A stretch of DNA of 64,000 nucleotides, from NCBI RefSeq assembly GCF_011065895.1, contig NZ_JAALCR010000001.1, forward strand, positions 372,001 to 436,000. The letters run 5' to 3'. Of this stretch, positions 1-64,000 are shown in pieces. The position numbers and the translations under genes are program-made. Under the pieces are notes generated by a model that did no database searches, was not told where the DNA came from, and saw nothing but the letters and a program-made list of their open reading frames with translations. Source of the stretch: Paludisphaera rhizosphaerae. Its GTDB lineage: Bacteria; Planctomycetota; Planctomycetia; Isosphaerales; Isosphaeraceae. Positions within the stretch are counted from its first letter, which is position 1; each line of letters begins with the position of its first letter.

Positions 1-2151
1 GCCTATCACGCCCGGCAGGCCGTTGCGTTCCGGTCGCTGGGCTTCGAGCTGGAGCGGGTCTGCGATCGATACTTCGACGTCGCGGGCGTGCCCCAGCCCC
101 TGAAAAACCTCTTCAGCCGCCGCACCGACCTGATCGAGACGACCGCGACCGCCCGCGGCGTCACGGACCCGGACCGCAAGGCCGGGCTGGGCCGGAAGAC
201 GCGGGAGAAGAAGGCCAAGAACCTGACGATGGACCAGCTGCATGCCGTCTGGCTGGCCCGCCCGACGCCGAAGGACCTGGCGCAGCTGGAGGCGGTGGCC
301 CGCGCGGCGGAGGTGCGGCGGCTGGAAGGGCCGGCGATCGAGCTGGACGGGCCGCACGCGGAGGAGTCCGTGGCGCACGCGCTCGATCACCTGCTGGAGC
401 GTCGTTCCGTCGTCCGCGAGATCGACGTGCTGGCCGAGGCCCTGCGCCACGGGCTGGGGTATGTCACGCCCTCCGGCGTGCGCGACGCGTTCGAGGCCCG
501 TCCCGACTTGCTGCGCAAGGAGATCGACGGCGAGGCGATGGTCACCACGCGGGCGGCGCTGGCGGAGGAACGCGCCGTGATCGCCTTCGCCCGCGACGGC
601 CGGGCCACGCTCCGCCCCCTGGGCGACGGCGACCGGGAAACCCTCGATCGGGACCTGGACGACGGCCAACGCGCGGCGGTCCTGCACGTCCTGCGCTCGG
701 CGGACCGGGCGACCGTGATCGCGGGCAAGGCCGGATCGGGCAAGACGCGCACGCTCAAGGAGATCGCCGCGGCGGTGGCGGAATCCGGCTCCGCCCTGGT
801 CCCGCTCGCGCCCACCGGCGAATCGGCGCACGTCCTGGGCGAGGACTTCCCCGAGGCCCGGACGCTGCAGGGCTTCCTGCTCGACGAGCGGGCGCAGGCC
901 GAGGCGGCGGGCAAGGTCTGGATGCTCGACGAGGCGGGCATGGTCGGCATGCCGCTGATGCGCAAATTCTTCGACGCGGCGGACCGGACCGGCTCGCGCG
1001 TCCTGCTGGTCGGGGACTCCGCGCAGCACGCGCCGGTGGAGCGCGGCTCGCCGCTCAAGGTGCTGGCGGATTACGCGGGCGTGAAGGCGGCCGAGATCAG
1101 GACCATCAAGCGGCAGCAGACGGCGGAGTATCGCGAGGCGGCCCAGATGCTGGCGGAGGGGAAGGTCGGCGCGGCGTTCGACGCGCTGGATTCTCTCGGC
1201 TGGGTCCACGAGCTGGACGCGAACTCCCGGCACGCGACGCTCGCGGCCGATTACGCCGACGCCACCGCGCCGGGCAAGCTCAAGTCCGCCGACGCCCTGG
1301 TGATCGCGCCGACGCACGCCGAGGGCGAGGCGCTGACGGAATCCATCCGCGCCGAGCTTCACGGGCGCGGGCGGCTGGGCGAGTCCCGCGAATTCGTCCG
1401 GCTCAAGCCCCTGCACATGACCGAGGCCCAGCGGCGGGACGCGCGCAATTACAAGCCCGGCCTGGTCGCGCAGTTCCACCAGCACGGCAAGGGCTTCAAG
1501 GCGGGCGAACGCGTTCACGTCCTGGACATGACGGACGGACGCGTCCAGATTTCGGGGAAATCTGAGCATGACCTGCTCGGCCAGGCCCCCCGATTCGCCG
1601 TCTATCGGGAGGAGCGGATACAGGTCGCGCCCGGCGACCTCATCCGCCTGACCGCCCGGGGCAAGACGGAGGACGGGAAGCAGCTGACCAACGGGTCGAT
1701 GCACACGGTCGCGGGCTTCACCCCGTCCGGCGGCATCCGCCTGGCCGACGGCCGCAGCCTGGCGAAGGACTTCGGCCACTTCGCGCACGGCTACGTGCTC
1801 ACCAGCCACGCCAGCCAGTCGAAGACGGTGCAGCGCGCCTTCGTCGCCATCGGTCCCGAGTCCTACGGCGCGGCCTCGAAGCGGGAATTCTACGTGGACG
1901 CGACCCGCGCCCGCCGGCGCGTGGACGTGTACGCGGAGGACAAGGAGGCGCTGCGCGGGCGGCTGGAGAAGGACGCGCCTCGGCCCGCCGCGTCGGAGAT
2001 GGCCCCGACCGCGCGCGAGGCGAGGGCGAAGGAGCTGGCCGAACGCGCCCGGCGGCTCCGGCTGCGGGCGGTCCGGCGGCGGCGCGAATCGGAACGGCTT
2101 GACATTCGTCGCGTCCGGGAGGAAGAACGCCAGAGGGGGTATGCGCAATGA
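1..2151 (+). CDS. MobF-type conjugative relaxase-helicase (TrwC/TraI-like), 5' truncated by window edge
   Basis: The reading frame is open from base 1, so the N-terminal relaxase domain lies mostly outside. The visible part is the superfamily I helicase half. A Walker A motif GKAGSGKT lies near nt 724-747, a Walker B-like WMLDEAGM at 919-942, a LLVGDSAQHAP motif at about 1003-1035 and the late motif TSHASQSKT near 1800-1826. In MobF proteins the relaxase nicks oriT and the helicase unwinds the transferred strand at the coupling protein. The C-terminal 60 residues are Arg/Glu-rich, probably coiled coil. The stop overlaps the next start (ATGA), indicating translational coupling. Its presence marks the region as a conjugative or mobilizable element. 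Confidence 0.9.
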   Translation, partial: AYHARQAVAFRSLGFELERVCDRYFDVAGVPQPLKNLFSRRTDLIETTATARGVTDPDRKAGLGRKTREKKAKNLTMDQLHAVWLARPTPKDLAQLEAVARAAEVRRLEGPAIELDGPHAEESVAHALDHLLERRSVVREIDVLAEALRHGLGYVTPSGVRDAFEARPDLLRKEIDGEAMVTTRAALAEERAVIAFARDGRATLRPLGDGDRETLDRDLDDGQRAAVLHVLRSADRATVIAGKAGSGKTRTLKEIAAAVAESGSALVPLAPTGESAHVLGEDFPEARTLQGFLLDERAQAEAAGKVWMLDEAGMVGMPLMRKFFDAADRTGSRVLLVGDSAQHAPVERGSPLKVLADYAGVKAAEIRTIKRQQTAEYREAAQMLAEGKVGAAFDALDSLGWVHELDANSRHATLAADYADATAPGKLKSADALVIAPTHAEGEALTESIRAELHGRGRLGESREFVRLKPLHMTEAQRRDARNYKPGLVAQFHQHGKGFKAGERVHVLDMTDGRVQISGKSEHDLLGQAPRFAVYREERIQVAPGDLIRLTARGKTEDGKQLTNGSMHTVAGFTPSGGIRLADGRSLAKDFGHFAHGYVLTSHASQSKTVQRAFVAIGPESYGAASKREFYVDATRARRRVDVYAEDKEALRGRLEKDAPRPAASEMAPTAREARAKELAERARRLRLRAVRRRRESERLDIRRVREEERQRGYAQ

Positions 2152-2558
2152 GCACCGAGGAACTGGAGCGGCGGAAGTCGCACATGCCGCGCGGGCGGGC
2201 GGAGCAGGACGACGGGCCGGAAATCGAACGACACCAGTCGCACGGCTTCGACCGTTCCGTGCGCCCGGCGATCGAAGACGTCGAGTATCGCCTGCTCTCC
2301 GGCGGCTGGCCGGCGGAGGAATACGGCTACATCCATTCGAAGGAATGGCACCCCGAGACCGGCTCGTTCGCGGTCAGGTACACCAGCGGCCGGACGATCC
2401 TCGTCACCGGCCGCAACCTCCGCCCCATCTATGAGCGACTCCGCCGCAAGCGTATCGATTTCCTGCAGGAACAGGGCGAAGGCTCCGCCGACGACCTGGC
2501 GGCGGCCGAGGGCGAGCCGGTCATCTATCGGATTCAGGTGATGGACCCGCAAGCCTAG
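2148..2558 (+). CDS. Hypothetical protein coupled to the relaxase
   Basis: A 136-residue acidic protein whose ATG overlaps the relaxase stop (ATGA), so the two are probably co-translated. The N-terminal 40 residues are polar and likely disordered. The middle (VEYRLLSGGWPAEEYGYIHS, then a stretch ending VTGRNLRPIYERLRRKRIDF) looks like a small folded domain with a basic helix. No known domain recognised. The position suggests an accessory role in DNA processing, which is inference only. Its 3' end overlaps the convergent HTH gene by about 38 bp. Confidence 0.7.
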   Translation: MSTEELERRKSHMPRGRAEQDDGPEIERHQSHGFDRSVRPAIEDVEYRLLSGGWPAEEYGYIHSKEWHPETGSFAVRYTSGRTILVTGRNLRPIYERLRRKRIDFLQEQGEGSADDLAAAEGEPVIYRIQVMDPQA

Positions 2559-2751
2559 CCGTCACATCGTCCAGCTGGCGCAGCAGGCTGAGCACGCCCC
2601 GGTTCATGGGCGCGCTCTTGCCCCAGGATTGGATAGTGCGGAGGGGGAAGCCGGTCCGCCGGGCCATTTCGCTCTCCCACCCCCAGCCGTCGGGCGACCT
2701 GCCGTACAGCCGCCGCCCGATGTCCTCGAATTCCTCGCGTTCAGAAGTCAT
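2521..2751 (-). CDS. Small helix-turn-helix DNA-binding protein (candidate regulator)
   Basis: A 76-residue protein starting at the ATG that overlaps the stop of the upstream gene (ATGA). Residues about 22-45 (WESEMARRTGFPLRTIQSWG) read as a Cro/XRE-like helix-turn-helix, followed by a leucine-rich helix. It is the second gene of a two-gene operon driven by a promoter that carries palindromic operators at 3,011-3,064. Autoregulation by this protein is the simplest model but is inferred. An in-frame ATG further upstream would overlap the neighbour heavily and lacks support. Confidence 0.65.
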   Translation of the reverse strand: MTSEREEFEDIGRRLYGRSPDGWGWESEMARRTGFPLRTIQSWGKSAPMNRGVLSLLRQLDDVTARLAGPSPESDR

Positions 2752-2963
2752 GCGGCGCATTCGCCTTCGCTGAATGCGCGATCGCACATCGTGGTGAGCT
2801 TCATATTCAATTCGTAAGCGTAGTTGATGAAGCCCATCGGATGCGTGCGGTCGTTGCTCCAATCTTCGTTGGCATGGGCCAACAGGCGTTCCAGTTTGGT
2901 TTTGATTTCGGCGACATATGCGGCGTGGCGTTCGGCAGCTTTTTGGTCCTGGAGGGTGCTCAT
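2748..2963 (-). CDS. Small hypothetical protein, first gene of the HTH operon
   Basis: A 71-residue protein, start chosen at the second of two adjacent ATGs, 8 bases after an AGGA ribosome site (the first ATG at 2,966 is the alternative). It contains a charged helix (KLERLLAHANEDW) and three Cys/His/Met-rich C-terminal positions. No known family recognised. It is translationally coupled to the HTH gene downstream, so it may be a partner, antitoxin-like protein or co-regulator; none of these is shown by sequence. Confidence 0.6.
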   Translation of the reverse strand: MSTLQDQKAAERHAAYVAEIKTKLERLLAHANEDWSNDRTHPMGFINYAYELNMKLTTMCDRAFSEGECAA

Positions 2964-3008
2964 CATCTCTATCCTTTTCGCGGGGGCTTTATCGCCCCTC
3001 ATGAAGAC

Positions 3009-3037
3009 AACTTACGCAATCTTTGCGTAAGTGTCAA
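3009..3037 (-). promoter_or_regulatory. Sigma70-type promoter of the HTH operon
   Basis: On the minus strand TTGACA (3,037-3,032) is followed after 17 bases by TAAGTT (3,014-3,009), then about 46 bases later by the start of the first gene. The spacer is entirely filled by the palindrome at 3,011-3,031, so a repressor bound there would block RNA polymerase. Confidence 0.65.
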
Positions 3038-3064
3038 CGAATAATTACGCATTGATTGCATAAT
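3011..3064. promoter_or_regulatory. Two palindromic operators, centres 33 bp apart
   Basis: Site 1 (3,011-3,031) has perfect 9-bp arms CTTACGCAA / TTGCGTAAG around 3 bases. Site 2 (3,044-3,064) has 8-bp arms ATTACGCA / TGCATAAT with one mismatch. The shared half-site is TTACGCA. The 33-bp centre spacing is about three helical turns, which places two dimers on the same DNA face. Site 1 overlaps the promoter. Confidence 0.7.
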
Positions 3065-3067
3065 TTT

Positions 3068-3313
3068 TCATCCGGCGATCGGCCTCCAGACCATCAACTC
3101 TTCCCCGCAGTCAGGGCAGGCGTAAGGGACCTGGCGATATTCCACGCCCTCCCGATGCACGACGGCCGCGCCGAAGTCGTGGCCGCGCACCCGGCATGGC
3201 GGCAGCGCTTGCAGTTCCTCGATCGCCTCCGCGACGCGGATCAGCAGCCGCGCGAGATCCTCGCGCGGCCCAGGCTCGTCGCGGCCCAGGAATCGGCCGA
3301 TGCGGTTTTCCAA
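3068..3313 (-). CDS. Small protein with C-terminal zinc-ribbon-like CxxC
   Basis: About 81 residues from a TTG at 3,313 preceded by a G-rich run; a TTG at 3,340 is also possible but lies inside a palindrome and would leave no ribosome site. Visible features are an acidic/Leu helix in the middle and CPDCGEELMVW near the C-terminus, a possible half of a zinc ribbon, with one more Cys and a His upstream (PPCRVRGH). Function unknown. It ends just before the operator pair of the HTH operon. The start is uncertain. Confidence 0.5.
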   Translation of the reverse strand: MENRIGRFLGRDEPGPREDLARLLIRVAEAIEELQALPPCRVRGHDFGAAVVHREGVEYRQVPYACPDCGEELMVWRPIAG

Positions 3314-3330
3314 GGCTCGCCCCCCCCAAG

Positions 3331-3383
3331 ATGGATACAAACTTGAAAGTTTGTATCCATTCGCCTCCCGGATGTATACAAAC
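3331..3383. repeat. 30-bp perfect palindrome plus a third half-site
   Basis: Positions 3,331-3,360 form a perfect inverted repeat with 14-bp arms (half-site TGGATACAAAC) around 2 bases. A related half-site, ATGTATACAAAC, follows at 3,372-3,383. The block sits between the DUF932 gene and the small CxxC gene. It could be an operator for the latter, an iteron-type set, or a hairpin in the DUF932 transcript; three half-sites favour a protein-binding site. Confidence 0.65.
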
Positions 3384-3412
3384 CGGCGGGCCCTCCGTGG
3401 CCCGGCGGATCG

Positions 3413-4213
3413 TCAGGCCAGCTTGGCCATTTCCTCGGTCAAGCGCCAGAGCGCCCGGTTGGTGCGGATATCCTCCGCCACGCCCTTGATCGGCCGGGTG
3501 GTCACGCGCCGCCCGGTGCTCGCCCGGCCCCGCAACCCGCCCTGCACGAGATTCTCCTGCAGGACGTTCGCCGTCGTCCAGAGGTCGCGGTTCCCCTCGG
3601 CGTCGGTGTAATCCTCGTTGCGGCGTGCGGTGAGCAGGAACGCGGGCTTGATCGCGTCGTTGGGGCGGATTTCGTGGGCGGCGGACGCCATCGCCAGCTG
3701 CTGCGGGCGGGTGAGGCTGATCCCCTTCCATCCCTCGATCGCGGCCATGCTCCGCGGGGCCTGGTCGATCACCTGATACGTCGCGTCGATCACGCGCTCG
3801 CGGAAGTCGGCCCCGCCCGAATGGCGGATGCTGATCGAGCCGAAGTCGGCGGACTGGACGGTGAGGCCGTTCGAGCACACCAGCCGGAAGACGCCCGCCA
3901 TGAACTGATAGGCGGCGGTGCCGTCGTGGCTGTTGGTGAGCACAAGCTCGGGAAGTTCCTGCCCGACGGCCAGCGGGCCGATGTGGTCGTCGTGGCGGAA
4001 GCGGATGAGGTGGCGGGTGAAATCGCCCTTGCCGGGGATGCGAGTGCGGCCCTGCAGGGCCCGCACGGGGCGGAATCCCTGCTCGCCCAGCATGTCCACC
4101 ACGTCGATGGTGGGGACCATGCGGTAGCGCCCGCTCATCCGCTCCCAGGGGGAGGCGGCGAAGACGGAGGGGGCGGAGGCCTGGAGCTGTTCGCGGCTGA
4201 GGATTGCGACCAT
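3413..4213 (-). CDS. DUF932 domain-containing protein
   Basis: 266 residues from an ATG preceded by AGGAG. The sequence matches the phage/plasmid DUF932 family: a conserved N-terminal GRYRMVPTIDVVDMLGEQGF, then LIRFRHDD, ELVLTNSHDGTAAYQFMAGVFRLVCSNGL, and a C-terminal WTTANVLQENLVQGG followed by a basic segment. These proteins are common on plasmids, phages and integrative elements; their biochemical role is not established. A longer in-frame start at 4,270 exists but lacks a ribosome site. Confidence 0.85.
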   Translation of the reverse strand: MVAILSREQLQASAPSVFAASPWERMSGRYRMVPTIDVVDMLGEQGFRPVRALQGRTRIPGKGDFTRHLIRFRHDDHIGPLAVGQELPELVLTNSHDGTAAYQFMAGVFRLVCSNGLTVQSADFGSISIRHSGGADFRERVIDATYQVIDQAPRSMAAIEGWKGISLTRPQQLAMASAAHEIRPNDAIKPAFLLTARRNEDYTDAEGNRDLWTTANVLQENLVQGGLRGRASTGRRVTTRPIKGVAEDIRTNRALWRLTEEMAKLA

Positions 4214-4306
4214 CGGGAGCGTCTCCTGTCCTGAAGGAATAGGCCGGACTGCCGTGAATGCGGCGGGCATTCACCCGGCAGCCGGGGCGGAGGACGCCGG
4301 ATCGTG

Positions 4307-4312
4307 TAGAAT
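4307..4312 (+). promoter_or_regulatory. Candidate -10 (TAGAAT) upstream of 4,409 gene
   Basis: TAGAAT is preceded by TG but no convincing -35 is visible 17 bases upstream. It lies in the divergent gap between the DUF932 gene and the gene at 4,409. Confidence 0.3.
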
Positions 4313-4408
4313 GGGCGGCGAAGTCAGGGGAGGAGCGGCGGCTGCACAAGCGCAGCGCGGAAGCTGGCGCGTCGCGACCTTGACGAGGCGGCGGCCCGGG
4401 GGCTCGAC

Positions 4409-4708
4409 ATGACGGCTCCAGTCATCGATGAGGCGGCTTGCGCCCTGCTCGCGGACGCGGGCCTGCTGCGGCCCGACGGGGAGGGCTGGCGGGCTGCCGA
4501 CGCCTTGCTCGCGGCCTGCAACCGCTCGCCCGACATGGCCCGGCTGCTCCCCGCGCTGGAGGAGCTGGCCCTGGTCGTCGCGGGCGGGGAGATTCGAAGG
4601 CTGATCGAAGTCGCGACGCGGCTGCGCGCGAGCGGCGTCACGCTGGAGGGATTTCACCGCCTGGTGGAGCGGCTTGAGGAGGCGGCGGGGTCTCGGCTCC
4701 GGGCCTGA
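4409..4708 (+). CDS. Hypothetical helical protein
   Basis: A 99-residue, Ala/Leu-rich, mostly helical protein with high GC third positions. No recognised domain. It is the only plus-strand gene between 2.6 and 8.7 kb. Its 3' end overlaps a convergent small minus-strand gene by 71 bp, so one of the two may not be real. The ribosome site before the ATG is weak (GGGGG). Confidence 0.5.
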   Translation: MTAPVIDEAACALLADAGLLRPDGEGWRAADALLAACNRSPDMARLLPALEELALVVAGGEIRRLIEVATRLRASGVTLEGFHRLVERLEEAAGSRLRA

Positions 4709-4802
4709 TCCCCATCGCGGCCATGATCGCGCGGGCCTGGAACAGGACCTTGACCTTCGCCAGGTCGTCGAGCAATTTCTGCGAGCCGCGGCCGTTCGTC
4801 AC
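4638..4802 (-). CDS. 54-residue hypothetical protein, stop-start coupled
   Basis: A GTG at 4,802 overlaps the stop of the gene upstream (GTGA). The protein begins with a plausible helix (SQKLLDDLAKVKVLFQARAI) and ends in a Pro/Gly-rich tail. The overlap is the main support; the length is small and the C-terminus overlaps the opposing gene at 4,409-4,708. Confidence 0.45.
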   Translation of the reverse strand: MTNGRGSQKLLDDLAKVKVLFQARAIMAAMGIRPGAETPPPPQAAPPGGEIPPA

Positions 4803-5263
4803 CAGCCGCCCCGCGCCTTGCTATCACGGCGTTCGCCGGCGATCTCCCCCGCCAGCCGCTGCACGGCGGTGCGGCCCTCGGGCGTGCCCGGCGCGGTCCA
4901 GGCCTTGACTCGCTCGGCGTAGCGCACGCCCTCCGCCTGCATCGCGTCCTTCTCGTCGCGGCTGGGGGGCTGGTCGTCGGCGAAGGCGATGCCCGCGGCG
5001 GAGTGGTCCTTCGCCTCCAGCACGCGGACGCCTTCCTGCGGGTAGCTGGCGATCGGCTTGAAGCGGTCGGCCCATTTCGGCGAGGACGGCCCCGGCTCCT
5101 GCACGGTCGGCTCGGGCTGGGGCGCGGCGGCGTCCGCGCGGTGCTCGTCCAGCATGACGGCGGCCTGGGCGTCGCTCAGGCCTTCCATCGCGGTCGCGGC
5201 CGCGTCGCCCGCCGTCGTGACGGTCGCGGGGAAATCGGGGTGGTGTCTCTTCTTGCGCGGCAT
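4799..5263 (-). CDS. Hypothetical acidic protein
   Basis: 154 residues beginning MPRKKRHH, with a very good ribosome site (AAGGAGG, 6-7 bases before ATG). The N-terminal half is Ala/Asp/Pro-rich and probably disordered. A short segment WADRFKPIASYPQEGVRVLE may fold. The C-terminal third carries helical charged sequence. No known domain. It lies directly downstream of the tRNA-like gene on the same strand. Confidence 0.65.
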   Translation of the reverse strand: MPRKKRHHPDFPATVTTAGDAAATAMEGLSDAQAAVMLDEHRADAAAPQPEPTVQEPGPSSPKWADRFKPIASYPQEGVRVLEAKDHSAAGIAFADDQPPSRDEKDAMQAEGVRYAERVKAWTAPGTPEGRTAVQRLAGEIAGERRDSKARGGW

Positions 5264-5282
5264 GTCGCCTCCTTGCGATGTT

Positions 5283-5356
5283 TGGAGCGAGAGGTCGGAG
5301 TCGAACCGCCCGTCTTCGGCTTATTGGGCCGCTGCTCTGCCTTTGAGCTACCTCGC
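5283..5356 (-). tRNA. Degenerate tRNA-like gene, predicted anticodon AAU (Ile)
   Basis: The minus strand folds as a cloverleaf: acceptor GCGAGG pairs with CTCTCGC near the 3' end, the D arm is GCTC-AAAGGCA-GAGC, the anticodon arm is GCGGC-CCAATAA-GCCGA, the variable loop has 5 bases, the T loop is TTCGACT, and TCCA follows the acceptor, so CCA is encoded. Odd points are one missing base between acceptor and D stem, C instead of U at position 33, mismatches at 27-43 and 50-64, and an AAU anticodon that bacteria rarely use. It may be a decaying tRNA, a tRNA mimic or a specialised RNA of the element. Confidence 0.55.
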
Positions 5357-5407
5357 GTTCGTTGGTGCGGCGGGCCGGACGCTACCCCGACTGTGGTCTT
5401 TCCCTAG

Positions 5408-5572
5408 TCAGCGGATCTGGTCCGCACCATCCAGAAATCGGTTTACATCTGGCTTACCGTGCCGGAACCCATCCTTACCCGCTGCATCGCCCGGCAATTG
5501 GGACCAGATTTCGCGAGTCGCCTGCAGCGTGTCTGCTTTCCACGCCTCCGCCGCAAGCCACCCATAGCGCAA
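5408..5572 (-). CDS. Possible small protein with non-canonical start
   Basis: The frame reads RYGWLAAEAWKADTLQATRE and ends DVNRFLDGADQIR, which looks like real protein (Trp, Tyr and charged residues, amphipathic helix). A TTG at 5,572 gives 54 residues. Four codons upstream an ATC (5,584) sits 6 bases after a perfect GGAGG site (5,595-5,591), so initiation at a rare ATC codon is a possibility. It follows the gene at 5,586 with almost no gap. Confidence 0.4.
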   Translation of the reverse strand: MRYGWLAAEAWKADTLQATREIWSQLPGDAAGKDGFRHGKPDVNRFLDGADQIR

Positions 5573-5585
5573 CCGCGCGGCGATG

Positions 5586-5765
5586 TCAAACCTCCGGTTC
5601 GAGGCCGCGCTTGTCCCGCTCGAAATAGCGGTAGGCCCGCTCGCGCGTGCCCTCGACGCTGGGCGCGACCCCGCCCTCCGCCGCCGATTGATGCGCGTAG
5701 GCCCAGAAGGCCAGGACGTGGAAACGGTCGGACCAGAAGTCTTCGTCGATCTCGTGATTCGGCAT
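5586..5765 (-). CDS. 59-residue hypothetical protein
   Basis: Starts MPNHEIDEDFW with GGGA upstream. It is aromatic and acidic at the N-terminus (FWSDRFHVLAFWAYAHQ) and basic near the C-terminus. No known family. It belongs to a run of tiny minus-strand genes from 8,134 down to 5,408 that looks like one transcript. Confidence 0.55.
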   Translation of the reverse strand: MPNHEIDEDFWSDRFHVLAFWAYAHQSAAEGGVAPSVEGTRERAYRYFERDKRGLEPEV

Positions 5766-5812
5766 ATCGATATCCCAAAAGTTGGGGCGGGCCGCAGCCC
5801 GCCCGAGTTGAA

Positions 5813-6190
5813 TCATGCGGCCCTGGCCTTGGCGATGGCCGCGAGGGCCTTGGCCCGCGCCTCCGCTTCGCCTTCGGTCAGGGTGATGCCGTGCTTCAGG
5901 TCCTGATCGACCGTCTGTTCCAGCAGGTAATCCAGGGCTTCGAGCAGGCTGGCGGCGGCATCGAGCATCCGGCCGGGCTCGAAGTCGATCGCCCTGGTGT
6001 AGATGAACAGGTCGTCGCCGGGGACGTCGACGAGCGCGCCGAAGTCCGAACCGTCGCATTCGTGGATGTCTTGCGCCTCGTCGAGGGTCAGCTTGGACGC
6101 CGCTTCGGCGGCGGCCTCGTGGCTCTCCGCCTCGATTCCGGGATAGTACAGACGCAGTTCGCGGAAGATGTGGACGTTGTATTTGGTCAT
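5813..6190 (-). CDS. Hypothetical protein, MTKYNV family member 1
   Basis: 125 residues. The ATG at 6,190 was preferred to one at 6,196 because GAAAGGGG then sits 8 bases upstream. The N-terminus MTKYNVHIFRELRLYYPGIE resembles MRKYNLN of the next gene upstream. Residues 20-60 contain a helix and an acidic strand (EAQDIHECDGSDFGALVDVPG); the C-terminal half is a long Ala/Glu helix. Similar short proteins occur on phages and plasmids, with no assigned role that I can name. Confidence 0.65.
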   Translation of the reverse strand: MTKYNVHIFRELRLYYPGIEAESHEAAAEAASKLTLDEAQDIHECDGSDFGALVDVPGDDLFIYTRAIDFEPGRMLDAAASLLEALDYLLEQTVDQDLKHGITLTEGEAEARAKALAAIAKARAA

Positions 6191-6192
6191 GG

Positions 6193-6540
6193 TCATTCCC
6201 CTTTCAATCGTTCAATCAATGGCATGGCTATGATGTTCCACCAATCGGCATGCTCCAGCGCGATGCGCCGCAGCGCCTCGATATCCTGGGTGATCGCCGC
6301 GTTGTGGACCCATTTGCGAGAGCGTCCGGCTTCAAGGGCATTGAGAAGATCGGGAGCCGCCGCGAACAGTCGGGCGTTCGCCTCCGCCTCAAGCTCGGCT
6401 TCCACGCCGGATTCGTTCCAGCGTTCCACCTCCGCGATCTGATCGCCGCTGGCGTTCGTCACCGAGAACACGCTGTCGCAGTTGCCGGAAATCTCGTACG
6501 CCCAGGGGCTTTTCGAATGGTTGAGGTTGTATTTGCGCAT
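6193..6540 (-). CDS. Hypothetical protein, MRKYNL family member 2
   Basis: 115 residues, start chosen 8 bases after AAAGGAG. The N-terminal half (PWAYEISGNCDSVFSVTNAS) looks like beta strands; then ARLFAAAPDLLNALEA, a phrase common in small phage and plasmid proteins of unknown role, and a helical C-terminus. The last codons, Lys-Gly-Glu-stop, are the ribosome site of the next gene. The stop is 3 bases from the next ATG. Confidence 0.7.
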   Translation of the reverse strand: MRKYNLNHSKSPWAYEISGNCDSVFSVTNASGDQIAEVERWNESGVEAELEAEANARLFAAAPDLLNALEAGRSRKWVHNAAITQDIEALRRIALEHADWWNIIAMPLIERLKGE

Positions 6541-6542
6541 GG

Positions 6543-6713
6543 TCATTCTCCTTTCAGCGTGATGCGTTCTTCGATGCCGTTCGGCAGGACTTCTTCGATC
6601 CAGCCGGGGCGACAGAGCCAGATGTCTTCGTAGAGCAGATTCGCGCGGCTTTCGGCGTGTTCGCGGTCCGTCGCCTTGATGTCGACGTCGATGGATATGC
6701 GGTAGTGCTTCAT
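6543..6713 (-). CDS. 56-residue hypothetical protein
   Basis: Starts MKHYRISIDVDIKATDREHA with GGAG six bases upstream. A beta-alpha-beta pattern is plausible. The C-terminus ERITLKGE is encoded by the same AAAGGAGAATGA signal that starts the following gene, as in its neighbour. No known family. Confidence 0.65.
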   Translation of the reverse strand: MKHYRISIDVDIKATDREHAESRANLLYEDIWLCRPGWIEEVLPNGIEERITLKGE

Positions 6714-6741
6714 GGTTTTCTCCATAGGTTGATTGATTCGG

Positions 6742-7533
6742 TCAGTCGGCTTTCTCGAAGATCATGCAGACGTCGTGCAGGCCCGGGATGAAGCTCGATC
6801 GGTACACCTTCTTCGAGCTGCTGTTGCCGTGGCTGAAGCGGATGACGTCGGTGCAATGCTGCTTCAGGCCCAGCGAGAAGGCCAGCTCTTTCGTGTGATA
6901 CACCAGCGGGACGTACCCGGCCTCGCGGTCGCTGTAGTCGCCCATGAGGACGATCACCTTCCCGCCGGGGTGGATCGCCCCGGCGCAGTTGGCGATCAGC
7001 AGCCGATATCGTTGGAGGAAGGCTTCCATCGTCGGCGTGCGGGAGAGGTCCCTCGGGTCGCTGGTGTAGAGCTTCATCCGCCAGTACGGCGGGTGGATCC
7101 AGGCGACGTCGAACGCGCCCGCGGGCCGGTCGCACGGCTCGCAGGCGTCGACGCCCTGGTGCAGGTCGCTCGACCAGCAGTAGACGTCCAGCTCGCGGCA
7201 GACGTCGCGGCAGGTGCCGCTGCCGGTCATCGGGTCGAAGACCGACTTCGCCCGGAAATACCGGATCAGGTCGCGGATCAGGTTGCCGCCGCAGTTGCCC
7301 GGGTATCCCCGGTCGCCGTAGTCCCCGGCCTCGGCCGAGTGGTACAGGCTCGTCAGGCCCGGGACCGGGCTGCCGTTGATCGGCGCCGCCGGGAGCCTCG
7401 CCCAGCGGGTCGGGTCGCGGTCGGCCGGTCGGGGCATCCTGGCGGGCTCACCGACATGATCGACGTGCGAACGCTTCAGCCTTGGTTGCAGCCGGGCGGC
7501 GTAGAAGGGATTGATCGATGCGATGCCGGTCAT
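6742..7533 (-). CDS. DNA (adenine/cytosine-N) methyltransferase
   Basis: 263 residues with AAGGAG 8 bases before the ATG, which overlaps the previous stop (ATGA). SAM-binding motif I is FDPMTGSGT (about residues 99-107). The catalytic motif IV reads IHPPYW (146-151), in place of the usual DPPY/SPPY. Motif I precedes motif IV. Orphan enzymes like this on mobile elements often protect the element from host restriction or modify its DNA. No cognate nuclease is visible nearby. Target base and sequence cannot be read from the gene. Confidence 0.8.
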   Translation of the reverse strand: MTGIASINPFYAARLQPRLKRSHVDHVGEPARMPRPADRDPTRWARLPAAPINGSPVPGLTSLYHSAEAGDYGDRGYPGNCGGNLIRDLIRYFRAKSVFDPMTGSGTCRDVCRELDVYCWSSDLHQGVDACEPCDRPAGAFDVAWIHPPYWRMKLYTSDPRDLSRTPTMEAFLQRYRLLIANCAGAIHPGGKVIVLMGDYSDREAGYVPLVYHTKELAFSLGLKQHCTDVIRFSHGNSSSKKVYRSSFIPGLHDVCMIFEKAD

Positions 7534-7808
7534 TGTGCGACTCCTTCCGCGCGGGCTTTCTCGAACTTCGCGGCGGCCTTGCGCAGATGCGGCTCGTAGA
7601 CGTCGCCCCGCCAGGAGTTGGAGCCGAATTCCACGTCGCAGTCGGCCAGCTTGGCGATGTCCAGGACGGCGCAGTGATGCGAATGCTCGAAGAGGACGCC
7701 GATCTTCACGCTGGCCTCCTCCCCGGCGTCCCGGAAGACGACGGCGTGGAAGGGCATGCCGGCGATGCCGTTGCGGTGGTAGGCAATGTTGAGGACGGTG
7801 ATCTTCAT
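7530..7808 (-). CDS. Hypothetical protein coupled to the methyltransferase
   Basis: 92 residues from the ATG at 7,808; an equally good in-frame ATG at 7,853 would add 15 residues. Both starts have the same ribosome site because the leader is duplicated. The protein has a small alternating strand/helix look (KITVLNIAYHRNGIAGMPFH, then a V-rich segment, then VLDIAKLADCDVEFGSNSW). The stop overlaps the methyltransferase start. Similar hypothetical proteins occur in bacteriophage-like regions; no function assigned. Confidence 0.65.
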   Translation of the reverse strand: MKITVLNIAYHRNGIAGMPFHAVVFRDAGEEASVKIGVLFEHSHHCAVLDIAKLADCDVEFGSNSWRGDVYEPHLRKAAAKFEKARAEGVAQ

Positions 7809-7870
7809 GGTGCGATTCCTTTCGCATGCGTTGATTAAGTCGATGATCTTCATCTTGCGATTCCTTTCGC
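7799..7870 (-). repeat. Direct duplication of a translation start signal
   Basis: Positions 7,799-7,825 and 7,844-7,870 are 27-base direct repeats differing at only two bases, spaced exactly 45 bases. Each contains GCGAAAGGAATCGC followed by an in-frame ATG. AAGGAA is held between short complementary arms (TGCGA in the downstream copy, and TCGCA), so the ribosome site could sit in a hairpin loop. Confidence 0.75.
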
Positions 7871-7912
7871 TGTGAGGATGGAGGGCGGGCGCTCCGGCCC
7901 GCCCGATGGTGG

Positions 7913-8134
7913 TCAGGCCTCGTCGCGGGCCTTGGGTCGGCTGAGGACGATCCGGCCCGAGAGCGGGATGCTGTGCAGCTGCACGGTGTAGCCGCCGTCC
8001 CGGTTGCTCCAGGCCACGCCCACGCGGTCCCAGTAGCTGGCCTGGTCGTTGCCGTCCCGGACCTGGTAGGCGATGAAGGTCGGCCTGCGGTTCTTGACCC
8101 CCACGTCGGCGGCGTCCGCGTTGCGTTGTTCCAT
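7913..8134 (-). CDS. 73-residue hypothetical protein
   Basis: Begins MEQRNADAADVGVKNRRPTF with AGGAGA upstream. The sequence TFIAYQVRDGNDQASYWDRVGVAWSNRDG continuing to VQLHSIPLSGRIVLS suggests a compact all-beta fold. Closely similar short proteins are common in proteobacterial plasmids and prophages, so this looks like a phage/plasmid cargo family, but I cannot name it. It appears to be the first gene of the minus-strand small-gene run. Confidence 0.65.
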   Translation of the reverse strand: MEQRNADAADVGVKNRRPTFIAYQVRDGNDQASYWDRVGVAWSNRDGGYTVQLHSIPLSGRIVLSRPKARDEA

Positions 8135-8713
8135 GTGACTTCTCCTATCTGTATGAGGCCCCGCCAATCGGGGCCTGATGGGAAAAGCGCCCGAATCCGT
8201 CCAGCCTCGGCGCAGCGCACCGGGCAACCGAAAGCCGGAGGGTCCGCGCGGCGGAAGCCGGCTTGGCAGGTTGCGGGGCGAGGCGACGGATTCAGCGTCC
8301 CCGTTCAGGCCCGATGGCGGGTTCATGAAGACGGGGGAGAAGACGTGGAACTCGACCGGAATCCGCGACCGGAGGGCAGGCCCGGCGGCCCGATCGTCGC
8401 AGACGAGGAGAAGGTGGTTCGCAACAGCGCTTCTGGAGCACCGCCGTTAACCGGCTTGAGGTCATGGGATTGCGGCCGATTCAGTGCGCGACGTCGGGCA
8501 AAACGCCATCTCCGGCGCGACTTTTCGAATATTAGCCTTCGCGCGGCACATGCGGAGAGCAAGGAAGGTCGCGGAGGAGAGGCGATCGCGGCGCATTTGC
8601 CATCTCCGCGCAATAGATGGCGCGCCAAAAAAATCTCACCTGCCCCGGAACATACCTGAGCGCTAAGCTGACCCGACCCGCGACCCCCGATGAATCCCCG
8701 GAAGGAGGAGCCG
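8135..8713. other. Intergenic region between divergent gene blocks
   Basis: About 580 bases separate the minus-strand small-gene run from parB. Both blocks must start transcription here. A GTG at 8,345 with GGGGAGAAGAC upstream opens a 104-codon plus-strand frame to 8,659 (VELDRNPRPEGRPGG...), which I consider possible but weak. A short AT-rich patch (CTTTTCGAATATTAG, near 8,522) stands out in otherwise GC-rich DNA. A centromere-like parS or oriT could be here but no repeat proves it. Confidence 0.4.
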
Positions 8714-9574
8714 ATGACGGTGCGCAACGAGACGAGCCCGGCGATGGAGCCCGAGGAGGACCGCGCCCGACCCGGCCCCTCGGCCGATTCCGCGTCCCCG
8801 TCGAAGTCATGGGCGGAGCTGATCCCGACGCGGGAGATCATCTACGACCCCGCCCAGCCCAGGCTGTCCATCGGCCCGGAGCCGCTGGCCGCGCTGGTCG
8901 AGAGCATCCGCCGCCATTCCATCCTCCAGCCGCTCCTGGTCCGCTGGGACCCCGCGCTCAAGAAATACGTCGTGATCGAGGGGCATCGCCGGCTCATGGC
9001 CGCGAACGAGCTGGCGCTGGAAGCCGTCCCCGCGATGATCATCGACGCGACCGAACCCGCGGACATCCACGCCAAGCAGGTCTCGGCGAACGAGACGAAG
9101 GAGGGGCTCACGCTCTCCGAGCTGGCGAAGGCGTTCCAGCATCAGGCGGAGCTGAGGCCGGACGCGACCCAGGCGGAAATCGGGGCCAGCCTGTCGCTGA
9201 ATCGCTCGAAGACGAGCTTCATCCAGGCCTATTTCGTGGTCGAGCCGCCCGTGAGGGAGCTGGTCGACCAGGGGCTCATCCCGCAGATGGGCCTCTATTA
9301 CCTGGCCCGCACCAACGGCGAGATGCAGATCGAACTGGCCCGCGCCATCGCCGAGGGGCGGATGACGGTCGACGCCTGCAAGGCCCACGTCCACGCCGTC
9401 GTCGGCAAGCAGGCCCGCAGGCCGAAGGGCGGACGGGTCACCCTGAAGCTGGCGGGCGCCACCTTCACCGCCGAGTCGCTGGAGGGCCTGCAGCAGGCCC
9501 TGGACTCGCTGCGGCGCAAGCTCAAGAACGCCGGCTCGCTCGAAGAGCTGGCCGCCCTCCTGAAGGGGGCGTGA
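8714..9574 (+). CDS. parB: ParB/RepB/Spo0J-type partition protein
   Basis: 286 residues, ATG with GGAAGGAGGAG upstream. The ParB N-terminal (CTP-binding/ParB-Srx) domain is clear: YDPAQPR (about 44-50), ALVESIRRHSILQPLLVR, and IEGHRRLMAANEL (88-100). A helix-turn-helix region follows (LSELAKAFQHQAELRPDATQAEIGASLSLNRSK, about 130-165). In its family it binds parS sites and, with ParA, segregates DNA; no parA is adjacent. On integrative elements solitary ParB-like proteins may instead regulate transfer. The C-terminal helical region is unlike chromosomal ParB. Confidence 0.88.
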   Translation: MTVRNETSPAMEPEEDRARPGPSADSASPSKSWAELIPTREIIYDPAQPRLSIGPEPLAALVESIRRHSILQPLLVRWDPALKKYVVIEGHRRLMAANELALEAVPAMIIDATEPADIHAKQVSANETKEGLTLSELAKAFQHQAELRPDATQAEIGASLSLNRSKTSFIQAYFVVEPPVRELVDQGLIPQMGLYYLARTNGEMQIELARAIAEGRMTVDACKAHVHAVVGKQARRPKGGRVTLKLAGATFTAESLEGLQQALDSLRRKLKNAGSLEELAALLKGA

Positions 9575-9683
9575 CCCGTGCGGGCGCCCGATCCGAATCA
9601 AGGCCGCCGCGCGTCTCGCGGCGGTCGCCGAAGCACGCGGGCCCTCGCCGAGGGCCGGCCGTCCTGGAGAAGGGAGCGAGGTC

Positions 9684-9989
9684 GTGAAAGTCCTCTGCCG
9701 CGTCATGCGGCTGCTCTTCCTGACGTGGCTCTTCCGCCGGGGAAGGCCCCCCGACCGGTGGGCCCAGGACCATCCCCTGTTCCGGGTCTCCAGATGGGAC
9801 GCGCTCACCCAGCGCGAGCTGCTGGAGAACACGCTCGCCTTCGGGCGGACCGGGGCGGGCAAGACGTCGTGCATGGCCGGCCTGATCGACGCGTCGATCC
9901 AGGACGGCTGGGGGGGCGTCTTCTTCACCGTGAAGGTGGACGACCCCGACTACTACCGCAGGCTTTACCGGGGGGCGAAAGAGAAATGA
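9684..9989 (+). CDS. N-terminal fragment of coupling-type ATPase (Walker A half)
   Basis: 101 residues from a GTG with GGAGAAGGGAGCGAGG upstream. A short hydrophobic stretch (RLLFLTWLF) is followed by FGRTGAGKTSC, a Walker A motif at residues 53-63, as in TraD/VirD4-type conjugative ATPases. The frame stops at TGA (9,987-9,989), and the same frame continues immediately in the next gene, so this looks like one gene interrupted by a stop codon. Alone it cannot be an ATPase. Confidence 0.75.
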   Translation: MKVLCRVMRLLFLTWLFRRGRPPDRWAQDHPLFRVSRWDALTQRELLENTLAFGRTGAGKTSCMAGLIDASIQDGWGGVFFTVKVDDPDYYRRLYRGAKEK

Positions 9990-9992
9990 GAC

Positions 9993-11183
9993 GTGGACCA
10001 GGAGCCGGAAGGCTTGCGCGTGCTCGGGCCCGGCCGCCCGGAGCGGTTCAACTTCGTCGAATACCTCCACGCCTCGGGCGGCGGCGACTCGTCGTCGGTG
10101 ACCGACGCGATCATGGAGATCGTCGACCTGGCGGACAAGCGGGGGGGAAAGGGCGACAAGGGGAACCAATTCTTCAACCGCTATTCCCGCCGGACGGTCG
10201 CCTCGGCGGTGGACGTGGTGTCCGCGAGCGGCGAGCGCATGTCGCTCTCCGCGATCCTCGACGTGATCACCGGCGCCCCCCAGACGCCGGACCAGGCCGA
10301 CGACCGGAAGTGGCGCGACGAGTCCCGCAGCGCCTACTACTTCCAGGCGGCCGACGACCGGGCGCGGGGCCTGCCCGAGGAGAAGCGCAAGGACTACGAG
10401 CAGGCGCGGGGCTTCTTCTTCGGGGAGTACGCGTCGCTGGCCGGCGAGACCGGCTCCAGCGTCCGCGCCACGATCACCAGCGTGCTCGACCCGTTCAGCC
10501 GCAGCCCGCTCCGCGAGCTGTTCTGCACGACGACGACCTGGAGGCCCGAGGACGCGTTCGAGAAGGGCGACTGGCTGCTGATCGACATGCCGACCCACAA
10601 GTACGGGTTCGCGTCGTCGATGGCCCAGGTGCTGATCAAGTACGCGATCCAGAAGGCGGCCCAGCGCCGCGTCCGGCCCGATCGCCCCTGCCTACTCGTC
10701 ATGGACGAGTGCCAGGAGCTGATGAGCGGCAACGACCAGCAGTTCGCCTGCGTCGCCCGGTCCAGCCGGGTCGCCATGCTGGCGATGACCCAGAACGTGT
10801 CGAACCTCCTGCGGACGTTCGGCGACCCGGACGAGGTGAACTCTCTGGTCGGCAACTTCCGCAACAAGTGGTTCTTCTCCGTCGACGACAAGCCCACCGC
10901 GGAGCTGGCCAGCTTCATGGCCGGGGAGGCGTACGACGTGGCGACCGGCGGCGGGCAGGACTGGGACTACGACCCCTTCGCCCTGTTCGGCAGGGAGAAG
11001 GACCAGCGACAGAACCTGAACTGGCGCGAGGAGCGGCGGGCCGCCGTCGAGCCCGCCGAGTTCGCCCGGCTCCGCACCGGCGGCGCCCACGGCTACGCCG
11101 AGGCCGTCCTGTTCTCGGGCGGCCGCACCTTCAGCAACGGCCTGCATTACCTGCTGGTCAAGATGCCCCAGTGGGACGTCTGA
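9993..11183 (+). CDS. C-terminal part of coupling-type ATPase (TraD/VirD4-like, Walker B half)
   Basis: 396 residues from a GTG two codons after the upstream stop, in the same frame. LGPGRPERFNFVEYL opens the part that normally follows the Walker A segment. Walker B is PCLLVMDECQE (about 232-242). MLAMTQNVSNLL matches the conserved sensor region of coupling proteins, in which TQ precedes the last strand. Coupling proteins bring the relaxase-DNA complex to the secretion channel. No strong ribosome site precedes the GTG, which supports interruption over a natural two-gene arrangement. Confidence 0.78.
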   Translation: MDQEPEGLRVLGPGRPERFNFVEYLHASGGGDSSSVTDAIMEIVDLADKRGGKGDKGNQFFNRYSRRTVASAVDVVSASGERMSLSAILDVITGAPQTPDQADDRKWRDESRSAYYFQAADDRARGLPEEKRKDYEQARGFFFGEYASLAGETGSSVRATITSVLDPFSRSPLRELFCTTTTWRPEDAFEKGDWLLIDMPTHKYGFASSMAQVLIKYAIQKAAQRRVRPDRPCLLVMDECQELMSGNDQQFACVARSSRVAMLAMTQNVSNLLRTFGDPDEVNSLVGNFRNKWFFSVDDKPTAELASFMAGEAYDVATGGGQDWDYDPFALFGREKDQRQNLNWREERRAAVEPAEFARLRTGGAHGYAEAVLFSGGRTFSNGLHYLLVKMPQWDV

Positions 11184-11275
11184 CCGCCGCCTGACCCCGC
11201 CCCTCGACCCCGTTCCATCCAGACGACGCCGAGCGCGCCGGGCGCCCCCCGTGCGCGCCGGCCCCGGAGGAATCC

Positions 11276-11857
11276 ATGCAAGACCAAGGTTACAAGGAGC
11301 ACGAGGGCTTCGGCCTCGCCGAGAGCTTTCGGTTCTCGGCCGGCCTGTTCCTGCTGGCCGTCTTCGCGATGACCACGCCGTTCCAGGTGATCCTCCACCA
11401 CTCGCACGGCTCGCGCTATTTCAAGGGCGGCCCGGTGCTGATCTCGCTGATCGCGACCGTGCTCTGGACGGGCATGTGGCCGGACGCCGATCCCCGCCCG
11501 ATGTTCGCGATTTATTACCTGTTCCTGGGCATGACGGCCGTGCGCGGCCTGCAGTGCCTGCGGCGGCGGTCCCGGCCGCTGCCCGGCGTGCATTCGAGCT
11601 ACAACGGCACGCCCTATCTCCTCACACGCTGGTTCGACGAGCGGACCGCCAAGCACAAGGTGGAGCCCATCCTCCTGCTGCTCGCGGGCGGCGCCGTCCT
11701 GCAGCTCACGGAACCGCTCGGCTGCTTCCTGATGGCGGGCGGGGCCTGCCTGACGGCCGAGACGGCGATGGCGATCGACGCGCAGCGCGCCCGCGACGAG
11801 GCGGTCGCCGACGCGCGGATCGAGGCGGGGATGGCCCGCGATCGGAGGTGGGGGTGA
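11276..11857 (+). CDS. Integral membrane protein, likely transfer-associated
   Basis: 193 residues with GGAGG upstream. Hydrophobic segments occur at about 24-45, 53-68, 77-93 and 128-165, the last probably two helices. The C-terminal 30 residues are charged. No signal of a known family. Position right after the coupling ATPase suggests a role in mating-pair formation or channel assembly, which is inference. Confidence 0.7.
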   Translation: MQDQGYKEHEGFGLAESFRFSAGLFLLAVFAMTTPFQVILHHSHGSRYFKGGPVLISLIATVLWTGMWPDADPRPMFAIYYLFLGMTAVRGLQCLRRRSRPLPGVHSSYNGTPYLLTRWFDERTAKHKVEPILLLLAGGAVLQLTEPLGCFLMAGGACLTAETAMAIDAQRARDEAVADARIEAGMARDRRWG

Positions 11858-11886
11858 AAAAAGAGCCCCGCCGTCTCCGGCGGGGC
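11857..11886 (-). terminator. Hairpin with U-tract on the minus strand
   Basis: GCCCCGCCG pairs with CGGCGGGGC around TCTC, preceded on the plus strand by six A. Read on the minus strand it is a canonical intrinsic terminator, but no minus-strand gene is visible upstream of it. It may stop antisense transcription or act as an RNA stability element in the plus-strand transcript. Confidence 0.6.
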
Positions 11887-11948
11887 GAGCTGTCCAATGC
11901 ATTCGTCCTCTGCGATCCACACATTACCACTTGAGAGAGGGTCGCGCA

Positions 11949-12341
11949 ATGGTGAAACCGCGGGCCGCCGACGGCGGCGAGAGGAAGCGGGCCTCCGCGA
12001 TCGTGCGCGGGGTCTACGACACGCTCGGCGAACTCTACGTTCGCGCGGGCCACGGCGCGGCGGAACTGGCCGCCGCGCTCTACACCGGGAACGCCTACGT
12101 GGCCTACGGGCACGTCAGGCCGAATCCGGAGATGGAACCGATGCAGACGCAGAATCAGGCGCAGGAACAGGAGGCGCAGGCCCAGCAGCAGGCGGCGCCC
12201 CAGCAGGCCGAGGCCGGGATCCAGGCCCAGGAGACCGAGGCCCAGGCGCAGTCGACCAAGGGGCTGGAGCAGCGGCAGGCCTACGTGAAGCCGCCCCAGC
12301 AGGACCAGGCCCAGCGGCAGCGGCAGGGCCTCCGGCAGTAA
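11949..12341 (+). CDS. Hypothetical protein with Gln/Ala-rich tail
   Basis: 130 residues, ATG with GAGAGGG 7 bases upstream. The N-terminal 60 residues form Ala-rich helices (SAIVRGVYDTLGELYVRAGH). From about residue 64 the sequence is low-complexity, with repeated AQAQ and QEAQ and very few hydrophobics, likely disordered. No family recognised. It lies in the plus-strand block of small proteins after the coupling ATPase. Confidence 0.65.
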   Translation: MVKPRAADGGERKRASAIVRGVYDTLGELYVRAGHGAAELAAALYTGNAYVAYGHVRPNPEMEPMQTQNQAQEQEAQAQQQAAPQQAEAGIQAQETEAQAQSTKGLEQRQAYVKPPQQDQAQRQRQGLRQ

Positions 12342-12351
12342 CCAAAAAACC

Positions 12352-12378
12352 GCGCGGGCGGCGCGTCGCCGCCCGCGC
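12352..12378 (-). terminator. Second hairpin with minus-strand U-tract
   Basis: A 12-bp GC stem (GCGCGGGCGGCG / CGCCGCCCGCGC) with a CGT loop, preceded on the plus strand by six A. Same arrangement as at 11,857. Confidence 0.6.
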
Positions 12379-12398
12379 CCTTCCAAATGGAGCGACCC

Positions 12399-12644
12399 AT
12401 GATCCAGCTGCTCTACCAGGTCGACGCGTGGATCGCGGAGGGGTTCGGCTATCGGACGCTCGCCCTCCTGCTCCTCTTCCTCCAGCTCGATCAATTGTTC
12501 GACCGCCACGCGGCCCCCTGGCTGAAGCGACACGTCGAGCCGCGCGTGGAGCGGGCCTGCGTCGGGCTCGGCGTCCGGCTCGGCCTGAGGGGGCGAGGGG
12601 CCCAGGCTCCGGGAGAGTCGACATGCAAGCGTTCGGCCAGCTGA
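12399..12644 (+). CDS. Small membrane protein
   Basis: 81 residues from an ATG eight bases after GGAG. One hydrophobic helix (TLALLLLFLQLDQLF, about 21-35) is followed by a basic amphipathic region (WLKRHVEPRVERACVGLGVRL). No family recognised. Its 3' end overlaps the next gene by 22 bp, as usual in tightly packed mobile-element operons. Confidence 0.6.
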   Translation: MIQLLYQVDAWIAEGFGYRTLALLLLFLQLDQLFDRHAAPWLKRHVEPRVERACVGLGVRLGLRGRGAQAPGESTCKRSAS

Positions 12645-12790
12645 TCCTCTTCCTGATCGTAGCGACCGCCGTCGCGATCTCGATCTTCGCCGCCAAGTGC
12701 GGGGAGAAGGTCGAGGCGCATTTCTCCGACCCCGAAAACGCCGCCAAGGCGGCCGAGGCCCTCAAGCGCCTCGCCAAGAAAGGGAAGTGA
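12623..12790 (+). CDS. 55-residue membrane-anchored protein
   Basis: MQAFGQLILFLIVATAVAIS gives an N-terminal membrane helix, followed by an Ala/Lys-rich amphipathic tail (ENAAKAAEALKRLAKKGK). GGGAGAG precedes the ATG. Unknown family; probably an inner-membrane peptide of the element. Confidence 0.65.
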   Translation: MQAFGQLILFLIVATAVAISIFAAKCGEKVEAHFSDPENAAKAAEALKRLAKKGK

Positions 12791-12793
12791 ACC

Positions 12794-12994
12794 ATGGAAC
12801 TCCTGGGAGCGATCGGCCTGCTGCTTTTGACGTCCACGGTCCTCTGGGCCTGGCTCGGTACGCTTCGCGACAAGCACCCCGTGCTCGACAAATTGATGGA
12901 CTTGGAGGAGCGTCGCTGCGCCGCCACCCGCAAGGGGCTGGGGGCGCTCGGCAAGGCCGCCTTCTTCGTCGGCAAGGCGGCGATCAAGAAGTGA
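12794..12994 (+). CDS. 66-residue membrane-anchored protein
   Basis: MELLGAIGLLLLTSTVLWAW is an N-terminal membrane helix; the rest is a charged helix rich in Lys/Leu/Ala (RKGLGALGKAAFFVGKAAIKK). It follows the previous gene by 3 bases. Same layout as the preceding small protein, and possibly a distant relative or partner. No known family. Confidence 0.65.
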   Translation: MELLGAIGLLLLTSTVLWAWLGTLRDKHPVLDKLMDLEERRCAATRKGLGALGKAAFFVGKAAIKK

Positions 12995-13005
12995 CCGAGG
13001 CCCGC

Positions 13006-13033
13006 GCCGGGCGGCGACTCCCCGCCGCCCGGC
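13006..13033. repeat. Intergenic hairpin in the small-gene operon
   Basis: GCCGGGCGGCG pairs with CGCCGCCCGGC around ACTCCC. No U-tract on either strand, so it is not a simple terminator; it sits about 20 bases before the pentapeptide-repeat gene's ribosome site. Confidence 0.6.
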
Positions 13034-13054
13034 AACCCTCCAAGGAGGCCGAAC

Positions 13055-13537
13055 ATGACCGAGAAACACCTCGCCAAGACGCTGCAGGGCCACAGCGAAT
13101 GGCTGCGGAACCCGTCGACGCGGGAGGGGGCGAAGGCCGACCTCCGGGCGGCGGACCTGCGCTACGCCAACCTCGCCGGCGCGGACCTGCAGTTCGCCGA
13201 CATGCGGGCGGCCGACCTCCGCCACGCGGACCTGAGCGGGGCCAAGCTCCGCAACGCCGACCTCCGGGGCGCGGACCTGAGCCGGGCCAACTGCGAGCTG
13301 GCGGACTTCACCAACGCGCAGATGCACGGCGCCCTCGTGGAGGGGACCAACCTCCGGGGCGCCAACCTGCAGTACACGAACCTGACCGCCGCGTCCGCCG
13401 CGCAGAAGCCCGACGAGGGCGCGCCGGCGCAGGCGGCCGGACGCGAGGGCAACCCGGAGCTGGACCGCCGCCGGGCGCACGTCCCGCCGCCGGCGCGCCA
13501 GGACGGCCGCCGCCAGAAGGGCCCGACCCAGGGGTGA
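13055..13537 (+). CDS. Pentapeptide-repeat protein
   Basis: 160 residues, AAGGAGG upstream. Residues about 27-115 are tandem A(D/N)Lxx pentapeptides (LRAADLRYANLAGADLQFAD and onward), about 17-18 units, which fold as a right-handed quadrilateral beta-helix. The tail from about 120 is Pro/Arg-rich and disordered. Family members include DNA-gyrase-protecting mimics (MfpA, Qnr) and many of unknown role. Here, on a transferable element, protection of topoisomerase or anti-defence action is conceivable but unproven. Confidence 0.85.
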   Translation: MTEKHLAKTLQGHSEWLRNPSTREGAKADLRAADLRYANLAGADLQFADMRAADLRHADLSGAKLRNADLRGADLSRANCELADFTNAQMHGALVEGTNLRGANLQYTNLTAASAAQKPDEGAPAQAAGREGNPELDRRRAHVPPPARQDGRRQKGPTQG

Positions 13538-13540
13538 ACC

Positions 13541-13720
13541 ATGACCGAGTCCGAATCGCCGCAGTACGACGCCGCGCTCAGGCTCGCGATCGAGCTGGTG
13601 AACCGCCTGCAGGGCGGCGAGCCCAAGGCGCTGCTCGTGGGCTTCGCCACCTTCAAGATTTTGGAGCTGATCCGCGATGCACCCGCTTCACAACCGGCCG
13701 GCCGACCCGGCCGTCCATGA
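13541..13720 (+). CDS. 59-residue hypothetical protein
   Basis: MTESESPQYDAALRLAIELV starts 4 bases after the preceding stop. It contains a helix (ALRLAIELVNRLQGG) and a second one (GFATFKILELIRD), then a Pro/Gly/Arg tail. It overlaps the next gene by 44 bp. Short and unknown. Confidence 0.5.
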   Translation: MTESESPQYDAALRLAIELVNRLQGGEPKALLVGFATFKILELIRDAPASQPAGRPGRP

Positions 13721-13874
13721 GGCGTCGATCCGGATGGCCCGCCGCTGCCGCCGAGTCGTGCAGGCCTGCCTGCGCGAGGAGGAGTGGGGCGACGCCGACC
13801 GGGAGTTCTATTCCATCATCCGCGAGGGCCTTGAGGCGCTCGCGTCCCGAAAGAAGGAGGATCGAACGTGCTGA
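13677..13874 (+). CDS. 65-residue helical protein
   Basis: MHPLHNRPADPAVHEASIRM, then ARRCRRVVQACLREEEWGDADREFYSIIREGLEALASRKKE: a charged helical protein with two Cys. Overlaps both neighbours slightly. No family recognised. Confidence 0.5.
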   Translation: MHPLHNRPADPAVHEASIRMARRCRRVVQACLREEEWGDADREFYSIIREGLEALASRKKEDRTC

Positions 13875-14356
13875 GAGACTTCTTGCTGGAGATCGGGTCG
13901 AGGGGCTGGCCGATCGGCCTGGCCTTCACGGCGGCCGCCGTCGGCGCGGTCTTCGCCGCGTCCGCCGCCCTGGCGTGGGCCTGGAACCGCCTGTCCGGCC
14001 GCCGCGCCCGGCGCCTGCTGGCGCGGGCGATGCTGGCCCTGCACTCCGACGCGGAGCTGACGCGGATCGCGGCCGGGCGGGGCTGGATCTCGTCGTCCGA
14101 CCTCGGCCCGCGGCCGGTCGGCGAGCTGGAGCACCGCGTCGACCTGGAGCGCCTCGCCGGGCTGCGCGAGGCGGCGGAGGCCGCCGGCTACGAATACCGC
14201 GCCGCGCGGTCCGAGGAAGGCTATTACACCGTCGCCCTGGTCCGCCGGGACGACATCTGCCACTGCTCGTCGCGCAGCCAGTTCCGCGCGAGCCTGACGG
14301 CGGCCGCGCTGGCGATGGGGGGAGGGCCGTGGAAGCTGCTGAACGAAGACTTCTGA
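13868..14356 (+). CDS. Membrane-anchored hypothetical protein
   Basis: 162 residues from a GTG with AAGGAGGATC upstream, overlapping the previous stop by 7 bases. One membrane helix at about 15-40 (WPIGLAFTAAAVGAVFAASAALAWAW). The C-terminal part (GYEYRAARSEEGYYTVALVRRDDICHC) looks like a small alpha/beta domain. No family recognised. Its 3' end overlaps the excisionase-like gene by 28 bases. Confidence 0.65.
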   Translation: MLRDFLLEIGSRGWPIGLAFTAAAVGAVFAASAALAWAWNRLSGRRARRLLARAMLALHSDAELTRIAAGRGWISSSDLGPRPVGELEHRVDLERLAGLREAAEAAGYEYRAARSEEGYYTVALVRRDDICHCSSRSQFRASLTAAALAMGGGPWKLLNEDF

Positions 14357-14523
14357 TCGACGCCGAGGAGTTCGCCCGCTGGCTGGACGTCTCCGAGCGC
14401 ACGCTCTGGCGGCTGCTCTCGGCCGGCAAGGTGCCGAAGCCGATGCGCGTCGGCCGGTCGACCCGCTGGCGGGCCGAGGAAATCCGGGGCTGGATCGACC
14501 GGGGATGCCCGGCGGAAAAATGA
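14329..14523 (+). CDS. AlpA/excisionase-like helix-turn-helix protein
   Basis: 64 residues from a GTG after GGGGGGAGGG. The sequence FARWLDVSERTLWRLLSAGK, then VPKPMRVGRSTRWRAEEIRGWI, is the standard MerR-like HTH_17 fold of AlpA-type regulators and excisionases: helix, turn, recognition helix, wing with the RW pair, closing helix. In integrative elements such proteins direct excision with the tyrosine integrase or activate its gene. The integrase lies 1.7 kb downstream on the same strand. Confidence 0.85.
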   Translation: MEAAERRLLIDAEEFARWLDVSERTLWRLLSAGKVPKPMRVGRSTRWRAEEIRGWIDRGCPAEK

Positions 14524-14598
14524 CTTGCGCGAACGATCGATCCGTGCCAGCCTCGGCGAATGCTGACGTCGTATCCAATCTCACAAGCCATCCCTTCC

Positions 14599-14645
14599 GT
14601 GCTGCGGGCGCCTCGGCGTCAGCAAACCCCCGGCGTCCGCAGCAC
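14599..14645. repeat. Inverted repeat before the 14,670 gene
   Basis: GTGCTGCGGGCGCC pairs with GGCGTCCGCAGCAC (13 of 14) across a 19-base loop. It lies in the 146-base gap downstream of the AlpA-like gene and ends 25 bases before the next start, so it may be an operator for that protein or a leader hairpin. Confidence 0.6.
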
Positions 14646-14669
14646 CGAACGGATGGACCGAGGTTGATC

Positions 14670-14939
14670 ATGAAATCAAACAACAATATCGGAGACGACG
14701 CATTCGAGGACGAGGCGCCGGAACGCCGCGGGGCGTTAACCCTCTCCCACGAACTATCGAAGGAAATCGATCGCTGTCAGGCGATCCTGAAAGACCACCG
14801 CGGCTTCGCCTTATTCAAGCTCCGCGGGGCCATCGAGTGGGCGGAGACGACGATCCGCTCGGGGAATGCGATCGACATGAGGCCGGCGCTCGAAAACATC
14901 AGGGCGGTCCACTCAGAGCTGGCCGGGGGTGCCCAATGA
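14670..14939 (+). CDS. Hypothetical protein
   Basis: 89 residues, ATG with GAGG upstream. Polar acidic N-terminus, then a long helical region (ELSKEIDRCQAILKDHRGFA ... LENIRAVHSEL). Unknown. Its stop overlaps the following start (ATGA), opening a chain of four coupled genes to 16,184. Confidence 0.6.
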   Translation: MKSNNNIGDDAFEDEAPERRGALTLSHELSKEIDRCQAILKDHRGFALFKLRGAIEWAETTIRSGNAIDMRPALENIRAVHSELAGGAQ

Positions 14940-15547
14940 AGGCCCTCCCGATCCCGTTCACCGCGCCCATGGTCCGCGCCCTGCTCGAAGGCCGCAAGAC
15001 GCAAACGCGGCGGATCATCGAGCCGCAGCCCGTTCTTCTTCCCGACAAGTTCTGGAGGCTGCACGGGGCCGCCTGGAGTGAGGGAATAAGCCGCGTCCCA
15101 GTGATGCCGGGCCATTCGCTAGCGAAGAGGGCCCCCTACGGCCAGGACGGCGACCTGCTCTGGGTTCGCGAAGCTTGGGTGCCGCAGCCCAATCGCGAAG
15201 GCCCGGGCTATCTATCCGACGCTACCTGGTTCCCGCCGGAGTGGGCGGGCCGGTGGGAGTCCGCGATCGACATGCCCCGCGAGTACAGCCGACTGACGCT
15301 GGAAATCACCGGCGTCCGCGTCGAGCGGCTGCAGGAGATCAGCGAGGCGGATGCGATCGCCGAAGGAGCTTGGTCCGGACTTTACGACACGCCGCTCGCT
15401 CCCGACGAAATCCGGCCCGCCTTCACGATGCTCTGGGATTTCCTCTACGGCGAGGGTTCGTGGGACGCGAACCCCTGGGTGTGGGTGCTGGAATTCAACG
15501 TCCACCGCATGAACGTCGACGCCTTCCTGGCCGGGAGGGCGGCATGA
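14936..15547 (+). CDS. ASCH-like phage/plasmid protein
   Basis: 203 residues. The N-terminus MKALPIPFTAPMVRALLEGR, continuing KTQTRRII, is a hallmark of a widespread phage protein family often annotated hypothetical or morphogenetic, related to ASCH domains thought to bind RNA or modified nucleotides. Further marks are GDLLWVREAW near the middle, LEITGVRVERLQEISEADAI, and a C-terminal NPWVWVLEF. Role undetermined; RNA or base-modification sensing is the family-level guess. Coupled to neighbours by ATGA overlaps on both sides. Confidence 0.75.
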   Translation: MKALPIPFTAPMVRALLEGRKTQTRRIIEPQPVLLPDKFWRLHGAAWSEGISRVPVMPGHSLAKRAPYGQDGDLLWVREAWVPQPNREGPGYLSDATWFPPEWAGRWESAIDMPREYSRLTLEITGVRVERLQEISEADAIAEGAWSGLYDTPLAPDEIRPAFTMLWDFLYGEGSWDANPWVWVLEFNVHRMNVDAFLAGRAA

Positions 15548-15930
15548 GCGAGAAGCGCCATTTCTACCGAATGTGGTATCACGCCTACACGATGCAGGCC
15601 GGTTTCGAGATGCGGTTCCAGCTGCAGTTTCCCGGCTGCCGGGAGTTGGAAACTGTGGTGGCGATGGACTGGGATCGGATCATGAAGGGCGAGGTCAAGT
15701 TGACGCCGACCAGCCGCTTCTTCGTCCACTCAGCAAGCCTGCACCTGCTGGAGCCTCGCGTGGGCGACCACGTCCTCGCCGGCGGCGTGATCTTCCAGGT
15801 CATCCCGGACGGCGAACTCATGCGGCACGTCTGCGCCGTCTGCATCTCCGACCTCCGGCATTACGACGGGGTGGAGATCGTCCGCCGCGACGGCAGGCCG
15901 TTCCACTGGCCGGAAAGCGAGGCGGCATGA
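15544..15930 (+). CDS. Hypothetical protein
   Basis: 128 residues coupled by ATGA overlap. The N-terminal half (RMWYHAYTMQAGFEMRFQLQ) is rich in aromatics, then predicted strands (VGDHVLAGGVIFQVIPDGE) and a C-x2-C (HVCAVCISDL). No recognised family; perhaps a small beta-barrel. Confidence 0.55.
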   Translation: MSEKRHFYRMWYHAYTMQAGFEMRFQLQFPGCRELETVVAMDWDRIMKGEVKLTPTSRFFVHSASLHLLEPRVGDHVLAGGVIFQVIPDGELMRHVCAVCISDLRHYDGVEIVRRDGRPFHWPESEAA

Positions 15931-16184
15931 GCATCGAAAAGATCAGCGAGATCGCAGCTAAGACGGCGGTGGAGATCACCGTTCCGATAGCGATGGACGC
16001 CGGCGCGACGGCCTTCTGTGAAGCGATCCCGCTGGACTGGCTGGAGAAGCTTCTTATGGGCCATCACGACGATCACGGAGAGTTCGCTTATTCCGCGTGC
16101 GCTAAGGACATAAAGGCTCGGCTCATCAAGCAAGCCGGCAAGAATCTGTTCTCGAAGCAGGGCAAGAAAGTGCTGCCCGTGTAG
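15927..16184 (+). CDS. Hypothetical protein
   Basis: 85 residues, last of the coupled chain. It starts with an amphipathic helix (MSIEKISEIAAKTAVEITVP). The middle has a His-rich turn (MGHHDDHGE), and the C-terminus is Lys-rich. Unknown. The integrase follows after a 75-base gap with a possible -10 (TACACT, near 16,219). Confidence 0.55.
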   Translation: MSIEKISEIAAKTAVEITVPIAMDAGATAFCEAIPLDWLEKLLMGHHDDHGEFAYSACAKDIKARLIKQAGKNLFSKQGKKVLPV

Positions 16185-16259
16185 AAGACGCCATCTGGCG
16201 CGCTTTGCCTACCGCCGGTACACTGAACCGATCGCCACCATCCCATTGGAGCCGCCGAA

Positions 16260-17690
16260 ATGGCCTCGATCTACAAGCGGTCGTCGGACAAGGGGAAGAA
16301 GAACCGGCCCTGGATGATCGAGTACCTCGACCACGAGGGGAGGCGGGCCTACGCCAAGGGCTTCACCGACAAGGGCCTGACCGAGCAGCTGGCGGCCAAG
16401 CTGGAGAACGAGGTCATGCTCCGCAAGCGGGGGATGATCGACCCGGCGCAGGAGCGGCTGCTGGCGGTCAAGCAGTCGCCGATCGCCGACCATCTGGCGG
16501 CCTTCGAGCGCTCGCTCGACGACACCACCCCCAAGCACCGGCGGCTGACGATGACGCGGGTGCGCCGCCTGGTCGAGGCCTCCGGCGCGGCGACGATCGG
16601 CGAGCTGGAGGCGGAGGAGGTCGAGGAGGCGCTCAAGGAAATCCGCCGTGCCGAAGACCTGGGGGCCCGGACGTACAACCACTACCTACAGGCGGTCGAC
16701 GAATTCGGCAAGTGGCTGGTCGCCTCCAAGCGGCTGTCGTCGAACCCGGTCGCCGGGATCGACCGGCTCAACGCCGAGACCGACGTGCGCCACAAGCGGC
16801 GGGCGCTCACGCGCGACGAGGTGTCGCGCCTGGTCCGGGCGGCACGGGAATCCGGCAAGGAGGTGCAGGGCTACCCCGGCGAGCTGCGGGCCCGCGTCTA
16901 CCTGACCAGCTTCCTGACCGGCCTGCGGCGGCTGGAGCTGGCCAGCCTCACCCCCCGCTCGTTCAAGCTCGACGACGCCCAGCCCACCCTGACGGTCGAG
17001 GCCGCCTGCTCCAAGCACCGGCGCAAGGACGTGCTGCCGATGCACCCGGATCTGGTCGCATGGGTGAGGGAGTGGACGGCCGGCATGGACCCGGACGCGC
17101 CGCTGTTCCCCGGCCTGGCCCGCAAGAAGACCTACACGATGGTCCAGAAGGACCTGGAGCGGGCGGGCATCCCCTACGAGACGCACGAGGGCCTGGCCGA
17201 CTTCCACGCCGCCGGGCGGCACTCGCACATCACGGGGCTGGTCCGGTCGGGCGCGTCGATCATGGAGGCGAAGGAGCTGGCCCGCCACGCCGACATCCGC
17301 CAGACGGCGAAGTACACCCACATCGGCCTGGAGGACCGGGCGGCGGCGCTGGGCAACCTGGCCGCCCCGGACGCATACGCATCCGTTGAACTGTCGGAAA
17401 TGCGTCGGGTTTCGGGCGGCGTCTCCCGTCGCGAGGCGTCGCCGGGTGGCACCGACCCGTCGGAGGGCGACAAGCCGGGAAACGAAAAAACCCCTGATTT
17501 CTCAGGGGTTTCGTCGTCTGCTGTCGTCGGTTGTCGCCAGGAGGCAATCGACGTAAGTAGTGGAGGCGGCGGGAATTGCACCCGCGTCCCGAGAAGCTTC
17601 GGCGAGGGCCTCTACGTGCGTAGCCGATCAATTGGTTGTCGGCGTCGGGGCTCTGATCGGCAAGATCCCCTTCGGCTTAGCTCGTCATGA
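16260..17690 (+). CDS. Tyrosine-type site-specific integrase
   Basis: 476 residues from an ATG; upstream ribosome site weak. An N-terminal arm-binding region (SIYKRSSDKGKKNRPWMIEY), a SAM-like core-binding domain (about 80-165) and a catalytic domain follow. Catalytic residues visible are the first Arg in TGLRRLEL (R223), Lys in SKHRRKDVLPM, the box-II segment FHAAGRHSH, LARHADIRQT and the nucleophile in KYTHIG (Y352). Box II has His and Arg four residues apart (HAAGR) rather than three. From about residue 435 the frame lies inside antisense ssrA, so its last 42 residues come from the attachment gene. Confidence 0.92.
   Translation: MASIYKRSSDKGKKNRPWMIEYLDHEGRRAYAKGFTDKGLTEQLAAKLENEVMLRKRGMIDPAQERLLAVKQSPIADHLAAFERSLDDTTPKHRRLTMTRVRRLVEASGAATIGELEAEEVEEALKEIRRAEDLGARTYNHYLQAVDEFGKWLVASKRLSSNPVAGIDRLNAETDVRHKRRALTRDEVSRLVRAARESGKEVQGYPGELRARVYLTSFLTGLRRLELASLTPRSFKLDDAQPTLTVEAACSKHRRKDVLPMHPDLVAWVREWTAGMDPDAPLFPGLARKKTYTMVQKDLERAGIPYETHEGLADFHAAGRHSHITGLVRSGASIMEAKELARHADIRQTAKYTHIGLEDRAAALGNLAAPDAYASVELSEMRRVSGGVSRREASPGGTDPSEGDKPGNEKTPDFSGVSSSAVVGCRQEAIDVSSGGGGNCTRVPRSFGEGLYVRSRSIGCRRRGSDRQDPLRLSSS
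17484..17511 (-). terminator. Intrinsic terminator downstream of ssrA
   Basis: Perfect 10-bp stem AAACCCCTGA / TCAGGGGTTT with a 4-base loop and, on the minus strand, a run of T after the stem. It lies 50 bases past the tmRNA 3' end and inside the integrase reading frame. In the integrated state it would end tmRNA transcription and stay within element DNA. Confidence 0.8.
17561..17600. other. Predicted right attachment junction (3' end of ssrA)
   Basis: Integrases that target tRNA or tmRNA genes use the T-arm/acceptor end as att core and restore it. The integrase abuts this end, with element genes on the far side. The matching direct repeat should lie left of base 1, so the core length cannot be measured here. 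Confidence 0.6.
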
Positions 17691-17924
17691 GTCTAGCCCG
17701 GGCCTCAACAAGCGGTTTGGCTCAGGCGATCCCGAATTGGCGTCCCTGGCCGGATCTCTCGGGAGAAGACCCGTCGCAGGGCCGGTCGCTGTTTTCAGGC
17801 AGCGAGACGGAGACCAACAGTGTTGTTGGCAGTTAAGTTTTAGTCGGCTTTTTACGAGGCCTGCTGACCAACCTCGGCACGCCACCGTTCACGTCGGACA
17901 TCCGGTCGATCCTGGTTCGCCCCC
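17561..17924 (-). ncRNA. ssrA: tmRNA (transfer-messenger RNA)
   Basis: The 5' end GGGGGCGAACCAGGATCGAC and the 3' end CGCCTCC plus A form the tRNA-like acceptor, and GTGCAATTCCCGCCGCC forms the T arm. CCA is not encoded. The resume frame at 17,830-17,795 is GCC AAC AAC ACT GTT GGT CTC CGT CTC GCT GCC TGA, giving the tag ANNTVGLRLAA, with the usual C-terminal LAA degradation signal. The RNA is 364 bases. It rescues stalled ribosomes with SmpB. The 3' end is the insertion site of the element on its left. Confidence 0.95.
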
Positions 17925-17979
17925 TTGGGAATCGTGGTTCAGGCGGTCGATCGACCGATCCAACCGCCTGGTCACCACA

Positions 17980-18007
17980 ATTATGGGTTCTACGTCGCCC
18001 AGGTCAA
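17980..18007 (-). promoter_or_regulatory. Candidate ssrA promoter
   Basis: Minus strand TTGACC (18,007-18,002), 16 bases, CATAAT (17,985-17,980). Transcription would start about 49 bases before the mature 5' end, leaving a leader for RNase P to remove. Confidence 0.6.
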
Positions 18008-18127
18008 TAAGGATCGCTCTTTCTCTGAGCGACTCCCAGGTTTATGATGCGGCTCCGGTCGGTGTCGCCGCCTGGCTGGGGCCATCGAGAACGTACGGAT
18101 ACGCGTCGACTGTCGAGGGATCGCGCG

Positions 18128-18976
18128 ATGCTGCCTACCTGGGATCAGATCCAGCGCGCCGCTTACGAGCGCTGGGAACGTCGGGGATGGGCCCACGGGA
18201 GCGACCAGGACGACTGGGTCGCCGCCGAAATGGACCTGACCTTTCAACTCAACTATCGGCCGGCCGCGGAGTATCCGCTGGCCTCGTATGAGCCGATCAT
18301 CGTCGGGTCGCGGACCCGGCCGAGCTGTCGATTCTGCGAACGGGCCGAGCCCCGTACGAAGTTCTCCGCCGCCCGCCCGATCACCCCGGCGACGCTCGGC
18401 GAGACATCGCTCCGCTGCGCGGAAATCTGCGACGAGTGCCACGCCCAGTTCGTCGACTCGATCGATCGCGACTTCGCCGGCTTCTGGCGATCGGTCCATC
18501 AGGCTCGAGACCTCTGGGAAGGGCCCTCGTCGATTCCCGTCGGTGCGTTCAAGGCGTTGGCCCGAACGGCTCTGGCGATCATGCCGGCCCGAGAGCTTCA
18601 GCACTTCGAGGACACCGTCGAATGGGTCGGCAACCCCGACCATGATTTCGACGGCGCGCTCTTCGCCGGGACGGGGTGTCTCGTCTATCGGACGCGCTTC
18701 GCACACGCGACGCCCTGGGTGTCGCTCTCAAGGCGAACGGATCCCGACGTTCCCCTGCCCTACTCCGTTTTCGCTCTGATCTGGGGGCGAGACGTCGTCG
18801 AGATCGCCCTGCCGCTTTGCGCGCGGGATCAGGATCACGAAGGATCGGCCCACCAGCTCCCCCCCCGCTCATTTACAACGGGTTTCGGAGGTGAGGCGCT
18901 GTCCGCGAGATCGCGACGAATTCCGCTGGAGATGAGCGAGCGGCCCCGCCGTCGCGGAATGCGGCTCTTCGCCTGA
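18128..18976 (+). CDS. DUF2934-like protein with a Cys4 zinc-binding segment
   Basis: 282 residues from an ATG with GAGGGA upstream. The N-terminus IQRAAYERWERRGWAHGSDQ followed by DDWVAAE matches the short DUF2934 helix pair. A Cys-rich block follows (CRFCERAEPRTKFS ... CAEICDECHAQF, about residues 62-108) like an HNH-type zinc knuckle. The C-terminal half has WVGNPDHDFDGALFAGTGC and no known domain. Function unknown; the zinc block could support nucleic acid binding. Confidence 0.7.
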   Translation: MLPTWDQIQRAAYERWERRGWAHGSDQDDWVAAEMDLTFQLNYRPAAEYPLASYEPIIVGSRTRPSCRFCERAEPRTKFSAARPITPATLGETSLRCAEICDECHAQFVDSIDRDFAGFWRSVHQARDLWEGPSSIPVGAFKALARTALAIMPARELQHFEDTVEWVGNPDHDFDGALFAGTGCLVYRTRFAHATPWVSLSRRTDPDVPLPYSVFALIWGRDVVEIALPLCARDQDHEGSAHQLPPRSFTTGFGGEALSARSRRIPLEMSERPRRRGMRLFA

Positions 18977-18993
18977 AGCCCTGCGGCTTGACG

Positions 18994-20655
18994 TCAAACT
19001 CGACCGAAGGCGACAAGGGTGACGTCGTCGAACGGGGCGCATCCCGCGGCGTGGCCTCGGACGTCGTGGGCGACGGCCTCTCCCGCCTCCCGAGGCGAGG
19101 CGTGAGGTTGCGAGAGCAACTCGCGGAACCTCGCATCGCTGTAGCGAGTGTTCGCTCCGTTCATTGCGTCGGGGACGCCGTCCGTGTAGAGGATGACGAA
19201 CTCCCCGGGCTCCAGGTGACTCTGGCAGGCCTCGTAAACCGAATCGCCGGCGATCGCCAGGGGGAGCCCCGACGTATCTCGGCCGACTTCCTCCACGGTC
19301 CCGTCGCGACGGCGGATCAACGGCGCGGGGTGGCCGGCGTTGACGACGTGGAGAGTGTGGGCCTCGACGTCCAGCATCACCAGCAAGAAGGTGATGAACA
19401 TGTCGAGCACGCCGTTCTCGGTCAGCCGGCGGTTCAGCTTCGTGACGACCTCGGCCGGGTCCCTCGCATCCTGAAGGAAGAGGCTGATCTCGGCCGAGAG
19501 CCGGGCGGTCAGCAGCGCGGCGGGGAGGCCCTTGCCCACAACGTCGCCCACGGCGATCGCCCATCGCCGGGGCGGCTCCTTGCGCGCCGCTTCCGAGCTG
19601 AACATGGGAATGAAGCCGTAGTAGTCGCCGCCGACGTGGCGCGCAGGCTCGTAGCAGTCCCAAAACTCATAGCCCGGGACCGATCGCGGCCGCTCGGGCA
19701 AGAGAGCCTGCATGACCTGCCGGGCGAACTGGAGCTCACGCTCGAACTCACGCTGCTGCAGCAGGTCGCGGTGCATCCGAGCGTTCTGAACGGCCACGCT
19801 GATCTGGCTGGCCACGGAGGCGAGAAGGTCGAGGTCGTCCTCGCTGAATCGGCCTCGGCCCTCGTCGGCGTGGATCTGGACGACCCCCACCGGCCGTCGC
19901 TGAGAGTCGAGGATCGGCACGCACATCAGCGAGCGGACGCGTCCCTCGGCGAGGCTGCGGACCTCGCCCATCTCCTCGCGCGTATCCTTGCTCAGGATGG
20001 CCTGAGAGCCTTTCATGACACGGTCGAGGATCGTCTTGCTGACGACCACGCTCTCCCCCTTGCCGGTGCGGGACTTCACCGCCTCCGGGAGCAACTCGCG
20101 GGCTGCGTTTTCGAGCAGGACGAAACCGCCGGACGCCTGGGGGAAGATGTCGAAGAGCGAATCGAGCACCCGCCCGAGGAGGGCGTCGAGGACCAATTCG
20201 CCGCCGAACTCACGGCTGATCTTTTGAAGGGCTCGCAACTTCTCTTCGGGGCGGGCGATCGGAGCTTCCTGATCGTCGTGCGCCGGCAGATCGACGGCCT
20301 TGAAAACCGTCGACTGGTCCTCGTCGCCGTCCTGAACGAGCACGGCCCGACTGAGGAACTTGAGGGAGACCTCGCCCAGTTGGATCCGGGCCTCGTTCCA
20401 GAGCGAGGTGGGACGGGTGACGCGCTGGCCGTCGAGGAAGGTCCCGCGGGTGCTCTCCAGGTCGCGAATCCAGTACTCGTCGCGACGGCGGGCGATCTCG
20501 GCGTGGCGGCGTGAGACGGTCTTGGGGTCGAGAACCAGGTCGCAATCCAGACTGCGCCCGATCACCGTCAGGTCGGCGGTCACCTTGAAGAGTCGGCCGG
20601 CGGTCGCGCCGTTGAGTACCTGAAGCACCGGAGTCGAGATCGGGTCCTGGGGCAT
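18994..20655 (-). CDS. FHA-GAF-PP2C (SpoIIE/RsbU-type) serine phosphatase
   Basis: 553 residues in three modules. FHA (about 10-105): IGRSLDCDLVL, SRRHAEI, TRGTFLDG, which binds phosphothreonine. GAF (about 140-295): LEEN-type loop around GGFVLLENAARELL and MCVPILDSQRRPVGVVQIH. PP2C-like phosphatase (about 330-552): HVGGDYYGF, AIAVGDVVGKGLPAALL, VNAGHPAP, YTDGVPDAMN, FDDVTLVAF, with the metal-binding Asp residues present. Such proteins usually relay environmental or kinase input to anti-anti-sigma partners; none is adjacent. Ends 17 bases from the convergent upstream neighbour. Confidence 0.92.
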   Translation of the reverse strand: MPQDPISTPVLQVLNGATAGRLFKVTADLTVIGRSLDCDLVLDPKTVSRRHAEIARRRDEYWIRDLESTRGTFLDGQRVTRPTSLWNEARIQLGEVSLKFLSRAVLVQDGDEDQSTVFKAVDLPAHDDQEAPIARPEEKLRALQKISREFGGELVLDALLGRVLDSLFDIFPQASGGFVLLENAARELLPEAVKSRTGKGESVVVSKTILDRVMKGSQAILSKDTREEMGEVRSLAEGRVRSLMCVPILDSQRRPVGVVQIHADEGRGRFSEDDLDLLASVASQISVAVQNARMHRDLLQQREFERELQFARQVMQALLPERPRSVPGYEFWDCYEPARHVGGDYYGFIPMFSSEAARKEPPRRWAIAVGDVVGKGLPAALLTARLSAEISLFLQDARDPAEVVTKLNRRLTENGVLDMFITFLLVMLDVEAHTLHVVNAGHPAPLIRRRDGTVEEVGRDTSGLPLAIAGDSVYEACQSHLEPGEFVILYTDGVPDAMNGANTRYSDARFRELLSQPHASPREAGEAVAHDVRGHAAGCAPFDDVTLVAFGRV

Positions 20656-20745
20656 GGGCTGCCGGCTCCGAGGGGAAGCGTCCGGCCGGCCCCGCCTTGG
20701 ACAGGGCCGCCCGCTAGGAGAAGGGAACGCAACTGGACCCGAATC

Positions 20746-21585
20746 TTACGTTCCACCGAGGCCGATCGACGCCTGCGTTCGGGGCGGCGGTTCGGCTCGA
20801 CTCGCGAAACGATAGATCAGAATCGCCGCGGCGGTCGATACGTTCAGCGAACTCGCTCGTCCCGGCATCGGGATGGTGATCGATCGTCTGCATCGTGCGA
20901 CCCAGGCGGGATCAACGCCCCGGTCCTCGTCGCCCAGGACCAGACCCAGCCGTGGAGGGAGCGAGACCTCTTCAAAAGGCGTCGCTTCTCCGGCGACGGC
21001 CGCGAAAAACTCGACGCCAAGAGTGTTTTCCATGTCCGCGGCCATGCTGAGTAGATCATCGGCGACCACGACTGGCAAACGCAAGGCCGAGCCCATCGAA
21101 ACCCTTAATACCCGCCGCGAAAGCGGATCCGGACAGGAGGGCCCCGCCAGGATCCCGTCCACGTCGAAGGCGTCGCACAGGCGGGCGATCGAGCCCAGGT
21201 TTTCGGGGTTGCTGATCTGGGGGCAGACCACGAATCGGAGCGTCCCGGAAGCGGTCCCCCACAATTCCCGCCAACTTGGCGCAGGGAGTCGCCGACCGCA
21301 GGCCAGCGCTCCGCGATGAAACGGGAAGCCGACGAGATCGTGGACCTTCTCGAAAGGCACGACGTAAAGGGGGACGTCCTCGGGAACGGTCGTCTGAAGA
21401 CGGTCGAGATGCCGGTCGGTGAGCAGGACAGAGTCCGTCGGATACCGACTGGCGATCAACCGATCGACGAGGCGCTCGCCCTCGACGATGAAATGGTTCA
21501 GGTCGCGGGTCGTGTTCGTCGCCTTCAGCGAGCGGTAGACCGCCAGCCGGGGGTCGTTCAGGTCGTCGATCGGGATGGTCGTCAT
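20746..21585 (-). CDS. TrmH/SpoU-family RNA 2'-O-ribose methyltransferase
   Basis: 279 residues. An N-terminal substrate-binding domain (FIVEGERLVDRLIAS) precedes the SPOUT core: PQISNPENLGSIARLCDAF (motif 1), GLVLGDEDRGVDP (motif 2) and IPMPGRASSLNVSTAAAILIY (motif 3), the trefoil-knot SAM site. It methylates ribose in rRNA or tRNA; the target cannot be told. The C-terminal tail ends at a Pro-rich segment. Transcribed divergently from the membrane-spermidine synthase fusion gene. Confidence 0.9.
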   Translation of the reverse strand: MTTIPIDDLNDPRLAVYRSLKATNTTRDLNHFIVEGERLVDRLIASRYPTDSVLLTDRHLDRLQTTVPEDVPLYVVPFEKVHDLVGFPFHRGALACGRRLPAPSWRELWGTASGTLRFVVCPQISNPENLGSIARLCDAFDVDGILAGPSCPDPLSRRVLRVSMGSALRLPVVVADDLLSMAADMENTLGVEFFAAVAGEATPFEEVSLPPRLGLVLGDEDRGVDPAWVARCRRSITIPMPGRASSLNVSTAAAILIYRFASRAEPPPRTQASIGLGGT

Positions 21586-21784
21586 GGCCCGTCGATTGTA
21601 TCGCGGAGAATTCGGGAAGGGAGGTTCGCTCCAGGTCGGCTTGTTCGGATCTTGCTTCGGGAGTCGGCTGGGAAGGATTCTCTCCCAGGATCCCCGCTTT
21701 CAGGGGCCGGCGGTCGGTTGTGTCGAACAGGGGGCGGGGATTATCGTGGATGCCCTGGCGTGCCCACGTTTCTCGACGCGTTCC

Positions 21785-24676
21785 ATGGACGGAACCCCTA
21801 CCGCCGAAGCAGGATCGGCGACCGCCCGGAGAGCCTCTCGCATGGTCGGCTTGGCAGCTCGCTGGTCCCCTTACGCTCTGGCGTTCTTCAGCAGCCTCTG
21901 CATCATGGTCCTGGAACTCGTGTCGAGCCGATTGGTGGCTCGCCACGTCGGCTCCTCCTTGACCGTCTGGAACAGCGTCATCGGGATCATCCTGGCGGGG
22001 ATCTGCCTGGGGAACGTGCTCGGCGGCCGGCTGGCCGACCGCGTCGAACCTCGGCGGGCGCTCGGCCCCATCTTCGCTCTCGGCTCGTTCCTGACTTTCG
22101 GCTGCCTGCTCGTCAACGCCGCCATCCCCATGCTTCTCCCCTCGCCGCAGGCGATGAACTGGGAACTGAGGACGATCCTGGTCGTCACTCTCGACTTCCT
22201 CCTACCGGCGACCGTGCTGGGCATGGTCGGCCCGGTGGTCGCCAAGATGGCCGTCGACCTGTCGGCGAAGGCCGGAAGCGCCATCGGCGACGTCTACTTC
22301 TTCGGGGCGGTCGGCTCGATCGTGGGGACGTTCCTGGCCGGCTTCGTGCTGATCTACCTGGCGCCGACCTCGGTGATCGTTCTGGTCGTCGCCGCCGCTC
22401 TGGCTCTGCTGGCCGCCGCGCTTGATGAGAATCCCCTGACGCGCGGGGCGGCGGTCGCCACGGCCGTCCTTCTGGGGCTCGCCTCGGTCGCTCCGATGAT
22501 CCGGTCGCTGGGGATCGGCGGTATCGATCTGGGTGGCTACCAGATCAACCATGTGGCGCTGGCGGGTGGGGCCGCGTCGCTCCTGCTGGCCTTCACCGCG
22601 GCCGCGTCGCTCAAGACGAGGGCGGCGATCACCGACGCTGAAGCGGAGGTGGCCCTTGAAGCGACGGCCGATCACCAGGCCTCGCGGACGAGCCTCCGCG
22701 ACCTGGCGGCCCTGGCCTTCCTGGCCAGCCTGGCGTTCATGGCGATGGAGATGGTCGCCGGCCGAATGGTGACCCGCAACCTGGGGTCGAGCGTCTACGG
22801 CTGGACGAGCGTCATCGGCGTCTTGCTGGCGGGGTTGAGCCTGGGGAACTGGCTGGGAGGCCGCGTCGCAAACATCATCCGAAGCGAGAAGCAGGCGAGC
22901 TGGCTGTTCATGGTCGCCTCGGCCGCCCTGCTCTGGATCCTCTTTCTGGACGGTCAACCGGAGTGGTTCCGCGACGCGACCGGCCAGGGGTATAACCCGA
23001 GCCTCCTCAGTCGGGCCATCGTGCTGAACGAGGTCACTCTCTTCGGCAGCACCTGGCCGCTGAGCTGGCCGTATCGCGTGCTGCTGGTCGTGACGCTCGT
23101 CTTCTTCCTGCCGGCCGTCACCATGGGGACGGTCAGCCCCGTCGTGGCGAAGCTGGCCGTGGAACGGCTGCGGAAGAGCAAGCGGACGGGGACGGCCATC
23201 GGAGCGGTCTACGCCTGGGGGATGGTCGGCAGCATCATCGGAACCTTCCTGACGGGCTTCGTCCTGATCGACCATCTGGGGACGAAGGGTGTTCTGCTGG
23301 TCCTGGCCGCGGTGCTCGCCCTGGCGGCGACCATTCTGGGCTCGGTTTTCCACGCCGTCTGGGCGGGGATCCCGCTGGGGCTGTGCGTGATCGGGCTCCT
23401 TCCGATGAAGTGGACCGAGAAGATCGGCCACCAGTGGAACATCCGCGAGGATCGGGGAGACGTGACCACGACCCAGGACGCCCTCGCTTACGCGGACGAG
23501 AGCAACTACTACTACATCAAGGTCAACAACGAGCCCGAGGGGGACCTCCAGCTCCGGACGCTCGTGCTGGACAACCTGATCCACGGCTACTTCATCCTCG
23601 GCCACCCCGAGCGGCTCGACTACGACTATGAGCACATCTACGCGATGATCGGCTACCGGGCCGCCAAGGCGGCCGGCAAGATCACCCTCGCCGGAGCCGC
23701 CCCCGCGCCGACGCCTGCGGCAGAGACCGGGAAGCTCCCCGATCAGGTCATCGCCGACGGCCAGCCAACTCCTGCCAAGACCGAGACGAAGCCCGCCGCG
23801 CCGACGGCCGACATGCCGCCGGACGATGAGGAGATCCTGGAATCCCCCTCGCGGTCGTGGATGCCCAAGGTCGCGAGCTCGACGCTGAAGACCCTGTTTC
23901 TGGGGGGCGGCGCCTACACGTTCCAGCGCCACATGCAGCACGTCTACCCGGGGACTGAGGTCGACGTCGCCGAGATCGATCCGGCCGTCACGCGGGCCAA
24001 CCAGGCGGCGACCGGCCTGCCCCTCGACACGCCCATCAAAACCACCTGGGGCGACGCCCGCCAGTTCGTGGAGCGGAACCAGGACTCCAAGCAGTACGAC
24101 CTGATCTACGGCGACGCCTTCAACGACTTCTCAGTCCCCTGGCACCTGACGACCCGGGAGTTCAACGAGAAGATCTCCAAGATGATGGCCCCGACGGGCG
24201 TCTACATGATCAACATCATCGACGCCTATGAGTCCGACGCCGAGGCCCTCTCCAAGGCCAAGAAGGAGATCGACGCGCTCCAGATCAAGGATCCCGCAGC
24301 CGAGGAGCGAGTCCGTCAGCGATATCTCACGGCCGCCCACCGCTACGGCGGATTCCTGGGTGCCTGGACGGCCACCGCCAAACTGACGTTCCCCCACGTC
24401 TACATCTTCGGCACCAGCGAGTCGACCGGCGAGGGCCAGCGCGAAACCTTCGTCGTCGTGGCCGCGAAACAGCCGATCGACCTCACCGACCTCGGCAAGC
24501 GCGACGACGACCCCCGCTTCTTCCAGAATCACAAGCGGACCGTCGCCGCCTTCTACGGGCCCGAGGACGAAAAGGCCGTGCTGGAAAGCCGATCGCGAGG
24601 GATCATCCTGACGGACGACTACGCCCCGGTCGAAAACCTGCTGGCCCCCGTGGCCGAAACTCGCGGCAAGGATTGA
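21785..24676 (+). CDS. Multi-helix membrane protein fused to spermidine-synthase-like methyltransferase domain
   Basis: 963 residues from the ATG at 21,785 (an ATG at 21,842 with GGAGAG upstream is an alternative). Two homologous membrane halves each begin with a LE(L/M)V(S/A)xRxV motif (FSSLCIMVLELVSSRLVARH and FMAMEMVAGRMVTRNLGSS). The C-terminal cytoplasmic domain holds the Rossmann motif TLFLGGGAYTFQRHMQHVYPG and EIDPAVTRAN, as in polyamine aminopropyltransferases. This fused MFS/spermidine synthase family is common in planctomycetes; its substrate is unknown. A Pro/Ala linker (about 635-690) joins the parts. Confidence 0.85.
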   Translation: MDGTPTAEAGSATARRASRMVGLAARWSPYALAFFSSLCIMVLELVSSRLVARHVGSSLTVWNSVIGIILAGICLGNVLGGRLADRVEPRRALGPIFALGSFLTFGCLLVNAAIPMLLPSPQAMNWELRTILVVTLDFLLPATVLGMVGPVVAKMAVDLSAKAGSAIGDVYFFGAVGSIVGTFLAGFVLIYLAPTSVIVLVVAAALALLAAALDENPLTRGAAVATAVLLGLASVAPMIRSLGIGGIDLGGYQINHVALAGGAASLLLAFTAAASLKTRAAITDAEAEVALEATADHQASRTSLRDLAALAFLASLAFMAMEMVAGRMVTRNLGSSVYGWTSVIGVLLAGLSLGNWLGGRVANIIRSEKQASWLFMVASAALLWILFLDGQPEWFRDATGQGYNPSLLSRAIVLNEVTLFGSTWPLSWPYRVLLVVTLVFFLPAVTMGTVSPVVAKLAVERLRKSKRTGTAIGAVYAWGMVGSIIGTFLTGFVLIDHLGTKGVLLVLAAVLALAATILGSVFHAVWAGIPLGLCVIGLLPMKWTEKIGHQWNIREDRGDVTTTQDALAYADESNYYYIKVNNEPEGDLQLRTLVLDNLIHGYFILGHPERLDYDYEHIYAMIGYRAAKAAGKITLAGAAPAPTPAAETGKLPDQVIADGQPTPAKTETKPAAPTADMPPDDEEILESPSRSWMPKVASSTLKTLFLGGGAYTFQRHMQHVYPGTEVDVAEIDPAVTRANQAATGLPLDTPIKTTWGDARQFVERNQDSKQYDLIYGDAFNDFSVPWHLTTREFNEKISKMMAPTGVYMINIIDAYESDAEALSKAKKEIDALQIKDPAAEERVRQRYLTAAHRYGGFLGAWTATAKLTFPHVYIFGTSESTGEGQRETFVVVAAKQPIDLTDLGKRDDDPRFFQNHKRTVAAFYGPEDEKAVLESRSRGIILTDDYAPVENLLAPVAETRGKD

Positions 24677-24710
24677 GTGAAACAGCTTATTGAAGAAATG
24701 CGGTTCGATG

Positions 24711-24735
24711 GTCTTCCCCCCTCGCGGGGGAAGAC
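24711..24735 (+). terminator. Terminator-like hairpin
   Basis: GTCTTCCCCC pairs perfectly with GGGGGAAGAC around CTCGC, 35 bases after the stop of the fusion gene. No U-tract follows, so efficiency is uncertain. Confidence 0.5.
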
Positions 24736-24786
24736 AGACCGCGAGGAACACCGACGAAATAACCTCCCCGAGTCAAGGACCGAGAG

Positions 24787-24860
24787 GGTGGTCCAGGCGG
24801 CCCGCCTGGACGTCTTCGACCCCAAGCCCTGGGACGTCCGGGCGGGCCGCCCGGACCACC
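24787..24860. repeat. Palindromic interspersed element, copy 1
   Basis: Two 28-base arms (24,787-24,814 and 24,833-24,860) match at 26 of 28 positions in inverse orientation around an 18-base loop. The core GGACGTCTTCGACCCCA recurs at 27,320-27,393. It resembles REP/MITE-type intergenic repeats. Confidence 0.75.
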
Positions 24861-25022
24861 CGATCAGTGAGCCTTGACCTGTCCAAAATCGGGAAGTTGT
24901 TTCGTCAGCTGGCAACTGAAAACTGAAAACTCCCGAGCGGCCACCTTCCCCCGCAAGGGTGGAAAGACGTTATGGATCAAGTCGGGCTCCTTCCGGGATA
25001 CGATCCGAGCGAGACTCATCCA

Positions 25023-25598
25023 ATGAACTCTGGCGCCCCGTCGACTCCCAAAGCCCCCCGCGACTGGACCTGGCCGATGGTCTTCGGCGTCTTCGCGGCC
25101 TTCTGGGTCGTCTATCTCCTCGTCGGCCGGCTGGATCAGTTCAGCGACCTGGACGCCGGCGGGCCCAATACACCCGTGGACTACGAGTGGAGCTTGCGCG
25201 ACCTCGACAACAACTCGGTCAAGTTCTCCAACTTCCAGGGGAAGCCTCTGTTCGTCAACGTCTGGGCGACGTGGTGCCCCCCTTGCGTCGGTGAGTTGCC
25301 TTCGATCGCTCGACTCGCGGCGACGCCGGAATTGAAGGACAAGGTCGCCTTCGTCTGCATCTCCACCGACGAAGGGATCAACCCCGTCCGCTCCTTCATG
25401 CGAGGGAAAGACTGGCCCATGACCATCCTTCAGGCCGACCGCCTCCCCCCCGTCTTCATGAGCGACGCCATCCCAGCGACCTATCTGGTCTCGGCCGAAG
25501 GCCGCGTCGTCTACGAGTACGTTGGAGGCACGGATTGGGATACCCCCAAGGTCGTCGCGAAGCTCCGAAAGCTCGTCGCCGACTCGCCCCAGGGCTGA
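25023..25598 (+). CDS. Membrane-anchored TlpA-like thioredoxin
   Basis: 191 residues from the ATG at 25,023 (24,972 is an alternative). A membrane helix at about 17-34 (WPMVFGVFAAFWVVYLLVG) places the domain outside the cytoplasm. The thioredoxin fold has WATWCPPCVGELP with a CxxC active site (WCPPC), FVCISTDE and a cis-Pro before Thr (IPATYLV). Such proteins reduce cysteines in the periplasm, for example in cytochrome maturation. No cytochrome genes lie near. Confidence 0.88.
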   Translation: MNSGAPSTPKAPRDWTWPMVFGVFAAFWVVYLLVGRLDQFSDLDAGGPNTPVDYEWSLRDLDNNSVKFSNFQGKPLFVNVWATWCPPCVGELPSIARLAATPELKDKVAFVCISTDEGINPVRSFMRGKDWPMTILQADRLPPVFMSDAIPATYLVSAEGRVVYEYVGGTDWDTPKVVAKLRKLVADSPQG

Positions 25599-25639
25599 TC
25601 GACGGCCGGCCCAAGGACCGTTTGCGCCGGTTATCCGGA

Positions 25640-25656
25640 CCTCGCGTCTGACGAGG
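25640..25656 (+). terminator. Possible terminator
   Basis: CCTCG / CGAGG short stem followed by CCTTTCG, 40 bases after the thioredoxin stop. Same ending as the hairpins at 29,803 and 51,473. Confidence 0.4.
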
Positions 25657-26179
25657 CCTTTCGTGAGTAAGTTGACCTTAGGAGATTAGCGCAGTCCAGA
25701 CCGCCGAAGGTCGCGAATCGGTCGCTTCCTCGGTCGAAACGGGCTCGCGTTTGGCTCCTGAGGAACGAGGGTCCCCTCCCATCTCGCCGCTCCTCAATAA
25801 TGGGCGGTGCGGCGGAGTCAGGGACCTCGCGAAAATGGCCGAGCGAACCCAATTCCAGCGGTGGCGAAATGAACCCAAACGGTCTTCTGGCAAAGACTTG
25901 GGGTCACGCCGCTGTTCCGCATCTCTCGGCGATCAAAGCCAATTGAACCCAATCGCCGCAGCCGGGAGAGATCCTGGCTGCGTCCATCGAGGACCCACGC
26001 CCCAGCGCAGAACGCCGGCGCGAATCTGGCTTATCGCCGGTCGGGCCGAGTTGTTGGAATTGGTCAAACGAAGCCAAACGCGGGCCTGCGTTTTGTACGC
26101 TCAAGACTCGACGGATCAAGACCTTGCGTCGCCCCAGGCCGTGCCGCGACGGCCGCAAACGAAGCCGCCCTCGACGCGG
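25657..26179. repeat. Intergenic stretch with recurring GAACCCAA-type motif
   Basis: No convincing gene. The motif GAACCCAA occurs at about 25,853, 25,871 and 25,944, with GAAGCCAA near 26,071. The same motif marks the intergenic region at 53,752-54,579. It may be degenerate repeat DNA. Confidence 0.5.
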
Positions 26180-26977
26180 TCATTCGGTTCGCAGAGGTGG
26201 AGGCTCGGTCACGAAGAGCCCGTATTCCTCATTCCGGCGTTCGACCGACCCGCTCCCCTCGGCGAAACGAACTTCACGGAGGCGGCCGCGCAGAACGACC
26301 CCCTTCTCCAGGTCGAACCCGAACAGAGCGTAGCGGATGGCGATGCCGCCAGCCCCCTCAACGTGCCCCCAGCGCGCAACGTCCTGGGGATGCCCCATCG
26401 TGACGAACGGCCCCCGATCCGAGCGGACGAGACGGCCGGGGCGGAATCGCTGCGAATCCAGCGGATGCACCGCGCTGGTGAAGAGACGTGCAAGCATCGC
26501 GGCGGGTTCGCGTCCGTCATAGGTCGAACCGGCCGCCAGGCGGTCGCGCGGTTCGACGATCAGAGGCTGATCGCCCGACCAACCACCTTCCGGGGCCGTC
26601 TCCACCAGGATCTCGAGCCGGCGGAGTTCGCCGACCGAGGAGGCCGACGCCTGGACCTCCAGATCGATCCCGGCCCCTTCGCGACTCCGGCTCCACGCGG
26701 CCCGGACGGTCAGGCCGTGCCAGCCGGCGGGCTCGAAGGTCGCCACCAGTCGGGAATGAACGACCTCAAGACCGACCAGCGCGGAGCGGTGAAAGGCGGA
26801 GTCGTCCCGGCGGCCGGTCGCCGCGAGGCCCGCCATGGCCAGGTGCAGCCAGGTCGAGTCGGCCGATTTCAGCCCCATCCGGCCGTCGGCGTGCTCGAGC
26901 GTCCACGTATCGCCGGCCCAATCGATGACGAAGCGGTCGGTCTCGCTTCGTACGGCCGCCCCTTTCGGGTCTTCCAC
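26180..26977 (-). CDS. Conserved hypothetical beta-rich protein
   Basis: 265 residues if the GTG at 26,977 is used; no strong ribosome site is visible. Alternating strands dominate (FVIDWAGDTWTLEHADGRMG ... VVHSRLVATFEPAGWHGLTV), suggesting a beta-sandwich, perhaps carbohydrate-related. No signal peptide is seen. No family recognised. A strong terminator lies just upstream of the start, suggesting attenuation or an independent small transcript. Confidence 0.6.
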   Translation of the reverse strand: MEDPKGAAVRSETDRFVIDWAGDTWTLEHADGRMGLKSADSTWLHLAMAGLAATGRRDDSAFHRSALVGLEVVHSRLVATFEPAGWHGLTVRAAWSRSREGAGIDLEVQASASSVGELRRLEILVETAPEGGWSGDQPLIVEPRDRLAAGSTYDGREPAAMLARLFTSAVHPLDSQRFRPGRLVRSDRGPFVTMGHPQDVARWGHVEGAGGIAIRYALFGFDLEKGVVLRGRLREVRFAEGSGSVERRNEEYGLFVTEPPPLRTE

Positions 26978-27000
26978 GGCGTCGTTCCCGATGCAAACGA

Positions 27001-27040
27001 TAAAACCCCGCCGACCCGGGTTTTCGTCGGGTCGGCGGGG
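27001..27040 (-). terminator. Strong intrinsic terminator just upstream of the 26,977 gene
   Basis: Perfect 13-bp stem CCCCGCCGACCCG / CGGGTCGGCGGGG with a 9-base loop and TTTTA after it on the minus strand. It lies 24 bases before the gene start and no minus-strand gene precedes it, so a leader attenuator or small RNA end is likely. Confidence 0.75.
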
Positions 27041-28082
27041 CCGGAACAGAGAAGAGGCCGGATAATCGAGGCAGACGCCCCGGTCGATCGATGCAGCGCC
27101 TATTCGGCGGCAAGGCAATCAACGAATTTGAAGATACTCCTCGTCCGACCGATGTCAAGAGTCGAGGCACGAATTCAGCGCTCGTTCGATCGAAGGTCCT
27201 CACGCTCGCCGGACGCAAATCGGCTTTCTATTGCCTCATCGAAGGCCCGCCCCTGCATCGGTCGCGGCTTACACGGCCGTTTTCTCATGGGCGGCAGCCG
27301 GGCTGGGAGCCCGGCGACGGGTGGTGTGGAAGGTCCGCCCGGACGTCTTCGACCCCAGGCATGCGACGTTCGGGCAGGCCGACCAGCCCGCCCGCGCGGC
27401 CGCCGCTTGAGCGTATGCCAGAGCCGTCTCACCCCCCTTACGCCGCTCCTCTCCCAAAAAACTAAAAGTACGTTGATACGAACATCTACGCGATCGTCTT
27501 GCCGCTACGCACGCGAAGCTGCGACGGAGGTCTCGCCGATGCAAGCATTAACATTTATTCGACAGTGGCTGCTTGACGAGCACGGGCGCGTTACATTAAA
27601 TATCGAGACATGCCAGGCGGTTGAAGTTCGGCGAAGGCCGAGCGATCCAATCCACCCGGCATCATCGACGGTCATTTCCAACGGCCCGTTTCTACGGCCT
27701 TCGGCAGTCCTCAGTCTATCACTGTCAGATCGACGAACTGGACGATCGACCGTAGGTCTCGGTCCTCGGCAGAGCTTCTCGCAGTCGCACCTGTGCCTGA
27801 ATGGTCCGATGAATATCGGACCGAGTCCTATCGCCTCGCCGCAGACTCTCTTTTCTTCATTCAAGCATGATTTGATCAACGAGCCGCGCCGCGGCCTCGT
27901 CGGTCGTCGCACGCGCTGCGACTTCCGCCGCGTCGCCGGGGCGTTCGCTTACGGGCTTTCGCGCCTGGGAAGCCCTCGTTCGTCGCCCTGCGCACTTCTG
28001 GTTCAAAGTCGGCCGCGGGTCGATTCGAGGCCCGTCGACCGGTGTTGTTTTCCGTCGTCACCCCGTTTGCGGAGTCAACGCC
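27041..28082. other. Long intergenic region upstream of the DUF1559 gene
   Basis: About 1 kb with no convincing gene. It contains palindromic element copy 2 (27,320-27,393) and an AT-richer patch around 27,540-27,620. Long frames here have unlikely composition. Confidence 0.5.
27320..27393. repeat. Palindromic interspersed element, copy 2
   Basis: Shares the core CCGCC(C/T)GGACGTCTTCGA plus CCCCA with the copy at 24,787, and a matching left edge GGTGGT. The right arm is more diverged, so this is likely an older copy. Confidence 0.65.
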
Positions 28083-29195
28083 ATGAAGCATCGCGGATTC
28101 ACGCTGATCGAGTTGCTGGTGGTGATTGCGATCATCGCCGTCCTGATCGCCCTGCTGTTGCCCGCCGTCCAGTCGGCTCGCGAAGCTGCGAGACGAGCTC
28201 AATGCACGAACAACCTGAAACAGGTCGGTCTGGCGCTTCACAACTACGAAAGCTCCAACGGCGCCTTCCCGCCCGGCGGGGTTTCCGACGAGTCCAAGGG
28301 GACGAACTGGGGTGGATCGGTCGGCGGCAACAACCTGGCCTCATGGCGCGCTCTCGTCATCCCGCAGATGGAAGGCGGCAACGTTTACAACGCCATTAAT
28401 TTCAATCTCCCGCTGAACGCCACGGTCTCCGCCGGGGGACAATGGACGGCCTTGATGACGGTGAACGCCACCTGGGTCTGCCCCTCGGACGACAACTTCC
28501 AGGGACAGGGGCCGGGCATCCGGTCCTCGAGCGGCGCCTGGGGCAACTATCCGAACGGGACGAGCCCCATCAATCCGTTCACAGGCGCGGCCGAGACCCG
28601 CGTCATGGTGAGCAACTACTCGGGAAGCTTCGGCGACAACTACGCCATCGGCGCTCTGTCCTCGGGCCAGAATCCCTGGGAGACCTATCCCTACCCGCCG
28701 ACGCTCGGCGCCGGCCAGGCTCGTATCGGCTTTCCCGGCTTCTGGGGGACCGCCTGGAACGACGCCGTGTCGACGCAGTCGGGCGGGCAGCTCCGCGGGA
28801 TGTTCTCGTACCGGATCATGGGAGTCGGCGCCGTGACGATCGCCTCGATCATCGACGGCACCTCGAACACGATCATGGTGGGGGAGGTCCTGCCGGCTCA
28901 GGCGGCTGACAGCAACTTCTGGAACAACAACGGCGCGACCTTCGGCACCACCATCCCGATCAACTGGCAGACCTTGCGGGCGCCCCTGGACGGCACGACC
29001 CCCTTCGGCACCACCGACTGGCAGAACCGCTTCAGCTACGCCAGCAAGGGAGCCAAGAGCAGGCACCCCGGCGGAGCCAACTTCACCTTCGGGGACGGCT
29101 CGGTCCGCTTCCTGAAGAGCTCCATCGCGCTGCCGGTCTACTGCGCCCTGGGGAGCCGAGCCGGCGGCGAAGTCATCAGCTCCGACTCGTACTGA
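28083..29195 (+). CDS. DUF1559 prepilin-type protein
   Basis: 370 residues. It starts MKHRGFTLIELLVVIAIIAV: a type IV prepilin leader cut at G-F (after residue 5) with Glu five positions on, followed by a hydrophobic helix and LLPAVQSAREAARRAQCTNN plus LKQVGLALHNYE, the DUF1559 signature. The C-terminus has SRHPGGANFTFGDGSVRFL, the H-x-x-G...DG box. Planctomycetes carry dozens of paralogues, presumed pseudopilin-like surface proteins. Followed by a lipoprotein gene, a common planctomycete pairing. Confidence 0.95.
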   Translation: MKHRGFTLIELLVVIAIIAVLIALLLPAVQSAREAARRAQCTNNLKQVGLALHNYESSNGAFPPGGVSDESKGTNWGGSVGGNNLASWRALVIPQMEGGNVYNAINFNLPLNATVSAGGQWTALMTVNATWVCPSDDNFQGQGPGIRSSSGAWGNYPNGTSPINPFTGAAETRVMVSNYSGSFGDNYAIGALSSGQNPWETYPYPPTLGAGQARIGFPGFWGTAWNDAVSTQSGGQLRGMFSYRIMGVGAVTIASIIDGTSNTIMVGEVLPAQAADSNFWNNNGATFGTTIPINWQTLRAPLDGTTPFGTTDWQNRFSYASKGAKSRHPGGANFTFGDGSVRFLKSSIALPVYCALGSRAGGEVISSDSY

Positions 29196-29285
29196 TCCCC
29201 TTCCGGACTCCCCCGCCGACTCCTCCATTGAGGCGAGTCGGCGGAGTCCACGGTTCTCCTCGTGAACGAAGGGACCACTCGATTC

Positions 29286-29792
29286 ATGATCCATCGCTCG
29301 GCTCAACTTCCGCGAAATCGATCGACCTGCAGCCGATTCGGCCTCTTACTCCTCGTCCCCGCCCTGCTCACGGCGGGCTGCGGGGACGACGGCCTCGGCG
29401 AACGTTACAAGGTGACGGGAACGGTGACCTACCAGGGGAAGCCGGTTTCCAACGGCTCGATCCAGTTCTATCCGAACGGCGGAGGCCCTGAACAACGGGG
29501 GGCCACCGGCGTCATCAAGGACGGCGTCTACTGGCTCTCCACCCAGGGGGACGACGACGGCGCCTTCCCCGGGAGCTACGTGGTCGCGATCACCGCCCGC
29601 AAGCCCGACATGAGCAAAGCCCAGGAAAACGCCGACAAGATCGGCGGCCTGTACCGACAGGAAGACGTCGCGAAAGCCTACAAAAAGGCTCCCAGCGAGA
29701 TTCCTGTGAAGTACGAGTCGCCAGAATCCGGCGGCCTCAGCGCCAAGGTGGAAGCCAAGAGCAACACGATCGACTTCAACCTCACCGATTGA
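29286..29792 (+). CDS. Lipoprotein with carboxypeptidase-regulatory/transthyretin-like domain
   Basis: 168 residues. A signal sequence (FGLLLLVPALLTAGC) ends in a lipobox with Cys at about residue 33. The mature part has GTVTYQGKPVSNGSIQFYPN, the beta-sandwich start, and GSYVVAITARKP, a later strand. It lies 90 bases after the DUF1559 gene. Such pairs are widespread in planctomycetes and probably act together at the cell surface; the role is unknown. Confidence 0.88.
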   Translation: MIHRSAQLPRNRSTCSRFGLLLLVPALLTAGCGDDGLGERYKVTGTVTYQGKPVSNGSIQFYPNGGGPEQRGATGVIKDGVYWLSTQGDDDGAFPGSYVVAITARKPDMSKAQENADKIGGLYRQEDVAKAYKKAPSEIPVKYESPESGGLSAKVEAKSNTIDFNLTD

Positions 29793-29802
29793 CGTCTCAC
29801 TC

Positions 29803-29832
29803 CCGCCCGTCGCAGCGCGTCGGCGGGCGGGC
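29803..29832 (+). terminator. Terminator after the DUF1559-lipoprotein pair
   Basis: CCCGCCCG stem with an 11-base right arm ending GCGGGCGGG and a short T stretch (CCTTTCC), 11 bases after the lipoprotein stop. Confidence 0.6.
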
Positions 29833-29958
29833 CTTTCCGAGTGAGCGTTTCCTCACATCACCGACTGGCGGTCTTCCGTTCGTACGGGTTACAATCATTT
29901 CAACGCCCTTCTCGATTCTCTCAGGGCGGTTCGCGACCTGTCCCATCGGGGCCCGTCC

Positions 29959-30246
29959 GTGACCAGACAATCCGTCCACTGCTCGTTCCCCGGTTGCTCC
30001 GACCCGGCGTCGTACAAGATCGCCGCACGATGGAGCGACGGCAGCTTTGCGGAGCTGAAGACGTACGGCTTCGCCTGCTCGGAGCATCTCGGTCGGGTCT
30101 TCCAGGAGGCGGAACAGCGGCAGGCGAGTTACAAGACGGCTCCGAACGAGAGCCTGGAGGAGTTGGCGATCTATCGCTACGAGGCTGGTAAACGCGACCG
30201 CCAACTCCAACGTCTCTGGGGACTTGAAGACAACTACCGGACGTAA
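29959..30246 (+). CDS. Conserved hypothetical protein with Cys/His metal-site pattern
   Basis: 95 residues from a GTG. CSFPGCSDPASYKI near the N-terminus and FACSEHLGRVF at about 39-50 suggest a CxxxxC...CxxH zinc site. The C-terminal half is charged and helical (ELAIYRYEAGKRDRQLQRLW). No family name known to me. Confidence 0.6.
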   Translation: MTRQSVHCSFPGCSDPASYKIAARWSDGSFAELKTYGFACSEHLGRVFQEAEQRQASYKTAPNESLEELAIYRYEAGKRDRQLQRLWGLEDNYRT

Positions 30247-30672
30247 GTTCACCGGCCTGTTCGTCAGGTCCCCGTCCCATGTCGCGGCCGTCACGAGCGG
30301 AGCGATCGGCGCAGGCATTTCGCGGTGCGCGCGGCTCGCGATTTCGGGCGACGATCCGTAAGCCGAAGCCTCAAGGCGGGTCGATACTACGGTCGGCCAA
30401 GCCCGCCTCCCCCCTCGCATCGACGCTGGGGAGTGGGCGGGCCGAGTGTGCGGGATGCGTCGTGGCCGCGTGGGGCGGGACGGGCGGATCGCCGGAAGAG
30501 GGTCGAAGCGGATCGAGGGCCGCCCCATGGGGGGCCTACCGACGCCGAAACCTTCCCGAGCGCTCCCGCACGGCTCGCCGCCTCGGAGCGAGGAAGCCCG
30601 GTCATGCCGAATGACGCTCGAAGGATCGATCAGGCATGCGCCCCGCTCGGCGTTCAAGGAGGTAACCAGGAA
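30247..30672. other. Gap before fliW
   Basis: 426 bases with no convincing gene; a G/C-rich leader region ending in AAGGAGG. Nothing else recognised. Confidence 0.4.
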
Positions 30673-31152
30673 GTGAACATCATCACGACCCGTTTCGGTC
30701 TGATCCAGGCCCAGGAATCGGAGCTGTACCGAATTCCTGAAGGCCTACTGGGGTTCCGCTCTTATACGCAGTTCCTTCACCTCCCCGATCCCGTCGTCTC
30801 GGGCCTTTCGTGGCTGCAAAGCGCCACGGCGCCCGACCTGGCCTTCGGCCTGGTCGCGCCCCCGTTGGCGGTGGGAGACTATCGGATCGAGATCCGCCCC
30901 GGCGACCGGGCGGCGTTGGAACTGACCGACGAGCGATCGGCCCTGGTCTACGTCGTCCTGAACCGCAGCGCCGCGGGGGGGTTGACTGTCAACCTCCAGG
31001 GGCCGCTCGTGTTCAACCCCGTGCGTCGCCTGGGAAGGCAGCTCGTCCTCACCTCCAGTCGGTATCCTGTGCGGTATCCTCTGGAGGCGGCGGCCCAGCC
31101 CGCGACCCCGACCCTGCTGCCCGGCCTGACACCGTTGCGAGCGACGGCGTGA
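30673..31152 (+). CDS. fliW: Flagellar assembly factor FliW, CsrA antagonist
   Basis: 159 residues from a GTG after AAGGAGGTAACCAGGAA. ITTRFGLIQAQESELYRIPE then GLLGF is the family signature, and PFGLVAPP-like and YVVLNRS segments follow. FliW binds CsrA and blocks its RNA binding, freeing flagellin mRNA. The next gene is csrA, the classic partner arrangement. No flagellin gene is in the window. The C-terminal 30 residues are a Pro/Ala extension. Confidence 0.92.
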   Translation: MNIITTRFGLIQAQESELYRIPEGLLGFRSYTQFLHLPDPVVSGLSWLQSATAPDLAFGLVAPPLAVGDYRIEIRPGDRAALELTDERSALVYVVLNRSAAGGLTVNLQGPLVFNPVRRLGRQLVLTSSRYPVRYPLEAAAQPATPTLLPGLTPLRATA

Positions 31153-31284
31153 GGACGGCGGCCTGTCCCTCGGATATTCAAGGGCTTCTCACCATTCCCG
31201 TCTCCGTCGCGGGCGCCGAGAGCCCGGGCCGCGTGATCGGGGATGGTCACGGGCCTCGTTGGCAGGAGGAAGGAGCCGAGAACG

Positions 31285-31551
31285 ATGCTGGTCCTGTCCC
31301 GACACCGCGACGAGAGTATCATCATCGGTGACGACATCGTCATCACCGTGGTCGATATTCGGGGCGATAAGGTCCGCTTGGGGATCGCGGCCCCCATCGA
31401 GATCTCCGTGCACCGTCAGGAGGTCTACGAGGCGATTCAACGCGAGAATCGTCAGGCGAGCCGCCTGGAACCCCAGGAAGCCCGCCAGATCGAACGCCTT
31501 AACCCGCCCGTCCGCCGCGATCTCCGCCGATCGCGGTCCGACGAGATCTAA
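31285..31551 (+). CDS. csrA: Carbon storage regulator CsrA, extended
   Basis: 88 residues with AGGAGG and AGGAG upstream. MLVLSRHRDESIIIGDDIVI continuing to VRLGIAAPIEISVHRQEVYE is canonical CsrA up to about residue 50. A charged Arg-rich tail (about 60-88) is longer than the usual 60-70 residues. It binds GGA motifs in mRNA leaders; FliW, encoded upstream, is its likely antagonist. A second csrA lies at 46,638. Confidence 0.95.
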   Translation: MLVLSRHRDESIIIGDDIVITVVDIRGDKVRLGIAAPIEISVHRQEVYEAIQRENRQASRLEPQEARQIERLNPPVRRDLRRSRSDEI

Positions 31552-31656
31552 GCGGACGCGCGAATTCAGGTTTCGATCGCTCGCGAGCGTCTCTCCACCT
31601 GGGTTCGACGGCCCCTTTCACGGGTCGTCGGCCCACCTGACAAATCCCCACATCCG

Positions 31657-31700
31657 CCGGACGGCGACGCCCCTTCCCTGGGGCGTCGCACGTCCGGTTT
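31657..31700. terminator. Terminator between convergent csrA and the 33,627 gene
   Basis: CCGGACG ... CGTCCGG outer arms with inner GGCGACGCCCC / GGGGCGTCGC around TTCCCT, then TTTATC on the plus strand. Likely serves csrA and possibly both genes. Confidence 0.7.
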
Positions 31701-31701
31701 A

Positions 31702-33627
31702 TCATTTTCCGAGACCGTAAAGCCGGCCGATCGGGATCGAACGAAACCGCGAGTTCAGCCGATTCCAGGAAGCCGGGCCTCGATAGTAGGTCAGCAGCGC
31801 CCGGCCTCGGTGAAACGTGAGGCTCGTGTAGGCGTACGTGTTCTGCGGATCGCCCTCGATGGTGATGGGAGGCGACCACGTCCGCCCCTCGTCCGTCGAC
31901 ACGGCCGCTGAGAGCGGGGTTCGCGGCCCGCCGTGGCTCTCGCCAGACTTCACTGAGTCGTTCCAGATCAGCAGCCAGTCCCCCGTCGACGGGATCCGGC
32001 GCAGCGTGGAAGGGGCCTCGGGCGCGGTCACGCCCCACGACTTCGCCTCGCTCCAGGTCTCGCCGCCGTCGGTCGACTCGCTCACGGCGATATGGCCGAC
32101 CTGCGTTCGGATGTGCATCAGAAGCGAGTCGTCCTCGCGTTCGATCACTTCCGGCTCCATCGACCCGCGCTTCGCGTAATCCACCGTCGTCCGGCTTCGC
32201 CGCCACGTGGCCCCGCGATCATCCGAGAGGAAACACGACGCGAGGAAGTGCGAACCCTTCTGATGAACGTCCGGCGTCGAAGACGTCGGCACCACCAGGC
32301 GGCCCGTCGAGAGAACCGTCACCCGGTCGTTGTTGACGACGTGGTACCCCGGCGTCGGAGTCGCCTCGATCGACGGACCGAAATCCGCTCCCTCGTCATT
32401 CGACACGCGAAGGAACGCGTGCAGATCCGTATACGAGTTCTTCTTCAGATAGAGAAATCCGATTGGTCCGTCGTAGATCGCATTCGGAAGGAGGCGGAAG
32501 ACGCTCGCCGACATGGCGTTCATTCCGTCCGAGTTCTCCTGCAACACCCGCCTCGGCCCCCAGGTCCGGCCCTCGTCGGCGGATTCCACGGCAACGATCC
32601 GCGCCTTGGCGAAATCCGAGGAGGTGGCGTCGAACTCGGTCGTCGTGTAGAGCAGCCGCCCGTCGCGAAGGGCGATGATCGAGCCCTCGCTGTAACGCGG
32701 GTGCGCCTGGTCCGCCGGGAAGACGTCCACCGCGAATTCCTCCCGATCGCTCGCCGGAGCCGGCCTCGCGAGCGCCAGCAGAGCCTGCGCCGAGCGCAGG
32801 CGAACATCGAGCGTCGGATCGTCGAGGAGCCCGACGAGCGCCGATTTCGCCTCGACGGCCCGGGCTTCAGCAGCGAACTCGGCTGCGTAAACTCGCACCT
32901 TGGGATCTTCGTGCGACAGGTTGCGGACCAGCGCCGCCTTTCCTTCCGAGTCGCCCAGCGCGGCGAGTGCGTGCTCGAAGTAGGCCCGTGTAAGTGGCGT
33001 CTGGAAGCGTCCGACGCCCGCGCGGAGCGCGGGCAGGTCGCTCGAATCACCGACGCGAGCCAGGATCCAGGCGGCGGTCCGAGCGAAAGTCTCGTCGGAA
33101 TGGCCCACAAGCGACCGCACATAGGCCAGGGCCTTCGGGTTGCCCCATCTCGTGAGAGCCGCCGCGGCCATGATCGAGCTGAGCGAAGGCTCTGGGCTCG
33201 TCATCGCCTTTCGCAACAGCTTGCCGTCGCCGATCTCGCGGACCTTGTAAAGGCTCTCGCAGGCGTGGCCGTGGCCGTACGGGTCAGGGCTCGCCAGCAC
33301 CTCGAGCAACGTGCGAACGGACGAGAGCTCGCCGCTGCGGACGAGTTCCCGGGCGAGTCCGCACCGGCGCTGCGCGTCAGTCTCTGCGGACAGCTTCGAA
33401 CCGATCGCCGCCCGCACCTCGCGGCCGAGCCCTTCGTTCGAAAGGGCTTCCGCCGCATGCATCGCCGGCCAGAACTCAGTCGAGCCCAGTCCTTCACGGA
33501 GGACTCGCAGACAACGCTCGCGGAGCGCTGGATCGAGGTCGAGGCCCCCATTCGGTTCAGAGCCTCGGGCAGGCCCAAGGTTGGCGAGAAGAATCAGGGC
33601 GCCGATCCAGTAGCGAAGGCGGATCAT
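31702..33627 (-). CDS. Exported HEAT-repeat plus sialidase-like (BNR) protein
   Basis: 641 residues. A signal peptide (LRYWIGALILLANLGPARGS) leads to about 250 residues of HEAT/ARM-like helices (ALTRWGNPKALAYVRSLVGH ... VRVYAAEFAAEARAVEAKSA). A six-bladed propeller follows with Asp-box motifs (SADEGRTWG, SDDRGATWR, STDGGETWS, STDEGRTWS). The BNR part resembles sialidases; catalytic Arg residues cannot be assigned by eye. Likely a periplasmic or surface glycan-binding or hydrolysing protein. Confidence 0.85.
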   Translation of the reverse strand: MIRLRYWIGALILLANLGPARGSEPNGGLDLDPALRERCLRVLREGLGSTEFWPAMHAAEALSNEGLGREVRAAIGSKLSAETDAQRRCGLARELVRSGELSSVRTLLEVLASPDPYGHGHACESLYKVREIGDGKLLRKAMTSPEPSLSSIMAAAALTRWGNPKALAYVRSLVGHSDETFARTAAWILARVGDSSDLPALRAGVGRFQTPLTRAYFEHALAALGDSEGKAALVRNLSHEDPKVRVYAAEFAAEARAVEAKSALVGLLDDPTLDVRLRSAQALLALARPAPASDREEFAVDVFPADQAHPRYSEGSIIALRDGRLLYTTTEFDATSSDFAKARIVAVESADEGRTWGPRRVLQENSDGMNAMSASVFRLLPNAIYDGPIGFLYLKKNSYTDLHAFLRVSNDEGADFGPSIEATPTPGYHVVNNDRVTVLSTGRLVVPTSSTPDVHQKGSHFLASCFLSDDRGATWRRSRTTVDYAKRGSMEPEVIEREDDSLLMHIRTQVGHIAVSESTDGGETWSEAKSWGVTAPEAPSTLRRIPSTGDWLLIWNDSVKSGESHGGPRTPLSAAVSTDEGRTWSPPITIEGDPQNTYAYTSLTFHRGRALLTYYRGPASWNRLNSRFRSIPIGRLYGLGK

Positions 33628-33716
33628 GCTGCACGGGCCTCAGGTGCAAATCGTCGGAACCAGCATCGGTCCGCGATGATAGCACGAGCGGCGCTTCAAT
33701 TCGCCAACCGGGTCGG

Positions 33717-34235
33717 TTAGTCGAGGTCGATGATCGAATCGTCGTCGTCGACGAGATCGCGGGCTTTGGGCTCGATGGCCAGCTCGTCGCAGGATGCGCT
33801 GCTGGGGAGTTCCTCGAGGGACGGCGCCGCAAAGGCTCCGAAGCGGGTCGCCGGTTTGGGATCGATCTTTCGGAGGGTTTCCTCGGCTCGCCGCAGGTCC
33901 GCGATCTTGCCGGCTCGCTTCTGATGAAGCTCGGAAGGAGCCATGGCCTCATCTGGCCCAAGGTAGACTCGCATCTTGTACGCGCCCAGCGCGATTTTGT
34001 CGCCGGGGAGCAAGGCGGCCCAACGGATTCGCTGCCCCTTCACCTTGGTGCCGTTGGTGGTGAGGAGGTCGCGGATCACAAGCAGCCCGTCGGTCTTGAC
34101 CAGAACGCAATGGCGCTTGGACAGACTGGGATGGTCTATCACGACATCCGCAACGTCGCGACGACCCACGATGGTCACGTCACGACTGATCGGGATCGGC
34201 GGATCACCGTTGTCGGGAATGAGTTCAGCTTTCAT
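33717..34235 (-). CDS. FHA-domain protein
   Basis: 172 residues. The FHA domain occupies about 20-90: IVGRRDVADVVID, SLSKRHCVLVKTDG, TNGTKVKGQRI. The C-terminal 70 residues are polar and acidic, ending DDDDSIIDLD. FHA binds phosphothreonine peptides from Ser/Thr kinases, abundant in planctomycetes. It is the second FHA protein in the window, with the phosphatase at 18,994. The promoter for the divergent gene at 34,448 lies beyond its 5' end. Confidence 0.88.
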   Translation of the reverse strand: MKAELIPDNGDPPIPISRDVTIVGRRDVADVVIDHPSLSKRHCVLVKTDGLLVIRDLLTTNGTKVKGQRIRWAALLPGDKIALGAYKMRVYLGPDEAMAPSELHQKRAGKIADLRRAEETLRKIDPKPATRFGAFAAPSLEELPSSASCDELAIEPKARDLVDDDDSIIDLD

Positions 34236-34380
34236 GCACCCATAGACCCGAGACAGCGTCCGAGATCCTGTATCAATTTGGGCACGACGGAGGAATGTTA
34301 GGACGAATTGCGTGGGGCAACAAGAGAAAAAGGGACGTCGCTCCCCCGTATCCCCACGAGACCCTCGACGCCGCCGAGCG

Positions 34381-34386
34381 TATAAT
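34381..34386 (+). promoter_or_regulatory. Consensus -10 (TATAAT) upstream of the 34,448 gene
   Basis: TATAATG is a perfect -10, 62 bases before the ATG. No good -35 is visible at the right spacing, so it may need an activator. Confidence 0.45.
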
Positions 34387-34447
34387 GCGGAAAGAAGAGT
34401 CGATTTTCATCATGCTTGCGACGCGCTCCGAGCACGGGGGCCTCGAC

Positions 34448-36904
34448 ATGAACGGCATCCAGCCTCTCCTGCGGCGTTCCGCGATCCTCCTGCTGACGCC
34501 GATTCTCATCGGCCTGGCGGCGCGACCCACGGCCGGCCAGACCGAGACGACGACCCCCGCCCCGAGGCCGCCCGATCTCAAACCGATGGCGGACGGCCCT
34601 CTGCACGAGGCGTTCCTGTCCGTTCGGCGGGATCTGGAACCGGCGGTGCTGGCCCAGTCCCCTCCTCCCCCAATCGTTGAGCGTCCCGGTCCGGAGCCTC
34701 CTCGCAGCGATGCCAGGTGGATCGAGGGGTACTGGGAATGGTCCCCCGATCGCAGCAAGTTCGTCTGGGTGACGGGGACCTGGCGCGTGCCTCCGCCGGG
34801 ACGATTCTGGGTCAACACGCTCTGGAAGCGAAACGAGAACGGCTGGCGGCGGTTTCCAGGCTTCTGGAGCGATCGAGCCACCGACAAGCTCGCATACGGG
34901 GCAGATGGGCCGCCGAAGGATCGCCCGATCGACGACTCCGGAGCCCCGCCCAAGTCCAATTGCTTCTACATTCCCGGACAGTTCGTCGTGGACGGCGACC
35001 GCATCGCCTGGCGGAAGGGCTTCTGGGCCGACGCGAAGCCGGGATGGGCCTGGACCCCGGCAACCTGGACGCGACAGCCGGAAGGCTGGATCTTCCAGGA
35101 AGGCTACTGGGACTATCCGCTGGAAGAACGGGGAATCCTGTTCGCTCCCGCTGAGATCGCCCGTGAGGTCCGGCCCGGCGAGGTGTTGACCTATCACCCC
35201 TACACGATGGTCTCGCCCGAACTCTACGGCCAGCTCTACGGGGCGTTCGGCCGATCCACGCCTTACTACGACGGTTACCCCGGCGTCGCTTACGACGAGG
35301 GAGGCCGATACTACGCCTTCGCCGACTACGGCAACCTCTCGCCGTATTACGGCTACCTCGATTACCCCGCGGTCGGCGGGTTCGGCTACCCGTATTACGT
35401 CGCCCCGATCGACTATACCTACCGACAGCTTCTCCCGGCTTATGGAGGCGCCCCGTCGCCGCTCGTCTACGGGTTTGGGCTCCCCTACTACGGCTTCGGA
35501 AACTCGATCCTGCCGCTGATGGCAGGTTATCCGTTGTTTGGAAACCCGGGACTCTCCAACATCGCCTGGGGATGGGGTTATCCCGGCTGGGGGGCGGGTG
35601 GTCTAGGTTGGGGGAACATCGGCTGGAGCGGCGTCGCTCTGGGGACCTGGCCCGGCTTTAACTGGGGCGTGCCCGGCTGGAGCGGCCCCGCCATCGGAGC
35701 CTTCCCGGCGTTCGGCTTGAACATCGGCTTCCCGAACTGGTGGTCCGGCTGGGGCGGTTGGGGTCTGGGCGGGCCAGGCTTCGGATGGGGATGGAACGGG
35801 CTGGGACTGGGCGGTCTCGGCCTCGGCTTCGGATTCGGCTTCCCAGGATTGGTCTGGGGGGGTAACAGCTCCGTCTGGTCGAACAACTACCCCTTCCCGA
35901 ACAGCGGACGGCATCAGGGGCAAGGCCCCAACATGAACTCGCCGACGACCGGCGCCGCGTCGGGCAACCTCGTCAATAACGGATCCATGCGACAGGGGGC
36001 GGCCTCGCTGGTCGCCCACCATCTGGGAGGGGCGCAGATCGGCGTTCAGCCGCCCCCGGCGAGCCGCCCCTTCGCTGCGCTGGTTGATCGCGGGGCTTCC
36101 TCTGGCGGTTTGACGCAGCATAACCCCGGATTTCATGGGTCGATGAGGACGGCCTCCGCCGCCGGCGTTGATCCATCTCCGACCTGGAGCCACTCGTTCA
36201 ACGGCGTTTCGCCCACCAGCAACCTACGACATGAGGTCGCGCGACCGACGTTCACGAATAACGCCGCCAATCCGGGCGCCGCGGGCTTCAACCCTCAGAT
36301 GCGAGGGCCGGGAAACGCCGTGGTTCATCCGGGCGCAATCGCCAATACGATCCCGGGCGTGGGCGATCAGCCGGCCTGGAACTCGGGGATGAGGGCCGGC
36401 GGACTCACGGGTATCGGAGGAACACCGGCGTTCGCTCCTCAGCTTCACAGCGCCCCCGCCGCCGTCAACGGCGGAAACCTGACAGGATTCACCCCGCCCA
36501 ACCATACCGGCAACGCTGTGGGGAATGTGGGGGGCATGCGCGGCAGCGACTTCGCGGGAGGCGGCGCGATCGGCTCGGGCTTCACCGGCGGCGTGCGACA
36601 GCCGGGAGGCTTCACGAACATGCCGAGCTTCGGCGCAGGAGTCTACAACAACGGCGGCATGGGCTCCGCCTTTAGCGGAGGGATGAGAACGGCCGACGGC
36701 GTCGGCGCCATGCACAGCGGAGCAAGTCTCGGTCCCAACCTGGGGGGATCGGGCTTCAGCGGCTTCGGCGGTGCGAGAGCCGGCTCGCTGGGGACGGGGT
36801 TCGGCGCCGGCGGGGCTGTCGGAGGCTTCAACGGAGGAGGCGTCGGCGGCCATGTCGGGGGCGGAGGCATGGGGATCGGGGCGGGAAGCGGTCACATGAG
36901 ATGA
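34448..36904 (+). CDS. Exported YXWGXW-like repeat and Gly/Trp-rich protein
   Basis: 818 residues from the ATG at 34,448 (34,412 possible). A signal peptide (LLLTPILIGLAARPTAGQ) leads to a Pro-rich spacer, then YXWGXW-type repeats (WIEGYWEWSPDRSKFVWVTG, PGFWSD, ADAKPGWAWTPATWTRQPEG). A Tyr-rich section, a long Gly/Trp/Phe section (YPGWGAGGLGWGNIGWSG) and a Gly/Asn/Ser-rich tail follow. It resembles a structural, aggregation-prone surface protein. Composition alone supports this, not a function. Confidence 0.8.
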   Translation: MNGIQPLLRRSAILLLTPILIGLAARPTAGQTETTTPAPRPPDLKPMADGPLHEAFLSVRRDLEPAVLAQSPPPPIVERPGPEPPRSDARWIEGYWEWSPDRSKFVWVTGTWRVPPPGRFWVNTLWKRNENGWRRFPGFWSDRATDKLAYGADGPPKDRPIDDSGAPPKSNCFYIPGQFVVDGDRIAWRKGFWADAKPGWAWTPATWTRQPEGWIFQEGYWDYPLEERGILFAPAEIAREVRPGEVLTYHPYTMVSPELYGQLYGAFGRSTPYYDGYPGVAYDEGGRYYAFADYGNLSPYYGYLDYPAVGGFGYPYYVAPIDYTYRQLLPAYGGAPSPLVYGFGLPYYGFGNSILPLMAGYPLFGNPGLSNIAWGWGYPGWGAGGLGWGNIGWSGVALGTWPGFNWGVPGWSGPAIGAFPAFGLNIGFPNWWSGWGGWGLGGPGFGWGWNGLGLGGLGLGFGFGFPGLVWGGNSSVWSNNYPFPNSGRHQGQGPNMNSPTTGAASGNLVNNGSMRQGAASLVAHHLGGAQIGVQPPPASRPFAALVDRGASSGGLTQHNPGFHGSMRTASAAGVDPSPTWSHSFNGVSPTSNLRHEVARPTFTNNAANPGAAGFNPQMRGPGNAVVHPGAIANTIPGVGDQPAWNSGMRAGGLTGIGGTPAFAPQLHSAPAAVNGGNLTGFTPPNHTGNAVGNVGGMRGSDFAGGGAIGSGFTGGVRQPGGFTNMPSFGAGVYNNGGMGSAFSGGMRTADGVGAMHSGASLGPNLGGSGFSGFGGARAGSLGTGFGAGGAVGGFNGGGVGGHVGGGGMGIGAGSGHMR

Positions 36905-36929
36905 CCCCCTCCCGATTCCCGGGCCGGAC

Positions 36930-38225
36930 TTACCACACCGGTTGACCGGTGGCTCGCATCACGGCCGTCCAGAGGTCGCTCGCGGTATCGAGTTGCTTCT
37001 TCTGGGCGACCGCCGTGGCGATCGGCACGTGAACCAGTTCGTTGTGAATCGATCCGATCAGAAGGTCCGTCTTGCCGGCCATCCCGGCGTGGACGGCCAT
37101 GCGCGCCATCTGATCGCTGAGAATCCGGTCCGAAGGGTTGGCTGGCACCGATCGGATGAAGTAGCTGGGGTCCATGTACTTCAGGTTGACCTCAATGTTC
37201 CGAGAGCGGAAGTGCGCCAGGATCTTCTCGCGCAGGTAGAGGCCGATATCCTGAAGCCGGACGTTCCCCGAGGCGTCCCGATCCGCCGACTCCGCGGCGA
37301 ACAACTCCTGACCGGCCCCCTCCGCGACGACGACGAGAGCGTGGTTCTTGTGCAGAATACGTCGTTCAAGGGCTCGTAGGAATCCGCTCTCGCCCTCAAG
37401 CTTCAGGGGAACCTCGGGGATGAGGACGAAGTTCGCATCCTGGCTGGCGAGAGCCGCCCCCGCGGCGATGTATCCCGAATGCCGGCCCATAAGTTTGACC
37501 AGGCCGATCCCGTTCGGGGCGCATCGAGCCTCGACGTGGGCGCCGCGGAGAACCTCCTGCGCCTTTTCCAGAGCCGTGAAGTAGCCGAACGAGGTGTGGA
37601 CGAACTCGATGTCGTTGTCGATCGTCTTGGGAATTCCCACGACGGCCTTCCTGAGCCCTCGGCGTCGGGCTTCCTGCGCGATGCCCAGAGCCCCGCGTTG
37701 GGTGCCGTCGCCGCCGACGCAGAAGAGCAGGTCGATGCCTTCGTGCTCCATCGTATCGACGATGACGGAAGGCTCCTGCGGTCCCCGTGAAGATCCGAGC
37801 ACGGTCCCGCCCAGGTCGTGAATATGATCCACGTAGCCCGGCGTCATCTCGACCATCGGCAGGCCGACGTCGGGGTTGAGCCCCATGTAGCCGTCGCGCA
37901 CGCCCAGCACGCGCGGGATTTCGTAGTTGTAGGACAACTCCGAGTAGACCGAGCGGATGACGTTGTTAAGTCCCGGCGAGAGGCCGCCGCAAGTGACCAC
38001 CGCTGCGCAGGTGTTCGCCGGATCGAAGAAGATATCGCGACGGGGCCCAGCTTCCTCGACCGAGAACGGGGGGAGCCTATCGAACCGCGGCCCGACACGG
38101 TGCTCCAGACGAATCCGACTGTCATCGTCGACGAACCCGACGTCGCGAAGCCGGATCAAGGGGGACGGGATCGTGCAGGGGCCGAGCGACGCGATGTCCA
38201 GGTCCTGCGGGCGCAGCGTCAGCAT
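36930..38225 (-). CDS. pfkA: 6-phosphofructokinase, long (plant/trypanosome-like) form
   Basis: 431 residues, about 110 longer than bacterial PfkA. The N-terminal 70 residues are extra. Catalytic segments are VTCGGLSPGLNN, FCVGGDGTQRG, IPKTIDNDI, LMGRHSGYIAAGAALA and LKYMDPSYFIRS. Gly in GGDG favours ATP over pyrophosphate, whereas Lys in PKTIDND occurs in pyrophosphate enzymes; this mix is known from the clade-X ATP-dependent group. It phosphorylates fructose-6-phosphate in glycolysis. Confidence 0.9.
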   Translation of the reverse strand: MLTLRPQDLDIASLGPCTIPSPLIRLRDVGFVDDDSRIRLEHRVGPRFDRLPPFSVEEAGPRRDIFFDPANTCAAVVTCGGLSPGLNNVIRSVYSELSYNYEIPRVLGVRDGYMGLNPDVGLPMVEMTPGYVDHIHDLGGTVLGSSRGPQEPSVIVDTMEHEGIDLLFCVGGDGTQRGALGIAQEARRRGLRKAVVGIPKTIDNDIEFVHTSFGYFTALEKAQEVLRGAHVEARCAPNGIGLVKLMGRHSGYIAAGAALASQDANFVLIPEVPLKLEGESGFLRALERRILHKNHALVVVAEGAGQELFAAESADRDASGNVRLQDIGLYLREKILAHFRSRNIEVNLKYMDPSYFIRSVPANPSDRILSDQMARMAVHAGMAGKTDLLIGSIHNELVHVPIATAVAQKKQLDTASDLWTAVMRATGQPVW

Positions 38226-38329
38226 AATGCTCCTCGGGGCGGATCCGAAAAGGCGGCGGCGAGTCGAACATCGGCCGCCGCCACCTAGGTTTTAAGGAAA
38301 CCGCCCGCGGGAGGGCAAGTCCCGGTCGA

Positions 38330-39946
38330 TCAATGTCGGAAGTGACGACGGCCGGTGAAGATCATCGCCATTCCGTGCTCGTCGCACGCCTCGATCGTCT
38401 CGGCGTCGCGTTTCGAGCCTCCCGGCTGGATCACCGCCGTGATCCCGGCCGCCGCGGCGGCGTCCGGTCCATCGCGGAATGGGAAGAAGGCGTCGGAGGC
38501 CAGCACGCCTCCGCGAACGCTCTCTCCCCCCTTCTCCACAGCGATCCTGACCGAATCCAGCCGACTCATCTGCCCCGCGCCGACGCCCAGGAGACGGCCC
38601 CCCTTGGCGACGACGATCGCGTTCGACTTCACCATCGCACAGATCTTCCAGGCGAAGTCGAGGTCGCGCAGCTCCTCGGCGGTCGGGGTCCGCTTCGTCT
38701 TGACTTCCCCAGCCGTCGGGTCGGTCTGCTGCTCGTCCCAACCCTGGGCGAGCATCCCCCCCTCGATCCGGCGGAGGTCCCAGCCGGAAGGGGCCGGAGT
38801 CGTCGGACCGATCGGAGCGCCGAGGTCGACGAGTCGGACGCTGTTCTTCCAGGTCGGCTTCGTGGTCAGCCATTCCAGGGCTTCCGGCTCGAAGCCAGGG
38901 GCGAGGATCGCTTCCAGGAAGCGGCCGGGTTTGCACATCAATTCAGCGGTCGCGCGATCGACCGGACGATTGACGCCGACGATCCCGCCGAACGCGCTGA
39001 CGGGGTCGCCCTCATAGGCCCCTTCGAAGGCCGTCGCCAGATCGTCGGCGATCGCCGCGCCGCAGGGGTTGTTGTGTTTGAGGATGCAGGCCGCCGGTCC
39101 ATCGAACAGCTTGACGAGCCGCAGCGCGCTGTCGAGGTCGAGCAGGTTGTTATACGACAGTTCCTTGCCGTGAAGGATCTTGGCCGTCGCCAGGTTGGGA
39201 CCGACGGCCTGGGGGTCGACGTAAAGCCCCGCCTTCTGGTGGGGGTTCTCGCCGTATCGGAGCGTCTGCTTCAGGGGGAAGTGGAGGTCGAGCGACGTCG
39301 GCAGATCGCCTGCCAGAGTTTCCTCGGCCTTCTCCTGCTTCTCCAGGTAGGCGGCGATGGCGCGGTCGTAGGCGCCGGTCTGGGCGAACGCTTCGCGCGC
39401 CAGCCGCTTGCGGGTGGCCAGGGTCGTGCCGCCCGACTCGCGGAACTCGGCGAGAAACGCCTCGTATTGATCCGGGTCGGTGAGAACGGCGACGGCGTCG
39501 TGATTCTTGGACGCGCCGCGGATCAGGGACGGGCCGCCGATGTCAATGTTCTCGACAGCCGCCTCAAAGGTGCAGTCGGGGCGGGCGATCGTCTGCTCGA
39601 ACGGGTAGAGGTTGACGACGACGAGGTCGATCGGCTCCATGCCGGCCTCCTGGAGAGCCTCCAGGTGCTCGGGGAGGTCGCGACGAGCCAGGATCCCGCC
39701 GTGGATCCGAGGGTGCAGCGTCTTGACTCGGCCGTCGAGCATCTCGGGCTGGCCGGTGTAATCCGCCACCTCGACGACCGGCAGGCCCGCCTGCGCGATG
39801 GCGAAGCGGGTCCCTCCGCTTGCAATCAGTTCTACTCCCGCTTCGGCCAGCGTACGAGCCAGCTCGATCAGGCCGCGTTTGTCGGATACGCTCAGGACGG
39901 CGCGACGGATCGTCGTCCATCCCGCCTTCGACTCAAGATTCGCCAT
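38330..39946 (-). CDS. purH: Bifunctional AICAR transformylase/IMP cyclohydrolase
   Basis: 538 residues from the ATG at 39,946. The MGS-like IMP cyclohydrolase domain (RRAVLSVSDKRGLIELARTL, ASGGTRF, DYTGQPEMLDGRVKTLHPRI) is N-terminal. The formyltransferase domain has LRYGENPHQKAGLY, ACILKHNNPCGAA (catalytic Lys-His) and the C-terminal GGSKRDAETIEACDEHGMAM plus IFTGRRHFRH. It does the last two steps of de novo purine synthesis to IMP. Transcribed with or just after the beta-propeller gene. Confidence 0.97.
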   Translation of the reverse strand: MANLESKAGWTTIRRAVLSVSDKRGLIELARTLAEAGVELIASGGTRFAIAQAGLPVVEVADYTGQPEMLDGRVKTLHPRIHGGILARRDLPEHLEALQEAGMEPIDLVVVNLYPFEQTIARPDCTFEAAVENIDIGGPSLIRGASKNHDAVAVLTDPDQYEAFLAEFRESGGTTLATRKRLAREAFAQTGAYDRAIAAYLEKQEKAEETLAGDLPTSLDLHFPLKQTLRYGENPHQKAGLYVDPQAVGPNLATAKILHGKELSYNNLLDLDSALRLVKLFDGPAACILKHNNPCGAAIADDLATAFEGAYEGDPVSAFGGIVGVNRPVDRATAELMCKPGRFLEAILAPGFEPEALEWLTTKPTWKNSVRLVDLGAPIGPTTPAPSGWDLRRIEGGMLAQGWDEQQTDPTAGEVKTKRTPTAEELRDLDFAWKICAMVKSNAIVVAKGGRLLGVGAGQMSRLDSVRIAVEKGGESVRGGVLASDAFFPFRDGPDAAAAAGITAVIQPGGSKRDAETIEACDEHGMAMIFTGRRHFRH

Positions 39947-40054
39947 CGTGCTCTCGGCGCCGGATCCTAGGTGAGAGGGAATCGAGACGACGACGATGGG
40001 ACGTCCGGCGGGCGTCCCATCGTCGTCGAAGGTGTCGATCAATCGTTGCGGTGA

Positions 40055-41386
40055 TCAGGACTTCGGCTCAGACTCGACCGGATTGCCTTCGGCCGGAGCA
40101 GGAGCATTTGGATCGGCCGGAGTCGCGGGAGCCTCTTCAAAGGGGTTCGGCAACGCCTTGATTCCCTCCGGAGGGACGTAACCGAAGGGCTTGGACTCCG
40201 GATGGCGGAGAAGATGCGGGGTCGTCGCGCCGATCTCGCGGAGGCAAATCAGCACCCCCGAGGGCGTGGCGAGGAAAAGTCGATCGTCGAGTTTCGCGGG
40301 GAAGTTCAACGTGAATTCGCGAAGGTTCAGCCCAGCGCGCTGATAGGTCGCCGCGGGATCGAGGAGCGTCTTGCCGGAGTCGCGGGCCACGACGATGAGG
40401 TCGTTGTCCTGCGACAGCAGATAGACCTTGGTGGGGCTCACACCCAGCAGGCTCCCCTCGTCCGTGGAGGTCGTCCAGCGGGCGGAACCCGTCTTGTTTT
40501 CAACCAAACTCAGCGCCCCCCCGTCGTTGATCACGAAGATCTCGTCCTGGGCGACGATCGGCCCTTGTGAGATCGGCGCTCCCGTGGGGAACGTCCAGAG
40601 GACCTTGGCCGTGAGGACGTCGACCGCGTAGAGGTCGTGGTCGGCCGAGGGGATCAGCAGCACTCGCGTGTCATGCGAAGCCAACTCCTTGCCGATGGGG
40701 CCCCCCGTGGGGATCCGGAAGAGGGGTGTCGCCGCGTGGGTGAGGTTGACGTAAGTCTTTCCATCGCTGCTGCCGAAGCAGGCGAGTTGGTCCGAGATCA
40801 GCGGGCGCGTGTGGATGGGGCCGCCCGTAGCGACGTCCCAGGCGATCACCGGCTTCGCCCGAATCCTGTCGGGCCCTTTCGGCTGGGCTTCCTTCAGGTC
40901 ATAGCAACGAACCATGCCGCTCTCAAGGCCGACGAGCAGGTGTTCGTCGTTCGCCGCGGTGCCGCTCGTGGGGAGCACCGAGAGGTTCTCACGCCAGATC
41001 ACCCGGCCAGTGGCCTTATCCATCGCGGACAGAACGTTCGCGCTAGAGGCGAAAACCGCGTACGAGTTCTGGGAAATCGACAGCGCCCTCGTCGACCGTT
41101 CTCCGATCTGGACGGACCAGCGCGGCTTACCGGTCTCCGCCTCATAGACGTGGAGAATCCCTTCGCTCGTCTGGACGAACAAGAGGTCCTGGCCCCGGCT
41201 GATCCGCAGCACCCGCTCGGTGCCGGCCACGGGCGCCATGGTGATCCACTGGCGTTCCAGCCCCAGCCGGGAGAGCGCCGTGCGCGAGGGCAAGGGCGTC
41301 CCCGCAACGGTGGATTGAGCCTGGGTGCTCGTTCCCGCCCAGCACGAGAGCGAGATCGCCCAGACTAGAGCGAGTCGGCGGGTCAT
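40055..41386 (-). CDS. Exported PQQ-like beta-propeller protein
   Basis: 443 residues with a signal peptide (LALVWAISLSCWAGTSTQAQ). WD/PQQ-type blades recur: HVYEAETGKPRWSVQIGE, AMDKATGRVIWRENLSV, YAVDVLTAKVLWTFPTGAPI, LVENKTGSARWTTS. No PQQ-binding residues can be shown. The C-terminus is Pro-rich and acidic, probably disordered. It may be a BamB-like scaffold or an enzyme of unknown type. Confidence 0.85.
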   Translation of the reverse strand: MTRRLALVWAISLSCWAGTSTQAQSTVAGTPLPSRTALSRLGLERQWITMAPVAGTERVLRISRGQDLLFVQTSEGILHVYEAETGKPRWSVQIGERSTRALSISQNSYAVFASSANVLSAMDKATGRVIWRENLSVLPTSGTAANDEHLLVGLESGMVRCYDLKEAQPKGPDRIRAKPVIAWDVATGGPIHTRPLISDQLACFGSSDGKTYVNLTHAATPLFRIPTGGPIGKELASHDTRVLLIPSADHDLYAVDVLTAKVLWTFPTGAPISQGPIVAQDEIFVINDGGALSLVENKTGSARWTTSTDEGSLLGVSPTKVYLLSQDNDLIVVARDSGKTLLDPAATYQRAGLNLREFTLNFPAKLDDRLFLATPSGVLICLREIGATTPHLLRHPESKPFGYVPPEGIKALPNPFEEAPATPADPNAPAPAEGNPVESEPKS

Positions 41387-41586
41387 GGTCGGTTCCTTTC
41401 GGGGCCCGGTTCAGTGCGCGCGTTCGAAGTCGATACAGATGCCTAGCCGACGATCTTCACCTCGTCAACCGGCGCGGCGTCGTGTTCCTGGCGGCTCAAT
41501 GGGAATACTCGGTTGATTCTATCTTTTCCGCCGCGCGGCGGTCCAATCCGACTGACCGCGGCCCCATGTTTTTGTGAGGCCGACCG

Positions 41587-42630
41587 TCAGCTCGAAAGGC
41601 GTCCGTTCGTTCCGGGCTCCTCGTCCGGGTCGACGAACCACCTCCCCTCGGGGCTCTCAACCCCCGACGATTGGATGTCGAGATCTTCGGTTGCAGTCAG
41701 TCCGGGGATGACCGGGGGCGCTGGTTCGGGACGACCCAGACACTCGGGACAGGCCTCTGAGAAGCCCGTGTACGGCTTGGCGCAGCGAGCGCACAGCCCG
41801 GCCCCTCGGCGGAGAGTCGGCAGCGCGGCGCGGAGACTTGCGCCGTCCTTGGTGTGTCCCAACGCATCCGAGGCCCGGTCGACCAGCCCGACCAGGTCGA
41901 TTTGCAGGCCGCCCGAACGAAGTCGATGATGCACGTAGGTCAGGAACCACTTCGCCAGATCCAGATCAAGCTCGCGCCGGGTCTGTTCGTCGAAGATCGT
42001 CGGCCGCGTTTCGTAGAGTTCCAGCACCCGAGCGGGATCGTTGACCTCGCGAGCGGCCTGAAGCAGCCCTCGCCAGCGTTCGGCGGCCTTGTTCCGGGCC
42101 GTGGTGGTCTCATCAACCATCCTGGCGAGTTGGGGACTGTCGCCGTCCTCAGCCTGGAGTTCGAGAACCAGTTGGTCGGCCGCCTCCCAGTCCTCGGCCG
42201 CCAGCAGGCGACGAACCTCGGCGAAACGATCGGTCGGCGGCCCCGGCGAACTCGGCGGATTCGAGGCGAGCATCGGGGCCGCAGTCATCGCCACGTGGCG
42301 GCCGGCCCCCCCCAACCACGCCTCCAGGAACCTCAACGGCGCGGCCAGCAGCAGCCCAGCGATGCCATGCGCGAGGGCGAGATACGCGGCGTCAAGAATG
42401 GTCGTCCAGCCGTCGCCCCAGCCGACGAGATGTTTGGCCGCCGCCAGCAGTCCGAGCACCCAGGAACCGTGGAAAATCGCGGCTGCGGCCCATTCGAACC
42501 ATTCCGCAGCAGGAAGACGGCGCGAGAAGGAGGCGAAAAAGGGAAGTTCCGTGGGCATCGACGTCGGTTCCGGCTGAGTTCCTGAAGGGGGGCGGATCGG
42601 AGCCTCGCAGTCATTATCACGAACGGACAT
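41587..42630 (-). CDS. Membrane protein with C-terminal zinc-ribbon-like segment
   Basis: 347 residues. Two hydrophobic segments (FEWAAAAIFHGSWVLGLLAA, about 43-65, and ILDAAYLALAHGIAGLLLAA, about 78-98) are followed by helical soluble sequence. CARCAKPYTGFSEACPECLG near residues 285-305 forms CxxC...CxxC. The tail is Pro/Glu-rich. No named family. Confidence 0.7.
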   Translation of the reverse strand: MSVRDNDCEAPIRPPSGTQPEPTSMPTELPFFASFSRRLPAAEWFEWAAAAIFHGSWVLGLLAAAKHLVGWGDGWTTILDAAYLALAHGIAGLLLAAPLRFLEAWLGGAGRHVAMTAAPMLASNPPSSPGPPTDRFAEVRRLLAAEDWEAADQLVLELQAEDGDSPQLARMVDETTTARNKAAERWRGLLQAAREVNDPARVLELYETRPTIFDEQTRRELDLDLAKWFLTYVHHRLRSGGLQIDLVGLVDRASDALGHTKDGASLRAALPTLRRGAGLCARCAKPYTGFSEACPECLGRPEPAPPVIPGLTATEDLDIQSSGVESPEGRWFVDPDEEPGTNGRLSS

Positions 42631-42670
42631 CCCCCGGACCAGTCGCCCAACGACGAATCGCTCAGCAGCG

Positions 42671-42720
42671 CGCGAAGCCGGCCGCGGCGATCATGGCGGA
42701 TCGCCGCGGCCGGCTTCGCG
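42671..42720. terminator. Perfect 22-bp inverted repeat
   Basis: Arms 42,671-42,692 and 42,699-42,720 are exactly complementary around ATGGCG. It lies between two co-directional minus-strand genes, just downstream of the acetyltransferase stop, but lacks a U-tract on either strand. Confidence 0.6.
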
Positions 42721-42742
42721 GGGGAGGTCTTTCGTTCGTCGA

Positions 42743-43273
42743 TCAGCCGCCGAACTGGCGAGCGATCCGGTTGACCACGGCCGGGGGCTGCAGGATCGAC
42801 TCGTCCAGGTGGTAGAGCATCCCGTAAGCGTCCTCGCCGGTATCCGCAAAGTGCTCGCGGATGACCTCGACGGCGCGGAAGCCCATCATCTTATAGAAGA
42901 ACTGGGCGGCGACGTTCGTCTCGCGGAGAAGCAGGGCGATCCGATTGCGCCGCTGGCTGGAGAGCTTGCCGACCAGCTTGGCGATCATCTGGCGTCCCAC
43001 CCCCTGCCGACGGAAGTCCGGATGGGTAGCGAAATCCAGAACGTGAATGCGGTTTCGATGCAGTTCATAGATCATGAACCCGACGATCCGCTCCCCCTGC
43101 TCGGCCACCATGCCGATGCAGTTCCGCTGTCGGAGCACCCGAAGGAACTCCTCCTCGCACCAGGGGTACTCGAAGCTCGCGTGCTCGATCCCCAGGACTT
43201 CAGGCATGTCGCGGCGAATCATCCACCGGACATGGACCCGCGTCTGCGTCGGGGAGGTTGGTATCGTGCTCAT
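42743..43273 (-). CDS. RimI-like GNAT acetyltransferase
   Basis: 176 residues, ATG with AAGGAGG upstream. HASFEYPWCEEEFLRVLRQR, VGFMIYELHRNRIHVLDFATH, PDFRRQGVGRQMIAKLVGKL (motif A, acetyl-CoA pyrophosphate loop RRQGVG) and LRETNVAAQFFYKMMGFRAV mark a RimI-type N-terminal acetylase. RimI acetylates ribosomal protein S18; related enzymes take other substrates, so the exact target is open. The family usually has about 150 residues; the C-terminal 20 are extra. Confidence 0.88.
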   Translation of the reverse strand: MSTIPTSPTQTRVHVRWMIRRDMPEVLGIEHASFEYPWCEEEFLRVLRQRNCIGMVAEQGERIVGFMIYELHRNRIHVLDFATHPDFRRQGVGRQMIAKLVGKLSSQRRNRIALLLRETNVAAQFFYKMMGFRAVEVIREHFADTGEDAYGMLYHLDESILQPPAVVNRIARQFGG

Positions 43274-43707
43274 CGAGCCTCCTTCCATGGATCGGATCGA
43301 TCGAAGACTTGGAGCCGTCCCGGCCCTGGAACAGCCGCGATTTACGCAACAATAGACCAATGAGGACGATTCAAAGAAGTGCAAGTAGGCGGACGCCTGG
43401 ACGACGTCGAGAAGACATGATTCCCCGCGATCGACCCGCTCGCCATCCTTGAGGCGGGCGGATTCTAGCGAACCCCCACCTACCTGCCAAGGTCGCTTAA
43501 GCCCCTGCCAAACCCCGGCCATATGGCCCGAAGAACGACGTGAAACCAGGGCGAGAAGCCGAAGCGAGACCGAATCGCATTCTTGACTATCGGCGCCTCA
43601 GACCCCGCTCATGAGGATTCCGCCGACGAACCTCACAGGAATCCATTCCCTCAAGCCTTTAGGCTAATTAGGCGGGCGGGCGAGACTGCCCTTCGGACGC
43701 TTCCGGC
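43274..43707. other. Intergenic gap
   Basis: 434 bases between two minus-strand genes. Upstream signals for the acetyltransferase must lie here; no clear promoter, repeat or gene is seen. Confidence 0.4.
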
Positions 43708-44637
43708 TTAAAAACGCCCAAAGGAGTAGAGCTTGTTCGCGGCGTCGAAGTCCGCTTCGCCGAGCCCCACGTTGAGCTTGACCCCCTCATAGGCGTACTC
43801 TTCGAGCAGCTCAGGGGTTTCGCCGGTTTTGTTGGGCCAGTCATAGGCTTCGTAGCGGATCGGCAGGCCGAGCGCTTCATCGATGAAGAGCCGAACCTTG
43901 TGAAACATGAACTGCGGCTTCTTTTCGGGGTGAATCGCCTCGATGAGCAGGCAGGGTGAGGAGCCGAGCCGCATCTTGGGATCGAAGAGGACGACGGATT
44001 CCAGCTCGCTCAGCTCGGAGCCCCAGCGGTCGACGACGGTCTGGATCAGGTTGCCGATCCCGGCCTTGGTGACGGGGTGGCGGCAGTTCTCCATCGCGCG
44101 GGCGCCGTTCGGGTCCAGCCGCATCGTGCCGGCGAGGAACTTGGTGAATCCGACGTCGTGCGCCAGGACGTATCCATCGTTCTTGCCTTCGACGTAGATC
44201 GCCTCGCGTCCCTTGTTCGGCTGGTGGAACTTGAAGTAGACGCTCTGAGGCTGGTTCCGCATCTTCATCGACATGACGTTCATGTCCGTCAGCTTGTCGC
44301 CGATGCGTTCCCGCTTGTAGAACGTGCAGGTGTAATCCTTGACCTCGGCGAACCGGGTCTGGCACTCGCGGATGATCCGGACGGCCCGGGCGCAAGGGCT
44401 CTCCGGCGCGATGGAGGCGGCTGCGTCTCCTCTTGGGGCGCTCCGAGAGGCGACGTCGGTGAGCGCGATCTTCGGATCGCCGTCGGACTTCGCCTTGGGG
44501 TCATCGCCCATGGGGCAGGCGGCGGCGAGAGCCACCGAAAGCGCCAGGAAGGCGGCGGTCCTGCGTTTACCGAGCGACCCGACGAGGATGCGTCGCGATC
44601 CCGCTACTGCCGCTCCTCCGGATCGATCTCGATTCAT
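43708..44637 (-). CDS. DUF1571 lipoprotein-like protein
   Basis: 309 residues from the ATG at 44,637. TAAFLALSVALAAACP suggests a lipobox or signal cleavage. The DUF1571 core starts with CQTRFAEVKDYTCTFYKRER, then MKMRNQPQSVYFKFHQPNKG, YVEGKNDGY, and VRLFIDEALGLPIRYEAYDW. The fold resembles the LolA/LolB outer-membrane lipoprotein carriers by description, with no proven role. Common in planctomycetes. Confidence 0.88.
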   Translation of the reverse strand: MNRDRSGGAAVAGSRRILVGSLGKRRTAAFLALSVALAAACPMGDDPKAKSDGDPKIALTDVASRSAPRGDAAASIAPESPCARAVRIIRECQTRFAEVKDYTCTFYKRERIGDKLTDMNVMSMKMRNQPQSVYFKFHQPNKGREAIYVEGKNDGYVLAHDVGFTKFLAGTMRLDPNGARAMENCRHPVTKAGIGNLIQTVVDRWGSELSELESVVLFDPKMRLGSSPCLLIEAIHPEKKPQFMFHKVRLFIDEALGLPIRYEAYDWPNKTGETPELLEEYAYEGVKLNVGLGEADFDAANKLYSFGRF

Positions 44638-44974
44638 CGTCCCGCACCCCTCTGCTCGACGACCTCGATCAGTCCTGCCTCTCAAACCAGCAGTGGACCG
44701 CGCAAACAATGAGCGGCGGCCTTGCAACCGGAGCGCACGCGCTCACGATCAAGCAATACCGCCCTCCGTGCTTCCAGCCCCCCCGACTCTGAATCGGAGT
44801 ATATCACGCAATTCGCGGGCCGATCCGCTGACTCGCGTTTTTCTCGAGATTTCGATAGGATCGCCGGAAATGCAGCCCCGCCTTCGCAGTTATTTTCGGC
44901 GGACTTCGGGGTCGGCATCAAGTGCAACACGCGAACAACGTTGGAAATGATGGTTTGATCGACGGAGGAGCGCG
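44638..44974. other. Divergent intergenic region
   Basis: 337 bases between the DUF1571 gene (minus) and the MBL-fold gene (plus). It contains an extended -10 for the minus strand at 44,798 and GGAGGAGCG before the plus-strand start. No gene seen. Confidence 0.5.
44798..44806 (-). promoter_or_regulatory. Extended -10 promoter (TGnTATACT) of the DUF1571 gene
   Basis: Minus strand TGATATACT lies 161 bases before the start, with a weak -35. The same TGA-plus-T-A-motif occurs before aroB. Confidence 0.5.
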
Positions 44975-45673
44975 GTGGCGATGGAGGATTTCAACATCGA
45001 CGTGGTCGAATCGGCGCCGTACGCCCAGATGAGCTATGTCCTCTGGCGGCCCGATCGCGACGACGCGATCGTCGTGGATCCAGGGTTCGACTCGCGTACG
45101 ATCCTTGATCTGCTCGAACACGAACGGCGGACGCCGGCGGCCATCCTCAACACGCACGGCCACGTCGATCACATCGCGGGCAACGCCGCGCTCAAAGCGG
45201 CCTACCCCGAGGCGCCGCTCATCATTGGGCGAGGCGACGCCTCCATGCTGGCCGATCCCCGCCGCAATCTCAGCCTCCCGTTCGGGCATCCCATCGTGAG
45301 CCCCGAGGCCGATCGACTCGTCGACGAGGGGGATCGTCTGGAACTGGCTGGCTTCTCCCTGCTCGTCCGCGACGTGCCCGGCCACAGCCCCGGCTCGGTG
45401 GTTTTCATCCTCGACGCCGAGGACCCGATCGTGATCCTGGGAGGCGACGTCCTCTTCGCCGGCTCGGTCGGCCGCACCGACTTCGGCGGCGACGCGGCTC
45501 GGGACTTCGAGGTCCTGCTCTCAGGCATCGTCGCCAAGCTTCTCCCACTGGGAGACGAGGCCCGCGTCTACCCCGGCCACGGCGGAGTAACCACCCTCGG
45601 CTCCGAACGTCGGACGAACCCGTTCCTTCGCGATTACCTCGCGCGGACCAAGCCTCAACCCTCGGAATCATGA
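44975..45673 (+). CDS. Metallo-beta-lactamase-fold hydrolase
   Basis: 232 residues from a GTG after GGAGGAG (ATG at 44,981 possible). NTHGHVDHIAGN is the HxHxDH metal motif, VPGHSPGSVVFIL the third His, GGDVLFAGSVGRTDF the bridging Asp, and YPGHGGVTTLG the last His. It is glyoxalase II-like, hydrolysing thioesters or related substrates. Coupled to the metallophosphoesterase gene by ATGA overlap. Confidence 0.9.
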   Translation: MAMEDFNIDVVESAPYAQMSYVLWRPDRDDAIVVDPGFDSRTILDLLEHERRTPAAILNTHGHVDHIAGNAALKAAYPEAPLIIGRGDASMLADPRRNLSLPFGHPIVSPEADRLVDEGDRLELAGFSLLVRDVPGHSPGSVVFILDAEDPIVILGGDVLFAGSVGRTDFGGDAARDFEVLLSGIVAKLLPLGDEARVYPGHGGVTTLGSERRTNPFLRDYLARTKPQPSES

Positions 45674-46380
45674 AGGTCTGGGCCGTTTCGGACCTCCACC
45701 TTTCGTTCGGCCGTCCCGATCGCCGCGAGCGTTTCGCGGACCGATGGCGGAATCACGCCGCGAAGATCGAGGCCGCCTGGCGCGAGTCCATCAGTCGAAC
45801 CGACGTCGTCCTGATCCCAGGCGACGTCTCGTCGGCGCGCAATCACAGGGACCTCCAACCCGACCTCAACTGGCTCGAATCGCTCCCGGGTCTCAAAATC
45901 CTCTCGCCGGGCAACCACGACGGCTGGTGGAACAACCTGGCCAAGATTCGCGCCATGCTTCGCCCCTCGTTGCGAGCCCTCGAAGGCGACGCCTTGAAGG
46001 TCGACGACGTCGTCGTCGCTGGAGCCCGATCGGCCCCCGTCCCCCACCGCGATGACGCGGACGCCCCCGCGACTCGCGCGGCCGTCGACAGGGCCGTCGC
46101 CGGACTCGACGCCGCTCTCAACGACGCGGCGAAGCTTCGCGAAAGCCCGGAACAGCCTTTGATCATGCTTTGGCATTTCCCTCCGTTCGACGCTTACGGT
46201 CGGGCCGGGCCGTGGGTCGAACGGTTGGAGGCGGCCGGCGTCACCCACTGCGTCTACGGGCACCTCCATACTCAGACCCAATGGGCCACTGCCGTTCAGG
46301 GAACGCGCCAGGGCGTTCGCTATCAGTGCGCGGCCGCGGATGCGATCGGCTTTCGGCCAATCCGCGTGCTCGAGATCTGA
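45670..46380 (+). CDS. Calcineurin-like metallophosphoesterase
   Basis: 236 residues. Motifs VSDLHLSF (D-x-H), IPGDVSSARN, SPGNHDGWWNN, LWHFPPFD and CVYGHLHTQ give the two-metal site. Substrate unknown. The start overlaps the MBL-fold stop, so both hydrolases are probably made together. WAVSDLHLSF at the N-terminus is typical of the YpbG/UDP-diacylglucosamine-like branch, but specificity cannot be set by eye. Confidence 0.9.
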   Translation: MKVWAVSDLHLSFGRPDRRERFADRWRNHAAKIEAAWRESISRTDVVLIPGDVSSARNHRDLQPDLNWLESLPGLKILSPGNHDGWWNNLAKIRAMLRPSLRALEGDALKVDDVVVAGARSAPVPHRDDADAPATRAAVDRAVAGLDAALNDAAKLRESPEQPLIMLWHFPPFDAYGRAGPWVERLEAAGVTHCVYGHLHTQTQWATAVQGTRQGVRYQCAAADAIGFRPIRVLEI

Positions 46381-46637
46381 GTGACTACCTGGCTTCCCGT
46401 TTTTACAGGACTGCTCAGGAAGGAGCGCCAACGATCACACTCTTACATCACTCGTCACGGCTCGAGGATCAGACTTGATTTTTTTCGCAAGTGCCGATCC
46501 GCAAACCCATAAGGCGCTACTCGAAGGGCTCGTCTCGAACTTGTGGCGCGCAAGATGCAATAGAGGGAGAGCGAAGTGCGGCCCAACGGGGTCGTCCGAC
46601 CTTATCAGATGCTCAAGATGACATCCGGGAGAGTACC

Positions 46638-46823
46638 ATGCTGGTTCTGAGCAGGAAGCTGGGTGAAAAAATCGTCATCGGCGACAACATCGTGGTGACG
46701 GTGGTCAAGATCGACCGCAACCAGATCCGGATCGGGATTGAAGCTCCTCACGATGTTCCTGTCTACCGTGAGGAAATCGCCCCCGCCCGCCCGGCGCGCC
46801 CGATGGAAGAAATCACCGTCTGA
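46638..46823 (+). CDS. csrA2: Carbon storage regulator CsrA, second copy
   Basis: 61 residues, GGGAGAG upstream. [20 protein letters not shown] continuing to [20 protein letters not shown] and YREEI is the canonical short form. It lacks the long tail of the fliW-linked copy at 31,285. The gene stands alone between a metallophosphoesterase gene and a convergent isomerase gene; no fliW is near. Confidence 0.95.
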
Positions 46824-46948
46824 GAGCGCCCGACGATCACGATTCTCCCCTCCCCTCGATTTGACGGGCTCCCCACGGACCGGGACTGACGCCCTTTCCG
46901 TGATCCATCTCCGATGGAATCGAGCCGCTTCGAGGATGCTGCTGTCGG

Positions 46949-47833
46949 TTAAGGCCACACCCGCCGTAGGGACTCGCGCGTCGCCTGGGCTCGCGCCAGG
47001 GGCTCGGACGAGTTGAATGAACGGGATTGCATCAGCGGTTCCGCCGTGACTGGACCGTCGTAGCCGCATTCGGCCATCAGCGTGAGAAGCTGTCGGCTGA
47101 GGCCCTCGACCGATTCGCCCGGCAGCCGACGTTCGACGTCGCGCATCGTCGACCGATCCGGGTTGGCGGGATCCGCCAGATGAACCCAGACCAAGGAATC
47201 GCAGCCCCACCCAAGGGCCGCCGTCGCTGGCTCGCCGGACGCATACAGGTGGTACGCGTCGGCAAGTACGCCCACGTTCGGCAGCGCCTGACGCAGGGCA
47301 TTGAAGGTTCGCAACAACTCCTCGTACGAGGAAGTCAACACAACGCCCTTCCCCGTGCGCTCGGAGCGTGAGCCCAGGATCTCCAGACCGAGCCGGCTCC
47401 CCTCCCTGTTCAGCACTTCGGCGATCCGGGCCAAACGCTCGGTCTGCCAGGCCAGAGATCGTGTGACTTCCGCACGGCAACGGTCGGGATCCGCGAGCGC
47501 ATCATCGCCGATCGGGTCCGACTCATAGCGAACCCAGGTTCCCGTTCGGAGCAGGCCGAGTTCCGCCGCGGCCGCAGCATATCGGGGGAGCTTGGCCAGG
47601 TCGACCTCGAAGGCCTCCGCTTCGTTCTTCCAGTTCATGGGGAGCGTCCATCCGCCCCCGCGCAAACCCAGGGCGTCCATCCTTCGCCGGAGCGAGGGCA
47701 CGTTCGCGCCTGAGTCGACGATATCGCGGACGAGCAGGTCGATCCCCTCGAAGTCCGCCCTGGCGGCGGTCTCGATGGCATCCGCGGCGGTCATGGTCAG
47801 TCCGACGGCCCGAGCGTTCCAGCAAGCGTACAC
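46949..47833 (-). CDS. Sugar phosphate isomerase/epimerase-like (xylose-isomerase-like TIM barrel)
   Basis: 294 residues from a GTG with GGAGAAGAC upstream. TIM-barrel marks are FEGIDLLVRDIVDSG, GLEILGSRSE (metal Glu), VGVLADAYHLYASGE (metal Asp and His), LVWVHLADPAN (metal His) and YDGPVTAEPL (metal Glu). The family includes hydroxypyruvate isomerases and inosose dehydratases; the substrate is undetermined. Stands convergent to csrA2. Confidence 0.85.
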   Translation of the reverse strand: MYACWNARAVGLTMTAADAIETAARADFEGIDLLVRDIVDSGANVPSLRRRMDALGLRGGGWTLPMNWKNEAEAFEVDLAKLPRYAAAAAELGLLRTGTWVRYESDPIGDDALADPDRCRAEVTRSLAWQTERLARIAEVLNREGSRLGLEILGSRSERTGKGVVLTSSYEELLRTFNALRQALPNVGVLADAYHLYASGEPATAALGWGCDSLVWVHLADPANPDRSTMRDVERRLPGESVEGLSRQLLTLMAECGYDGPVTAEPLMQSRSFNSSEPLARAQATRESLRRVWP

Positions 47834-48080
47834 GTCTTCTCCGTCCTTCCCAGTCGACGGCTATTCCTCGGACGTCGGTTCGATCCGTCATAACCATTCG
47901 ATTCGATCAACGTCGTTCCGGCAGTCTCTTGGCGCGAAGCGAGAGAGTCCGGAGAATTTCGAATCGGGCCCGTGCAACGCCGCGCGCACAGGTCGAGGGC
48001 GGGGATTGTCGCATCCCCCACTCATCCGATCCTATCGCCCTCGCGACGGGCTGAGAACGACGAAGTGAGGCGACCTCGGC

Positions 48081-50828
48081 ATGGTGGCGACGTGGATCGA
48101 GTCGGCGGCGAAAGGGCGCAACGCGGGTCCAATCCGAGCGGGCATGTGGTCCGCGGCGGTCGTCGGCACCCACCCCGTCGAGGCTGACCAACGCGTCTGG
48201 CTCGAACTTTTCGCCGACGATATGTCGCTCGGCCGGATCCCCACGTTCTGGATCGAGAACAAGGGGGAGAACAGCTACTGGCACGCCCCCATTCCTCCCC
48301 AGGCCGTCGGCGTTCGTCTCCACTATCGGTCGGTCGCCGAACGCGAAGGGGCGGAGACCGCCTACAGCGCCTACCAGGATTCGATCGTCCGTCCCAACCT
48401 CCCCGACCGCACCGAGGCCCCGGACCTGCTTTCGCCGGCGCCCGAGGGGCTCGTCGGCAACCGCCACATGACGGTGCGGGTCGACGGTCGCGGCTCGACT
48501 TACGACGTCTATTTCCCAACGGTCGGGCTGCACTCAAACGTCCGTCCCAAGGAGGGGGACCTTCCCCAGAGCCGTTCCCACTTCCGGGCGATCGTCGGCG
48601 GTCTGGCGGTGGGACGAAGGCTCGACTGGTTCACCGAGCGTTCCGCCTGGGACGCCCTGCAGACCTACCCAGGCACGACGAACCTCCTAACGACCGATCT
48701 CGCCTGGCGCAATGGGCCGATCCGCGTCCTCATCACCGATTTCGTCGCGATGGGGGACGTCCTTCCCACCAACGCCGGGATGGCGAGGTCCTCGGGCCAG
48801 TACATCAAGCGGTTCCGGCTCAGGAATGAGGGGACCGAAACCCGTCAGGCGATCTTCGGCGTCTACGTCCAGGCCGAGGTCAACGGCGGCGTGGGGGACA
48901 CCGGCCTGAGCTGGCACGACCAGGATCGAGCCCTCCTGGCGATCAACCGCGGACACGGTCATTCCAACCGCAAGCTGGCTCGCGACTCGACGATCGAGTT
49001 CGCCCTGGCTCTCGACCCCCGCGGCGAGGTCGACTGCGAGCCCACAGGCCCCAACGAGGCGATTCTTTACCGCTGGATCGAATTGCCGCCGGGCGAAGCG
49101 GTGACCGTCGATCTGCTGGTCAGCGGCGCCTTCACCGGTTGGCGAGGCGATCAGGGAACCTTCACCCACTGGCTCCGCCCTGCGCTGAACTGGTTCCGTT
49201 CGACCGACCTGGACGCTGTTGAGCAAAACACGGCGCGCGAATGGGACAAGTTCGCGGAGCCATTCCCGACGCTTCATCTCCCCCGCGCCTCCTACACGGT
49301 GAGCCTGCGACGCTCGGCCCTGGCGGCGGCTCTCCACGCCGACGTCGACCATGGATCCGTCGCCGCCGGCCTGGAACGGGGGCTCTCAGCCTACTGCTGG
49401 CCGCGCGACGCCATCTGGGTCGGCGGAGCAATGGCCCGAATCGGCCATCCAGAGATCCTCCGGGGCGTCCTGGAATGGCTCAACCGGGTGCGGGCGAAGA
49501 ACAAGCCGTTCCTCTACTGGTTCCAGAAGTATTCGATCGACGGCGTCCCCGAGTGGGAGACGCCGGCCGTCGATCAATCAGCGCTGATCCTTTGGGGCCT
49601 GAAACGCTATTACCGGGCGACCGGCGACCTGGACTTCGTCGCGGAGGTCTGGCCGCTCGTCGAACAGGCCGCGCGCGTCTGCGGCGGCGACTCCGGCGGT
49701 CATCCCGGCCTCTTCTTCGACGAACAGCTCAATCTGGTCAGCTCGGCCGGGATGGGCGACCAGCTCTACGGCAGTTTTCTGTATTCCAACGGCGCCGTCG
49801 TCGCCGGCCTCCGCGCAGCGTCGCAGCTCGCCTTGCGGCTTAACCATGAGGACAAGGCCGCTCAGTGGACGTCTCTCGCCGATCGAATCTGGCACGAAGG
49901 GATTCTTCCGGAGGTCGCGACCGAGCGTGAGGGGCTCCCTGGCCTCGTCGACCCCGAAACGGGCCGCTTTCTGAGCGGACGGCGGATCTCCATGCTCCGC
50001 GGTCTGTGGACCCAGGATCCCCTGTTCCTCATCGATCGATCGGTGACTCTGGAGGTGAACGCTCTCGCTCTCGCGACACCGTTCAACCTGCTGCCAGCGA
50101 CCGACCCTCGACTTCAGAAGACGGCGGAGACGATCCTCCGAATCAACACGCCTCTGAGCGGCGACCCCAACATCCTGGCGCGAACGTCCTATCCACCCAC
50201 TCCCCGGCGGCGGACCGGCCACGTCGGCGAACATCCCGAGATCTCCAGCCTGGCGACCTTCTGGATGATCCGCTACCTCGTAGAGTTGGGACGGGCCTCG
50301 GCCCAGGGCCGCCACTGGTCGCGCGCGCTCACCATGATTGACGCCCTCCTCGGCCGCCTGGGACCGCTCGGCCTCCTGCTGCGGACCGGCGGTCGCACCC
50401 AGGACTCGGTGAGAATCGCGCCGAGTCCGGGGGGCATCGCCTGGAGCCTTCACGCCATGATGATTGAGACGATGCTCGATCTGGCGGGGATGGAGTACGA
50501 CGCCGTCGAACGTCGGCTGCAGATCCAACCGATCCTCGCCGGTTCCTGGCCTCAGACGGGAGCCTCGCGGCGGTTCCCTTGCGGCGAGGCGACCTACCGT
50601 CTGGATCGGATGGTCGGGAGCACGGTCCATCGACTCACCTTCGAGGCCTCGCTCGACCAGGCGATCGTTCTCCAGATCGCCGTCACCTGCCCCGGCTTGA
50701 CCGAACTCGGTCCCTGGCAATCCTCTCCGGAGTGTCCGCCGCCGGACTTCGATCCCAAGACCTGCCGCCTCCAGTGGATGCTCGAACTCGAAGCGGGCGA
50801 GCATCGGTGCTCGTGGACCTGGGGTTGA
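48081..50828 (+). CDS. Glycoside hydrolase family 15-like (glucoamylase-type) protein
   Basis: 915 residues. About 380 N-terminal residues form a beta-rich domain. The (alpha/alpha)6 catalytic barrel follows: SAYCWPRDAIWVGGAMARIG, FQKYSIDGVPEWETPAVDQS, ILWGLKRYYRATGD, ISMLRGLWTQDPLF and GHVGEHPEISSLATFWMIR. Acid and base Glu are probably within WETP and GEHPE. It likely cleaves alpha-glucans such as glycogen or starch, but the substrate is inferred. No signal peptide, so it may act on intracellular glycogen. Confidence 0.82.
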   Translation: MVATWIESAAKGRNAGPIRAGMWSAAVVGTHPVEADQRVWLELFADDMSLGRIPTFWIENKGENSYWHAPIPPQAVGVRLHYRSVAEREGAETAYSAYQDSIVRPNLPDRTEAPDLLSPAPEGLVGNRHMTVRVDGRGSTYDVYFPTVGLHSNVRPKEGDLPQSRSHFRAIVGGLAVGRRLDWFTERSAWDALQTYPGTTNLLTTDLAWRNGPIRVLITDFVAMGDVLPTNAGMARSSGQYIKRFRLRNEGTETRQAIFGVYVQAEVNGGVGDTGLSWHDQDRALLAINRGHGHSNRKLARDSTIEFALALDPRGEVDCEPTGPNEAILYRWIELPPGEAVTVDLLVSGAFTGWRGDQGTFTHWLRPALNWFRSTDLDAVEQNTAREWDKFAEPFPTLHLPRASYTVSLRRSALAAALHADVDHGSVAAGLERGLSAYCWPRDAIWVGGAMARIGHPEILRGVLEWLNRVRAKNKPFLYWFQKYSIDGVPEWETPAVDQSALILWGLKRYYRATGDLDFVAEVWPLVEQAARVCGGDSGGHPGLFFDEQLNLVSSAGMGDQLYGSFLYSNGAVVAGLRAASQLALRLNHEDKAAQWTSLADRIWHEGILPEVATEREGLPGLVDPETGRFLSGRRISMLRGLWTQDPLFLIDRSVTLEVNALALATPFNLLPATDPRLQKTAETILRINTPLSGDPNILARTSYPPTPRRRTGHVGEHPEISSLATFWMIRYLVELGRASAQGRHWSRALTMIDALLGRLGPLGLLLRTGGRTQDSVRIAPSPGGIAWSLHAMMIETMLDLAGMEYDAVERRLQIQPILAGSWPQTGASRRFPCGEATYRLDRMVGSTVHRLTFEASLDQAIVLQIAVTCPGLTELGPWQSSPECPPPDFDPKTCRLQWMLELEAGEHRCSWTWG

Positions 50829-50937
50829 ACGGAGGTCGACCAATCTCCCCCTCGTCCCGGCGAATACCTCCCAGGGCTGTTCGCTTGCCGCCGTTCCCCC
50901 CCCTCGTAGAAGCGGCTCTCCCCGAGGATCCGTTGGA

Positions 50938-51354
50938 ATGACAGGCCGAGACCTTTTCCTCCTCTGGCTCGGCTTTATGTTCGGCGTCGCGTGCGGTCGA
51001 ATCCGAACCAGCTCTCAAGGCATGATCGGCGCCGCCGAGCGACGACCAACGACAGACGCCGCCGAGCGAGAATATCTGTTGGCGTTCGTCTCAAACGCCA
51101 ATCGGTTCATACTTTACTGCCTTGGAACGTCCGTGGCTGCCCTTCTCGTATCCGCAACGACCGGCGCCATGATCTTCGGGAAGCGGCAAGGCCCGTCGCA
51201 AGGCGAAGCCGTATCCTTCGTCATCGTCCTGGTCGCCGTTTCCGTTTTTCTCACCTGGCTCGGTCTCCGGCTTTGGTATGGAAAAGACTGGTGGGTGAAA
51301 ATGGCCGTCGACGAACACGGCTTGCCCAAGGCGACGCCCCGCGACCTGGATTGA
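50938..51354 (+). CDS. Small membrane protein, paralogue A
   Basis: 138 residues. An N-terminal membrane helix (LFLLWLGFMFGVACG), a second at about 61-78 (FILYCLGTSVAALLVSATTG) and a third at about 92-112. The N-terminus MTGRDL and C-terminus PRDLD match MTSREL and PHDLD of the protein at 52,799. The two flank the MFS gene. No family name. Confidence 0.7.
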   Translation: MTGRDLFLLWLGFMFGVACGRIRTSSQGMIGAAERRPTTDAAEREYLLAFVSNANRFILYCLGTSVAALLVSATTGAMIFGKRQGPSQGEAVSFVIVLVAVSVFLTWLGLRLWYGKDWWVKMAVDEHGLPKATPRDLD

Positions 51355-51472
51355 TCGCTGCTTTGAACGGAATGCGTCCGGAACGGAGTAGGGTCGAGAG
51401 GACGAGCCCGTCAATCGAACGAACCAAGTTCGCAGGGCGAACGTCTAATCAGTAGTTCACCTGTTTTCCCTG

Positions 51473-51495
51473 CGCCTCGACGATGAGGCGGGCCT
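51473..51495 (+). terminator. Terminator between paralogue A and the MFS gene
   Basis: CGCCTC / GAGGCG stem followed by GGCCTTTCG. Ends 16 bases before the MFS start, so the MFS gene needs its own promoter or readthrough. Confidence 0.5.
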
Positions 51496-51510
51496 TTCGC
51501 GAGCCTCTGC

Positions 51511-52764
51511 TTGATCTCCCGAAGCTCGATCAACCGTCCGCTGCTGGTCATCCTGGCCACCGCAACGCTCGACGCGGTAGGGATGGGCCTGGTGCTGCCC
51601 ATCCTGCCCAGTCTGCTGCGCGAGGTTTCCCACGAGACCGAGGTCGCGGAACACTTCGGCTATTTCCTGGCCGTCTACGCTCTGATGCAGTTCGTCTTCT
51701 CGCCGATCCTGGGCGCGCTCAGCGACCGCTTCGGCCGAAGGCCGATCCTGCTGGCGTCGCTCGCCGGCGCGACGGTCGATTACCTCTTGATGACGTTCGC
51801 GCCGACGCTCGGCTGGCTGTACGCCGGTCGGGTCGTCGCCGGGATCACAGGCGCGAACATGGCCGTCGCCACTGCTTACCTGGCGGATATCTCGGCCGAG
51901 GACGAACGAGCCGACCGCTATGGCGCCTTGAACGCGTGTTTTGGCCTGGGCTTCGTGATCGGGCCGTTGCTCGGCGGCGTGATCGGGGCGGGATCGCCAA
52001 GACTCCCCTTTGCGGCAGCTGCGTTATTCAACGGCCTGAACTTCCTGCTGGCGTTGGTGGCTCTGCCCGAATCGCATGAGGCCGAACGCAAGGCGTTCAC
52101 GCTCCCCCACCTCAACCCATTCCGGTCGCTGCGATGGGTCTTCGGCGTCCAGGGACTGTTCTCGTTCGTGCTCGTCTACTGGATCCTCTGCTGCGCCGAC
52201 CAGGTGCCGGCCACGATCTGGGTGATCTACGGTGAAGATCGCTACCACTGGGACACGCGGACGGTCGGTCTCTCGTTCGCGTTCTATGGGCTGCTCCACT
52301 CCGGGGCTCAGGCCTTCCTGACCGGCCGGCTGACCCAGCGATGGGGGAACCGAGGGACGCTGGTGATCGCCCTGCTCATCGAGAATTTCGGCTATCTTCT
52401 CATGGCGGTCGCCACCCAAAGCTGGATGCCGTTCGCCATCTGCGTGCCGTTGGCGATCGGCGGAATCGCCACCCCCGCGCTTCAGGCGATCATGTCCAAC
52501 CGAGTCGGCGAGGACCAGCAGGGCGAGCTTCAAGGCACCCTGGTCAGCCTCCTGAGCCTGGCGTCCATCGCCGGGCCCGTGCTCGTCACGAACTTCTACG
52601 AGCACACCAAGCCGACGCTCCCCGGGGCCGTCTGGATCGTCGGCGCGTTCATCTACCTGCTTTGCTTCCCGATCCTCTGGCATGGCAGGCGGCGGACGAA
52701 GCAGGACGACGGCGTTCTCAACGAAGCCCTTCAAGATCCGGCCAGTATCGGCGAACATCCCTGA
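51511..52764 (+). CDS. MFS transporter, TetA-like
   Basis: 417 residues from a TTG; ribosome site not obvious. Twelve-helix MFS with motif A LGALSDRFGRRPILLAS in loop 2-3, LYAGRVVAGITGANMAVATA, GPLLGGVIGAGSP, and GVQGLFSFVLVYWILCCADQ. Closest in look to the tetracycline-resistance-type drug:H+ antiporters, so efflux of a drug or metabolite is likely; the substrate is not determinable. Flanked by the two small membrane paralogues. Confidence 0.85.
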   Translation: MISRSSINRPLLVILATATLDAVGMGLVLPILPSLLREVSHETEVAEHFGYFLAVYALMQFVFSPILGALSDRFGRRPILLASLAGATVDYLLMTFAPTLGWLYAGRVVAGITGANMAVATAYLADISAEDERADRYGALNACFGLGFVIGPLLGGVIGAGSPRLPFAAAALFNGLNFLLALVALPESHEAERKAFTLPHLNPFRSLRWVFGVQGLFSFVLVYWILCCADQVPATIWVIYGEDRYHWDTRTVGLSFAFYGLLHSGAQAFLTGRLTQRWGNRGTLVIALLIENFGYLLMAVATQSWMPFAICVPLAIGGIATPALQAIMSNRVGEDQQGELQGTLVSLLSLASIAGPVLVTNFYEHTKPTLPGAVWIVGAFIYLLCFPILWHGRRRTKQDDGVLNEALQDPASIGEHP

Positions 52765-52798
52765 TCGAACCCGCCACTGCTGCCGAGGACTGGTCCCG

Positions 52799-53224
52799 AT
52801 GACGTCTCGCGAGTTGATGTTCTTGTTTATTGGGATTGGAATCGGTAGCGTCCTCTTTCGAGCACGAAGTACCCACGAAGCCGGGACAGAGCGCCGGAAG
52901 GGGATGCCCAGAGAAGTCGCCGACGCATTCGGCGACGCCCTCGCGGCGTCCGTCTTTGCGACGCTTGCCGCGGCTTTCGACCTGATCCTCATCAAACTCG
53001 CTTATCAAATGATGCTGGGGATCCAGCCATGGAATCTCGGGGTCGTCCTCGCGATCCCAATCCTCAGCGTCATATTCGGCCTATTCGCCTGGGCAAGCGT
53101 CAGATTGGTAAGACGGTTGAGACTGTTAAATCGTCGACACTTCGGCGTCGATGCGTTTCTTCCGCCGACCCTGACAATCGACGAACTCGCTTCGTCCAAG
53201 TCGGCGCCTCACGACCTGGATTGA
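52799..53224 (+). CDS. Small membrane protein, paralogue B
   Basis: 141 residues from the ATG at 52,799. Hydrophobic segments at about 6-20, 46-64 and 74-100. The terminal sequences and the DNA just after the stop (CTGGATTGATCGC) match paralogue A at 50,938, pointing to a segmental duplication around the MFS gene. The central parts have diverged strongly. Confidence 0.65.
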   Translation: MTSRELMFLFIGIGIGSVLFRARSTHEAGTERRKGMPREVADAFGDALAASVFATLAAAFDLILIKLAYQMMLGIQPWNLGVVLAIPILSVIFGLFAWASVRLVRRLRLLNRRHFGVDAFLPPTLTIDELASSKSAPHDLD

Positions 53225-53325
53225 TCGCGGATTTGATCCACCGTCGAAGATTCGGCTTCCTGGACCGAATACCCTACAGTCCTCGCAACGGCCGAGGGCT
53301 CGTCGACACTTCCAGGAGATCGTCC

Positions 53326-53751
53326 ATGAGCACGTCCTCGGCGCGAGTGTTCACGCTCGCCAACGCCGCCCCTTCCGCCCTCGCCGTCGCTTCGGGGGCG
53401 CTCGTCTCGTTCGGGCTCGCCGGCCTGGCCTTTGGGTCACACGCGGCGGCGCCGTTGCTGACCGCCGCAGCCGGTTCAGCCGCGCTGGCCTGGTATCTGT
53501 CAGGAGCCGAGCGACCGCAGGAGGTCGACCAGTTCGCCACCCGCGTGGCCCGAGCCTCTGCCGCGGCCGTCGACGCCTTCCGATCTCCATCCGCCGTCGT
53601 CTCACCTAAGCCCGTTCAGCCCAGGCCGGTGAATCGGCTCAAGGGCCATCTGGCGGCCGTGCCCGCGCGACTCAAGGCGAAAACCCGCGCCGGTCGGGTT
53701 CGGCTCTCGCGAGGCATCTATCGCCTGGCCATGGCTGTCGCCCCCAAGTAA
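53326..53751 (+). CDS. Hypothetical membrane protein
   Basis: 141 residues, ATG with AGGAG upstream. Two Ala/Gly-rich hydrophobic stretches (LALAVASGALVSFGLAGLAF-like, about 16-39, and LLTAAAGSAALAWYLSGA) precede a basic region ending LSRGIYRLAMAVAPK. Unknown. Confidence 0.6.
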   Translation: MSTSSARVFTLANAAPSALAVASGALVSFGLAGLAFGSHAAAPLLTAAAGSAALAWYLSGAERPQEVDQFATRVARASAAAVDAFRSPSAVVSPKPVQPRPVNRLKGHLAAVPARLKAKTRAGRVRLSRGIYRLAMAVAPK

Positions 53752-54579
53752 GGGCGTCTGCAACCGGAGCTGTCGACGACCTCCCTTCTCCACAATGGCA
53801 ACCTGAGGAGGGAGATCGATCGACGACGCACTTCGCCCGCCCATCAGCCCACCCACCAAACCGCCGCCCATTCGACGACGGCTCGCCCGCCCATCCCTCC
53901 TCACCGCTCCGACCAGCAGGATCGTTCGATCCCTGCCCATCGACCGGCCCCCGGTCGAATTTCCGCAATCGTCATTGCGGTTTGTGAGACCTGATGAAGA
54001 TGGATCCCCTGCTCTGGCGTCGTCCGTGGCGACGTTGTGGCGTCGCCGTCGATCATGGACTCATGAGTCGCAGGACTGGCCATTGCGGCGGAGCGCCACG
54101 AGAGATCAAGCTAAAACTCGACAATCGAAGCCATCGCAGGCGTTCAACACAAAGACCATAGAGATAATCACTTGCATCACGTCGCGAGCACCAATCGCTG
54201 ACGCAAACGAACCCACCGCGAACCCAATTGCATGGAGCGGCGGCGACTGGGCGAGAAGACGCGTCGGGAAGTACTTTGACAATTCGGCTGGATCAGGGAA
54301 GCCGCCGGGAGGCTCGCCCCAGCATGGACTCTCGCTCATCTGGCGGAGTCGTTCTCCGGTTGTGAGCCGACGGTTTGCGTCGCCACGCAAGCCTGGCCAT
54401 GGACCCGGGGCCCGACGACCTCCGGGTGATGTGGATCAGGAGTGAGTTAAGCGCGCGACCGAACCCAATGCACGAACGAACTCGAACATTTGACACGCAA
54501 AAGACTTACGGCGTTCTTCGGGTGTGCGGACGAAGCCAAATCGAAGCCGGCTCGACGGGGGGAAGTCGGGCGAAGGGTC
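53752..54579. repeat. Long intergenic stretch with GAACCCAA-type motifs
   Basis: About 830 bases with no convincing gene. GAACCCAA occurs near 54,222 and 54,463, with GAAGCCAA near 54,536. Composition is patchy and AT-richer. A 94-codon frame at 54,106-54,390 (minus) has a hydrophobic C-terminal part but no ribosome site. Possibly eroded DNA. Confidence 0.45.
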
Positions 54580-56079
54580 TTACAACTGCGTCTGGGCGAT
54601 CTCGATGGCCTTCAGGAGACCTCGGGCCTTGTTGACGGTCTCTTCGTACTCGTCGGCGGGGACGCTGTCGTAGACGACGCCGCCGCCGGCCTGGACGTAG
54701 GCCGTGTCGCCGTGGAGGACGAGGGTGCGGAGCGCGATGCAGGTATCCATGTTGCCGGTGAAGTCGATGTAGCCGACGGCACCCGCGTAAGGACCGCGTT
54801 TGGTCGGCTCCATCTCGTCGATGATCTCCATCGCCCGGACCTTGGGGGCGCCGGAGACCGTGCCGGCCGGCAGACCGGCGCGGAGGGCGTCGAACGCCGA
54901 CTTGTCGGCCTTAAGCTTTCCGGTCACATTCGACGTGATGTGCATGACGTGGGAGTAACGCTCAACCTTCATCACGTCCGAAAGCACGACCGAGTCGTAT
55001 TCGGCGACGCGGCCGACGTCGTTGCGGCCGAGGTCGACGAGCATGATGTGCTCGGCCCGTTCCTTCGGGTCGGCCACCAACTCCTCGGCGAGGGCCTTGT
55101 CCTCGGCCTCGTCCTTGCCCCGACGGCGAGTGCCCGCCAGGGGGCGGATCGTCACGAGCCCGTCCTCGACGCGGACCAGGATCTCGGGCGAGCTGCCGAT
55201 GAGCTGGAAGTCGTCGAACGTCAGGTAGAAGAGGAACGGGCTGGGGTTCACCACCCGAAGCACGCGGTAGATGTTGAACGGCTTGGCCGTCGTCTTCAGC
55301 TCGAACCGCTGCGAGGGGACGACCTGGAAGATGTCGCCCGCCTTGATGTACTCCTGGCAGCGCCGGACGACGTCCTCGTACTGTTCGCGGGTGAAGTTCG
55401 ATCTGGGCTGGATCGTGACCGGGCCTTCGGTGTTGATGTCGCGGAGGGGGAGGACCTCGGCCGGGGTGGAGAGCCGTTCGACAAGCTCGTCGACCCGCTC
55501 GCAGGCCTTGTCGTAGGCCGCCCTCAGATCGCCCCCCGGCTCCAGGTGGGCCTGAGCGACGACCAGCACCGTCTTCCGAATGTGGTCGAACAGGACCATC
55601 CGATCGAAGAAGGCGAACGAGAGGTCGGGCAGGCCCCGGTCGTCGGCCGGGACGTTGGGGAGGCGTTCGGTATACCGGACAGCGTCGTATGCGGCGTAGC
55701 CGACGGCCCCGCCTGTGAAGCGGGGGAGCCCCGGAACGTGCGCTGCGCGGTGGGACTCGACGAGGTGCTGAAGCTCCGCGAAGGGGTCGTCGGTCTCGTA
55801 GCGGCACTCGACGCCCGGCTGACGCGAGTCGGTGACGAGGATCTGCCGCCCCCGTGCCTCGAACCGCATGAACGGCTCGGTCCCCAGGAAGCTGTAGCGG
55901 CCGACCTTCTCACCGCCGACGACGCTCTCGAACAGGAACGAGGGGGCGGACCGCTCGATCCGGCTGAAGGCGGAGACGGGCGTCAGGTCGTCGGCGACGA
56001 GTTGACGATAGACGGGGACGCAGGCGGACGAGCCGGCGCGGGCGGCGAAGTCCTCGAAGGAAGGGCGGTGCGTGCTCAT
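54580..56079 (-). CDS. trpE: Anthranilate synthase component I
   Basis: 499 residues from the ATG at 56,079. The N-terminal regulatory region has [20 protein letters not shown] and [11 protein letters not shown], where FES stands for the LLES tryptophan-feedback motif. The chorismate-binding core has [67 protein letters not shown] and [20 protein letters not shown]. No trpG, trpD or leader peptide is adjacent. Confidence 0.96.
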
Positions 56080-56415
56080 GTCGGTCGTCGCGGATCTCAA
56101 GTGAGGAGGGTGCTCGCGGCTCGGCCGTGAGTACGTTAGCAGCGCGGGAAGGTGCGCGGCAAGTCGGGCCGGACGCGAACCGGCGGGGCGGCCATCGACT
56201 CGCCCGATCTGGAGGGTTGCGACGAAGAAAGGTTCAGCGCCGTCGCCGACGCCAGCCCGGCTTCCCGGTTTCTTGACACCCCACCGGGGTCAATTAGAAT
56301 GAAATTCTAGGGCGGGACGGCGAACGATGCCGCGAAGCCGCATGCGCGGATCGGGGCGGAAACCCCGGAAAGCGGTTCGTCGCAAGTCTCGCTGGAGCCG
56401 GCCGAGGAACGACCC
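56080..56415. other. Divergent intergenic region trpE / mcsA
   Basis: 336 bases. It carries the promoter and inverted repeats at 56,273-56,308 for the plus-strand mcsA operon and presumably the trpE promoter. No gene or trp attenuator seen. Confidence 0.5.
56273..56308 (+). promoter_or_regulatory. Promoter and candidate operator of the mcsA-mcsB operon
   Basis: TTGACA (56,273-56,278), 16 bases, TAGAAT (56,295-56,300). The -35 and spacer form an imperfect inverted repeat (TTGAC-A-CCCC ... GGGGTCAA), and AGAAT-GAA-ATTCT spans the -10. GGTCAA at 56,288-56,293 recalls one heptad of a CtsR box, though CtsR sites are direct repeats. Confidence 0.65.
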
Positions 56416-56937
56416 ATGAAATGCCAGAAATGCGCAAAGCCGGCGACGTTCCACATCACCGACATCATCGAGAAGGGCAAGCACCAGGAGTTCCACTTCT
56501 GCGACGAGCACGCGCGGCAGCACCTCGCTCCGCCGGAAGACGCTCCCGAGTCGCCCCCGATCGGCGAGTTCGCCAAGGGGTTGATCGGAGCCCCGGGAAC
56601 GGGATCGACGGCGTCGCTGCGGGAACCCTCGGCCGCGGACAAGCAGGCCTGCCCCGTCTGTCAGATCACGTTCCTGGAGTTCCGCAATACGGGGCGTCTG
56701 GGTTGTCCGTATGATTACGAGGTCTTCCGCGACGAGTTGATGCCGCTGCTGGAGAGCATCCACGGCGAGACCCGGCATTCCGGCAAGGTCCCCAAGCGAG
56801 CCCCGCGCAACACGCAGCAGCAGACGACGCTGATCCAGCTTCGGAACGAGCTGAAGCGGGCCGTCGCCGCAGAGGACTACGAGGCCGCCGCCCGGCTCCG
56901 CGACAAGATCAAGGGGATCGAGCAGGAGCAGGCGTGA
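56416..56937 (+). CDS. mcsA: McsA-like activator protein, copy 1 (UVR motif)
   Basis: 173 residues. N-terminal CQKCAKPATFHITD and FCDEHARQH, then CPVCQITFLEFRNTGRLGCP give two Cys-type zinc sites. The C-terminal UVR motif LRNELKRAVAAEDYEAAARL-RDKIKGIE is the McsA/UvrB-UvrC interaction helix pair. McsA activates the McsB arginine kinase in the protein quality-control pathway. It lies 64 bases before a second mcsA and 0.55 kb before mcsB. Confidence 0.9.
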   Translation: MKCQKCAKPATFHITDIIEKGKHQEFHFCDEHARQHLAPPEDAPESPPIGEFAKGLIGAPGTGSTASLREPSAADKQACPVCQITFLEFRNTGRLGCPYDYEVFRDELMPLLESIHGETRHSGKVPKRAPRNTQQQTTLIQLRNELKRAVAAEDYEAAARLRDKIKGIEQEQA

Positions 56938-57001
56938 GCGGCCGACAGCTTCCCGCGGGACGGGCTCATGCGGTGGGACGATCGGAAGGGCGGTCGCGGT
57001 C

Positions 57002-57487
57002 ATGATGTGCGAACGATGCCAGGAGGAGGCCGTCGTCCACCTCGCCGAACTGGTGGACGGCCGGCGGCGAGAACGGCACCTCTGCGCCGCCTGCGCCCGC
57101 GACGCCGGATTGATCCTTCCCGACACGCCTCTGGATCTGGGGATTGACGAGGCGCTTCAGGATCTCATCAAGAAACACGTCGGCGAACTCGTCGGCGAAC
57201 TCGCCGAGTCGTTCTGCCCCGACTGCCGCCTTCGCTACATGGATTTCCGGACCGGCGGCCGTCTCGGCTGCCCTCACGACTATCAGGTCTTCGGAGCCGG
57301 TCTGACGCCGATGCTCCAACGCTTCCACGGGGCCACGAGGCACGTCGGCAAGCGGGCTCGATCCCGCCCCGGGGCCTCGCTGCGGCTCCGCCTCCGCTCC
57401 CAGCTCCGCCAGGCCGTGGCCCGCGAGGACTACGAAGAAGCGGCCCGGCTGCGCGACCAGATTCGCCTGAAGGATCAACACGCATGA
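57002..57487 (+). CDS. McsA-like activator protein, copy 2 (UVR motif)
   Basis: 161 residues. CERCQEEAVVHLAELVDG, CAACARDAG, FCPDCRLRYMDFRTGGRLGCP and the UVR motif LRSQLRQAVAREDYEEAARL-RDQIRLKD. It is a diverged paralogue of the gene just upstream, with an extra helical insertion (LGIDEALQDLIKKHVGELVG). Its stop overlaps the mcsB start (ATGA), so this copy is probably the direct partner of the kinase. Confidence 0.9.
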   Translation: MMCERCQEEAVVHLAELVDGRRRERHLCAACARDAGLILPDTPLDLGIDEALQDLIKKHVGELVGELAESFCPDCRLRYMDFRTGGRLGCPHDYQVFGAGLTPMLQRFHGATRHVGKRARSRPGASLRLRLRSQLRQAVAREDYEEAARLRDQIRLKDQHA

Positions 57488-58548
57488 CACTGGACGACCT
57501 GACCAGGACCTCGGGCGAATGGCTCCGCGGCACCGGCCCCGAGAGCGATATCGTGATGTGCTCGCGGATCCGGCTGGCCCGCAACCTGGCCGACTTCCCC
57601 TTCACCAACCGCGCCAGCCGCAGCGAGAAGGCGGGGATCGAGTCGCAGGTCAAGTCGGCCATCGACTCCGCGGGACTGGAGGTCTCGTACTTCGACGTGA
57701 ACTCCATGTCGAACCTCGACCGCCAGTTCCTTGTCGAGCGCCAGATCATCTCCCGCGAACTCGCCGGCGGCGAGGGACCGCGGGGCGTCGCCGTGACGCC
57801 CAAGGAGAACATCTCGATCATGGTCAATGAGGAGGACCACCTCCGCATCCAGTACATGCTCTCGGGCTTCCGCCTCCATGAGGTCTGGGACGAGATCAAC
57901 GCACTGGACGACCAGCTCGAGGACGACATCGCCTACGCCTACAGCTCCTCGCTCGGCTATCTGACCGCTTGCCCGACCAACGTCGGCACCGGGATCCGCG
58001 TCGGCGTCATGCTCCACCTGCCGGGGATCGTCGCCAACAAGCAGATCGACAAGGTCTTCCGCGCCCTCCAGAAGATCAACCTGGCCGTCCGCGGGCTGTA
58101 CGGCGAAGGCTCGCAGGCGTTCGGCGATTTCTATCAGATCTCCAACCAGCAGACCCTCGGCAAGAGCGAGGAGGAGATCATCAAGATGCTCACCGACGTC
58201 GTGCCGCAGGTCCTTCAGTTCGAGCGGTCGGCCCGTCAGGACCTCATCACCGGCCGGCGCCAGCATCTTCACGACCAGGTCAGCCGGGCCTACGGCATCC
58301 TCAAAACGGCCCAGACGATCTCCAGCGAAGAAACCATGCTGCTGCTCTCGAGCGTTCGCATGGGAATTAACCTAGGATTGATTGACGACCTCGCCATCTC
58401 GACGGTCAACGAGCTGTTCATCCAAACCCAGCCGGCCTTCCTTCAGAAGCTCCGGGGAAGCGAGTTGGGCGTCGAGGAGCGGAACGTCGCCCGGGCCTCC
58501 TACCTCCGGAGCCGTCTCTCGAACGGCCGGCCGGTCGAGGACGATTGA
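57484..58548 (+). CDS. mcsB: Protein arginine kinase McsB
   Basis: 354 residues. Phosphagen-kinase marks: VMCSRIRLARNLADFPF, LVERQIISREL, VMVNEEDHLRIQ-like segment (SIMVNEEDHLRIQYMLSGF), LTACPTNVGTGIRVGVMLHL with the catalytic Cys, and ISNQQTLGKSEEEII. It phosphorylates arginines of damaged proteins to mark them for ClpCP. No ctsR or clpC is adjacent, unlike the Firmicutes operon. Confidence 0.95.
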   Translation: MTLDDLTRTSGEWLRGTGPESDIVMCSRIRLARNLADFPFTNRASRSEKAGIESQVKSAIDSAGLEVSYFDVNSMSNLDRQFLVERQIISRELAGGEGPRGVAVTPKENISIMVNEEDHLRIQYMLSGFRLHEVWDEINALDDQLEDDIAYAYSSSLGYLTACPTNVGTGIRVGVMLHLPGIVANKQIDKVFRALQKINLAVRGLYGEGSQAFGDFYQISNQQTLGKSEEEIIKMLTDVVPQVLQFERSARQDLITGRRQHLHDQVSRAYGILKTAQTISSEETMLLLSSVRMGINLGLIDDLAISTVNELFIQTQPAFLQKLRGSELGVEERNVARASYLRSRLSNGRPVEDD

Positions 58549-58573
58549 CCCCCCAGCGCCAAGGACCGCCGTC

Positions 58574-59323
58574 TTGCCATCCTTCAGTTTCGACATCGAT
58601 CCCTACGCGGTCCTCGGAGTCACGGCCGACGCCTCGCTGCAGGAGATCCGCGACGCCTACCGGTCGAAGACCAAGAAATTCCACCCCGACGTCGGCGGCG
58701 AAGACTGGGCCTTCCGCATCCTCGTCCAGTCGTATGAGCTGTTGAGCACCAACCGCGTCGTGCGAGCCACCCGAGGCGACGAGGCCGCGGCCCCTCGTCC
58801 GACCACCGGTTCGCAGCACGCTCACGGAGCGGCCCGACCCCACCGCGAGTCGACGCACAAGGCAGAACCGAAGTCCGAGTCGGTCTATCTCGGGATCGTC
58901 GATTCGGACATTCCCGCACAGCGGCGGGCTGCCGTTGAGCTGCTCTCCGTCCGGTATCTCTGGGAACAGGCGTCCTACCTCTGGCTCGGCCAGAAGTCGT
59001 CGGACGACGACCGGTTCCTGAGCTGCTCGCTCAACGTCTCCTGGCCCGACAGGGCCCAGGGCGTGACCCACCTGGCGTCGTCGGCCGAAGAGTCCGAGAT
59101 CATCGCCTCGCTGGGCGAGGTCTTCGACCACCTCGTGCTGTCGACGCGGGCCGTTAGCTCCCGCAGCATCGTGCATGAGGACGGCTTCGAGGGCTGGCTC
59201 ACCTACTCGAACTTCGACCGGACCTGGAAGGCCGTCCGGACCCTGCAGGAGTCGCTGCACTCCCGCAGGCTGGGCATCCGACAGTGGTCGCGCGACCTGT
59301 TCATCCCCCGCAACTGGAGTTGA
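58574..59323 (+). CDS. J-domain protein
   Basis: 249 residues from a TTG after AAGGACC. The N-terminal J domain (about 7-60) reads DPYAVLGVTADASLQEIRDA and KKFHPDVGGEDWAF with the HPD motif and a closing helix. No G/F, zinc or DnaJ C-terminal domains follow; residues 100-249 hold an unknown helical/strand domain. J proteins stimulate Hsp70. Position after mcsAB links it to protein quality control. Confidence 0.85.
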   Translation: MPSFSFDIDPYAVLGVTADASLQEIRDAYRSKTKKFHPDVGGEDWAFRILVQSYELLSTNRVVRATRGDEAAAPRPTTGSQHAHGAARPHRESTHKAEPKSESVYLGIVDSDIPAQRRAAVELLSVRYLWEQASYLWLGQKSSDDDRFLSCSLNVSWPDRAQGVTHLASSAEESEIIASLGEVFDHLVLSTRAVSSRSIVHEDGFEGWLTYSNFDRTWKAVRTLQESLHSRRLGIRQWSRDLFIPRNWS

Positions 59324-59333
59324 ACCCCGCTGA

Positions 59334-59915
59334 TCAGGGCGGGCTCGTCGGGGGGGCGGCGCCGCGCTTGTCATAGTCGACGTAGGGGTCGTTGGCCTGG
59401 ACCCCTTTCACCTTGGCCAGAATCGGCTCGATGACGACCTCCGGCACGAACTGCTGGAGCGCATCGGCGCCGCCGAACATCGCGACCTGGCGCACGAGCG
59501 AGCTGGAGACGTGTGAGAACTGGCCGTCGGCCATCAGAAAGACGGTCTCGATCTCAGGGTCGAGCCGCTGGTTGGTCAGCGTCATCCCGAACTCGTATTC
59601 CATGTCGGTGAGCGTGCGCAAACCCCGCAGGATCACCCGCGCCCCGATTCGTCGGACGTACTGGACCGTCAACTCCTCGAACGACTCGACGGACACGTTG
59701 TCGAAGGGCTCGACGACCTTCTCCGCCAGCGCGATCCGCTCATCGACGCTGAACAGCGACGTCTTGCTCGGGTGAACGCCGATCCCGACGACCAGGTGCT
59801 CGAAGAGCTGTCGGCCGCGCCGGATCACGTCGAGGTGCCCGAGCGAGATCGGGTCGAAGGTGCCGGTGAAGACGGCCGTTCGGAACGGATCGCAGACGTG
59901 TTCGCTGGGACGCAT
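59334..59915 (-). CDS. coaD: Phosphopantetheine adenylyltransferase
   Basis: 193 residues, ATG with GGAGGAGGG upstream. AVFTGTFDPISLGHLDVIRR (nucleotidyltransferase T/HxGH), ILRGLRTLTDMEYEFGMTLT (RGxR/D-Y-E substrate site) and SHVSSSLVRQVA (ISSTxVR-like). It makes dephospho-CoA. About 30 residues longer than usual at the C-terminus. Its start overlaps the aminotransferase stop (TGATG), so it is the last gene of the minus-strand operon from 61,865. Confidence 0.95.
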   Translation of the reverse strand: MRPSEHVCDPFRTAVFTGTFDPISLGHLDVIRRGRQLFEHLVVGIGVHPSKTSLFSVDERIALAEKVVEPFDNVSVESFEELTVQYVRRIGARVILRGLRTLTDMEYEFGMTLTNQRLDPEIETVFLMADGQFSHVSSSLVRQVAMFGGADALQQFVPEVVIEPILAKVKGVQANDPYVDYDKRGAAPPTSPP

Positions 59916-61069
59916 CAGGCCCTCCTCCCGATCCGAGCGTCGGCCAGAGCGTCGCGGAGCCGCCCCAGGTCGTCGCCGTCGGTGTAAATGTGCGGGCTCA
60001 GCCGCATCCGCCCCCGTCGGCAGGATGCGACGACCTTGCGTTCCCTGAGGAGAGATACGGCCGAATTGGGGTCGACCCCATCGCACTCCGCGACGACGAT
60101 CGCCGAGCGCTCCTCGGTCCGAGGAGATCCCGCGACTCGCCAGCCGGCCTCAACCACGGCTCGACGAACGGCCTCGGCCCGGTCGAGCAGACGTTCCGAC
60201 ACCTCGGATCGTCCGATCTCCGAGAGCAGCCGCATGCTGGCCGCAAAGCCCTGAAGGCCAGGCATGTTGCAAGAGCCCCCCTCCCAGCGCTGGGCGTTGG
60301 GCTTGAGGGTGAAATCAAGGCCTGGCGCGCTGAAGGAGCCAGTCACACTGTGCCAACCGACTCCGAGAGGCCGAAGCCGGTCGATCCACTCGCGGCGGAC
60401 GTAGAGGAAGCCGGCCCCTTCGGGCCCGAGCAGCCACTTGTGGGAGTCCGCCGCCGCGAAGTCGACGGGCGTCCGCCGCACGTCCAGTTCCAGAGGGCCT
60501 AGCCCTTGAATGGCGTCCACGAAGAAGGCCACGCCCCGAGACCGGCAGAGCTCGCCGATAGCGTCCAGGTCGTTGCGAAACCCCGAGGCGAACTCGACGT
60601 GGCTGATCGCCAGGATTCGAGTCCGGTCGTCGATGGCGTCGCGGAGGTCGTCCAGGAGGATTCGGTCGCCCTTTGAAGGAACGAGCCGAGTCTCCACGCC
60701 CCTGTCGGCCAGGTTCATCCAGGGATAGACGTTGGACGGGTACTCCTCGGCGGGGAGCACCACGTTGTCGCCGGACTGCCAGGGAAACCCTTCCGCAACC
60801 AGGCCGATGCCGTGCGTCGTGTTGGCCGCGAAGGCGATCTCGTCAACGTCGGCCTCGATCCAGGCGGCCAGATCTCGGCGGAGTCGTTCGATCCGATCGC
60901 CCCACTCGCCCCAGTGGACGGCTCCGTTCGCCGCCTGGTTCTCGGCCCAGCGCCGGACGGCCTCCGCGGCGCTCCGGGGGATGGGAGCGACCGCCGCGTG
61001 GTCGAAGTATGCCCATTCGCGGGCGATCGGGAACTCGGCCTCCCGAATCGCCCCCCAGTCCGTCGCCAT
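59915..61069 (-). CDS. Class V aminotransferase (cysteine desulfurase/kynureninase-like)
   Basis: 384 residues. YFDHAAVAPIPRSAAEAVRR, FAANTTHGIGLVAEGFPWQS, LAISHVEFASGFRNDLDAIG, VDAIQGLGPLELDV, FAAADSHKWLLGPEGAGFLY with the PLP-binding Lys, and GGSCNMPG. No catalytic Cys loop can be assigned, so it is either a selenocysteine-lyase-like or an isopenicillin-epimerase-like enzyme. Substrate unknown. Confidence 0.88.
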   Translation of the reverse strand: MATDWGAIREAEFPIAREWAYFDHAAVAPIPRSAAEAVRRWAENQAANGAVHWGEWGDRIERLRRDLAAWIEADVDEIAFAANTTHGIGLVAEGFPWQSGDNVVLPAEEYPSNVYPWMNLADRGVETRLVPSKGDRILLDDLRDAIDDRTRILAISHVEFASGFRNDLDAIGELCRSRGVAFFVDAIQGLGPLELDVRRTPVDFAAADSHKWLLGPEGAGFLYVRREWIDRLRPLGVGWHSVTGSFSAPGLDFTLKPNAQRWEGGSCNMPGLQGFAASMRLLSEIGRSEVSERLLDRAEAVRRAVVEAGWRVAGSPRTEERSAIVVAECDGVDPNSAVSLLRERKVVASCRRGRMRLSPHIYTDGDDLGRLRDALADARIGRRA

Positions 61070-61098
61070 GCCGCCCCCTCCGCCGTACTGGGCTCGTC

Positions 61099-61308
61099 TC
61101 AGCGGCGGGCGCTCTTGCCGATGATGAAGACCGCCAGGGCAGCCAGGATGAACGTGCCGGCGTAGCCGTCGAGCGGGCGGCCTTCGGAAGCGCCTTCCTC
61201 GCCGGCTTCCTGCGCCCGAACCACGCCGGCCCCCGAGGAGAGACCCAGGCCGAGAGCAAGCAGTCCAGCGGCGATCGCGCGGGTCCATCGACGTCTCATC
61301 GCATTCAT
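61099..61308 (-). CDS. Mini membrane protein
   Basis: 69 residues. A signal-like N-terminus (RAIAAGLLALGLGLSSGAGV) is followed by an acidic linker and a C-terminal membrane helix (GTFILAALAVFIIGKSARR). Its ATG overlaps the nuclease-like stop (ATGA). Unknown; probably envelope-located. Confidence 0.65.
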   Translation of the reverse strand: MNAMRRRWTRAIAAGLLALGLGLSSGAGVVRAQEAGEEGASEGRPLDGYAGTFILAALAVFIIGKSARR

Positions 61309-61865
61309 CGTTCGCGTTCCTTGACGGGTTTGGGGCGTCGGGGGGACTCGGCGTACATGGGGAGCCATTCGGAGAGCGGACGGACGCGGCGGCGAAACTC
61401 TCGGCGAGCCATCGCGACGGCCTTCCAGGCGGGTCCTCGCGACCGCAGATGAGCCAGATAGTCGTCCAGGCCGACCGCCCAGAACCGATAGTCCAGCCCT
61501 CGGAACGCGAAGGCTCCGGCGTGGGACTCGAGACCGAACTCGAAGGGGACCTCGGCGTAGGCGAAAGCCAGGATCGGACGGAAACCGGGGCCGAACAGGT
61601 CGCCCCAGCGAACCAGCCCGTCGAGGTCGTCGGTCGTCACCCAGTTTTCCCAGTTGCGTCGGCCTCGCCGGTTCTTGGCGCGCTTCCCCTTCACCTCGAC
61701 CACAAGATTCTCCGCGAACCGAGGATACAGCAGGAAGTCAGGGTTTTTCACCCCCTCGTTCCCGAAAATCGCCCGCTTCGCCTCGTCGACCGCGACGCAA
61801 GGCACGCGCAGCGATCGGATGTAGGCCTCGAACGCCGCCTCGTAGTGGTTGGACCGGATCGCCAT
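61305..61865 (-). CDS. HYExAFE-type protein, predicted PD-(D/E)xK nuclease
   Basis: 186 residues. It starts with SNHYEAAFEAYIRSLR, the HYExAFE pattern I recall for a planctomycete family, and continues DFLLYPRFAENLVVEVKGKR, which fits the D...E-x-K core of PD-(D/E)xK nucleases (P-D at about 42-43, EVK near 57-59). No target known. It heads the operon with the mini membrane protein, aminotransferase and coaD. Confidence 0.72.
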   Translation of the reverse strand: MAIRSNHYEAAFEAYIRSLRVPCVAVDEAKRAIFGNEGVKNPDFLLYPRFAENLVVEVKGKRAKNRRGRRNWENWVTTDDLDGLVRWGDLFGPGFRPILAFAYAEVPFEFGLESHAGAFAFRGLDYRFWAVGLDDYLAHLRSRGPAWKAVAMARREFRRRVRPLSEWLPMYAESPRRPKPVKERER

Positions 61866-61895
61866 GACGCGTCCTCGCGGCGGCGGGAGTGAGAG

Positions 61896-62396
61896 TTACG
61901 GCTGAAATCCCAGGGGCGGGGTGACGATCGGCAGCAGCGTCGAGGTCGGTTTGGACTTTTCCTTGGCTTGCCGTCTCGGGGGGAGCAGGGCGTCGGCGTA
62001 CTCCCAGATTTGCTCCGGAGTCTCGAACGCCTTCTCGAAGGACCACTCGTCGTCGTACTCGCAGTCCTTGGTGGTGTATTCGCGGCAGATCTTGGGGCGA
62101 TCCTCGTAGATCGCACATCGGTGGTCGGGGAGCAGATACTGGCAGTCCGACGAGACCAGCAGATACCAGGTCTCGTCATGAACGTAGATCATCGTCTGGC
62201 CGTGGGCGAGATACCATCGAATCGCGTCGAAGTCGTCCCAGGTCGTCGGCTCGTCGATCGGAGTCGAGAAATAACGGCAGCATTTGCCGGTGCAGTAGTC
62301 GCAGAGCGATTCCCCGGGCTTCAATTCGTCGCGCCGGGGTTTACGAGGGAGCGGGAGAAGAGGCGGTTTCGACTTCGTCTTGGGCTTCGTCTTCAA
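61896..62396 (-). CDS. YkgJ-type cysteine-cluster protein (UPF0153-like)
   Basis: 166 residues from a TTG with GGGAGAG upstream; a TTG at 62,462 would add 22. Conserved Cys are in LCDYCTGKCCRYFSTP, SSDCQYLLPDHRCAIYEDRP and KICREYTTKDC, the Fe-S or zinc cluster pattern of YkgJ proteins. The N- and C-terminal ends are Lys/Pro-rich. Role in the family is unclear. Confidence 0.85.
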   Translation of the reverse strand: MKTKPKTKSKPPLLPLPRKPRRDELKPGESLCDYCTGKCCRYFSTPIDEPTTWDDFDAIRWYLAHGQTMIYVHDETWYLLVSSDCQYLLPDHRCAIYEDRPKICREYTTKDCEYDDEWSFEKAFETPEQIWEYADALLPPRRQAKEKSKPTSTLLPIVTPPLGFQP

Positions 62397-62412
62397 CGGC
62401 GGCTCTCCCGGT

Positions 62413-63495
62413 TCAATCCCGGCTGTTCTGGCGGTTGCGGAAGCGGGCGCTGACGCGGACAAGGAAGCGGTTCTCCTCTTCGGTCAGAGCGGCGCGGCCC
62501 TCGCGGTAGAGCTTGTCGAGGATTTCATCCATTCGACGCTCCTCGGCGATCTCCTGCATGATTCGGCGCTGGCGACGCTGGTCCGACCGCCGCCGCCGCC
62601 ACCGCTTCAGGGCGCTCTCGCGGTACGGGCGGACCTTGGCGGCGCTGCTCTCCAGGCTGGTGTAGCCTTCGGAGAAATCATAGCCGAAGACGCCGTCGTC
62701 GAAGTACCCGCCGTCCTCCAGAACGCGCGACTCCGACCGCACCACCAGTTCGATCAGCACGGCCAGCAGGATGATCGTCAGGCCGTCGAGCCGCTGATAG
62801 AGCAGCAGCCGGGCTGCACCAATCACGAACAGGACCGCCGCCGTGGAGCGGGCCGTCCAGGGCGCGACCATGCTGTCCCGCGAAACGCCGACGGAGGTGT
62901 TGGCCAGGAACCAGCGGAAGAGCCGACCGGCGTCGAACGGAAGGGCGGGGAGCAGGTTCGCCAGGAAGATCAGGTAGTTGACGTAACCGAACCAGCCGAC
63001 CAGCCAGGGGGCGGTCATCGCCTCGGCCTTGGTCGTCCCGTTGATCCAGGGAGCGCCGATGTCGGCCTCGCGACTGAACGGATTCCAGGCGAACTGGGCG
63101 TCCCAGCCGAATCCCAGCACGGCGGCGGCGAAGAGGGCCGTGGTTCCGCTGGCGAACGGCCCAGCGAGGACCGCCAGCATGTAGTTCGTGCCCCTTGGCG
63201 GATTGGTCGGACCCGCAAGGCTCCCCAGGGGCCAAAGGTGGACCTCCTCCAGATCGACGTCGGTCAACCAGGCGGTCAGGAGGTGGGCGGCCTCATGAAT
63301 CGCCAGAGCCAGCAGGAAGAGGGCGATCCAGGCGAGGGCCTGGCCCATGCGGAAGCCGAACGACGTCGTCGAATGCTGGAACGCTGCCCCGAGGAGCAGG
63401 GAACCGATGAAGAGGATCAGTGTGATGTGGACCTTGATCGTGGTCCCAAACCACCGCCCTAGACGAATTGGCGACCATGTCAGCAGATCGCTCAT
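62413..63495 (-). CDS. Site-2 protease family intramembrane metalloprotease
   Basis: 360 residues. The zinc motif HEAAH is at residues 67-71 within a hydrophobic segment. NLLPALPFDAGRLFRW carries the third ligand Asp of the conserved N-x2-P-x4-D-x-G box. About five membrane segments, and a charged helical C-terminal tail of some 90 residues. Such rhomboid-like zinc proteases cut membrane-bound regulators; the substrate here is unknown. Its end overlaps the YkgJ gene's possible longer start. Confidence 0.9.
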   Translation of the reverse strand: MSDLLTWSPIRLGRWFGTTIKVHITLILFIGSLLLGAAFQHSTTSFGFRMGQALAWIALFLLALAIHEAAHLLTAWLTDVDLEEVHLWPLGSLAGPTNPPRGTNYMLAVLAGPFASGTTALFAAAVLGFGWDAQFAWNPFSREADIGAPWINGTTKAEAMTAPWLVGWFGYVNYLIFLANLLPALPFDAGRLFRWFLANTSVGVSRDSMVAPWTARSTAAVLFVIGAARLLLYQRLDGLTIILLAVLIELVVRSESRVLEDGGYFDDGVFGYDFSEGYTSLESSAAKVRPYRESALKRWRRRRSDQRRQRRIMQEIAEERRMDEILDKLYREGRAALTEEENRFLVRVSARFRNRQNSRD

Positions 63496-63726
63496 GTGCG
63501 GGGTGCTCGAAAGGTAATTCCGTCCTGCGGGTTGCGTGCCGTCGAGCTAACTCAACTTTAACAGTCCCGTCAAGCAGCGTCGAGGCCGCGCCTTTCAAGG
63601 TGATTGACGTAAACAGTCGACGCCAGCCCCCTTCGATTGAATCTGCATCCGCCATGCCGAGCGAGCTGGTCTTCCTCCTCAACGAGACGATCCGGTTGCA
63701 GGACCGGGAAAGCCGGCCGGCGCCTG

Positions 63727-63735
63727 TGATACACT
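63727..63735 (+). promoter_or_regulatory. Extended -10 promoter (TGnTACACT) of aroB
   Basis: TGATACACT lies 59 bases before the ATG. The -35 is weak. The same TACACT occurs before the integrase gene. Confidence 0.5.
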
Positions 63736-63793
63736 GAGGGAGGCCGGACTCGCCGGCCGTTCATCCAACGTCCGAAGACCAGGCCCAGACCCC

Positions 63794-64000
63794 ATGTCAC
63801 GCAGCGACGAGGCGGCATCCACGACCGTGCCGGTGAGGCTCGGCGAACGCTCCTATGAGATCACCGTCTCCGAAGGAGGATGGGAAGCTCTCCCCGCCCG
63901 ACTGAAAGCGGCGATGGAGCGGACCTGGGCCGGCCGCGGCTGCCGCAAGGCCCTGATCCTGACCGACGACAACGTCGCCGGCCTCCCCTTTCCCGACCGC
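63794..64000 (+). CDS. aroB: 3-dehydroquinate synthase, N-terminal part (cut by window end)
   Basis: 69 residues visible, starting MSRSDEAASTTVPVRLGERS. YEITVSEGGWEALPARLK and KALILTDDNVAGL match the NAD-binding start of AroB, which converts DAHP to 3-dehydroquinate in the shikimate pathway. Continues past 64,000. Confidence 0.85.
   Translation, partial: MSRSDEAASTTVPVRLGERSYEITVSEGGWEALPARLKAAMERTWAGRGCRKALILTDDNVAGLPFPDR

Follow-up and report, generated by a model that had tools for sequence, protein, structure and literature searches.

An integrase gene that appears to span its attachment site, and to be parted from a conserved C-terminal module, in a planctomycete prophage

The window, a stretch of 64,000 nucleotides from Paludisphaera rhizosphaerae (C1:372001-436000 of an 8.05-Mb genome, here G000), begins inside an integrated element. 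Its first positions (1..17586), as delimited by two attachment core copies and by gene content, form the right part of a 50.2-kb element at C1:339378-389586. Between the attachment sites, PHROGs matches (20 of the 55 listed ORFs were searched) include the large and small terminase subunits, a portal, a major head/protease fusion and a tape measure, and other genes there encode further tail proteins, primases and a helicase. With terminase, portal, head and tape measure genes between the cores, the element is, by gene content, a tailed-phage prophage. A tRNA was matched inside the prophage at 5286-5356 on the minus strand (Rfam, 36.2 bits) and is absent from the ARAGORN calls.

At the right edge of the prophage lies ssrA, the host tmRNA gene, on the minus strand at 17560..17924 (ARAGORN), intact and with the tag ANNTVGLRLAA; Rfam RF00023 places it at 17558-17924 with 146 bits. 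The attachment junction had been put at 17,561 in an earlier note on this DNA, and we could refine it to a 27-bp core at 17560..17586 (C1:389560-389586), of which an identical left copy (100% over 27 bp) occurs 50.2 kb upstream at C1:339351-339377. The left copy lies outside the window and is not detectable by a direct-repeat scan within it. The genome holds no other copy of the core besides this one, and a 26-base core pattern with up to three mismatches allowed is found in two places. With an intact tDNA at one end, a 3' fragment at the other and an integrase inside, the prophage has the make-up of a tDNA-site integrative element of the tmRNA subtype. The 3' remnant of a second integrase adjoins the left core in a different frame (about G000 C1:339051-339380; L009 9052-9380), and ssrA has therefore been used more than once, with an earlier element at the same site. 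Elsewhere in the window, a 59-nt direct repeat (51308-51366 and 53178-53236) is 81% identical at a spacing of 1870.

The integrase gene (int) occupies 16260..17690 on the plus strand and reads, in the prophage state, as a 476-aa protein. Its catalytic domain, PF00589 (16803..17324, +; residues 182-355), scores 51.5 bits against a cut-off of 27.1. R223, R224, H316, R320, H343 and Y352 (the Tyr352 codon at 17313-17315, +, inside PF00589) are invariant columns in a five-member alignment of related integrases. Tyr352 is the putative catalytic residue by its motif, and the roles of the R, H-x-x-R, H and Y motif residues are presumed in the same way. On this domain and residue set, the protein classes as a tyrosine recombinase (phage integrase). 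A sequence search against the PDB found no solved structure. AlphaFold, run on the window protein with five relatives, gives a helix at residues 357-365 and a pLDDT below 50 over residues 366-476, the model (mean pLDDT 61.5) being a rough guide only. The usual integrase C-terminal helix appears, from this model, to precede the core as helix 357-365.

As the earlier note had claimed, the int frame crosses the attachment site and runs 43 codons antisense into ssrA. This ssrA-derived 3' end, which belongs to the integrated state only, covers 17559..17690 (+; 43 codons and a stop); residues 434-476, from the core onward, are antisense ssrA and are predicted, as a rough guide from AlphaFold, to be disordered. 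The antisense-ssrA ends of seven elements measure 43, 43, 43, 24, 53, 94 and 94 codons and the core has no stop in any of its three frames, and it is therefore not in itself remarkable that int runs into ssrA. The frame into the tmRNA, which the note proposed to compare among related ssrA integrases, is conserved in neither length nor phase. We considered selection on this frame itself and rejected it; the ssrA-derived end is best seen as a by-product.

A different end appears when the right and left prophage ends are joined at the core in silico, the left copy being the one that the note had proposed to seek. The frame stays open and gives a 497-aa integrase, with 433 residues, then the core-encoded SGGGGNCTR, then AEFDASLYTMCNSVNSACPLSEICRKDAALSEVAARWHLLTPEVRLSILALVRAG and a stop. 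The 55-aa post-core tail, ending in DAALSEVAARWHLLTPEVRLSILALVRAG, takes the place of the ssrA-derived end and is encoded outside the window at the left end of the prophage (C1:339378-339544, stop included), the element end opposite int. The proposal that the excised form gains a different C-terminus is borne out by this rejoined frame, and its tail is conserved in relatives. The rejoined gene supports a C-terminus set by the integration state, in which the excised form would carry the other end; read in silico, the circular-form int frame passes through attP and would end beyond it, following the attP-inside-int principle of phage Mx8. Neither a contiguous attP form nor a full-length int-core-tail ORF in a single frame was found in the viral_contigs, plasmids or phages sequence sets, and we therefore infer excision. 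The IMG/VR copy of the prophage (50,130 bp) terminates at the int stop and, by arithmetic, begins right after the tail; a tail-model search of that copy gave no match, which is weak as a negative. An integrated gene that looks complete and an IMG/VR copy without the tail suggest why the far tail was missed.

The last 38 tail residues match 49 of 99 genomes, their own included, at E ≤ 1, the best match outside that genome having an E-value of 2e-8 and 65% identity. A 29-column tail model, built from 16 tails that come partly from the same elements later scored, reaches E ≤ 0.05 in 97 genomes, its own among them, out of 294 drawn from Planctomycetota, a limit at which about 15 of the 294 would be expected by chance. 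Neither the joined nor the bare tail gave anything above a cut-off in Pfam or NCBIfam. A T-arm-like motif lies within 330 nt upstream of 21/31 tails, against 1/31 with such a motif within 330 nt downstream. Across 11 tails at ssrA-type cores, the 25-codon module has a mean pN of 0.316 and a mean pS of 0.597, with pN below pS in all but one of 55 pairs; the three codon positions differ at counts of 500/379/748, and the tail core motif is, on these substitution patterns, under purifying selection. The clean signal comes only from this module. The spacer between core and module is unconserved and pN exceeds pS in 4/55 whole-tail pairs, so that the dN/dS signal of whole tails is weaker. G000 itself holds three more tail-model matches (C3:355629-355715, -; C8:20645-20722, -; C14:112907-112984, +), and the C8 and C14 copies each have an in-phase integrase partner on their own contig.

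In two relatives, G001 and G030 (C6), the catalytic domain runs straight into the module within a contiguous ORF, which in G030 ends in DGDLQALVTAWPGLSPETRRQILALATPPSTDS and a stop; the tail is therefore a genuine integrase C-terminus. These unsplit ORFs stop about 180 nt before the ssrA core, and the DNA between stop and core, which in part resembles by eye the linker DNA of split forms, is noncoding. The earlier note had held that an integrase stop ahead of the junction in related elements would speak against its reading. Such stops do occur, in G001 and G030, but both integrases carry the tail directly, and what matters most is therefore the tail lost on integration, more than the end gained from ssrA. 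Both also retain the module after integration, and some elements can thus do without the swap.

If integration cuts one gene, int and tail must share a phase through the core, whichever phase that is. They do so in all 28 same-contig pairs taken as the ends of one element (drawn among the matches listed), and the int frame is open across the core in 26 of them; the G035 int is broken by an early stop, and that of G008 stops 92 nt before the core. The 28 comprise five pairs at ssrA, 13 further pairs, two that were re-checked, seven added later, and G284. The ssrA elements whose two ends share a contig agree in all five cases, G000, G002 and G003 in one phase and G013 and G017 in another (the G003 element spans contig ends, the contig being assumed circular). 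Further agreement was found in 13 of 20 rows tried at tRNA or tmRNA genes, and in G048_C4 and G330 after re-inspection of the core. G048_C4 first disagreed because its core had been set at a longer repeat that lies outside the tDNA, and agrees on a 23-bp tDNA core chosen by eye. G330 first gave no core and has three integrases; the neighbour of tRNA-Leu among them agrees, its diverged core consisting of two exact 12-mers. The G351_C6a row was dropped, as the wrong one of two integrases had been used. The seven later pairs (same contig and strand, among the matches listed; G008 is one) all agree on their longest shared word. An automatic pass over 50 loci, which used the first model match per ORF only and so missed G357, added G284. 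G021 and G044 agree as well and were excluded from the 28, being one element with an identical integrase on split contigs; six tails without a located partner (two in G005, two in G012, one in G019 and one of G021) were not counted.

The attachment genes called by ARAGORN include Glu, Ser, Leu, Gly, Met, Tyr, Lys and Asn tRNAs and a second tmRNA. In G315, two tandem elements at one tRNA-Gly have different phases, and each matches its own tail. By contrast, where an integrase end and a tail from different elements lie side by side, the frames match in 1/7 cases; the seven include the disagreeing G157 and G358 rows, which proved to be such junctions (for G157, a frameshifted joined form is an alternative). 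In G157 (L234, C104) the integrase and the tail lie next to each other in differing frames. On these comparisons, a conserved in-phase tail beyond the core exceeds chance, while running into ssrA alone is unremarkable, and the split int layout recurs, as read from the genomes, in many planctomycete mobile elements, at many tRNA and tmRNA sites and in all three phases. In the integrated state the tail could be read as a short ORF and hence as a separate small gene of the left end, in phase with int by accident; the 28/28 phase agreement leaves this hardly credible, as do G001 and G030, in which tail and catalytic domain are directly fused.

The DNA ahead of the core carries two predicted structures. 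A terminator-like hairpin for ssrA lies inside int at 17480..17511, antisense to it on the minus strand (10-bp stem, 4-nt loop, T-rich tail), and an inverted repeat at 17526..17552 lies between this terminator and the core; the corresponding position in relatives is also predicted to form hairpins. Relatives have hairpins at the place of 17480..17511 too, with other stem sequences and changed stem pairs. By an exact-stem rule, terminator-like hairpins with differing stems occur at 17 of 20 chosen sites, and the rule gave none at G001, G030 C6 and one G022 site. As the hairpin is borne by the element, each element seems to supply the ssrA terminator that it displaces. A hairpin inside int ahead of the core could also be taken to end translation of the prophage copy, and perhaps of the circle copy, through ribosome loss, the swapped ends then never being made, and the stop before the core in the G008 int frame would fit. 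The T-rich tail of the hairpin, however, is on the ssrA strand, and purifying selection on the module together with the phase agreement implies that the joined form is translated; we regard an early end of translation as very unlikely.

Integrase phylogeny places the unsplit forms within the split ones. G001 and G030 form a clade (100/100) that is sister to G013/G017/G021 (node 100/99) within the ssrA group, and they are nested among split integrases. By parsimony, the split state would provisionally be the older and the unsplit state derived, with several rows of unassigned state. Of the 29 integrase ORFs from 30 loci that passed the filter, 11 have their stop within a tDNA and another 6 read through a whole one; 2 are unsplit, 4 have a nearby, non-overlapping tDNA and 6 have no detected tDNA. 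The loss of the module could be passive, with the module needed only on the circle, attP lying in the gene through compactness or history, and the loss tolerated without any switch. Such tolerance would suit ssrA-derived ends that differ in length and phase, a prophage form that keeps its catalytic domain and helix 357-365, and the existence of unsplit relatives. Against it, all three phases are represented among the many tRNA and tmRNA sites where the split layout recurs, and the tree makes the unsplit form look derived; together these suggest that the split layout is maintained. We consider passive loss possible but somewhat unlikely.

Our preferred explanation, an attP-spanning int with a detachable and functional module, we hold as a whole to be probable. 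We are highly confident of its anatomy, that is, that int spans attP and that integration cuts off a conserved C-terminal end and leaves its codons 50 kb away. On the circle, int would encode 497 aa with arm-binding, core-binding and catalytic parts, followed by a linker translated from attP DNA that includes the ssrA terminator in antisense, and then by the tmRNA-derived core (9 codons), by a spacer that varies and, at the C-terminus, by the conserved module, some 29 residues long. When the phage recombines with ssrA, int would be cut within the core. One prophage end would keep the catalytic residues and the predicted helix 357-365, with dispensable ssrA-antisense codons after them, and the codons of the module would go to the other end, 50 kb off; excision would restore the full-length gene. 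As the helix seemingly lies before the core, catalysis may be unaffected when the module is lost. We read from sequence the architecture, the agreement in phase, the selection on the module and its contiguity in two relatives; that integrase from the circle and integrase from the prophage would differ in activity is our inference. Integration-state sensing by the integrase is plausible. Of its possible roles we favour most that the module tunes assembly or activity: integrase made from the circle would favour integration, and that made from the prophage would be less active or changed until the gene is made whole again by excision, a tentative reading to which we give slightly less than an even chance.

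The arrangement has partial counterparts elsewhere. In Myxococcus phage Mx8, according to the relevant passages of a review, attP lies within int and integration creates a new int 3' end, with altered behaviour reported for the prophage form, and Mx9 follows a similar integration principle (PMC6070905). The planctomycete integrases share with Mx8 an attP inside the int coding sequence; unlike in Mx8, the planctomycete tail is conserved phylum-wide, and in the window a tmRNA gene serves as the site. Mx8 Int is barely related to the window integrase (blastp E 0.2), its PF00589 match is under the cut-off, and the planctomycete tail model gave no real match to it; its one resemblance is a distant integrase-profile match. 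Common descent with the Mx8 integrase family, the C-terminal part included, was not found at the sequence level, and we read the post-catalytic stretch STGLEPVLLGS of Mx8 as tRNA-antisense-like. By layout, then, the planctomycete integrases have the Mx8 arrangement, widespread in a bacterial phylum and with a tail unlike that of Mx8, and Mx8 serves as their working analogue. Passages of the Islander paper allow for integrases that extend across attP, naming Mx8 and SSV (PMC4383910).

In archaeal suicidal integrases of the SSV/pTN3 type, attP also lies in the gene and integration splits the gene between the element ends, so that Int(N) and the catalytic Int(C) come apart; in vitro, the truncated forms reportedly lack activity, and self-disrupting recombinases are called exclusively archaeal in the parts of a 2021 review that deal with them (PMC8371274). 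Unlike in these, the planctomycete catalytic domain stays whole and only the C-terminal module is lost; we rejected assignment to the archaeal class, as PF00589 and the preceding N-terminal part are contiguous in the prophage. Extracts of one report describe C-terminal segments that control assembly in other tyrosine recombinases, with Tn1549 Int altered in activity by truncation (PMC5871717). By position, the Tn1549/Tn916-type helix may correspond to helix 357-365, before the core, and the planctomycete module would be an addition beyond it.

Mycobacteriophage BPs and others have attP in a coding gene at a tRNA site, and integration alters the C-terminus of a lysogeny protein, as described in passages of PMC9262239. 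By the same logic of integration-dependent immunity, with attP in a repressor gene, the planctomycete tail could be a degradation signal whose removal on integration gives a longer-lived integrase. In the mycobacteriophages, unlike here, it is the repressor gene that is altered, and what integration removes is a degradation tag (same source). The last tail residues vary (AG, TP, QL, GG and others) and the conserved part is internal, and the unsplit relatives keep their tail when integrated, which makes such stabilisation of the planctomycete integrase improbable. Beyond these systems, we found no earlier account in planctomycetes, or of such an integrase swap, in a search that had most subscription papers outside it. 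Planctomycetota may hold a widespread bacterial class of self-splitting integrases, in which attP, with tRNA or tmRNA sequence translated as protein, forms part of the gene and integration detaches a C-terminal control module. Integrase activity would then differ between the free and the integrated element, a directionality switch built into DNA topology; we put this forward with some reserve, as possible rather than established. A phylum-wide set of detachable modules would offer natural replicates and unsplit controls for how a recombinase tells integration from excision.

At three sites, the core reads as tDNA sense and not antisense (L252, G357 C517; L287, G013 C15; L234, G157 C104), and both core orientations relative to the tDNA seem to occur. 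The attachment tRNA of another split integrase, on C14 of G000 (L229 2728-3017, -), is interrupted by an insert that matches group I intron RF00028 with 36.1 bits and an E-value of 2.2e-6, below the gathering score of 50, and a like layout is seen by eye in L275.
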